Positions 1-30,710 of a stretch of DNA of 30,710 nucleotides are shown here, piece after piece. Numbering within the stretch: position 1 is the stretch's first letter; every line of letters begins with the position of its first letter. The notes beneath the pieces are model-generated. The model saw only the letters and a list, made by a program, of their open reading frames with translations. It did no database searches and was not told the origin of the DNA. The stretch comes from a virus, in the IMG/VR virus record IMGVR_UViG_3300046336_000185, positions 1-30,710 of that record; one strand, given 5' to 3'. Position numbers and translations under genes: made by a program.

Positions 1-1
1 C

Positions 2-109
2 TATGGCTCTGGCGATGGCTATGGCTCTGGCTCTGGCTATGGCGATGGCGATGGCTCTGGCTCTGGCTATGGCTATGGCGATGGCGATGGCGATGGCGAT
101 GGCGAGGGC
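2..109 (+). repeat. Hexanucleotide low-complexity repeat (TMTGGC/GATGGC)n
   Basis: Eighteen tandem 6-base units of the form NNNGGC (TATGGC, TCTGGC, GATGGC, with a final GAGGGC) start at the first bases of the window. Units ending in the same GGC but with three alternating first codons suggest expansion of a 6-bp unit with selection for Y/S/D-Gly. A repeat of this type at a contig edge can also be the reason that an assembly stops. Confidence 0.85.
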
Positions 110-112
110 TAA
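2..112 (+). CDS. 3' end of a gene encoding a (Y/S/D/E)-Gly dipeptide-repeat tail (partial)
   Basis: The reading frame is open from the left edge and ends at TAA (110-112). All 36 visible codons form 18 X-Gly pairs, where X is Tyr, Ser, Asp or, in the last pair, Glu. Every Gly is GGC, so the frame is well supported although nothing upstream is seen. It is one of the few plus-strand genes and converges on the MuF gene. Some small phage proteins of the DUF7666 type, as I recall them, end in such YG/SG/DG tails, which would make this an accessory phage gene; that link is from memory and uncertain. A host glycine-rich protein is the alternative. The function of the missing N-terminal part cannot be judged. 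Confidence 0.6.
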   Translation, partial: YGSGDGYGSGSGYGDGDGSGSGYGYGDGDGDGDGEG

Positions 113-203
113 AGGCGAGAGGATTCTTCTTTCAACTTAAACAGCAGGAGGCCGATCGGCGAAAAGCAAAAGAACTAATTATCAGGAATTATTTATGAAC
201 TAG

Positions 204-863
204 TTAGAACGCCAATTCCCCAGCCATAAACTTTTTGAGAGTCTGATCAATTTTCAGGCTCTCAATTTTTTTCTCTATATCGTCGCGGTATAAAAAGCCC
301 TCGTCTGGTTCTAAATCAAATTTTGATAGCTTACCACCCCCATTGTCGAAGTCACTGCGCGAGAGGCTGAACACCTTGCAGGTGCAGCCAAATCCGCTTG
401 GAGGATATACAGTCACATCCTCGGCTCTAAATATTTTGCCATTCAAGGCTTTGTGCCCTGGCCTAGGGTCGCGGCTATCGCCATGTCGCCATTCCCAATA
501 TGGTCGATCGGCTACAGTTTCATTTTGCTGCTGGAGCCTCCCCAGTCCGTAAGCTTGGCGAATATTTTGATCGTAAATTAGCTGTGCCCGCCACGCCGAT
601 CGACCAACCCACCGATCGGTAACTTTGGCAAGGCGATCAATAAACTGCTGCATAGATTCGCCAGCATCAATCGATCGATCGAGGGTATCGTGGAGATCCT
701 GAAGCAATGCCCCCTTAGCAGATGCAACAGTGAAATTAGATAACTGTGTGATGCCCTGGCCGTCCCTCCAGGTATCGGTATCCAAATCGAGCTTTTGTGC
801 TAAGTAGTCGATCGCTTCGGCCATTGGGAGGCGCTGATCATCAATATCAAATAGATCGGGCAT
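204..863 (-). CDS. MuF-type minor head protein
   Basis: This 219-aa protein matches the Phage_Mu_F family (PF04233), minor head proteins that sit near the portal and act in head assembly or DNA ejection. The domain covers about residues 80-170 and shows the usual order of marks: an Arg/Asp-rich stretch followed by His137, an LNGK segment (140-143), PP (154-155) and a terminal GCTC (159-162). The N-terminal 80 residues are mostly helical. The ATG at 863 overlaps the end of a 46-aa gene by 17 bases and has no clear ribosome site, so translation is probably coupled. In Mu the MuF gene follows the portal directly; here four extra genes lie between. No toxin domain follows the MuF fold, so the protein is of ordinary length. 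Confidence 0.9.
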   Translation of the reverse strand: MPDLFDIDDQRLPMAEAIDYLAQKLDLDTDTWRDGQGITQLSNFTVASAKGALLQDLHDTLDRSIDAGESMQQFIDRLAKVTDRWVGRSAWRAQLIYDQNIRQAYGLGRLQQQNETVADRPYWEWRHGDSRDPRPGHKALNGKIFRAEDVTVYPPSGFGCTCKVFSLSRSDFDNGGGKLSKFDLEPDEGFLYRDDIEKKIESLKIDQTLKKFMAGELAF

Positions 864-987
864 TATTTTGTCGTAATATTTTCTTGTCCAGCTCTTCCAG
901 CTTTTTAATTAAAGCTTGCTGCTCTGGCGTTTGATCGATCGCCTCATCAGCATCAATACCTTGCAATACCTGTTGCAATGTTTGCAT
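847..987 (-). CDS. Small hypothetical coiled-coil protein (46 aa)
   Basis: This short frame encodes 46 residues, ending in NNARSI. It begins at ATG 987 behind a strong ribosome site (ACAGGAGGT, 6 bases before the ATG) and ends inside the MuF gene in another frame. Residues 20-40 (TPEQQALIKKLEELDKKIL) have a leucine/isoleucine heptad pattern and are rich in Glu/Lys, consistent with a short coiled coil. Its strong ribosome site and its overlap with a MuF start that lacks one suggest that it feeds ribosomes to MuF. It could be a small head or scaffold peptide; no family is recognised. Confidence 0.6.
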   Translation of the reverse strand: MQTLQQVLQGIDADEAIDQTPEQQALIKKLEELDKKILRQNNARSI

Positions 988-1306
988 CACGCGACCTCCT
1001 GTAATTTGCGATTGTAAGCTTCAGCTTTCCTCCGCCTTCTTTTAATGGCGTGGTAATTCCAATCTCCTTGCTTGTATCCACCCCTAGCTTAGCTTTTAAT
1101 TGCTTCGCTGCCTTTTGCTGTTCCATAGTCATGCTAATCCTGCATGTTTTCGTACCACTAATACAACTTTTACCGCAGCTAATGTTCTGAGGTTGGCATT
1201 TATTCTTTTTGCCGCCAGTGCCTTTGTCAGCAGCCTTAGCGAACTCGGCAATAGTAACAATACTTACTATCCTGCGCCCAATCTTTTCATAAATTTCACT
1301 GCTCAT
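953..1306 (-). CDS. Head-region protein with a C-x6-C-x3-C-x6-C motif
   Basis: The 117-aa protein is read from ATG 1306, preceded by GAGG at a good distance; a TTG four codons earlier is the alternative. Its start overlaps the upstream gene's stop by 11 bases. Residues 37-55 hold four cysteines (37, 44, 48, 55) in a motif nearly identical to one in the portal fusion (portal Cys532-550): 19 of 25 flanking positions agree. Such a pattern could bind a metal or form disulfides. Just before it, AEFAKAADKG (20-29) resembles a motif recurring in neighbouring head proteins. The C-terminal half is basic, with helical and then beta-like stretches. I recognise no family; location suggests a virion or head-assembly protein. 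Confidence 0.75.
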   Translation of the reverse strand: MSSEIYEKIGRRIVSIVTIAEFAKAADKGTGGKKNKCQPQNISCGKSCISGTKTCRISMTMEQQKAAKQLKAKLGVDTSKEIGITTPLKEGGGKLKLTIANYRRSRDANIATGIARY

Positions 1307-1805
1307 TTTCAGCCTCAAAATATCCTTGCAAACTAGCTAAAGTTAAGTGATTCTCTATCTCACTCTGAAATTTTGCACTGTCTAAATCTGGGTAAAACTG
1401 AAACACTGCATCTCTTGCAGTATCCAGATCGTCGGCAGTTAGCAATACATCTTTAATATTGTCTAGCCATGCCGAGATCTCCCGATCGCCAGCATTTTTA
1501 ATACTATCAATAATCTGCTCCTGTCCTTCTGGATATTTTGCAAATTTAGCCGCCTCTTTTGGTGCAAGAACATCCTTAGTGTCATCAAAATTAGCGAGCC
1601 GAATCGATGTTTCGGTGTCGCCAATTTTGATCGCCAGTATTTTGCCACCATCACCACCGATCGCTATCACATCACCGTTATCGTCCAGCTTGGCGGCAAA
1701 TATTTGATCCATGCCATCGCCGTATGGTGGATCTTCGCCTTCGGCTGGTGGGTTATTTAAGTAGTCAAGGATGGCTGGATATTTTTCAGGTGCGATGATT
1801 TGCAT
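1296..1805 (-). CDS. Hypothetical acidic head-region protein (169 aa)
   Basis: The 169-aa product is acidic. Residues 1-80 look beta-rich: a PPYGDGMDQIFAAKLDD segment, a Gly-Asp-Gly turn and an LAIKIG strand. The rest is helical. AAKFAKYPEG (85-94) matches a motif present in the next gene upstream (twice), the downstream Cys-motif protein and the protease. ATG 1805 lies 28 bases after the preceding stop without a clear ribosome site. The gene sits between the portal and MuF genes, where Mu has none, so a head-associated or ejected protein is the best guess. No family is recognised. Confidence 0.75.
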   Translation of the reverse strand: MQIIAPEKYPAILDYLNNPPAEGEDPPYGDGMDQIFAAKLDDNGDVIAIGGDGGKILAIKIGDTETSIRLANFDDTKDVLAPKEAAKFAKYPEGQEQIIDSIKNAGDREISAWLDNIKDVLLTADDLDTARDAVFQFYPDLDSAKFQSEIENHLTLASLQGYFEAENEQ

Positions 1806-1833
1806 GATTTTTTAATTATTTTGTTTGTACCTA

Positions 1834-2811
1834 CTATGCCCAGCCCATTCGGGCAAAGACATCCTCGAACTCCTCAAAGGTTTTAAAAAGTTTTTCGTTG
1901 CCTGCTATTTTATTGTAAATCTCCATATGTGTTTCCAGGCTTGCCGCCCCTAACTCCCTTAGAGCATCGGCCTGTTCCTTTGAAAGACTGTCCAGCACCG
2001 CCGTCTGCTCCTTGCTGAATAGCGGTACTGACTCTTTTTCGATAGGTGGATTAAAGTCTTCCATAAACAAGTCGTCCAAATTCAAGTCGTCCAAATTACT
2101 GTAGTCGATCGCTATGTCTGGTAAGTCCAGATCGTCATCTTCATCATCAATTGAATGCCAGCGGCTATCCTTCAAAATTTTATCGCCTTTTTTAGTTCCC
2201 TCCGGAATTTTTGCAAACTGGGCGAATTTACCATCAGGCTTTTTGAGCAGCCCCCGATCGCGGTGGTAGAGGGCATCATGTATCTGTAGTTGTGAGCTGC
2301 CAGCCGTTACCTTAATCGGATTATGGCTAACTGCATGAGTGCTACTGGTGCCCTTGGCGGGAGTCCCCAGCCCCTCAATATCGCCTTGGTCAATTTGCAC
2401 CTGATCGCCTTTGATTAATATTTTACTGGGAGCTTGGGTTATTTTCGCCCCATCCAAATCTATATCAGAATGAGCAATGGTAACTTCATAGCCCCCGCTA
2501 ACGGGCTTTACTGAGTATGGCTTATCTCGCTGAAGGCTTGCTATTAGCTCTCTGCGCTCTTTTCGGGCTTCGGCAGAACTGGCTTTTTCCTCGGCAGCCG
2601 ATCGATCATCATCAGCATTCTCGATCTTATTTTGTAGCAGCTCACCAGTCTTCTGGCTGTGCCACCGACTATTTTTTAAATAGTAATTTTGACCGTTGAT
2701 CGATCGGGTCGAACCCTCCGGCAACTTAGCAAATTCAGCCTTGTGCAAATAATTCACAGCCGCAAAGTTGGCGGCTGTTTCCGTAGTTACTAGGTCAAGG
2801 TTTAGCGCCAT
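1834..2811 (-). CDS. Hypothetical head-region protein with two FAK-x-PEG...SRWHS repeats
   Basis: This is a 325-aa protein. I place the start at ATG 2811 because GGAGG lies 8 bases before it and it overlaps the portal stop (TGATG); the TTG one codon earlier is less likely. Two internal copies of a unit are visible. AEFAKLPEG (25-33) and AQFAKIPEG (197-205) are each followed about 15 residues later by NSRWHS or DSRWHS. Between them lie a charged helical linker and a beta-rich stretch of about 60 residues. A very acidic run (Asp/Glu/Leu, about 225-260) and a helical C-terminus follow. The repeated unit may be a small fold or a docking peptide. Tight coupling to the portal argues for a role in the head. 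No named family is recognised. Confidence 0.8.
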   Translation of the reverse strand: MALNLDLVTTETAANFAAVNYLHKAEFAKLPEGSTRSINGQNYYLKNSRWHSQKTGELLQNKIENADDDRSAAEEKASSAEARKERRELIASLQRDKPYSVKPVSGGYEVTIAHSDIDLDGAKITQAPSKILIKGDQVQIDQGDIEGLGTPAKGTSSTHAVSHNPIKVTAGSSQLQIHDALYHRDRGLLKKPDGKFAQFAKIPEGTKKGDKILKDSRWHSIDDEDDDLDLPDIAIDYSNLDDLNLDDLFMEDFNPPIEKESVPLFSKEQTAVLDSLSKEQADALRELGAASLETHMEIYNKIAGNEKLFKTFEEFEDVFARMGWA

Positions 2812-5558
2812 CAATACTTACCTCCTTTAATTATTTCGGCAATCTGACTATAAAGCTCTCGCTGTACAGCTCCCTGTTTCTCGCCAGCGGCCACACGTAC
2901 CGCAGCCGCATTCAACGCTTTAGCGATCGGTCCTGAAGCATGTTTGAGATCGTCAAACACCGCCATTGTTTGCGCCGACTGCTGGGCAATATCTTTAGAT
3001 GCTGCCTGGTCGATCACGTTGTTGCCCCGCGCCAGTTCCTTAGCAGCCTGAGATTTAGCCACCAAGCCGAAAATGCGCTTATCCTTACCAAGCTGCGATC
3101 GAATGCCTGCGGCTAAGCTTGCCCGCTCGATCGCGTTGGTTTTGGTTTGGAGAGAGCCACCAAATAGATCGAATTGCTCTACCTGGTGGCTGCTGCTGGC
3201 CTTCACTCCCGCAACCAATTCCGATAATACTTGATCGGTTATTTTTTTTCCTTTCTTTTCAGACAATTCATAGAGGTCGCGCTGCTGCTCTGGCTTCAGT
3301 CCAGCCTCACCAATAATCGCCGCTCTGGCTTCAGAGAGATCGCCGTTTACCACTTTGGTAAATAATCCCGGCTCCAGTTTAGCGATCGCTAGCCCCTTTT
3401 GAGCTATCTGCTCTCTCATGGGAATGCTTTTCTTTTTCAGGTCATCGGCAGTTAAGCCAGTATCCTTGAAAAATTTAGCAGCATCCAAGCCAGTGCCCCG
3501 GCCTTCGGCGATATTTGTTAATGCCCCGATCGCCCGTGCGTGAGCAGCATCAGGTGCATCAATAATTCTAGCTGTCACCTTTTCCGCACCTGCTCGATTA
3601 GCCAGCGCCAACCGATTGTGACCATTAATCACATAGAGCTGTTTATCGCCTGGATCTCGCCAGACTTGCACCACCCCGGCTAGATTTGGGTCATAGGTGC
3701 TAACCCCAGACAGGCTGCCAACTTCGCCGGTTTTGGTATGCTCACCGATTAGCTTGTACTGGAAACGTTTGGGGTCGGCCTTAATATCCTTAGCGTCAAT
3801 TTCACCAACAAACCCCGCGTCCAATCTTGGCTGACTGCTTTTAACCTCTGCCAACTCTTTTTTGAGCTGGGCAATTTTTTCTTGGGCGGCGCTCGAAGCT
3901 TCGATCCTACAGACTTTTTTCCCAGAGATGCACGATCGACCACAGCTATGATTCTGTGACTGACACTTCGGCTTTTTACCAGCCGCTTGAGGTTTTTTTA
4001 CTGTTGCACCACGAAATTCTGCACTTTGAAATTCTGCACTTTCCAGCTTTGCCAGAAGTGCTTCAGCGATCGGCAGCAGTGGATCTGGTTCTGGTTCTGC
4101 CTCAAACTTGGCATTATCCAAAAGTGATCGGGCTTTTTCTGGGGATGGTTGCCCTGGCGTGGCTCCACCTTCGGCACTGCCCCCAAGATTTTTGGTAATG
4201 GCGGAGATCGCCTTGTCTGGCCATGACGGGAACGCGCCAGCAATCAGACCGGCCACTAGCTCGGGCTTCCAGCCGCCTTGCTGGGCACTGGTCACGATTG
4301 AGACCAAGGCATTGACCTGCTCACCGTTTAATTGAGTAAGAGCATCGTCGGCCTCTGGGATTTCATAGTTGTCTCCGTACTTTTCGGCGATCGCATCAGA
4401 TTTCAACTTGATGCCTAGCGCTGAAAGCACCGTATCTGTATCCGCCTCCGCCTTGATATCCTTGCTGTCGAATTGCCTCCACACCTTGGGTATAGCCGCC
4501 CCTGGGTAGTTCCACTCGGTAAGCCAGCGCCCGATCGAGTTGCTGAAGCTTTGGCAGATCACATCAGATAGTTGCTTAGCCATGGCCGTCCCAATGTCTT
4601 GATGGACTTCGGCTTGCGATCGACTGCTGCCGTTATCGGTGGTCATGGTTTGGCCGTTAATGATCTTACTGATAGCGGCATTACAGATGTCCACCATGCC
4701 TTGGTAATCAGAGCCGCCCGATCGGCTTGCTTCGATCAAGCTAATAGTGGTTCCTTCGGATGAGGTTGTCCAGTCATCTTCCCCAAATGCCTGGAGCGCA
4801 TCTTCTAGCGATTCAATCTCCTCCGGTGTCGCCCCTACTTGATAGGTTCCATGGCGGTGAGGCTTAGAGTATTTTTCTAAAAATAATATCCACCACCTCA
4901 TCCCCTGGCGCTTAAAAAATGTTGGCCAATACAGCCAATAAGCCAGCCCCCGGCCATTCGGATCGTCTACCGAATCATCCCCAAGTGTAAACACCCAGTA
5001 TTTATTAGGCAGCAACTCGGCACCGTTGTAATCTCGATTGTTTCGCCAACGAATTTCATTTTCGTAAGTCCATAAGAACCTTTTTCGGTGGCGTGGCAAT
5101 AGACCTGCTAACTCCACCCGATCGCCTTCCCCTGGCTCATACATAGCCTCGGCGATCGAGAATCCCCAAAAGTTACCCCAAGCCATTTTGGAGCAAACAT
5201 CGTCCCATGGGATTTCTGATAGTTGGCGCTTGAGGTCTTTGGCTGCTTCAATGTCGATCGGCTTGTCGCCACCCGGCAACACGATAGTTTCGCGGCTGAT
5301 GATTTGGGCGATGAGTTGTCCCATGCCCGCTTTAACCTGATCGTCTTGCCTTACAGGTTCGTAAAAATCTAGGTTATGCCCGCCCTTATCTCGAAGGATA
5401 GGGTCGGTAGACGGCAGTACATACCTATCTAAATAAGCACCCCAGAAATCAGCGCGTTTAGGGGTTTGCTCTTGCCCCATAATGGCGCGCTGTATGGCCG
5501 GTGGGGTCTGCTGTTTTCTAGTTTTGATCGATCGAGATTGGGTAGATGCTTTGGGCAT
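2811..5558 (-). CDS. Portal protein (DUF935, Mu gp29-like) fused to a Cys motif and a DdrB/ParB-like domain
   Basis: At 915 aa this is nearly twice the usual portal length. Residues about 15-440 match the DUF935 portal family: the YEPVRQDD start, WGNFWGFSIAEAMYE, and GQTMTTDNGSSRSQAEVHQD near the end of the portal fold. Portals form the dodecameric DNA gate at one capsid vertex. A low-complexity linker follows, then four cysteines at 532, 539, 543 and 550, then a ParB-superfamily region (about 575-790) with VINGHNRLALANRAG (643-657) and AIGALTNIAEGRGTGLDAAKFF, which strongly recall the DdrB-like ParB domain of phage and plasmid polyvalent proteins. About 100 helical residues end the protein. 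The open frame is continuous, so this is a true fusion unless sequencing hid a stop. The ParB part may act on DNA during packaging or ejection; that is inference. Confidence 0.88.
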   Translation of the reverse strand: MPKASTQSRSIKTRKQQTPPAIQRAIMGQEQTPKRADFWGAYLDRYVLPSTDPILRDKGGHNLDFYEPVRQDDQVKAGMGQLIAQIISRETIVLPGGDKPIDIEAAKDLKRQLSEIPWDDVCSKMAWGNFWGFSIAEAMYEPGEGDRVELAGLLPRHRKRFLWTYENEIRWRNNRDYNGAELLPNKYWVFTLGDDSVDDPNGRGLAYWLYWPTFFKRQGMRWWILFLEKYSKPHRHGTYQVGATPEEIESLEDALQAFGEDDWTTSSEGTTISLIEASRSGGSDYQGMVDICNAAISKIINGQTMTTDNGSSRSQAEVHQDIGTAMAKQLSDVICQSFSNSIGRWLTEWNYPGAAIPKVWRQFDSKDIKAEADTDTVLSALGIKLKSDAIAEKYGDNYEIPEADDALTQLNGEQVNALVSIVTSAQQGGWKPELVAGLIAGAFPSWPDKAISAITKNLGGSAEGGATPGQPSPEKARSLLDNAKFEAEPEPDPLLPIAEALLAKLESAEFQSAEFRGATVKKPQAAGKKPKCQSQNHSCGRSCISGKKVCRIEASSAAQEKIAQLKKELAEVKSSQPRLDAGFVGEIDAKDIKADPKRFQYKLIGEHTKTGEVGSLSGVSTYDPNLAGVVQVWRDPGDKQLYVINGHNRLALANRAGAEKVTARIIDAPDAAHARAIGALTNIAEGRGTGLDAAKFFKDTGLTADDLKKKSIPMREQIAQKGLAIAKLEPGLFTKVVNGDLSEARAAIIGEAGLKPEQQRDLYELSEKKGKKITDQVLSELVAGVKASSSHQVEQFDLFGGSLQTKTNAIERASLAAGIRSQLGKDKRIFGLVAKSQAAKELARGNNVIDQAASKDIAQQSAQTMAVFDDLKHASGPIAKALNAAAVRVAAGEKQGAVQRELYSQIAEIIKGGKY

Positions 5559-5562
5559 TTAA

Positions 5563-6699
5563 TTAATATCCGGCAATTGGTAACTGTAGCGCCTTAGATC
5601 TGGTGATGTCGCCATAATTGCCGTCTTCGGCAATGAGATCGGCAGGGTTATGGGCGTTCCAGTATTTCTGGAGGGCTAGCACCGTAACCTTTTCAGCACC
5701 CAAATCTTTCTCGAAATGGACTGGATCGTTGCCCGACTTATCCATCTGCCATACCCAGCCAAATTTCTTAAAAATGGCTTTGGCTGTTTCGTAATCATCT
5801 ACATCGATCGCCTGCCCAGCTTCATGGTTGCTAGTGCCCGGTCTGGCGCACGCTCCAATGTCACACATCCCCCGCTTATACCATTCATACAAGCAGATTT
5901 GCTGTGCTGCGGTGCGATAGAGGCTATTGATTTTTAGTCTTTTTCCGGCTTTCCCGAAGTACTCATTTACCACCTGCCAGAAGCTTGGCTCTAAGTCTGC
6001 ACTGATAGCCAGATTTACGGCTTTATCACTAACCTCGATCTTAGGGCAATCAGCAGGTATAGATACCATCCCATAAGTTGCATCAATAAGTGCTTTGTTT
6101 AGCCCCGCGATCGCCGCCGTAGAGCATCCACCTTCATTGATAAATTGCCCCAAAGTTTTGCCAGTATTTAGTGGTGCGCTGCCGAGTATGGCACTAGCAA
6201 TCGCTGTCACCATGCCCATATCCCCAAGCTTTCTGTAAAGTTCTACATCGGCTTTGCTATCAATAAAAAATAGCTCCACGAGAATAGCCGGTGCTTGGGT
6301 GTATTTGAGTACGAACAAATGATCTCCCTGTTTCACCCCTCGCGACTTAAAGCCGAGTCTTGCGATTTGAGATTCTACTCTGGCAGCAATTTCCTTGCCC
6401 TTTGCCCCGATCGCGAAGACTTCAGTGCCCATCGGCTTGTCAGTGGCTTGAAAAGCATTGCAATGCAGACTTACATATAAATCAGCGCCGCCTTGGTTGC
6501 TAGTATTGCAGCGCTGATTCAGGCTATCAGTTACGCTGCTCGCCTTGGTTGGCTTGCACATAATTACTTGATGGCCGCGCAGTAGGAATTCAGCTTTCAG
6601 CTTTTCACCGATCGCCTGCACAGTTTTTTCTTCGGTGATAATACCTTCGGCTCCAGTATCTGGGGATACTCCATGGCCGCAATCGATCGCTATTTTCAT
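5563..6699 (-). CDS. Two-domain endolysin: N-acetylmuramoyl-L-alanine amidase plus M15-type peptidase
   Basis: The start is ATG 6699 (378 aa), since the amidase fold begins at once with MKIAIDCGHG and the previous gene stops 2 bases earlier. Residues 1-185 are Amidase_3: zinc ligands His9, Glu23 or Glu24 and His79 (in SLHCNA), and catalytic Glu142 (in ILVELFFID). This domain cuts the bond between MurNAc and the stem peptide. Residues about 250-335 resemble M15 or VanY-type peptidases, with SNHEAGQAID (290-299) and DPVHFE (His328), which supply the metal ligands and would cut peptide cross-links. The last 40 residues (LQKYWNAHNP...EDGNYG) look like a short peptidoglycan-binding repeat. There is no signal peptide, so release would need a holin. 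It lies between the terminase and portal genes instead of beside the other lysis genes. Confidence 0.9.
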   Translation of the reverse strand: MKIAIDCGHGVSPDTGAEGIITEEKTVQAIGEKLKAEFLLRGHQVIMCKPTKASSVTDSLNQRCNTSNQGGADLYVSLHCNAFQATDKPMGTEVFAIGAKGKEIAARVESQIARLGFKSRGVKQGDHLFVLKYTQAPAILVELFFIDSKADVELYRKLGDMGMVTAIASAILGSAPLNTGKTLGQFINEGGCSTAAIAGLNKALIDATYGMVSIPADCPKIEVSDKAVNLAISADLEPSFWQVVNEYFGKAGKRLKINSLYRTAAQQICLYEWYKRGMCDIGACARPGTSNHEAGQAIDVDDYETAKAIFKKFGWVWQMDKSGNDPVHFEKDLGAEKVTVLALQKYWNAHNPADLIAEDGNYGDITRSKALQLPIAGY

Positions 6700-6701
6700 A
6701 C

Positions 6702-7049
6702 TTAAGCTGCAAATAATTGGATTGGTGGTTTTACTTCGACTCGCATTGTCGCGTATTCGTGCAAGTAGCAATATTCTCGCGTTTTTCGCAGCCATGCTTC
6801 AGCCTGAGAAAACGCTGCATACTCTTGAGCGGTTAGCTGGCTGGCCACACCTGGATCTGTTCGCAGCGTGTTCAGAGTGCTGTCTAGCCCCTGCCAAACT
6901 GCATCGGCTCTCTGCCCGTTGTACTGACTCAGATCGTACATTCCAGCAACTTGCCAAACTCGCTGCATTGGCTGAGAGTAAAATCCAAAATCAAGGACTT
7001 TCGACCATTCGCCCTTACCCGACTCGATCTCTAAATAAGCCCGCCCCAT
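6702..7049 (-). CDS. Hypothetical phage protein (115 aa)
   Basis: The 115-aa product has no recognised domain. Its N-terminal half contains VWQVAGMYDLSQYNGQRAD and looks mixed alpha/beta, and the middle is helical (TAQEYAAFSQAEAWLRKTR). ATG 7049 is preceded by ATCAGGGTG, a box also found before several head genes here. Its stop is 2 bases from the endolysin start, so the two are co-translated, and a lysis-related or structural role is possible. A longer plus-strand frame over the same bases has no ribosome site and is taken as a shadow. Confidence 0.7.
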   Translation of the reverse strand: MGRAYLEIESGKGEWSKVLDFGFYSQPMQRVWQVAGMYDLSQYNGQRADAVWQGLDSTLNTLRTDPGVASQLTAQEYAAFSQAEAWLRKTREYCYLHEYATMRVEVKPPIQLFAA

Positions 7050-7098
7050 ACAGCACCCTGATAAATTGCACTGCTTTATTTTAGTTTATCGGTGGCTC

Positions 7099-7127
7099 TT
7101 GACGTTGAGAGATTAATCACGCATAAT
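7099..7127 (+). promoter_or_regulatory. Sigma-70-type promoter
   Basis: TTGACG (7099-7104) and CATAAT (7122-7127) are separated by exactly 17 bases, close to the bacterial consensus. The ATG of a plus-strand gene follows 32 bases after the -10 box. It lies between divergent genes and would drive the isolated plus-strand unit at 7160-7580. Confidence 0.65.
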
Positions 7128-7159
7128 TAGAAGAGTCAGCAGTTAATTAAAGGCAAAAA

Positions 7160-7348
7160 ATGGAATTACTTACAATGCAGGAAAGAAAGCTGAGAGCGTT
7201 GGGTTACGAGTCGTTGGGGTTCATCCGTTCCGACTTTGATCATATTGTGGAGGCCGCAAGTAAAGATTTCGAGTGTTCGCACGGCCGTTTTAAGGCTGTC
7301 TGGGATAGATTCAATTGCTGCAATCTATGGGGTAAGCCCCATAGCTAG
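7160..7348 (+). CDS. Hypothetical protein (62 aa), possible first part of a frameshifted gene
   Basis: This 62-aa frame starts at ATG 7160 with an AAAGG ribosome site and a near-consensus promoter upstream. The N-terminus is helical (MQERKLRALGYESLGF). It ends at TAG 7346 after the codons for WGKPHS. A second open frame, shifted by +1, runs past this stop to 7580 and encodes an HTH-like segment. Both the promoter and the strand (against the surrounding late genes) suggest a regulator or an accessory gene. It may be complete, or it may be the upstream half of one protein. Confidence 0.5.
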   Translation: MELLTMQERKLRALGYESLGFIRSDFDHIVEAASKDFECSHGRFKAVWDRFNCCNLWGKPHS

Positions 7349-7580
7349 CCCCTACCTAGAATTCTGGCAAGAAATAAACAGCCTCATTGATAGTTCCGAG
7401 CTATCAGCCCCTGCTATATCTCGGATGATGGAGGCTGAAACTGATACAAGCCACCGCACGATCGGGAGAAGGCTGGGTGACTGGCGATCGCGAATAATGC
7501 CCCCTGATGGCATTTCGTTTTTAATTGGATTGGTAGATGTTTTGGGATACGAAATTAAATTAGTGAGAAAAGGAAGGTGA
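7340..7580 (+). CDS. HTH-like C-terminal region in the +1 frame (start unclear)
   Basis: In the +1 frame relative to the 62-aa gene, the frame continues through SPYLEFWQEINSL to VDVLGYEIKLVRKGR and stops at 7578-7580. The stretch from APAISRMMEAETDTSHRTI to the end (about 55 residues) has the shape of a small helix-turn-helix regulator, and the final VLGYEIKLVRK resembles the end of many antitoxin or XRE-type proteins. No ATG, GTG or TTG with a ribosome site lies near its beginning; the only start for the whole open frame is a TTG at 7236 without support. It may be made by a +1 slip at CCC-C (near 7338-7342), or the gene may be broken by a one-base error. The start given is approximate. Confidence 0.4.
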
Positions 7581-7598
7581 TTGTAGCCTGTTCTGCGG

Positions 7599-9026
7599 TT
7601 AGTTGTACCCAGAATAATCATTAGCCCTCTGTTTCTGCCTAGTACCCGATGCCTTGGGCTGCCTTAATTCCTCGCCTGCGCCTAAAGCTTTGTAAACTGC
7701 CAGTGTTAGCGCCGAATAATGATCGGCGTGTGTGTAATCACGCCGATCGGCAGTGAACCGCACATTCCCAGCAGCACTCACACACCGCACGATTGATCGC
7801 AAATCCTCTTCGATTTTCTCGATTGCCGCCGCCTCTTTTTGGTCACTGGGCATTGGCGGCAATAATATGATGCCTTTTTGTAGCCCATTCTTGGTTTGAA
7901 GTGCCATCGCTCCTTTGTTGTTTCCGTTAAAAATCACGCCCTCCACCCGGCTAGCACCATACTTCTTAATATATTTCTCGGTAGATTCTTCACCCATGCC
8001 GCCCTGGTCGATTGCCATGCCTTCCGGTGAGTAATTCTTCCATAGTCTTGCAATCTCTTTCTCTTGCTCCTCAAAGTCAGCGCCTTGTAAGCTGACTACT
8101 TCCACCGTCCTCACAAGTCGGCCGTCTCTTTGCAGTACCCAGGCCACCCATCGATCGCCTCGCAGGCCAATATCGTTGCCAATAAAAAATCTGGGTTTGA
8201 GAGTAGCCAGATTGGTAAATTTGGCTTTGCTACCATCAATGCTGCATTCGATCGATCTAGCAGCCCTTATCAATGATTGACCAATCCATTGAGTAACGCC
8301 ATCAATCCATTGCAGCATCATTTCTCGCGCCCATTTGTCGGGATCTGATTGCTCCTTCTCTCGGTCAATATCGTATAGCCTGCCCTCGGCTACTGCCTGC
8401 ACAATATCGACGATCGACTTGCTCCACAGCGGCTTACCCTTGTAGGTTTTTTCGTTGTGAACAAGTTGGTAAAACATGTTTTCCCGATCGCCCCATGGCG
8501 TGCCGGAAACAATCATCTTGAATAGGCCCCGGGTGCAGTGTCTCAGCGCCTCATACATTTCCTTGCCATCGGGATGATGCGCTGCTTCATCCCACCAAAT
8601 ATTAGCCGTATAGCCCCGCGCCGCTCCCGGTGATGCAGCCTGAGCCATGATTCTCTGGCGGCCAATTCTAATCAAATATCGGGTGAAGATCTCTTTCCCG
8701 TCTGCGGTTTTCACCTCCTCCTCAATAATTCCGATTTCTTTCCCCATGGCGAAAAACACTTTGCACCACCGGGCTACCATGTCAATCGCTTCTCTGGCCT
8801 GATCTCTGGTAGCTGAGGCAATCAGCCATGTCTCGGTTTTCCCTTCAGCCTCAGCCATGAATGTATGCCTAGCAACCTTTGCGGCGATACAAAAGGTTTT
8901 TCCATTGCCTCGCGCCCATTGCACGACAATATCGCGGGCATCGTTAGCGATTAGCGCTAGTTGAGATGGCCGGAAAAACTTGAATTTGGGTTTTGGAGTA
9001 TCCAGAGATCGGATGTAGGCGAGCAT
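7599..9026 (-). CDS. terL: Terminase large subunit (packaging ATPase/nuclease)
   Basis: The 475-aa protein is a typical phage TerL related to the Mu gp28 group. It drives DNA into the prohead and cuts the concatemer. The ATPase half has an adapted Walker A at 37-44 (WARGNGKT), Walker B IWWDE (143-147) and a coupling motif SGTP (174-177). The RNase H-fold nuclease half has acidic residues Asp285 (GNDIG), Asp340 (AIDQGG) and Asp435 (HADHYSAL). The N-terminus is short, so ATG 9026 starts close to the fold; this ATG abuts the stop of the upstream gene with no gap. All catalytic residues are present. Packaging type (pac or cos) cannot be told. Confidence 0.93.
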   Translation of the reverse strand: MLAYIRSLDTPKPKFKFFRPSQLALIANDARDIVVQWARGNGKTFCIAAKVARHTFMAEAEGKTETWLIASATRDQAREAIDMVARWCKVFFAMGKEIGIIEEEVKTADGKEIFTRYLIRIGRQRIMAQAASPGAARGYTANIWWDEAAHHPDGKEMYEALRHCTRGLFKMIVSGTPWGDRENMFYQLVHNEKTYKGKPLWSKSIVDIVQAVAEGRLYDIDREKEQSDPDKWAREMMLQWIDGVTQWIGQSLIRAARSIECSIDGSKAKFTNLATLKPRFFIGNDIGLRGDRWVAWVLQRDGRLVRTVEVVSLQGADFEEQEKEIARLWKNYSPEGMAIDQGGMGEESTEKYIKKYGASRVEGVIFNGNNKGAMALQTKNGLQKGIILLPPMPSDQKEAAAIEKIEEDLRSIVRCVSAAGNVRFTADRRDYTHADHYSALTLAVYKALGAGEELRQPKASGTRQKQRANDYSGYN

Positions 9027-9647
9027 CTACAAGTTGTCTATCTCTACCGGCTGAGGCTCAAAGTTTTCATCGTAAGGCAGCACTCCTAGCATTCTTTCCA
9101 TTTCAATCACAAACTCTGGAGTGATTTCGGTTCGTGGCTTGTCTTTCACGCCATATAACTGCTCTTTACGATACGGCAGCTCGATCGCGAACTTAGCGAT
9201 CATCACCTGTGATCGAACCGTATTGCCAGATATCACCGACAAATCACCCATCTGTTTTAATAATTCATGCCGCCACGCCGCTTTTTTTATAGGGTTTGGC
9301 TCATGCTCCAGAGCTGCAATCTCATCGGTGATCGACTGCATCACTTGGTAGCAAGCTACCGCCTGCTGCTCCAAGACTACCGCCATTGTGGACTGGTCGA
9401 TCACCTTAGTATTGAGCTTGCTAAGTAGCACAGCCTGATCTCGATCGCTCAAATACCGCTCGATCTTGCCAATGCACAGCAGCCGCGCCCGATCAATTTT
9501 TTCAGCCTCCACCACTTCAGCATATTCAGCCGCAATCTGAGCCACTATGCTCTCGGTAGCTGTTTTGTGGACAAAGCCATTTAGGGCGAGTTGACGCGCC
9601 CCGATCGATAGCCCTGGCAGTAAATTTTTAGAGATCTCAATATCCAT
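9027..9647 (-). CDS. terS: Probable terminase small subunit
   Basis: The 206-aa, mostly helical protein ends exactly where the large terminase begins, the usual place for the small subunit, which recognises the packaging site. Residues 50-150 contain long amphipathic helices (KIERYLSDRDQAVLLSKLN, VLEQQAVACYQVMQS) that could form the oligomerisation core. The final 40 residues are acidic and proline-rich and may contact TerL. I do not recognise a particular small-terminase family or a clear N-terminal HTH, so the call is mainly from position. ATG 9647 lacks a strong ribosome site. Confidence 0.55.
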   Translation of the reverse strand: MDIEISKNLLPGLSIGARQLALNGFVHKTATESIVAQIAAEYAEVVEAEKIDRARLLCIGKIERYLSDRDQAVLLSKLNTKVIDQSTMAVVLEQQAVACYQVMQSITDEIAALEHEPNPIKKAAWRHELLKQMGDLSVISGNTVRSQVMIAKFAIELPYRKEQLYGVKDKPRTEITPEFVIEMERMLGVLPYDENFEPQPVEIDNL

Positions 9648-9670
9648 GCGGTGATTCTAGCTGCAAAATG

Positions 9671-9716
9671 CCGTGTATTTACGGTTAGCGATTGGGTATC
9701 GGCAAGGATACAAATG
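9671..9716 (+). repeat. 46-bp direct repeat, copy A
   Basis: This copy matches 39 of 46 bases of a second copy at 10856-10901. It begins with a near-palindrome, CCGTGTATTTACGG, goes on with GGTTAG and CGGCAAGG, and ends at ACAAATG. A small plus-strand frame starts 25 bases after it at an AAATGTCC context that the second copy also has downstream. It may be a shared leader, operator or promoter. Confidence 0.75.
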
Positions 9717-9740
9717 ATGTATTCCGCACCGAGAAGCTAA

Positions 9741-9908
9741 ATGTCCTTAACCAACTTGATCGCCGCTAACCAAAACACGCCCTTTGCTACTGCAAGTGTT
9801 TCACTTTGTCAGGCCGCAATTGACACGAATATTAGTGACTGGTCAGAGCTGGTTAGCTTTGCCGAAAATTCGATCGTTGATACCACAATTTTGGAATTGG
9901 GCATTTAG
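9741..9908 (+). CDS. Hypothetical small protein (55 aa)
   Basis: The frame runs from ATG 9741 to TAG 9906-9908 and encodes 55 residues with a balanced composition (MSLTNLIAANQ start, SDWSELVSFAENS middle). It lies 25 bases downstream of repeat copy A, and its start context AAATGTCC matches the start of the membrane protein gene behind copy B. The ribosome site is weak (GAGAAG). Location near the lysis-like genes and the shared leader support a real gene, but there is no family match. A longer plus-strand frame over the same bases is rejected. Confidence 0.4.
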   Translation: MSLTNLIAANQNTPFATASVSLCQAAIDTNISDWSELVSFAENSIVDTTILELGI

Positions 9909-9926
9909 ACCAAAACTTACTTTTTC

Positions 9927-10070
9927 TTACTTTTTGCGCTTCATGCCCAGAGCTTCTGCCCAGCTCTGGGCAATTCCATGGTAAACCACCGCCAAAATAA
10001 TCAGCAATATTACCCCGATCGTGGCTACCCCCGCTAGGATTAAGAACGTAGTAGATGCAATATTTAACAT
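9927..10070 (-). CDS. Small single-span membrane protein (47 aa), possible holin-type or accessory lysis protein
   Basis: Read from ATG 10070, the frame gives 47 residues with one strong membrane segment (about 8-30, rich in Ile, Leu, Val and Ala) and a short tail ending in MKRKK, so the C-terminus should be cytoplasmic. That shape fits small phage membrane proteins next to lysis genes. There is no obvious ribosome site, and its start codon overlaps, on the opposite strand, an ATG of a second membrane protein. It runs in the same direction as the terminase genes downstream. Only one of the two overlapping frames may be used. Confidence 0.4.
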   Translation of the reverse strand: MLNIASTTFLILAGVATIGVILLIILAVVYHGIAQSWAEALGMKRKK

Positions 10071-10290
10071 GTTGACCGGGTATAACTTAAAAGATACTTT
10101 AACTAATTTAGCAGGCGCGATCGCCTTGGTAGGCAGTTGCTTACTTGTTGCAACCGCGTCTGGTTGGATCGATGCCCGGTACGAAAAGACCGGCGAAGGA
10201 ATGCTTGGCCTAGGTGCCGCATTTATAGCTTACGCCTCAGGGAAGCGATCGGATCTGCGTGGTGGGCAAGATGATACCCCGCCTCATTGA
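10069..10290 (+). CDS. Putative two-span membrane protein, holin-like
   Basis: From ATG 10069 the product has 73 residues; a GTG at 10021 in the same frame would add 16. Neither has a clear ribosome site. Two hydrophobic stretches (about 13-34 and 44-58), separated by a charged turn and followed by GKRSD and a hydrophilic tail, form a hairpin typical of small phage holins. It overlaps the 3' end of the minus-strand coiled-coil/membrane gene by 68 bases, so one strand may silence the other. A holin role is inferred from topology and from the neighbours only. Confidence 0.5.
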   Translation: MLTGYNLKDTLTNLAGAIALVGSCLLVATASGWIDARYEKTGEGMLGLGAAFIAYASGKRSDLRGGQDDTPPH

Positions 10291-10657
10291 TGGCAGCCTT
10301 GGCGGGCTTGCCTTGAGCCTGCCACACCCAGCTAGCAATCATTACTGCGATCGCGGATAAGAAGGCGCCCCACGTTTGATTCTTGATGGTGTCCAGGTTA
10401 TTTTGCATCCGTTGCTGACTATCGAATAGATAATCAGTCTTTTTCAGGTAGTCTGGCAAAGCGGCGATCGAAAGATCCGATCGAGTTTTGCTGGCTGCCA
10501 TAAGGGCTAGGCTGACCTTAACCTCTCCCAATTGCTTGCTTAGCTCCTCAATCTGCCGATCGTGGCTGCCCACTTCTTTTACCAGTTGTTCTAACTGGTA
10601 CGTGGCTAAATCCAGCGCTCTCACGATCTGCGCACCTTCGATCGAAGATAGTTCCAT
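10223..10657 (-). CDS. Coiled-coil protein with C-terminal membrane anchor (lysis-associated, XhlA-like layout)
   Basis: The 144-aa product starts at ATG 10657 with AGGG just before it; a GTG one codon earlier is possible. Residues 18-55 (YQLEQLVKEV, RQIEELSKQLGEVKV) form a coiled coil, 80-95 are polar, and 96-113 (WGAFLSAIAVMIASWVWQ) form a membrane span. The tail of 30 residues is basic and His-rich. Proteins with this order of parts, such as XhlA of PBSX-type phages, assist holins. No sequence-level match is claimed. It is transcribed toward the terminase genes. Confidence 0.6.
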   Translation of the reverse strand: MELSSIEGAQIVRALDLATYQLEQLVKEVGSHDRQIEELSKQLGEVKVSLALMAASKTRSDLSIAALPDYLKKTDYLFDSQQRMQNNLDTIKNQTWGAFLSAIAVMIASWVWQAQGKPAKAAINEAGYHLAHHADPIASLRRKL

Positions 10658-10748
10658 CACACCCTGAATCTCGTAATTTCTTTATTAGTATAGCCCGAGC
10701 TGTTTCGAGCTGAGAGATGCACTCTAAAAGAGATTTGCTGCTAACCAT
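10548..10748 (-). CDS. Doubtful small ORF overlapping the coiled-coil gene
   Basis: ATG 10748 opens a 66-aa frame whose first 33 residues look like a natural helix (LLECISQLETARAILIKKL). The second half overlaps the gene at 10223-10657 in another frame and is Arg/Cys-rich with no clear structure. The upstream GGTAAATTTT is a poor ribosome site. It might be a short leader peptide gene coupling translation to the next gene, or chance. Confidence 0.25.
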   Translation of the reverse strand: MVSSKSLLECISQLETARAILIKKLRDSGCDGTIFDRRCADRESAGFSHVPVRTTGKRSGQPRSAD

Positions 10749-10958
10749 AAAATTTACCAAGTTTTATTATTCCAATAGCATAAAACTTTTTGGGATGTGA
10801 CGCTGCTCACCTTAAGCATAAATACAGATTCTCAGATTTTGATTTTTGTCTTTCTCCGTAGATTTACGGTTAGAGATCGGGCACCGGCAAGGTTACAAAT
10901 GGGGAATAAGCGCACCGTTCCAAGCGCTCGCCCTATTAGCCCTTTCAGGTACCCCCAA
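10658..10958. other. Intergenic region with repeat copy B
   Basis: About 300 bases separate the minus-strand membrane gene from the plus-strand membrane gene. Apart from the doubtful ORF ending in it and the repeat copy at 10856-10901, I see only AT-rich sequence (10745-10850) that probably holds divergent promoters. No box pair with consensus spacing was convincing. A plus-strand frame is open throughout but has no supported start before 10959. Confidence 0.5.
10856..10901 (+). repeat. 46-bp direct repeat, copy B
   Basis: This second copy starts with CCGTAGATTTACGG and is followed by the same GGTTAG, CGGCAAGG and ACAAATG elements as copy A. A plus-strand membrane protein gene starts 58 bases later at AAATGTCC. 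The two copies are 1185 bases apart and have the same orientation. Confidence 0.75.
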
Positions 10959-11294
10959 ATGTCCACCACCACCGCCACCCGCACACGCAAGCCCCGCAAC
11001 ACCGCAGCATCTTTGATCGCTGCCGAGCATGTAAAGTACCAAACTCTTGATGAAGTTGTATTGCCTGCTCCAGTCGAGAAACACCCCATGACAGCTTCTC
11101 AGTCACTAAACCCGCTAATCCTTGTCCTGATTGCCTTTGTAGCCGTCACCGTATTGATCAAACTGGCGATCAGCCTTGGCTGCCTACTTATCAAAATTGG
11201 CCAAAAAGTAGCGCCCAAAGTGCGTGTTTTTGTTTCGGCACAATTGGGCGGTGAAATTATCGATTTCCGGGTCTACCAAGCAATTTTTGATTAA
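10959..11294 (+). CDS. Hypothetical single-span membrane protein (111 aa)
   Basis: I choose ATG 10959 (111 aa), with AGG about ten bases upstream and the same AAATGTCC context as the 55-aa gene behind repeat copy A; an in-frame ATG at 10897 is possible. The N-terminal 15 residues are Thr/Arg/Lys-rich. Residues 50-79 form a long hydrophobic segment (LILVLIAFVAVTVLIKLA and on), and the last 30 residues are soluble. It converges on the tail gene at 11291 and overlaps it by 4 bases. Function is unknown; membrane location near lysis genes suggests a role in lysis or superinfection exclusion. Confidence 0.5.
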   Translation: MSTTTATRTRKPRNTAASLIAAEHVKYQTLDEVVLPAPVEKHPMTASQSLNPLILVLIAFVAVTVLIKLAISLGCLLIKIGQKVAPKVRVFVSAQLGGEIIDFRVYQAIFD

Positions 11295-11971
11295 GCAGCC
11301 CGCACCGTCAGCTCTAGAGTAAAATCCCTAGTCTGACCAGCCGCTGTATATTGATCGGCTAACTCTGTAGCCAGCTCGTAGCCATTAATACCCGTGATAT
11401 CCCCGATCGTTGCGGTGCCACCGTAGATCAGCATTGTTGATCGATGCGCGATCGACGTGGTGCCAGTATTTACCAAGGTCACGACCTTGGATTTGATCGC
11501 CTCATTGGCCACTATCGCCGCAGCGGGTAAAAAACTAACGGGTAGCCTGCTGTAGACACCGCCACTAGGCAGCTCTTTATTAATGATTACATTCAGCGGG
11601 TCATCAGCCTTAATACTTTGTTCTAGCATCGTGTGTGAGCCAATACCAATAGATGTTAGATCGAGCGGTGAGCCGCCCAAGGTGGTAGAAAGCTGTACCT
11701 CTGTTGCCGATGCCACCACAGCATAATAATCAGCGCCAACAACTAACGGGCTAGGGAGTGTATCGTCGGTGGCGAACCGAACACGACTACCACTTACTAG
11801 CCCATGGGGGACTGCCGACACGATGAGGCCTAATCCTATATCGGCTGTCACCGTGTTTGCTGGCTGCAAATCACCAGTTAGTAATAATAAGTAGCCATTA
11901 GTAATTCCTTGAGGGAAAAAAGCCTCATTTTTGGCTAATAAAGCGGTGTTACTTGGTATTGCGATCATCAT
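11291..11971 (-). CDS. Tail-tip or fibre-associated protein
   Basis: The 226-aa product starts at ATG 11971; a second ATG follows directly. Residues about 55-115 (HGLVSGSRVRFATDDTLPSP then YYAVVASATEVQLS) match a beta-rich repeat I know from phage tail and fibre proteins, where it forms a small surface domain. The rest is also beta-rich and ends in FTLELTVRAA. The start overlaps the stop of the upstream tail gene (ATGA), and its ribosome site is formed by that gene's glycine codons. It is the last gene of the tail operon, consistent with a distal tail or receptor-binding part. No catalytic motif is visible. Confidence 0.6.
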   Translation of the reverse strand: MMIAIPSNTALLAKNEAFFPQGITNGYLLLLTGDLQPANTVTADIGLGLIVSAVPHGLVSGSRVRFATDDTLPSPLVVGADYYAVVASATEVQLSTTLGGSPLDLTSIGIGSHTMLEQSIKADDPLNVIINKELPSGGVYSRLPVSFLPAAAIVANEAIKSKVVTLVNTGTTSIAHRSTMLIYGGTATIGDITGINGYELATELADQYTAAGQTRDFTLELTVRAA

Positions 11972-13839
11972 GGTACTCCTCCTCCTCCTCCGCCAGCAAC
12001 CAGCGCCGAAGATATTCTTACCGCCCCAATATACCTGGTCGAGGTCTCAGATATGGCGATCGGTGGTTTGATTCGGCTAGATATCCGTACCTCAACAATG
12101 CAATTGATCGCTACCGGAGTAATCGGCGAGGTAATCGGTACTCCTAGTCGATCGATCCTAGCCGCCACGAATCCGAACTCGCACCTCTCCGACTGGTTGC
12201 TGATAGCCAATATTAGGCCATCAGCCTCAAAGTTGCCGTCACCCAAAAACACCCTTGGCAGTGGTGGGCAACCGGCAGCCAACCACTCGATCGGGAGTGG
12301 CATCGTAATTTTGATCGAATCCCTCCGCCTCCACTCCCGATCGGCTATCTGCTGCGCCAAATAATTGGCCTGTCCTACACTTGGGCAAAAGCCCACATCT
12401 ACCACTAAATTGCGCTTATAGATTGGTTCCCACCCGATCGGCCTAACTATCGCCATACCGCTCACTGGCACGGTTTCTAATGGATATTCCGGCAAAGGTT
12501 GGCGATCCTCCTTTACGGGTGCTGGAGTCAAACACCCAGGCTTACCAGTAGCCGGATTGGCCACGCCGCTGTGATCTTCGCTGCCCGCAATCACTGGCTT
12601 TGTTTTTACTATTTCGTACCGCTCAACAATTAAATTTGTATTGTTGGCTTGCCCGACCGGATCTATCACTCCAGCAGGCACCCAAGATCCTTTCCTGCGC
12701 TCTGACTGGATTTCAACCCGGGCTACTATCAAATTACCAGCAGCCCCGAGTTTTGGAAAGACTCGCCCCGCTGGTTGTTCGTAAACGGTAATAGTTTGGT
12801 ATGGGCTATCAATAGGCTGGTTGTCTAATGGCCGATCAATCTGAGCATCAAAAGATAGGTTTGCAGGCAGAAAAGTAGATGCCTGAAATGACAAACTTTG
12901 ATCGTCTACATATTGATAGAAAATCCATTTGACCTCGCCTAAAGTTGGGGAGAGCGTGGTGCTAGCGGGCACTGTGTAAACTTTGTTATACGGCTGCTGT
13001 TCATCCACTTTTGTATATCTTGGTCGCCCCTTGGCATCCAAGGCAGTATTTAGCGGTTGAGGATTGGCAGCGCATGGCACCACGGCTGGCCGTTGGTAGG
13101 CCCCAGCGGCAATCACTTTTTCAGCGGCAAAATCAATGTGATCGATCGATGGCTGCCACTCAATTTGGCTCAGTGTGCGGCTAAAAGTTACCGGCTTTCC
13201 AGCAACATTGCCGGAAACTGATCGGATAGCCTCGGTATTATCAACATGCGCCCATAGCCATTGGCCGCCAAGTAACCGCTGCGCATCGCTAGCAGGGTTT
13301 CGACTACTTAATAGGCCATAGTAATTCCCAGAGCTGTTGCCCAAGGTGATCGCTGACGGCAGCACAGTGCTGCCCCGAAAAGCCTCACCAATTAATCTGC
13401 TGATCAACGAATTCACCGACGTAAATGGTGGCGAGTTTCCACCACTGGCGATCGCCCCGCCTACCTGTATTTCTGCTGGGCGATCTGTGGCCACCGATCC
13501 TAGCAATTGGGTTAGCGTGCCCTCTCCCTCACCAGTCTGCCGATTGTAGGCATACCGATCAATCCGCAGAGCAGGAAAATCGTAGCCATGCAACTTTAAT
13601 TTGACGGCGCTCTTTGCAGGCCGCCACCGATTTGGGCGAGTCCAACTGTCAAACTCATCTTCACTTAACCCCAACTGTTGGGCTTTGACGTTGTAAGTGA
13701 GTTTAAATCTACCAGTCCAGACCAGCAAGCTCCCCATTTCGGCTATCGGCAAGGACAGCGATATTTCATCGACAAATTGCGTGGTATCAAAACCACCAAT
13801 TAATAGCTGGTACGGAGGTATTCTGTAGTCTAAAATCAC
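11968..13839 (-). CDS. Large tail-tip or baseplate-hub-like protein
   Basis: This 623-aa protein uses a GTG start (13839), 2 bases after the previous stop and with no clear ribosome site, so it is probably translated by coupling. It lies third after the tape measure, where siphoviruses encode tail-tip or hub components. The N-terminal 110 residues (DEISLSLPIAEMGSLLVWTGRF) look like a hub-type beta domain. Residues about 480-560 include a second beta domain (IKITMPLPIEWLAAGCPPLPRVFLGD). The protein ends in six glycines followed by Val-Pro. No lysozyme or peptidase motif is apparent. I infer the role from position and size. Confidence 0.6.
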   Translation of the reverse strand: MILDYRIPPYQLLIGGFDTTQFVDEISLSLPIAEMGSLLVWTGRFKLTYNVKAQQLGLSEDEFDSWTRPNRWRPAKSAVKLKLHGYDFPALRIDRYAYNRQTGEGEGTLTQLLGSVATDRPAEIQVGGAIASGGNSPPFTSVNSLISRLIGEAFRGSTVLPSAITLGNSSGNYYGLLSSRNPASDAQRLLGGQWLWAHVDNTEAIRSVSGNVAGKPVTFSRTLSQIEWQPSIDHIDFAAEKVIAAGAYQRPAVVPCAANPQPLNTALDAKGRPRYTKVDEQQPYNKVYTVPASTTLSPTLGEVKWIFYQYVDDQSLSFQASTFLPANLSFDAQIDRPLDNQPIDSPYQTITVYEQPAGRVFPKLGAAGNLIVARVEIQSERRKGSWVPAGVIDPVGQANNTNLIVERYEIVKTKPVIAGSEDHSGVANPATGKPGCLTPAPVKEDRQPLPEYPLETVPVSGMAIVRPIGWEPIYKRNLVVDVGFCPSVGQANYLAQQIADREWRRRDSIKITMPLPIEWLAAGCPPLPRVFLGDGNFEADGLILAISNQSERCEFGFVAARIDRLGVPITSPITPVAINCIVEVRISSRIKPPIAISETSTRYIGAVRISSALVAGGGGGGVP

Positions 13840-13841
13840 GG

Positions 13842-14081
13842 CTAATTACTGATAATAAATCCGGGCAGTCCAAGCCTCGCTGGCTGATATTGAGGTACTG
13901 ATAGCGGCACTGTATCACTCAAATAGTTACCGCTAATACTGCCGCCATCAGCAACTAATAGCTTACGCTGGCCTGTGGCATTGTCGCGCCCTTGGTATTG
14001 GGCGATCGGCTGTGGCGGTGCTGTTTGAATGCGCTGCTGATATTGGTGGTGCAGTTGTTGTGATCTGATTAAATCTATCAT
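13842..14081 (-). CDS. Small tail-region protein (79 aa)
   Basis: The 79-aa product is Gln-rich at the N-terminus (QQLHHQYQQRIQ) and Gly/Ser/Pro-rich after residue 40. Its ATG overlaps the preceding stop by 4 bases (ATGA), and its stop is 2 bases from the next gene. Tight packing in the tail operon supports a structural or assembly role. No family is recognised. Confidence 0.65.
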   Translation of the reverse strand: MIDLIRSQQLHHQYQQRIQTAPPQPIAQYQGRDNATGQRKLLVADGGSISGNYLSDTVPLSVPQYQPARLGLPGFIISN

Positions 14082-15004
14082 GGCGGTGGTGAAAGCGGAC
14101 TGTTTGGTATATAGGAAGTTGAGGTATTAGTCCAAGTCCTTAGAGTCCCGATCGGCGGCGGGACAAAAGGCGGCGGCGGCGGTATTGTAAATAAGCTGTA
14201 GCTACTATTTTCTGGATTTGCCACATCAAGACCAAATACGATAGAGCTAGATTGACTAAGAATTGCTCCGACCTGCTGCCCATTAACAATCTCTGGGGGA
14301 GTCGAGTTCGTCACCTGTCGCAACTCTGCGGGCGTAGCAGATATCAACGTAAAATTGTACAGCTTCCTCGCTACGCTCAGGTACAGGCTCGATGGCTCAA
14401 CAATTGTAACGAAATCATCAGCCAACTGCATCGAAATATTGGTTAAAAGCAATGGAGACGCGAAGCCTGTTAGCCCTACCCCAACCGCTACTTTTTGGGC
14501 GTTGTCGATATTGTTGTAATAGTGTTCTCGACCGTATGAAAACTCAACTGAATAATCGTTGCCTTGGGCTACATTGCGCAGGTCTTTTAGCTTGAATCCG
14601 ATAACATTACCTACAACTCTATTTGTACCAGTGATGTCTAGCCGATCATAGATCTGCTGTGATTTCCATTCGACTGGAGTATCAGACGTTGCCGCAAAAT
14701 CATACTGAGCCTCTTTTGGCACTAACCGAACCTTGCCCGCACTATAAAACAGCCTAGTCGCGTCAGGCCATGGCCGTCCTTCAACAGCGGGTATTTCAAT
14801 CCCAAACCCGGTAGGTTTAGACACATACAGTGGGTTTATTTCAAACTCCGGGTATAGCTGATTGTAAGCATCCTGGTACTGGTACTCGACCAAGAACAGT
14901 ACCCAGCCATCAAACGCTTTTTTTGGCCTATTAAATATCTGCCCTTTTTGATAACTAGCCGATCGAACCTCACCAACAACTCCCACCCCTGGAACCGCTC
15001 CCAT
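14078..15004 (-). CDS. Minor tail protein with proline-rich C-terminus
   Basis: The 308-aa product starts at ATG 15004, which shares one base with the upstream stop (TAATG) and follows a GAGG ribosome site. It is beta-rich, with many Tyr and Asn residues (SVEFSYGREHYYNNID), and ends in a proline-rich tail (IPPPPPFVPPPIG near 275-290, SPPP at the end). Such tails are common in proteins that connect the tail to tip fibres. It lies second after the tape measure. Family not identified. Confidence 0.6.
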   Translation of the reverse strand: MGAVPGVGVVGEVRSASYQKGQIFNRPKKAFDGWVLFLVEYQYQDAYNQLYPEFEINPLYVSKPTGFGIEIPAVEGRPWPDATRLFYSAGKVRLVPKEAQYDFAATSDTPVEWKSQQIYDRLDITGTNRVVGNVIGFKLKDLRNVAQGNDYSVEFSYGREHYYNNIDNAQKVAVGVGLTGFASPLLLTNISMQLADDFVTIVEPSSLYLSVARKLYNFTLISATPAELRQVTNSTPPEIVNGQQVGAILSQSSSIVFGLDVANPENSSYSLFTIPPPPPFVPPPIGTLRTWTNTSTSYIPNSPLSPPP

Positions 15005-15441
15005 TAGGCTACCTCGTATAAATCAAATGTGAGATTGTGCCAGCTACTGCCGATCGCACGCCTATACCCTGGCTTGGTATCCATCCAGACATTTACAGGT
15101 GTGCCGATCGCCTCCCAATTATCTTGCACTCTAAGCTGGGCGTTGATCGCACCCTGGGCATCCTGTAACTGCTCAAAAAGTGCCAACTGTGCGGGCTTTA
15201 CCAAAAATGAGCACTTCCAGATTTTTGGATATTGCACCAAATTCTTGCCCTTGATCCGCAGAATTCCATCAAGCGATCGACCATCGCTTGATGGCCAATT
15301 ATCCTGCTCAAATTGCCGCGCTTGCCCAGCATCGCCCAAAAAATCACTAAGTACCAATACATCACTAGTTTGGGTGCTTAGAGCTATGTTGCTACCAGTG
15401 ATTATGTTTGCGGCTGCGGTTCCCCGCCAAGTGACGAACAT
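15004..15441 (-). CDS. Minor tail protein following the tape measure
   Basis: The 145-aa product has a beta-rich body (MFVTWRGTAAANIITGSN, KIWKCSFLVKPAQLALFEQL) like the short tail proteins that follow tape measures in siphoviruses and cap the tube. ATG 15441 lies 2 bases after the tape-measure stop, without a ribosome site of its own, so it is probably coupled. The exact family cannot be named. Confidence 0.6.
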   Translation of the reverse strand: MFVTWRGTAAANIITGSNIALSTQTSDVLVLSDFLGDAGQARQFEQDNWPSSDGRSLDGILRIKGKNLVQYPKIWKCSFLVKPAQLALFEQLQDAQGAINAQLRVQDNWEAIGTPVNVWMDTKPGYRRAIGSSWHNLTFDLYEVA

Positions 15442-15443
15442 GC

Positions 15444-18400
15444 TTATATTTGGCTGGCTGCCGTAGAAAGTGCTGCTGATTGTGATTTTATCAGTTTTCT
15501 AACTCCATCATCCCCAACCCCAGAGATATTGTTTATTTGCTCTAGCTTGGGCTGCCTGCGCTCGATCGATGCCTGCAAATCTTTCACCGCTTGCTCGATC
15601 GCTGCTGAATTGAACGCATTCACCGCACCATTTGGCAATAGATTTGGTTGCCCAAACTGGGGGATAGCAATATTTGGCTGAGTGGTGGACGTGGGCACCG
15701 GTGGAGATATACCCGTAGCTGCCACTTTAGCCCGTTCCGCTGCGCTGGCATATTGGCGCATAGCTTCGGCAGCATCGTAGGTTGATCGAGCCGTGGCCTG
15801 AGTGATATCAAGGGTTTGCTGCTGCAATGTATTAATTATCACCTGTTGACTAATTTGGGCTTTGGCTTGGCTCACGGCCTCACTGGCGAAAGTAACCTGC
15901 TGCTTGGCAAGGTCGATCGACTGCTGAGCATTGGCCTGATTACTGGTAGCAGACTGTCTGGCTAGTTCTAATTTACTTTGGGCATCTGCAACCGCCCGAT
16001 CGCGATCGCGCCCTGGTGCCTGTGCTGTGGCCTTATCCACCTCCGATTGAGCGCCGGTGATTGAGCGCTGATCATTGATGCGCTGCGCCTGTAATGCCGC
16101 TTGGGCATCTAATACGGCTTGCTTGGCCTTTAATTCGGCGATCTGTGCCTCGATCAATAATCGCTTGTTAGCCAGATCGTTCTTTGATTGGTCGATCGCT
16201 AAATTCTGACGAGCAATCGACTGCTCCAACTGGAGCGATGCAGCCTTTCTGCTGGCTGCGTCCTGCTCAACCTGCGCCTGTTTGGCGGTGAGCTGGGCAA
16301 CCGTCTGAGTGTTACTGCCCACCAATTGATTCAATCGATCTTGAATTTCAATCCTCTGCCGATCGCTTAAATTGCCTTCCTGTAATTGCCTAGTGAGTTC
16401 GATCGCGCTTCTCACTTTTTCGCCTTCGATATTTCCTTGCGCGTCTGCCGCACCCTCCAGAGCCCTAGCCAAGTTCACCCGCGCCTGGAATAGATTGTTT
16501 TGCCGCTCCAAGCTCTTGCTAATATTCTCGATCTGGTTTTGCTGCTTGCCAAAACCGGCCTCAGTCGCCCGACTAGCGCGGGTTTGCGCTGCCAAGACTG
16601 TATTGATTTGGCCTAATTGGGCATCGGCAGAACGCGATCGAGCTGCCTGCTGATCCTCGATGGCTTTAATGGCTTGGGTGCGGTTAAAGCCAATCTGCTG
16701 CCCCTCCTGCTCCAACAATTTCAGGGTGATTTGAGCCGTGGTGATTCTGGCTGACTGAACCTCATTTTGATAAGCCCGTTCACTCTCTGGCGATCGAACC
16801 TCATTAGCCAAAGTAGCCAGCACCCGCTCTGATTCCGTAGCTGCTGCCAACTGGGCATTTAGGCTGTCTTTTTGTAGGTCAAGCTTAGCTTGTTCAGTTT
16901 TCTCGAGTGTGGAGATCTGGCGGTTTGCATCCCGCTGAATTTCTTTATTCCGGCTGATTTCGGCTTGCTGCAACAATTGCGCGGCCTTGGCCTGATAAAT
17001 TTTAATTTGCTCGAGTTCGGCTTTGTAAAGGTCGTCGTAAGCACCAATTCTCTTAGTAATTAATTGCCTGATTTTGGCTTCGATCGCCGCTCTCCCTTCA
17101 GTGTCGGCCTTGCCCAATCGCGTGAGACTTAACTGGAGTAATTCGATCTCCCGATCGGATCTATCCAAGGTGTTCTGTAGCCGTAATTGAGCAAACTCGA
17201 ATTCAGAGATTTGGCTAGTAGTTTTGTATGCTTCATAGGCTTTTAGCTGATTCTCATACTGGATATTTTCCAGATCAATGATTTTTGCATCGTATCCTTT
17301 AATTAATTGTTGGCGCTTGCCCTCAGTTTCAGCGATTTGCCCCAACAGTTTTTCACGGCCAAAACTATCAGCAGCGGCTAATCTGCTGAGAGATTGATTT
17401 TGTTGCGCCAACTGCTCATCTAATTGCCCTACGTTTAGCAATAGCAGCTTATCTTGATATTCCCGCTCACTGGACAGGCCGATTTCCCGTTGAGCGCTGA
17501 TAAGTTGGCGCTGAGAGTCAAACCCGCCAAGAATGGCTTTGCGGCCTCTCTCCTGATATTCACCAATAATTTGCAATTTACTGGCCTCGGTTTTGGCCAA
17601 TTCGGCGATCGCCTGATTTCGGGCTTGGTCACTTTGAGCATTATCAACTGCTGCTTGCTGGGCTTCCTGCTGCTTGGTAATTTCAGCTATTTTTAGGCGA
17701 GTAGTTTCTAAATCTGCCTGTTGCTCACCTAGTCTCTCGTTGGCCTTGAGTTGAGCGACTTGGGCAATACTGGCCGTGATCGCTGCGGCTTCAGCAGCAA
17801 TCCTGTTTTTGGTAATACCAATGATCTCGTCAGCAGCTTTTTTTCTAGTGGCTGCCTCCAACCCCGCGTCATCTCGAATCTTAGCCAGCTCATCGATCGC
17901 CCCCTCATTGGATTGTTGCCCGACCTCGATCAGCTCTTTGACCTTGCCAATTCGGGCATTGTAAAGAGATTCGATCGCGTCCTTGGCCTGTGTGCGGATC
18001 TCCAACTCAGCCTTGGTATTGCCCTTGATAGCCTCAAGTTCCGATCGAGCCGCTTCAGTATTGATGTATTTGGCTTTTGCTCCAGATTCAGCCAATTTGA
18101 TGCTGTCGGTTAGTGCCTGTTTAAATTGAGCCGGATCGCCATTACCATCTTTGTTGATCAGCTCCCTGGCCTGCTTCACTCGCTTAGCATATAGCTCCTG
18201 TGTACTACCCAAATCATCAAGCAATTTAGCTTCTAATTTAATACCGCCCGCGTTCTTCTCGCTAGCGGCTGCCTGGGCTTCAGCCCCCTTAATTAAATTA
18301 TTGCGTTGCTCAATGATAGCCGGGTTATTGGCCTGCACCTTGCTAATTTCGGTAGCCTCGTCCTTAGCAGATTGGGTAAGTGCTTTATTGGCAGCTAGCA

Positions 18401-19928
18401 AAGCTTTGCGCTGCTTCACCTGTTCGGCAGATAATGGGATACCTGATTCTTCGATTTTTTGTAACCTTCTCAACTCAATGCCATTTTGCCCGATCGCGTC
18501 CTGGAGTTTCAGGAGCTGTTCGCCGTATTGCTCCAATGCACCAAGCGCGTCAGTATCGCCTTGATAATTGATCAAGTCGTTAATTTTACCCAGTTGATCT
18601 AGGGCAGAGCTAATGGTCGTAATCGCTGGTTTTAGGTACTCCTGTATTGCCTGAGCTACGATCACAGTGTCATCGATCGCCGCCTTAAATAAGGTGGAAA
18701 CGATCGGGGCAAGCTTAATTACAGAGTCCTCGATCGCGCGAAACAACGGTTCAAATTTAGACAATGAATCAATTCCACCAGCAGCCGATTCCGATAGCCC
18801 GCGAAAAAAGTTAGTAATGGCTACCTCGTTCTTTTTAAGGTATTTCTCAACTTGATCTAGGGCTTTAATTATTGGCTCTAACAACGGCTCACCACTAATT
18901 CGGGTAATGCGCTCAAATAAATCTTTGATATTTGAGCCAATACCCTCGATCGATCTTGCCCCAATGGCATTACCGGCTACAAACACCTCCAGCCGCTTGT
19001 TTAGCTCGTCAACTAGCCGCCCTTGAGCTTTCCAAGTGTTTACCTGGTCATTAGTAATATTTAGGTTTTTGGCTAGTAGGCTATTTTGGTCGATCTGCCC
19101 CTTCGCGATCGAGTTGATCTCCTGGCTGGCTTGAGCCAACGGGATCCCCACGACCTTGAGAGATGCTGCCCAACCTTTGGTCAGGCTGGTAGCTGCACTG
19201 ATAGCATCCGGAAACTGCTTGCTCTGATTGTTTAAACTCGCAGCATTAGTTAGGGTGATTTTAAAGAGCTCGGTTACTTGGTCTGTAGTTACCCCTACTA
19301 GTTCTTGAGTATCTCGCTCCACTTGTTTTAAAGCATTTTTGATCTGTGTTTTTGTACTGTTAATCTTGGCAGTAGGATCGGTGATTTCCGATCCGCCTTG
19401 AAACACCCGGCTACTACTGGCTAAATTGGTTTGGCTACTTAGGATCTGAGCATTCAGCTTTTCATTCGACGTGATCAAAGCATCATAAACCGGCTGGGCA
19501 GCGGCTTTCAATGTCTGCAATGCCTGCACTACATTATTAAATTTAAAAGCTAACTGCCCTAGCCCCTCAGACAATTGGCTCTGGCTGCCTTTATTAGCCT
19601 GCGCCGCCTTATCAAGTGCCCCAAACTGCTCGGCTGTGATTTTGCCTTGAGCGGCCAAGGTGGCAAATTTGGCGTAGCTATCAGCCCCAACCGCATTAAG
19701 CAATCGAAGGCTCTCGATCGATCTCTGCGCCTGCTCAGCAGTTAATCCCAGTCCCTCAGCAAATCTTTTGGCCTCAGAATAACTACCCCCCAAGGTATTG
19801 GCTAATCTGGTGATGCCTGGTGACTGGGCTGCTGTTTGCTCGATCGAGCGTTGCACAGCGGCCAATTGAGCTACTGTGCTAGCGCCGCCTTCGGCTCCAA
19901 TCAATAACTTAAGAGCTAAATCAGACAT
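15444..19928 (-). CDS. Tail tape measure protein
   Basis: The gene is by far the largest (1494 aa) and encodes a long helical protein. Residues 1-500 resemble the globular N-terminal part of phage tape measures (PIVSTLFKAAIDDTVIVAQA near 430). From about 540 to 1400 it is nearly continuous coiled coil rich in Ala, Gln, Glu and Lys (QLKANERLGEQQADLETTR). The C-terminus is proline-rich and then basic. At about 0.15 nm per residue the tail would be roughly 220 nm long, an estimate that fits a siphovirus. No lysozyme or peptidase domain is seen. ATG 19928 abuts the chaperone stop. Confidence 0.9.
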   Translation of the reverse strand: MSDLALKLLIGAEGGASTVAQLAAVQRSIEQTAAQSPGITRLANTLGGSYSEAKRFAEGLGLTAEQAQRSIESLRLLNAVGADSYAKFATLAAQGKITAEQFGALDKAAQANKGSQSQLSEGLGQLAFKFNNVVQALQTLKAAAQPVYDALITSNEKLNAQILSSQTNLASSSRVFQGGSEITDPTAKINSTKTQIKNALKQVERDTQELVGVTTDQVTELFKITLTNAASLNNQSKQFPDAISAATSLTKGWAASLKVVGIPLAQASQEINSIAKGQIDQNSLLAKNLNITNDQVNTWKAQGRLVDELNKRLEVFVAGNAIGARSIEGIGSNIKDLFERITRISGEPLLEPIIKALDQVEKYLKKNEVAITNFFRGLSESAAGGIDSLSKFEPLFRAIEDSVIKLAPIVSTLFKAAIDDTVIVAQAIQEYLKPAITTISSALDQLGKINDLINYQGDTDALGALEQYGEQLLKLQDAIGQNGIELRRLQKIEESGIPLSAEQVKQRKALLAANKALTQSAKDEATEISKVQANNPAIIEQRNNLIKGAEAQAAASEKNAGGIKLEAKLLDDLGSTQELYAKRVKQARELINKDGNGDPAQFKQALTDSIKLAESGAKAKYINTEAARSELEAIKGNTKAELEIRTQAKDAIESLYNARIGKVKELIEVGQQSNEGAIDELAKIRDDAGLEAATRKKAADEIIGITKNRIAAEAAAITASIAQVAQLKANERLGEQQADLETTRLKIAEITKQQEAQQAAVDNAQSDQARNQAIAELAKTEASKLQIIGEYQERGRKAILGGFDSQRQLISAQREIGLSSEREYQDKLLLLNVGQLDEQLAQQNQSLSRLAAADSFGREKLLGQIAETEGKRQQLIKGYDAKIIDLENIQYENQLKAYEAYKTTSQISEFEFAQLRLQNTLDRSDREIELLQLSLTRLGKADTEGRAAIEAKIRQLITKRIGAYDDLYKAELEQIKIYQAKAAQLLQQAEISRNKEIQRDANRQISTLEKTEQAKLDLQKDSLNAQLAAATESERVLATLANEVRSPESERAYQNEVQSARITTAQITLKLLEQEGQQIGFNRTQAIKAIEDQQAARSRSADAQLGQINTVLAAQTRASRATEAGFGKQQNQIENISKSLERQNNLFQARVNLARALEGAADAQGNIEGEKVRSAIELTRQLQEGNLSDRQRIEIQDRLNQLVGSNTQTVAQLTAKQAQVEQDAASRKAASLQLEQSIARQNLAIDQSKNDLANKRLLIEAQIAELKAKQAVLDAQAALQAQRINDQRSITGAQSEVDKATAQAPGRDRDRAVADAQSKLELARQSATSNQANAQQSIDLAKQQVTFASEAVSQAKAQISQQVIINTLQQQTLDITQATARSTYDAAEAMRQYASAAERAKVAATGISPPVPTSTTQPNIAIPQFGQPNLLPNGAVNAFNSAAIEQAVKDLQASIERRQPKLEQINNISGVGDDGVRKLIKSQSAALSTAASQI

Positions 19929-20510
19929 TTAATCAGTTTCACCTAGCGTGCCCCATAAAGTGTTTAGATCGTTTCCAGCTCTAATCTGGGCAATGGTTTC
20001 GGCCTTCTCCTTCTCTGCCTTCTGCTCATCGGTGAGGCTGTTAAAGTTCTGGGCAGCATTAAGATCGAATGCTACCTGTGCCGGTAGCTCAGTAGCTAGC
20101 TTGATCGCCGCTTCCAAGTCCCCAGCCAAGCAACTAATACATTCTCCTAGCGTCTGAGGTTTGTCAGAAGAATCGGAATTCTGCACCTTGGGGGAATTAA
20201 TTTTTACCAGGTCTCCTGGCTCCCCATCAGCACCAAATATCAACAACTCCAACTGCTCGGCTGTGAACCACTCAGCGGCCAGACAGTTTAGCCGAAGCAC
20301 CTCGTCTAGGTTGTGCTGAAATTCATGATTGTCTCGGTACAGATTAACCCATGGCTGATCAGAGTTTTCAGCGGCCTGCACTATCTCAATTAGCCGAGAC
20401 AGTCTAGCCTGAAACTGAAACCGTCCGACGATCGAACACCCCGCAGTTTTGCGAATGGTGCCCGATCGATCCACGATCTCAGCAAGGATACCCAGCTCAA
20501 TCCAGCGCAT
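19929..20510 (-). CDS. Probable tail assembly chaperone
   Basis: I start the gene at ATG 20510 (193 aa), because the upstream part of the open frame overlaps the tail tube gene; the stop of that gene is 4 bases earlier. It is an acidic helical protein with a region (YRDNHEFQHNLDEVLRLN) and a long charged helix near the end (EQKAEKEKAETIAQIRAGN). Its place between tail tube and tape measure is that of the tail assembly chaperone, which guides tape-measure folding. I see no second overlapping frame with a slippery site of the lambda G/GT type, so it seems to be a single product. Confidence 0.6.
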   Translation of the reverse strand: MRWIELGILAEIVDRSGTIRKTAGCSIVGRFQFQARLSRLIEIVQAAENSDQPWVNLYRDNHEFQHNLDEVLRLNCLAAEWFTAEQLELLIFGADGEPGDLVKINSPKVQNSDSSDKPQTLGECISCLAGDLEAAIKLATELPAQVAFDLNAAQNFNSLTDEQKAEKEKAETIAQIRAGNDLNTLWGTLGETD

Positions 20511-20514
20511 AAGG

Positions 20515-21291
20515 TTAGTGCAGTTTTTCGATGTACCAAGGCAATTCGGAGGCATCGGTCTGATTGACCCGATATTCCACTTCGGCTTTAGTTGCCGAAC
20601 CCGCAAACGACAAGCTAGGCACCTTGATTCGAGCCATTTCGGGCACCACCAATTTGCCGTATTTAGTACCGCCGCTGCCGTAAGCCAGACCGCTAAAGCT
20701 TACTAGGTCTAGTTGCTCTGTACCAAGCTCCAACCCCAAAGTTTCGATCGATGGCACCTGAGTAATGACTCGATAGTTAATCAGCTTCCCGGCCTGTGAA
20801 GGATTAAAAATCAGCTTGTTGGTTGTGCGATCAATTTTAAATTGCCCTGGAGTAAGTGCTGATGCTGCGGTCGCTGGAGGCATTTCTTGCAGCAGCGTAT
20901 CACTGGCGTTATTGGTGGCGATTACCTGAGCCAGGAATGCAGGTGTGACCACAGCAAGAATGTCTGGGTCATTCATTTCTCCCGAACTATCGACACGTTT
21001 GGTTCGGACTTGTGCCGATTGAATATTTGTGGAGGTTGCGGCCAAGCGGCCAAATACCAATTGCAGAGTGAGCCAGGTTAGCGCCTCAAACCCAAGCTTC
21101 ATCGTGTAATTCTCACCCTTCAACGCGGCACCTGTGATTACTTCACGGCCACCAACAAATCCTTTTGCGGTTACTTCCTCCGAAGCGCCGTCCAATGAAA
21201 AGTCGATCGCTGCTGGGAAAAACCCTTTTTTGATCGCCCCTTTGGTCTCGATACACAAAAATCCACTGCCGTAGAATAAACCCTGACTCAT
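20515..21291 (-). CDS. Major tail (tube) protein
   Basis: The 258-aa product begins MSQGLFYGSGFLCIETKGA and has an all-beta pattern (GFFPAAIDFSLDGASEE, AALKGENYTMKLGFEALTW), as in tail-tube proteins of phages with a Mu-type head. It lies directly before the chaperone and tape measure. The start has a good GAGGT site 8 bases upstream. Tube rings stack around the tape measure to build the tail. A tail-sheath gene is absent, consistent with a non-contractile tail. Confidence 0.8.
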   Translation of the reverse strand: MSQGLFYGSGFLCIETKGAIKKGFFPAAIDFSLDGASEEVTAKGFVGGREVITGAALKGENYTMKLGFEALTWLTLQLVFGRLAATSTNIQSAQVRTKRVDSSGEMNDPDILAVVTPAFLAQVIATNNASDTLLQEMPPATAASALTPGQFKIDRTTNKLIFNPSQAGKLINYRVITQVPSIETLGLELGTEQLDLVSFSGLAYGSGGTKYGKLVVPEMARIKVPSLSFAGSATKAEVEYRVNQTDASELPWYIEKLH

Positions 21292-21303
21292 TAGATTAAC
21301 CTC

Positions 21304-21756
21304 TTAATTTTCTTGCTCAAAATATTGTGTGTAATGTCGATCAATTTGCCAGATCGATTGGTATAGCCATAGCCCTTCAGAAAATTGCCCTGGTGCTGTG
21401 TTTTGGTGCCACAGCCCGACCGCGCTATCAGCCTCAATAGAACCGAGGCCAGTGATAGCCGATCGAATAACAGCTAAATAATCTAGCTGTTCGTCTGCAT
21501 AGTAGAGATCAAATAATCTCAGTACCAGTACGAACCGCCAACTCTCTGACTGCCTCCAGTGCTCTCGACGAGTTGCCCCGTCTTCTGGTGACTGTGAGCT
21601 GATGGCATCTAGCCCCACCCATATCGCCTGTTCTGTTACCGGCTCTCCTAAAATTGCCGGGTCAAACGGGCATTTCTCGATCGTCACATTGGGCAATGCC
21701 TCAGTGAGTCGATCGATAATCAGTTGCTGAAATTCGGTGATAGTTAAGGCTGCCAT
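21304..21756 (-). CDS. Gp37-like tail terminator or joining protein
   Basis: The 150-aa product shows the shape of the Mu gp37 family: an N-terminal helix (EFQQLIIDRLTEALPNV), strands with a conserved FVLVLRLFDLYY, and a closing GLWLYQSIWQIDRHY. Such proteins close the tail tube or join it to the head. ATG 21756 has an AAGG site and lies within the end of a 45-aa gene in another frame. Gene order (gp36-like, then this gene, then tail tube) agrees with Mu. Confidence 0.65.
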   Translation of the reverse strand: MAALTITEFQQLIIDRLTEALPNVTIEKCPFDPAILGEPVTEQAIWVGLDAISSQSPEDGATRREHWRQSESWRFVLVLRLFDLYYADEQLDYLAVIRSAITGLGSIEADSAVGLWHQNTAPGQFSEGLWLYQSIWQIDRHYTQYFEQEN

Positions 21757-21838
21757 TATTCCTTGGGATTAGTCTTACCTCTCCGTGCTCAGTCAGTATC
21801 AGTAATTGATTGCTAGATCCAAACATGTAACGTTTCAT
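21701..21838 (-). CDS. Small hypothetical protein (45 aa) in the head-tail joining block
   Basis: ATG 21838 is preceded by AGGGAGA, the best ribosome site in this block, and opens a 45-aa frame beginning MKRYMFGSSNQLLILTEHGE and ending at TGA 21701. It fills the only gap between the gp36-like and gp37-like genes and overlaps the latter by 56 bases. The pattern of a hydrophobic strand followed by a turn and charged strand could be a small beta protein. Some Mu-like phages have a small gene at this place. Family unknown. Confidence 0.5.
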   Translation of the reverse strand: MKRYMFGSSNQLLILTEHGEVRLIPRNNGSLNYHRISATDYRSTH

Positions 21839-21853
21839 ATAGGTCTCCCTTAT

Positions 21854-22297
21854 TTAGTCATATCCCCTCAAATCGATGCCAGGAGCCTTACGGCCTTTCG
21901 CCCTTGCTCTTGCCCCGGTAGTAGATCCATTAAGATCCGCTTGCCCTGGTAGCCCCGGCTCACCCCACTTAATTCGGCCATCGGCGATACGCTTTAGCCA
22001 GTCATAGGTGAGCTGACAATCGTCTCGAACCTTTTCTCTGTTGGAGATATTATCTAGGTCGCATCGCGCTAGTACTAAGCAATGATGCCTCAATGGCTCG
22101 ATCGCCTGCGGAATAGCAACGGGCACAGCATATCTACCACTCAGCCAGCTATCAATAATCCCACTAGCAGCGGCTAACGCCAGATCGAGCCGATCGGTGT
22201 TAGGGGTGGTCAAAGTGGGCGAGTTGCGATTAGAAAGCTGCTTGGCTTCCTTCTCACCGAATCTACTGATAAAATCTTGAGCCGTAGCGTATGCCAT
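21854..22297 (-). CDS. Head-tail connector protein, DUF1320 (Mu gp36-like)
   Basis: The 147-aa product is a clear match to DUF1320 (PF07030): MAYATAQDFISRFGE at the start, LALAAASGIIDSWLSGRYAVP in the middle, then LRHHCLVLARCDL. These helical connector proteins sit below the portal and take part in head completion. The C-terminal 30 residues are basic and flexible (TGARARAKGRKAPG). The gene order with capsid proteins upstream and gp37-like downstream agrees with Mu. Confidence 0.88.
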   Translation of the reverse strand: MAYATAQDFISRFGEKEAKQLSNRNSPTLTTPNTDRLDLALAAASGIIDSWLSGRYAVPVAIPQAIEPLRHHCLVLARCDLDNISNREKVRDDCQLTYDWLKRIADGRIKWGEPGLPGQADLNGSTTGARARAKGRKAPGIDLRGYD

Positions 22298-22299
22298 GA

Positions 22300-22659
22300 T
22301 TAAGCGCCCTTGCGGATTTCATCGCCTTTCACCATCCGCCGATGTTTTAATTCGTCGGCGTTGGTTGCTTGGGAGTTAATATCGATTTCGCCATTAGGTA
22401 AACTGGTCACATAGTGCATTTCAGGCTTGCCCAAAACTTGCACAGTGTCGCCGTTGTGCTCCTGCCCTACGGCGAAAAGTAACTGCTGCCCGATCGGGAT
22501 TAACTCGCCCTTGTGATCGCAATGATCGCAAAGGCCAAACATCACCCATTGATCGCCCATGTCCGCCATGAGCGCATGGACAGACCCAACATCTAGCCCC
22601 GTGGCTGCATTGGCAATCTTGTAGTAAGCATGGGTGGCAATCTGGTTAGTCGTTTGCAT
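22300..22659 (-). CDS. Hypothetical head-region protein (119 aa) with a CDHCDH metal-binding-like motif
   Basis: The 119-aa product contains CDHCDH (about 44-49), a close cluster of two Cys and two His that could hold a metal ion, in a beta-rich setting (LIPIGQQLLFAVGQE). Its C-terminus is polar and charged. ATG 22659 abuts the preceding stop (TAA ATG). It sits between the gp35-like and gp36-like genes and probably takes part in the capsid or connector. I do not recognise a family. Confidence 0.65.
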   Translation of the reverse strand: MQTTNQIATHAYYKIANAATGLDVGSVHALMADMGDQWVMFGLCDHCDHKGELIPIGQQLLFAVGQEHNGDTVQVLGKPEMHYVTSLPNGEIDINSQATNADELKHRRMVKGDEIRKGA

Positions 22660-22917
22660 TTACTTATCGGTTTCTGGTTCGGTGAGTTTCGCCAACTCCT
22701 CATCAGTGAGATCGTCGATCGGTGTTTCATCAGCAACACCCGCAGCTATTTCTTGAGGCGTTGGCTCGTTCACTACCTCATCAGTCGGCTTATCGGTAGT
22801 TTCCTCCAATAATCCCCAGCTAATATATTGCTTAGCCGTTCCAGCATCGATCACGCTATCTGCTAACACGATGCCGACAGCAAAGCCCAAATCACCCGTC
22901 AAACATTTTAAATTCAT
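22660..22917 (-). CDS. Small capsid-associated protein (gp35-like)
   Basis: The 85-aa product has a short folded N-terminal half (ADSVIDAGTAKQYISWGLLEE) like the small proteins that follow the capsid gene in Mu-type phages, and a strongly acidic Thr/Glu/Asp-rich C-terminal half. It begins 2 bases after the capsid gene with an AGG site. The homology is weak, and the call leans on position. Confidence 0.55.
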   Translation of the reverse strand: MNLKCLTGDLGFAVGIVLADSVIDAGTAKQYISWGLLEETTDKPTDEVVNEPTPQEIAAGVADETPIDDLTDEELAKLTEPETDK

Positions 22918-22919
22918 AG

Positions 22920-23957
22920 TTAACCTGCCAGAGCACTGACATTAGAAAATAGATACATAGCTGTAGCCTGAGTGATTACAGGAGTGCGATTCGATACCGC
23001 TGGGTAATAGTACGATCGAGTCATTTCATCATAGTGAACAGGCTCAAAAACCTTAACCTCATCTCTAATCCCAAAAGTATAAAGGGCGCTGGCTTGCCCC
23101 ATATCCGCCTCAGGGTGGCCGTTGAAACTGGCCACATCACCATAAGACTGCTCCGCATCCAACATACTGGACTTGTCACTGAATTCAGCGACATAGCCCA
23201 ACCAAAACATATTGTTATACATTTTGAGCCTTGGATCGGTCAGGGGCGCGCCTTCTGGGCGATAGGCCGCATTCCCCACTATCAACTTCCCAAGGCCGTA
23301 AGCCTTGGCTAATGCCTGCTCATCAGCAAAAAAGTTGTTCATAGTGTTGGAATTGCTGCTAAAACGGTTCCGGGTTTCCGGATGGCGTTGCAGCGCCTTG
23401 AAGGCATTCAGGCTACACACACACACATTAGGATAAAAACCTGTTGCGTCGAAAATTGCCGTCCTTGCCAAGTCAATATCACGACTCGGAGTGGAGTTGA
23501 CAGGATCGCTCCACTGAGTAGCGCCGATCAATGTCCGGCGGTTGCTGACTGGGAAGTTTAGCGGATTACTGATTAATTGAGAAACCCGAAACTCGCGACT
23601 GAGATCGAGCGCATAATTAGTCTTGCGAGTCGCCTGCTTGTCCAGTGCTACCCCGGTTACCCCAACAGCTCGCAAAGATTCTTTAGTCAACTTGTAGGCG
23701 ATCGCCTCTTGCGTAATTTCAGCCCGATCGGTCGAGAAGTCCCAGCTAAAATGCTTGATCCGAGCACCAAACGCCCGATCCATGTTGAACAAGGTCAGCG
23801 CCGAATCATCAAACCTCGGGTACTTAAAGCTGTACTGATCACTAGGCACGATCGGTGCATATTCATCTGCGATCAAAGAGCCATTACCAAGCCGCATCGC
23901 AAAATTTTGCAACACATAATCAAACTTGGTATCCGCCGTATTTATGGGTATTCCCAT
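22920..23957 (-). CDS. Major capsid protein (HK97 fold)
   Basis: The 345-aa protein is of the usual length for a Mu gpT-type capsid protein. It shows FAMRLGNGSLIADEYAPIV near the start, an SREFRVSQLISN segment, and LNAFKALQRHPETRNRF near the middle, followed by VFEPVHYDEM close to the end. It follows the decoration protein and precedes the gp35-like gene, as expected. ATG 23957 has an upstream ATCAGGGTG box. No long N-terminal delta domain is present, so the protease gene probably supplies the scaffold. Confidence 0.85.
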   Translation of the reverse strand: MGIPINTADTKFDYVLQNFAMRLGNGSLIADEYAPIVPSDQYSFKYPRFDDSALTLFNMDRAFGARIKHFSWDFSTDRAEITQEAIAYKLTKESLRAVGVTGVALDKQATRKTNYALDLSREFRVSQLISNPLNFPVSNRRTLIGATQWSDPVNSTPSRDIDLARTAIFDATGFYPNVCVCSLNAFKALQRHPETRNRFSSNSNTMNNFFADEQALAKAYGLGKLIVGNAAYRPEGAPLTDPRLKMYNNMFWLGYVAEFSDKSSMLDAEQSYGDVASFNGHPEADMGQASALYTFGIRDEVKVFEPVHYDEMTRSYYYPAVSNRTPVITQATAMYLFSNVSALAG

Positions 23958-23991
23958 TTTTCGTTCACCCTGATAAAAAAATAGTGAGAGA

Positions 23992-24393
23992 TTAGAGAAA
24001 GCCTTCGTTGTGAATCAAGGCCAGCACATAAGTGTTAGCCAGAGCCGCTTTTTGAGCACGAGCAAAAGCTTTTTGCCCTCCTGCTGCAGGCACCCAGTTA
24101 TTAGCGCCATCAAGTGTCAGAGCAGCGCCCCGAGTCACCGCGACCGATACAAAAACTTCGGCCAAGCCACGGTTACAGCACGGCAGTTGTACAGTTTTGA
24201 TAGCCCCAGTAGCGTTCGGAAGCTGAGTTTCTACCAATACGCCAAAAAATCCATTGCCAGGGGTTGAATTAATCAGTGGGTTGCCAGGATTGTTGCTAAC
24301 CCCAATTCCCCGCTGTATTGCGGGGGCACCGATCGGTAATTGGGCATCGATCGAGTAGATCTCCATTTCGGAGGCAGCCAAGGACATGGGCAT
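23992..24393 (-). CDS. Head decoration (capsid cement) protein
   Basis: The 133-aa product, placed between protease and capsid genes, has the low-complexity beta pattern of capsid decoration proteins, with GLAEVFVSVAVTRGAALTLD and an alanine-rich end (ARAQKAALANTYVLAL). Such proteins bind and stabilise the expanded shell. It has an AAGGTG ribosome site 6 bases from ATG 24393. Family-level assignment (for example DUF2190) is not secure. Confidence 0.65.
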   Translation of the reverse strand: MPMSLAASEMEIYSIDAQLPIGAPAIQRGIGVSNNPGNPLINSTPGNGFFGVLVETQLPNATGAIKTVQLPCCNRGLAEVFVSVAVTRGAALTLDGANNWVPAAGGQKAFARAQKAALANTYVLALIHNEGFL

Positions 24394-24428
24394 AAATTCA
24401 CCTTCAGTTTTTACTATTTACTTGTGGA

Positions 24429-25319
24429 TTATTTGGCGCAGGCTTCCATCGCAGCCCCGTAGCTCATGCCCGGATTCTTCTTCATGTGGGCTTTGATTTT
24501 TTTGTCCATCATCATGGATGGATCTTCATCGCCGTCCGGCTCCATAGCAAATTCAGCCTCATCAGGCGCTGATTTATCTTTGCCGTAAGGAATAGTTTTT
24601 TTCCCGATCGCGACAGCCAGAAAAGATACCGCTGCATTACTGCCATCTTTAGCAGCCGCAAACGCAGCATTAAATTGATCGCCGGGTACCATAGCCAGCT
24701 TCGTAAAAACATCCACCATGCCAACCTGATCGCTAGGAGCGATCGCGCCTTTGGCCACCAATTCGGCAACGATCGGCACCACTTGAGATTGAGCCTCAAA
24801 CTGAGCCGACTTACGATCCATTTCAGCCTGCCGAGCGTCTAGCTCGTCAATCTTGGCCTGTAGCTCTTCTTCGGTCATACTCGCCACTCTAATAAAGGAT
24901 ACTTGGGCGCTTCCAAATTGCGCCACATTTAATCGATCGAGTGCCACCCTCTCCCCTTTCGGGAAAAAGCCAACATGATCGAATTCGATACCATCACTCG
25001 TATTGGCCGGGTTGCCTGGTAGCCGAATCTTGGCCGATATCTTTGCCCCAAGTGCATTGATGATCGTAGCCGCGCCATCGCTTAGACCATCATAGGCAGC
25101 CGCAACCACACGCCCAGCCTGGTTGATAGCTAATCGAGTGGCGTAGCCGAACGCTTGTTCATTCGTCTGGGGATGGCGCATTACTAATGGTAGCTTTTGG
25201 CCGCTCTGGTTAAAGTGAGCCACCGATCGATTAAGTTCCTCGCGCGAAACTGGCACCGATCGACCAGAATAGTCGGTGTGCTTGCCCGCGTAAAAAATCT
25301 CAACCTCTCTCAACCCCAT
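24429..25319 (-). CDS. Prohead protease/scaffold protein (Mu gpI-like)
   Basis: The 296-aa product has a protease half (about 1-150) with a conserved LPLVMRHPQTNEQAFGY segment and DHVGFFPKG. Its second half is helical, with a coiled coil around 150-180 (TEEELQAKIDELDARQAEMD), a typical scaffold region. In Mu the gpI protease carries the gpZ scaffold at its C-terminus. Residues 255-263 (AEFAMEPDG) resemble a motif in the portal-proximal proteins. The protein ends in MSYGAAMEACAK. It should cleave itself and other head proteins during maturation. A TTAATCAGGGTG box precedes its ATG. Confidence 0.82.
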   Translation of the reverse strand: MGLREVEIFYAGKHTDYSGRSVPVSREELNRSVAHFNQSGQKLPLVMRHPQTNEQAFGYATRLAINQAGRVVAAAYDGLSDGAATIINALGAKISAKIRLPGNPANTSDGIEFDHVGFFPKGERVALDRLNVAQFGSAQVSFIRVASMTEEELQAKIDELDARQAEMDRKSAQFEAQSQVVPIVAELVAKGAIAPSDQVGMVDVFTKLAMVPGDQFNAAFAAAKDGSNAAVSFLAVAIGKKTIPYGKDKSAPDEAEFAMEPDGDEDPSMMMDKKIKAHMKKNPGMSYGAAMEACAK

Positions 25320-25366
25320 CCGCTTGCACCCTGATTAATAAAGGTAGGAACGTCGATATCATAACA

Positions 25367-25386
25367 GATAATCAAATTTGATTATC
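25367..25386. promoter_or_regulatory. Perfect 20-bp AT-rich palindrome
   Basis: GATAATCAAA is followed directly by its inverted copy TTTGATTATC between the gpG-like gene and the protease gene, starting inside the gpG stop codon. On the plus strand it is followed by six T, and on the minus strand TATGAT lies just downstream. It may be an operator, a weak terminator for plus-strand transcripts, or part of an internal promoter for the head operon. Confidence 0.6.
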
Positions 25387-25867
25387 ATTTTTTGAGGTAG
25401 TCGCCCACGATTGCCTCTATCTCCGATCGATCACCCTTGCTCACTCCCAGGAATACCCGCGCAGTCATACGGCCTGTCCCTAGCTGGTGAAAGACTCCAT
25501 ACCGTTGAGGAGTGCCGATCGCCACCTGATCGCCCTCCACCTGATAAGTAATCGTGTCTCTCAGTAAAAAAGTATCCTTAAGAATATCGCTAGGATTAGC
25601 TCTAGTCCGCTTGTACAGCTTCTTGGCTCCCTTCCTCTGTTTCCGATCTTGGCTTTTTGTTTTAGCGGCTATGGTGCTGGCCGCTAGCGGTGCCCAAGGT
25701 GAGCCATTAGGAGCCGTGCTGCTATCAAATCGGCCTCGGGTTTGGCGTAGCATATACTCACCGATCGACTGCATCGCTGGCCGAAGGTTGGCGGCTTTGG
25801 CCGTTAGTACAGATAGCCGCTTGATAGCCTCTTTATCGCCCGAGATAGTAAGGTTAAATACAGTCAT
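25385..25867 (-). CDS. Phage virion morphogenesis protein (Mu gpG-like)
   Basis: The 160-aa product fits the virion morphogenesis family (PF05069): basic, with IGEYMLRQTRGRFDSS, NGSPWAPLAASTIAAK, LLRDTITYQVEGDQVAIGTP and HQLGTGRMTARVFLGVS. Members complete heads or tails, and in Mu the gene follows MuF. Here it is the first gene of the head block and lies next to an HTH gene that starts 25 bases away on the other strand. The separation from MuF by the early region is unusual. Confidence 0.85.
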   Translation of the reverse strand: MTVFNLTISGDKEAIKRLSVLTAKAANLRPAMQSIGEYMLRQTRGRFDSSTAPNGSPWAPLAASTIAAKTKSQDRKQRKGAKKLYKRTRANPSDILKDTFLLRDTITYQVEGDQVAIGTPQRYGVFHQLGTGRMTARVFLGVSKGDRSEIEAIVGDYLKK

Positions 25868-25892
25868 CTTGTACCATTTTGGATGTCAACAT

Positions 25893-26339
25893 ATGCCAAT
25901 TTCCGCTACTAGCGATGCCGCTGAATTAGCAAAAATGATCGGGGTTAGCCAAGCTGAGTTACTAAATATATTAGTAGCCCGCTTTGGCGATCATCTCATC
26001 TCTCAGATTAATATCGAAACCCACCACCGGGCAAACAAGATTGCTTTACGGCAGTGGGCTAAAAACAATACCAATAATCCCCGGCGAATAATTGCCTATA
26101 CTGTTAAAGCGGCTCGGTATCGATCAAATCTAACGCAACAGCAGTTAGCGGATAAGTTGGGATGGAAAGCTTGGGTTATGGCAGACGTTGAGCTGTGCAG
26201 GCGAGTTTCTAAAAAAAAGGTGCGGGCGATCGCCGCAACATTAAACGATCCGGCATTAAATCTGCTTCTCATATACTACGGCTGGTCAGACTGCACCACT
26301 GTGAACTCTGGGCAACAAAGCCCTAGTCTTCTGGCCTGA
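25893..26339 (+). CDS. HTH (XRE-like) DNA-binding regulator
   Basis: I start at ATG 25893 (148 aa) because the open frame upstream overlaps the gpG-like gene and has poor composition. Residues 74-125 (ARYRSNLTQQQLADKLGW, then VRAIAATLNDP) form a helix-turn-helix of the lambda-repressor type. The first 50 residues contain a second helical region (AAELAKMIGVSQAELLNILVARF). GGA lies 9 bases before the ATG. It is divergent from the head operon and so is placed to control it. Its 3' end overlaps the end of a minus-strand gene by 64 bases. Confidence 0.7.
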   Translation: MPISATSDAAELAKMIGVSQAELLNILVARFGDHLISQINIETHHRANKIALRQWAKNNTNNPRRIIAYTVKAARYRSNLTQQQLADKLGWKAWVMADVELCRRVSKKKVRAIAATLNDPALNLLLIYYGWSDCTTVNSGQQSPSLLA

Positions 26340-26503
26340 GCTTGCCAGTTCGTCGCCTCCAGTTCGCACAAATCGCGGCTATTTCGCCAGTCCTCCCGCG
26401 ATGGCCGATCGACCAATCCATAGGCACTAGGATCGGCATCATTCCCAACTCCGCGCCCCACATATTTGCCTGTGGTGGTGCGGAGGATATATCGCTTGGC
26501 CAA
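26276..26503 (-). CDS. Hypothetical protein (75 aa) with TTG start
   Basis: The gene begins at TTG 26503, supported by a strong GGAGG 8 bases upstream; no ATG is available. Its 75 residues (MAKRYILRTTTGKYVGRGVG at the start) have a beta-hairpin pattern followed by a helix (LCELEATNWQAQARRLGL) and PEFTVVQ at the end. This outline is familiar from small phage proteins of unknown role. It lies 2 bases after the Rha-like gene and is probably co-expressed with it. No function can be assigned. Confidence 0.6.
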   Translation of the reverse strand: MAKRYILRTTTGKYVGRGVGNDADPSAYGLVDRPSREDWRNSRDLCELEATNWQAQARRLGLCCPEFTVVQSDQP

Positions 26504-26505
26504 GA

Positions 26506-26763
26506 TTAGCCCCTCCGATAATCGCCGCTAGGCTGATGGGTTGCTCCTATCGAGTTGGTAGATGTCCCGATTTCAAATCGGAGGTTCCCCAGAGCCTGCA
26601 ATCTTACTGAGTACTTCTTGATTGTCCGCTGAAGGCTTTCATGCTGAAGCCCTAGCCGATCGGCTATCAATCGGCTGTCAACCACCAGCTCTTCGCCTTG
26701 AGCGATTACGCTTAATTCCCCAAACCCACCATCTAAATTTGATACAATTTTATTGCTAGACAT
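26506..26763 (-). CDS. Short Rha/phage-regulator N-terminal domain protein
   Basis: Starting at ATG 26763 the product has 85 residues. ELVVDSRLIADRLGLQHE then SLQRTIKKYSVRLQALG matches the N-terminal domain of the Rha-like phage regulatory family, in which a DNA-binding fold precedes a variable C-terminal domain. Here the protein stops after 30 further residues, so the second domain is missing or never existed. A longer frame from 26871 has poor composition and overlaps the promoter region. It is divergent from the plus-strand operon, as expected for a regulator. Confidence 0.6.
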   Translation of the reverse strand: MSSNKIVSNLDGGFGELSVIAQGEELVVDSRLIADRLGLQHESLQRTIKKYSVRLQALGNLRFEIGTSTNSIGATHQPSGDYRRG

Positions 26764-26878
26764 ATTTTTTCGCGTTTGTAGAATCGCATGAATTATTTGT
26801 CTACTATACCAAAAGGCGCTAACTACGAAAGTGATTAGCGCCTTTTGGCGTATTAATTCATTTGCAATCATTTTGCAG

Positions 26879-26913
26879 TTGTACGGTTAGCCGAAGATCC
26901 GTAAATTTACTGG
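26879..26913 (+). promoter_or_regulatory. Early promoter with overlapping palindromic operator
   Basis: TTGTAC (26879-26884) and TAAATT (26902-26907) are 17 bases apart. The -10 box lies inside CCGTAAATTTACTGG (26899-26913), which is one base off a perfect palindrome CCGTAAATTTACGG. The same half-sites begin both copies of the 46-bp repeat at 9671 and 10856, so a common regulator could bind all three. It would drive the small-protein/ERF operon. Confidence 0.5.
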
Positions 26914-26970
26914 GGACAAATAAATGCCTTTTGAGGCACAATAGGAGGATAAACAAATCGGATTCAGGCA

Positions 26971-27090
26971 ATGACTAAGAAAGAGATTGAAGCCCGCGAT
27001 CGGCGGTCAAAAGAACGGCAAGAAAAGCTCAAAAGGCTTACGGATGAAGAACTGGCGAAACTCACAGATCACTCACTATTTAACTCTTAA
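26971..27090 (+). CDS. Small, highly charged helical protein (39 aa)
   Basis: ATG 26971 opens 39 codons ending at TAA 27088-27090. The product is very rich in Lys, Glu and Arg (MTKKEIEARDRRSKERQEKL) and predicted to be a single helix. A strong AGGAGG lies 22 bases before the ATG, too far to be its normal ribosome site; an ATT codon at 26962 in the same frame would sit better. The next gene starts 4 bases after the stop, so the two form an operon. Function unknown. Confidence 0.5.
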   Translation: MTKKEIEARDRRSKERQEKLKRLTDEELAKLTDHSLFNS

Positions 27091-27094
27091 AACA

Positions 27095-27289
27095 ATGCAA
27101 GTATTTAGCACTCCGATCGACCACCTCGAAATTCTGATGACCCGCATGGCTGAATTGTCCACAGCTCATCGATCGGCAGCAGCAGCCCGATATATCCAGC
27201 AACGCGAAAAGCTCGGCAGATCTGAGCAGTACGCCGCAATTTCAGGCTCAATCAACAAATTAATTGAAAATCATCGGTTAAAATTATGA
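27095..27289 (+). CDS. Hypothetical early protein (64 aa)
   Basis: I start at ATG 27095, 4 bases after the previous stop; the longer frame from 26987 overlaps the 39-aa gene. The 64-aa product is helical (DHLEILMTRMAELSTAHRSA, then IQQREKLGRSEQ) and might bind DNA or protein. Its stop overlaps the ERF start (ATGA), so it is coupled to recombination. No ribosome site of its own is seen. No family recognised. Confidence 0.55.
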   Translation: MQVFSTPIDHLEILMTRMAELSTAHRSAAAARYIQQREKLGRSEQYAAISGSINKLIENHRLKL

Positions 27290-27993
27290 ACATTTTATCT
27301 AAAATTAACGTAATCATGGGCACAGTACCCGCGATCGGCAGAGAGGGAAAAATAGTAGCTGGGAACGCTCAAGTCAGCGTAAGGAAAGCTGATGATGTTT
27401 TTGATGCAATATTCCCTCTGATGGCAACTCATGGGGTCGTTATCACAAAAGAAATAATAGATTTACAGCAGAAATCTATTACCAAAATCATTAAAGCTGG
27501 TCAGCCTGAATCTTACGAAAAAGTTTATGAATATGTAGTCATCAGTGCCAAATTTACTTTTACCGACACTGAAGATAATTCTAGTATTTCCAGTTGCTCG
27601 ATCGGGTGCGGAATGGACGATCAAGACAAGGCACTATCTAAAGCCCAGACTGTAGCCCTTCGGATTGCCCTGACCGAGGTATTCGCAATCCCCTTCCACG
27701 AAGTTGACTGGAAAGACAAAGGATCTCATGATGATGCCGCGATTGCTCCAGTTACATTGCCAAAAAAGCCCAATAGTGATGCTGCAAAACAGATACTAGA
27801 TGAGTTGGAAGCTTTAAAAACAACCTGCCGAAAAATGGCGGAAAAATTGGGGGCAAACAAATCAGCGGAAATCGCCGAAAATGTGTTAGGTGATGGGCGG
27901 CCGATCGATTACTCTAAATGGTCAAAAAATCAGTGGGATTTTTACAGAACAAAACTAGAACAAGCGACCCATCAAGGATTATCAAAAAAATAG
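27286..27993 (+). CDS. erf: ERF-family single-strand annealing protein
   Basis: The 235-aa product is a clear ERF protein (PF04404), which anneals complementary single strands during phage recombination and genome circularisation. The core lies at about 25-150: YEYVVISAKFTFTDTEDNSS, then a Gly-Met segment (CGMDDQDKALSKAQTVALR) and IALTEVFAIP. The C-terminal part is a helical linker (AKQILDELEALKTTCRKMAE) and a basic end. It is the last gene of the plus-strand operon. No exonuclease partner or single-strand binding protein is visible, so it may work with host proteins. Confidence 0.9.
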   Translation: MNILSKINVIMGTVPAIGREGKIVAGNAQVSVRKADDVFDAIFPLMATHGVVITKEIIDLQQKSITKIIKAGQPESYEKVYEYVVISAKFTFTDTEDNSSISSCSIGCGMDDQDKALSKAQTVALRIALTEVFAIPFHEVDWKDKGSHDDAAIAPVTLPKKPNSDAAKQILDELEALKTTCRKMAEKLGANKSAEIAENVLGDGRPIDYSKWSKNQWDFYRTKLEQATHQGLSKK

Positions 27994-28039
27994 TCTAACT
28001 GGTGAACACTCGTTACACTTGCTACAGTTAATCAAAAAA

Positions 28040-28073
28040 AATGCAGAACCACCGGTGAATGGTAGTTCTGCAT
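28040..28073. terminator. Bidirectional intrinsic terminator
   Basis: ATGCAGAAC (28041-28049) pairs with GTTCTGCAT (28065-28073); after one mismatch ACC pairs with GGT, leaving a 7-base loop. The stem is flanked by a run of A on the left and TTTTT on the right, so it can end both the plus-strand ERF transcript and the minus-strand methyltransferase transcript that converge here. Confidence 0.88.
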
Positions 28074-28078
28074 TTTTG

Positions 28079-29155
28079 CTATAGATATTTGATTGATTCT
28101 GTAGCGGCCTGGGCAACGATCGGGATGACCCCATTTCCAATTAAGCGCACCGCGATCCGGCAATCATCCCCTAACCACCAACGATCTGGGTATCCTTGCA
28201 GTCGTTGAAGAGCAATCGAGTTGATGCCTTTTACAACCGCCCCTTTATTAAAAACAGCGCGACTACGCCCCTTTGAGCTAGCCGTGAGAGTATTTGATGG
28301 TTGCTCTTTGGATCTTGGGCAGCATTGCCACCCACCACTAACCAGATAAGCGTCTAAATACTTTTCTCTTTTATTGCCTCTGCCATCAGATCCTAACGAT
28401 GCCCGGATAGTTCCGACCGGCTCATACTCTGGCCAAATACTAGGCTCTTTGCCATAGTAGCCGACACGCTGCACCAAACTACTAACAGAGCATTTATTGA
28501 CGGCCTCTTGCTGCCGATCGGTGAGGACTGAATCTGGCAAATCAGGAATTAGATCGGCGACCGCATCCAGCCATCCATGCCATTTAGGCAACCCAAGCGC
28601 GGCGCTTTTCTTCTCGTTCCAATTACAGTGGGTTTGGGTAATCGGTAATAGCGCCGCTTTCTTTGGATTCACAGCCAAGATTATTAATCTTTTCCGGGTT
28701 TGCGGTGCCCCAAAATCGGCAGCATTTAGAATCTGGCATTGCACCACATACCCTAAGCTCACCAAGTTATTGATTAAAAATTGACAGCTTTTAGATTTCA
28801 AGTACGGTGGGACATTTTCAATCAGAACAGCTTTAGGCTTTATGACTGCGACAAACTCGGCAACCTTGGCAGAGAGCCATTGATCAGTAAAAGTTTCCTT
28901 GCCCCCAACCTTGGCCACTGAGAAGCTAGGGCAAGGTGGCGAGGCCATCAGTAAGTCGGGCTTATCGAACTTTTTCGGATCGCAATGAAGGAGGTTCCGG
29001 CACCAAGCATCGCCGCTCACGTTTAGGCGGTAAGCATCGATCGCCGGTTGCCAATTATCGATCGCCCCGATCGGGAGATACCCAGCATCGATCGCACCCT
29101 GAGTTTTGCCGCCAGCGCCACAGAAGAGGGAGAACACAGTTTTCTGCTTAGGCAT
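28079..29155 (-). CDS. DNA (cytosine-5) methyltransferase
   Basis: The 358-aa enzyme has all main C5-methyltransferase motifs: motif I FSLFCGAGG (8-16, SAM binding), motif IV with catalytic Cys75 in SPPCPS, motif VI ENV (113-115), motif VIII QTRKR (152-156), motif IX RLQGYPD (318-324) and motif X GNGVIP (340-345). The target-recognition region lies at about 165-300. It should methylate cytosine in a specific site and so protect phage DNA from host restriction. CGATCG is a plausible site, since it is methylated in many cyanobacteria, but the specificity is not visible from sequence. ATG 29155 overlaps the previous stop by 8 bases. No cognate restriction gene is nearby, so it is an orphan. Confidence 0.93.
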   Translation of the reverse strand: MPKQKTVFSLFCGAGGKTQGAIDAGYLPIGAIDNWQPAIDAYRLNVSGDAWCRNLLHCDPKKFDKPDLLMASPPCPSFSVAKVGGKETFTDQWLSAKVAEFVAVIKPKAVLIENVPPYLKSKSCQFLINNLVSLGYVVQCQILNAADFGAPQTRKRLIILAVNPKKAALLPITQTHCNWNEKKSAALGLPKWHGWLDAVADLIPDLPDSVLTDRQQEAVNKCSVSSLVQRVGYYGKEPSIWPEYEPVGTIRASLGSDGRGNKREKYLDAYLVSGGWQCCPRSKEQPSNTLTASSKGRSRAVFNKGAVVKGINSIALQRLQGYPDRWWLGDDCRIAVRLIGNGVIPIVAQAATESIKYL

Positions 29156-29567
29156 TAGATTTCAACCAAGCGCAATCTAGTCTTTGCCCTTCTGGGAAAA
29201 TCCATAAATGGCGCATATTCGCATCGTTCACAATCTGCAAATCTTCTGGGTAGACCTCAATCGCAAATCTATCGCCAAAACCTACACCCCGCTTGATCTC
29301 CTGCAACTCATCCCAGCTAATCCCATCGGCAAAAACCCGACCCTTGCCAAACTCACATTTTGTAACTGATATTCTTAAAAATCCATTCTTAGCTGAATAT
29401 ACTTGAGCTAAGAATTTCCGGCTCATGAACACCGAAACCGGAATGTGATCGCCAACCTGGAACATTGAAGGCCATTGCCATTTAGGGATTTCCGTGAATT
29501 TATTTGTATAGTTGCTGACGGTACTAGCTAGTTCTGCTTTTGCTAGCTTTCTAAACGCCTTGCTCAT
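29148..29567 (-). CDS. DUF7694-like phage protein
   Basis: The 139-aa product contains a pattern I know from a widespread phage family of unknown function: FLAQVYSAKNGFLRISVTKC, DGISWDELQEIKRGVGFGDR, AIEVYPEDLQIVN and MRHLWIFPE. The order and spacing of these marks fit DUF7694. It has an AGAGG site and overlaps the upstream gene by 4 bases (ATGA). Such proteins lie in early or replication regions; here it directly precedes the methyltransferase. Confidence 0.65.
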   Translation of the reverse strand: MSKAFRKLAKAELASTVSNYTNKFTEIPKWQWPSMFQVGDHIPVSVFMSRKFLAQVYSAKNGFLRISVTKCEFGKGRVFADGISWDELQEIKRGVGFGDRFAIEVYPEDLQIVNDANMRHLWIFPEGQRLDCAWLKSNA

Positions 29568-30295
29568 GTTGCCTCTAAATTATTTTCTATTTCTGCGATC
29601 GCCGCCAATACCCGATCGCGCTGTGCTGCCGGAATCTGGCCACTACGCTCTAATGCCTTGCCACTAAGTGATCGACTGCCGATCATATTCTTAGTAGTAG
29701 TTACTTTAATTTCTCCGGCCTTCAACAAGCGGATCAGGCTATCAGCTCGATCCTTACCGCTTGCGTCACAGTAATCATTCCTGCAAACTGCGCCCGTGCT
29801 GTCCACATAGCTACCTCCAGATACTTGCTGTTGCGCCGTTGTGGTGGTTCCTGATAGGCTGATTATTTCTGGTGCTGCGGGGAGTCCAGAGCCACTAGTT
29901 TGCAGCCCTTCTGCAAATTCTTTTTTTAGCCAATCTAGCTCGGTGTAACCGTCGCGGCCTTCGGTTTTCGCCATAGCTACAGCTCGCACCCCACCAATTT
30001 GCCGTAAGGAGGCAGCAGCATAACCGCTAATCTGGCCAGACTCATAGCGTCCTTGAGCTACGCCCATAATTACTTCCCATTCGCCCTGTGGGTTAATTCC
30101 GGCAATTTTTTGGAGTAAATCGGCAGGCTTCGGCATCCCATTAGTACAGCAGCTCCAAAATACTTCCTCGAATTGGTCTGTCGTCACTGATGATGTGCAG
30201 CCGAGCCACATCTTCAGTATTCCGTCGTTGTAAGTTTTGCCATGGCCTGAACAAGCCGCTTGCAAGCAATTCTCTAAAATAGCTGGATCAATCAT
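29564..30295 (-). CDS. Putative replication-region protein (replisome-organiser-like layout)
   Basis: I place the start at ATG 30295 (243 aa); it overlaps the previous stop by 8 bases, and the longer frame from 30343 has a hydrophobic leader that overlaps the upstream gene. Residues 1-130 (NCLQAACSGHGKTYNDGILK, WSCCTNGMPKPADLLQKIAG, AAASLRQIGGVRAVA, TELDWLKKEFAEGL) recall phage proteins found next to replication genes that contain the PKPAD motif (such as DUF6475, from memory). The C-terminal half is polar and then helical. GKT (19-21) occurs without a proper Walker A. Function is not established. Confidence 0.5.
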   Translation of the reverse strand: MIDPAILENCLQAACSGHGKTYNDGILKMWLGCTSSVTTDQFEEVFWSCCTNGMPKPADLLQKIAGINPQGEWEVIMGVAQGRYESGQISGYAAASLRQIGGVRAVAMAKTEGRDGYTELDWLKKEFAEGLQTSGSGLPAAPEIISLSGTTTTAQQQVSGGSYVDSTGAVCRNDYCDASGKDRADSLIRLLKAGEIKVTTTKNMIGSRSLSGKALERSGQIPAAQRDRVLAAIAEIENNLEAT

Positions 30296-30665
30296 GTAGC
30301 TCAACCTTTGTATAAATATCGTGATCCGGGAAATAATAAGCAACGTAATCTAATTCAATTCGAGTTAATTTATCCGGCTCTTTTTTGGCCTTTCTAGCTG
30401 TCGCGTACCAAATCATGTGGGCTTCTGCTTGAGAACATGGATTGCCTTTTAAATTGCACCATTCTTTTGCCTTTGGCTGGCTTATTTTTATCACCGTGCC
30501 AACTTTTAAGTCGTCAGAAAGTGATCGCCAACTTGCTGCGTATTCGGCGATCTTTTCGTTCAGTTGCCTGCCGATTAGAAACAGAAAATTTTTGCTTTCA
30601 AACTCTGGCTTTGCTAGCCATTGCGATCGAGCAACCCACAGAGTCGCATCCCTGATCAACGCCAA
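30288..30665 (-). CDS. Hypothetical early protein, start uncertain (possibly partial)
   Basis: The frame is open to the right edge. The first usable start is TTG 30665 (125 aa), with AAAAGGGG about nine bases upstream; no ATG occurs before residue 79. The protein has helical segments (FLFLIGRQLNEKIAEYAASW) and a beta part (VGTVIKISQPKAKEW) with two Cys (CNLKGNPC). The 5' end overlaps the perfect inverted repeat at the window end, so the true N-terminus may lie beyond the sequence or be altered by an assembly artefact. Function unknown. Confidence 0.5.
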   Translation of the reverse strand: MALIRDATLWVARSQWLAKPEFESKNFLFLIGRQLNEKIAEYAASWRSLSDDLKVGTVIKISQPKAKEWCNLKGNPCSQAEAHMIWYATARKAKKEPDKLTRIELDYVAYYFPDHDIYTKVELHD

Positions 30666-30710
30666 GAAAGCGCCCCTTTTGTCCTCCGCTTTCTTGGCGT
30701 TGATCAGGGA
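30649..30710. repeat. Perfect 24-bp inverted repeat with 14-base spacer, at the window end
   Basis: The arms 30649-30672 and 30687-30710 are exact reverse complements; the second arm ends on the last base. The spacer is CCCCTTTTGTCCTC. Such a structure at the end of a sequence may be a folded-back assembly or amplification artefact, a terminal hairpin, or a regulatory hairpin cut by the window edge. Confidence 0.9.

Follow-up and report, generated by a model that had tools for sequence, protein, structure and literature searches.

A Mu-type portal protein with a ParB-fold module behind a four-cysteine linker: a possible portal-borne cargo ejected with viral DNA

Polyvalent proteins with DdrB-like ParB domains, such as DdrB of phage P1, have been described (Iyer et al. 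2017, PMC5512222), and the same work described fusions of portal proteins with PBECR, 2H, InPase and lysozyme domains and reported polyvalent proteins to be scarce in cyanobacterial phages. The Dar proteins of P1, including DdrB, are co-ejected with the DNA, and DarA is trimmed by the head protease (PMC12810830). MuF polymorphic toxins have also been described (Jamet et al. 2017, PMC5576092). In the virion structure of phage Mu the portal is seen without its C-terminal 124 residues, which according to the authors supports cleavage by protease I (PMC11915804). Portals of the same family contact DNA, as found for JBD30 (PMC11445458). For a portal fused to a ParB module, our limited literature search returned nothing relevant.

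We analysed a virus record of 30,710 bases (the window; related loci are given by L numbers). Its portal-ParB fusion gene occupies 2811-5558 on the minus strand (stop codon 2811-2813), starts with ATG and encodes 915 aa in 915 codons with no internal stop. The sequence-only reading had placed one continuous 915-codon frame exactly here, leaving its strand unstated. The same fusion is present in the relatives L019/L103 (913 aa) and L003/L004, the latter being a single contig that is split at its ends. The comparison of the window with L019 gave a dN of 0.15 for the portal core and of 0.11-0.12 for the ParB part (e.g. 0.11 against a dS of 1.8), with dS near or beyond saturation. In the portal core, the portal tail and the ParB part alike, dN was far below dS. 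Only the linker between them was relaxed (dN 0.44 in the same comparison), and its four cysteines and AKF/AEF motifs were retained in all three phages compared. The ParB part is 82-86% identical between relatives and under strong purifying selection. Since the fusion recurs in these relatives and dN is far below dS, the junction is read in a genuine continuous frame, and the fusion itself is real and selected. Separate translation of the ParB part was rejected, because the linker has neither an ATG nor an obvious ribosome-binding site for an internal start.

The first half of the protein is a Mu-type portal by both profile and fold. PF06074 (Portal_Mu, formerly DUF935) matched residues 64-395 (4374..5369, minus strand) with E=5.8e-83 over profile positions 2-335 of 336, bearing out the DUF935 marks previously read in this half, and the AF2 model of the portal half was closest to the JBD30 and Mu portals. 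A C-terminal tail follows at about residues 405-509 (4032..4346, minus strand), the counterpart of the tail that the Mu portal structure lacks. Model confidence was very low at residues 460-492 and 505-554, which fits a flexible tether. The protein ends 98-136 residues past the core in 72 of the 80 Portal_Mu loci. The extension of about 400 residues in the window is therefore exceptional, in agreement with the earlier remark that this portal is unusually long. Portal topology also supports the proposed location of the second half inside the capsid.

Residues 572-915 (2814..3845, minus strand) comprise an N-domain with NGHNR and TNIAEGRG boxes, a helical domain of DNA-binding type and C-terminal helices. 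An AlphaFold model of these residues, built from ten homologues (pLDDT 77), gave 19 matches in the PDB at E<=3.2e-4. All of them were ParB, Noc or KorB, and they spanned about 194-221 columns, corresponding to the N-domain, of the ParB/Srx kind, and the helical DNA-binding domain. The predicted fold of residues ~572-915 is thus clearly that of ParB/Noc/KorB, where an ordinary portal extension had been named as the finding that would overturn the ParB assignment. TM-scores were modest (0.5-0.6 at best, target-normalised) and a sequence search of the PDB with the module gave no match, so that the module is best described as a distant ParB relative. In the second half of the fusion, Pfam gave no match and NCBIfam nothing relevant. 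PHROG matches to ParB were weak, at E=0.0008-0.04 overall and E=0.03 for the window protein, and an hhalign comparison of the module with a bona fide ParB_N protein of L007 was not significant. A portal family, phrog_21, matched residues 582-890 (E=1e-50) at its far C-terminal columns, so reference phage data already include a portal extended in this way, filed under a different portal family.

The INGHNR and AIGALTNIAEGRGTGLDAA strings noticed in the second half by the sequence-only reading are present and almost invariant across relatives. In the NGHNR box the G-H-N-R at the GxxR position is invariant, while the ENxxR box reads T-N-I-A-E, with T in place of the canonical E (motif boxes assigned by reading). 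With this canonical motif altered, nucleotide use by the module is not predictable. PF18763 (DdrB-ParB) had no match to the window protein at E<=1, nor to ten related records, a series in which the positive control matched nowhere either. The DdrB-ParB family was rejected on the missing match in the window protein and on the additional helical DNA-binding domain. Of the earlier proposal, the ParB-like nature of the second half stands, as a ParB/Noc/KorB fold in the model, and the DdrB-ParB assignment is not supported.

Between portal and module lies a four-cysteine linker, CQSQNHSCGRSCISGKKVC (residues 532-550; 3909..3965, minus strand). Across the loci searched, 76 distinct ORFs contained its pattern, C-x4-6-CG-x1-3-C-x4-8-C, and there was one further, non-conforming and chance-like match, the only one among about 70 ordinary Portal_Mu loci. 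No description of such a linker was found in PMC5512222, where the word 'cysteine' is absent from the text, or in our limited literature search. In the nearest portal relatives without the ParB module (L105, 636 aa; L108, 989 aa) the linker is followed by different sequence, and L106 has a shorter portal extension without the linker. Sequences downstream of the linker include Peptidase_C39 behind MuF (L094), an ADP-ribosyltransferase (ART; L095, E=1.9e-9), a zeta toxin (L074, E=5e-24) and ParB_N (L108), and elsewhere domains resembling DnaJ and GNAT, which score below curated cut-offs, and zincin-like HExxHH sequences recognised by eye. An InPase lies upstream of the linker in a linker protein of L005. 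Cargo is thus swapped behind the linker, and the window protein shares with polyvalent and portal-effector proteins the combination of a virion protein, effector-type modules and modular swapping. Weak phmmer matches between the L005 portal piece and many non-portal proteins were rejected as portal homology, since the inspected alignments consisted of the four-cysteine linker alone.

Several linker proteins deserve mention in their own right. One ORF of L074 (2156-4273) contains two linkers: one precedes a DnaJ-like domain, and a later one precedes the zeta toxin (PF06414). In L094, a Leptolyngbyaceae metagenome-assembled genome, the MuF head protein encoded at 10329-11792 itself carries the four-cysteine linker and a C39 peptidase domain. 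Two isolated cyanophages have linkers in hypothetical proteins of the head region: Aphanizomenon phage CL131 (L183), whose virion proteome comprises 23 proteins, in several proteins at about 6700-14100, gp044, gp045, gp047 and gp048 among them, with up to four copies in gp048, and Planktothrix phage PaV-LD (L184) at 9791 and 14013.

A search for the same fusion in other phages, as had been suggested, found the module on Portal_Mu portals of four other contigs (L019, L003/L004, L005 and L094, the last from the Leptolyngbyaceae genome). It was also found on unrelated lambda-type portals (PF05136) in L006, L008, L010, L011, L021 and L028. The fusion therefore recurs across two portal families. 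In podoviruses (e.g. P-SCSP1u and MedDCM-OCT-S31-C1) the module is part of large proteins whose genes lie between those for tail tube and tail fibre, where internal virion proteins are encoded. It was weakly matched in gp43 of Salisaeta icosahedral phage 1, annotated as a structural protein, and occurred in many other large or stand-alone ORFs without a portal. Among its best BFVD matches are 'large polyvalent protein associated' proteins. A tree built from 50 modules requires 5 changes of the three labels, of which at least two, for Portal_Mu, are forced by well-supported (starred) branches. No plasmid relatives of the module were found. In L007, two nearby genes (5848-7023 and 7937-9007) share the N-terminal tag MAGQ-W-KNK-GFMVN; the ParB module is found in one of them and a regular ParB_N (PF02195, E=2.7e-16) in the other.

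An A-K-F motif at residues 483-485 (4104..4112) and two A-E-F motifs at residues 508-510 and 513-515 (4014..4037), all on the minus strand, are candidate head-protease sites; the A-E-F pair lies in a low-confidence, probably disordered linker. The gene for the head maturation protease-scaffold (24429..25319, minus strand) has A-[EKQ]-F in its scaffold half only. In the protease-scaffold proteins of six phages the motif occurred 22 times in the scaffold half, against 2.6 expected from shuffling, and 0 times in the protease half. In the portals of five of these phages it occurred 10 times in the extension, against 0.6 expected, and 0 times in the core. These counts refer to a motif that was noticed in the window first and then counted in five relatives, themselves interrelated. 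One motif falls at the boundary between protease and scaffold in five of the six phages. More widely, [ED]F[ARK] preceded 25 of 69 dereplicated linkers (3.9 expected), and the lambda-type portal versions showed no obvious AEF motif upstream of the linker. The concentration of A-[EKQ]-F in the protease-scaffold gene and in the portal tail makes these motifs candidates for head-protease sites. We infer that the window portal may be cut in its linker and the released piece ejected. In the literature covered, a direct precedent for ejection of a portal-derived fragment was not found.

Related elements are found in the neighbouring genes, all on the minus strand. The next gene (1834..2814, first ATG at 2811) has AEFAKLPEG/AQFAKIPEG repeats, and its homologue in L003 ends in a four-cysteine linker and a zincin-like HExxHH domain. 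A small gene (953..1318) combines AEFA, a second four-cysteine linker and a tail of about 60 aa. A gene of 169 aa (1296..1805) matches a portal C-tail profile (phrog_113), and its counterpart is fused into the portal in L106 and L108. A MuF-like head protein (PF04233; 204..863) is without cargo. Elsewhere in the window, an endolysin (Amidase_3 and VanY; 5563-6795) is encoded between terminase and portal, an uncommon location for a lysis function. By reading only, two ORFs were recognised, one like an ERF-type recombinase (27286-27993, plus strand) and one like a cytosine-C5 DNA methyltransferase (28079-29155, minus strand). On the contigs of L105, L106 and L108 (L196, L198 and L200) the portal is encoded on one strand and the protease/capsid genes on the other; the window has all of them on its minus strand.

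The best explanation, to which we give a probability of roughly 0.5, is that the portal carries the module as cargo, which is probably cut loose within the head and then ejected together with the DNA. The C-terminal tail of a Mu-type portal, facing the capsid interior, would have become a cargo carrier, with the ParB-fold DNA-binding module tethered by a flexible linker containing the head-protease-like A-[EKQ]-F sites and the four-cysteine element. Made as part of the portal, up to 12 copies of the cargo would be placed at the DNA gate of each prohead. The head protease would probably cut the linker and leave a four-Cys-ParB fragment of about 43 kDa inside the head. This fragment may exit with the DNA and, early in infection, have DNA or nucleotides as its target; its likeliest role would be that of a DNA-binding module protecting or handling the incoming genome. 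Ejection or a counter-defence role had already been raised and appears plausible.

The sequence-only reading had pictured a ParB domain on each of twelve portal subunits. If permanent, such a ring could form a DNA-binding collar inside the head that serves to hold or arrange the genome end packaged last, or to measure packaging, and it would fit the inward orientation of portal C-termini, the DNA contacts of same-family portals (JBD30, PMC11445458) and the ParB-type DNA-binding fold of the module. However, close relatives swap the cargo for other sequence, 72 of 80 Portal_Mu relatives have no extension at all, the same module occurs unattached to portals, and in Mu the homologous tail is, by the published account, probably cut off. 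We therefore regard a permanent collar as unlikely. The four-cysteine linker, the candidate head-protease sites and the swappable cargo argue for releasable cargo instead.

The chief functional alternative is nuclease or toxin-like action, in which the delivered module would attack host or rival DNA, as proposed for DdrB-like ParB DNases, rather than protect the genome. Zeta-toxin and ART cargo behind the same linker in other phages are in line with this, as is the proposal that ParB-fold domains of polyvalent proteins are NTP-regulated DNases (PMC5512222). Set against it, the match to PF18763 is absent and the helical DNA-binding domain of partition ParB proteins is kept, which points to DNA binding more than degradation, and an attacking effector seems slightly less probable again than the collar. 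An extension serving assembly only, as a prohead scaffold or recruitment tail that is then cleaved and discarded, would account for the shared motifs of the scaffold protein and for the reported removal of the Mu tail. A two-domain ParB fold so strongly conserved would be unexpected of a discarded scaffold, and effector-type cargo occupies the same position in other phages; this possibility is improbable. A missed frameshift or misassembly joining two genes was rejected as scarcely credible, since the same junction and a conserved frame occur in independent contigs, and nothing was found in its favour.

Portals are usually seen as fixed machinery, and here the tail recurrently bears exchangeable cargo. 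The comparison of relatives suggests a tail that serves as a cargo bay with exchangeable contents, namely proteins entering the next host with the viral DNA, and the reading predicts that the ~43-kDa ParB fragment is released inside the head. More tentatively, a protease-removed portal tail may be a general cargo bay, aquatic and notably cyanobacterial phages using a four-cysteine tag and A-[EKQ]-F sites to load polymorphic effectors (ParB, ART, zeta toxin, peptidases, GNAT, DnaJ) via portal, MuF and neighbouring head genes for ejection with the DNA. If so, the tag and the candidate protease sites would provide a sequence signature for phage-delivered proteins in uncharacterised phages, including cyanobacterial ones.

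The window case is a variant of known systems, one with ParB cargo on the portal in two portal families and a shared four-cysteine linker that we did not find described. Like polyvalent DdrB-like proteins, it shows a ParB-superfamily fold in a virion-associated modular protein and shares other cargo types (InPase, ART, MPTase-like); unlike them, its module has no PF18763 match, includes the ParB helical DNA-binding domain and rides on the portal via the linker. The portal-effector fusions of PMC5512222 likewise join a portal to an effector-type domain, but among its portal fusions we found no ParB cargo, and the linker and candidate cleavage sites are not described in it. MuF polymorphic toxins also combine the N-terminus of a head protein with variable C-terminal cargo, and L094 has a MuF with the same four-cysteine linker; here the carrier is the portal and the ParB module is no known toxin. 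The ParB/Noc/KorB partition and occlusion proteins share the predicted fold over about 215 residues (7nfu, 6sdk, 6t1f, 8qa9), whereas the window module is only ~15% identical, has an altered ENxxR box and is fused to a virion protein, with no ParA seen. Finally, the tail of phage Mu portal gp29 (9khx; PMC11915804) is short (512 aa for the whole protein) and has no cargo domain, but gp29 belongs to the same portal family, and the absence of its tail from the virion structure was attributed to protease I.
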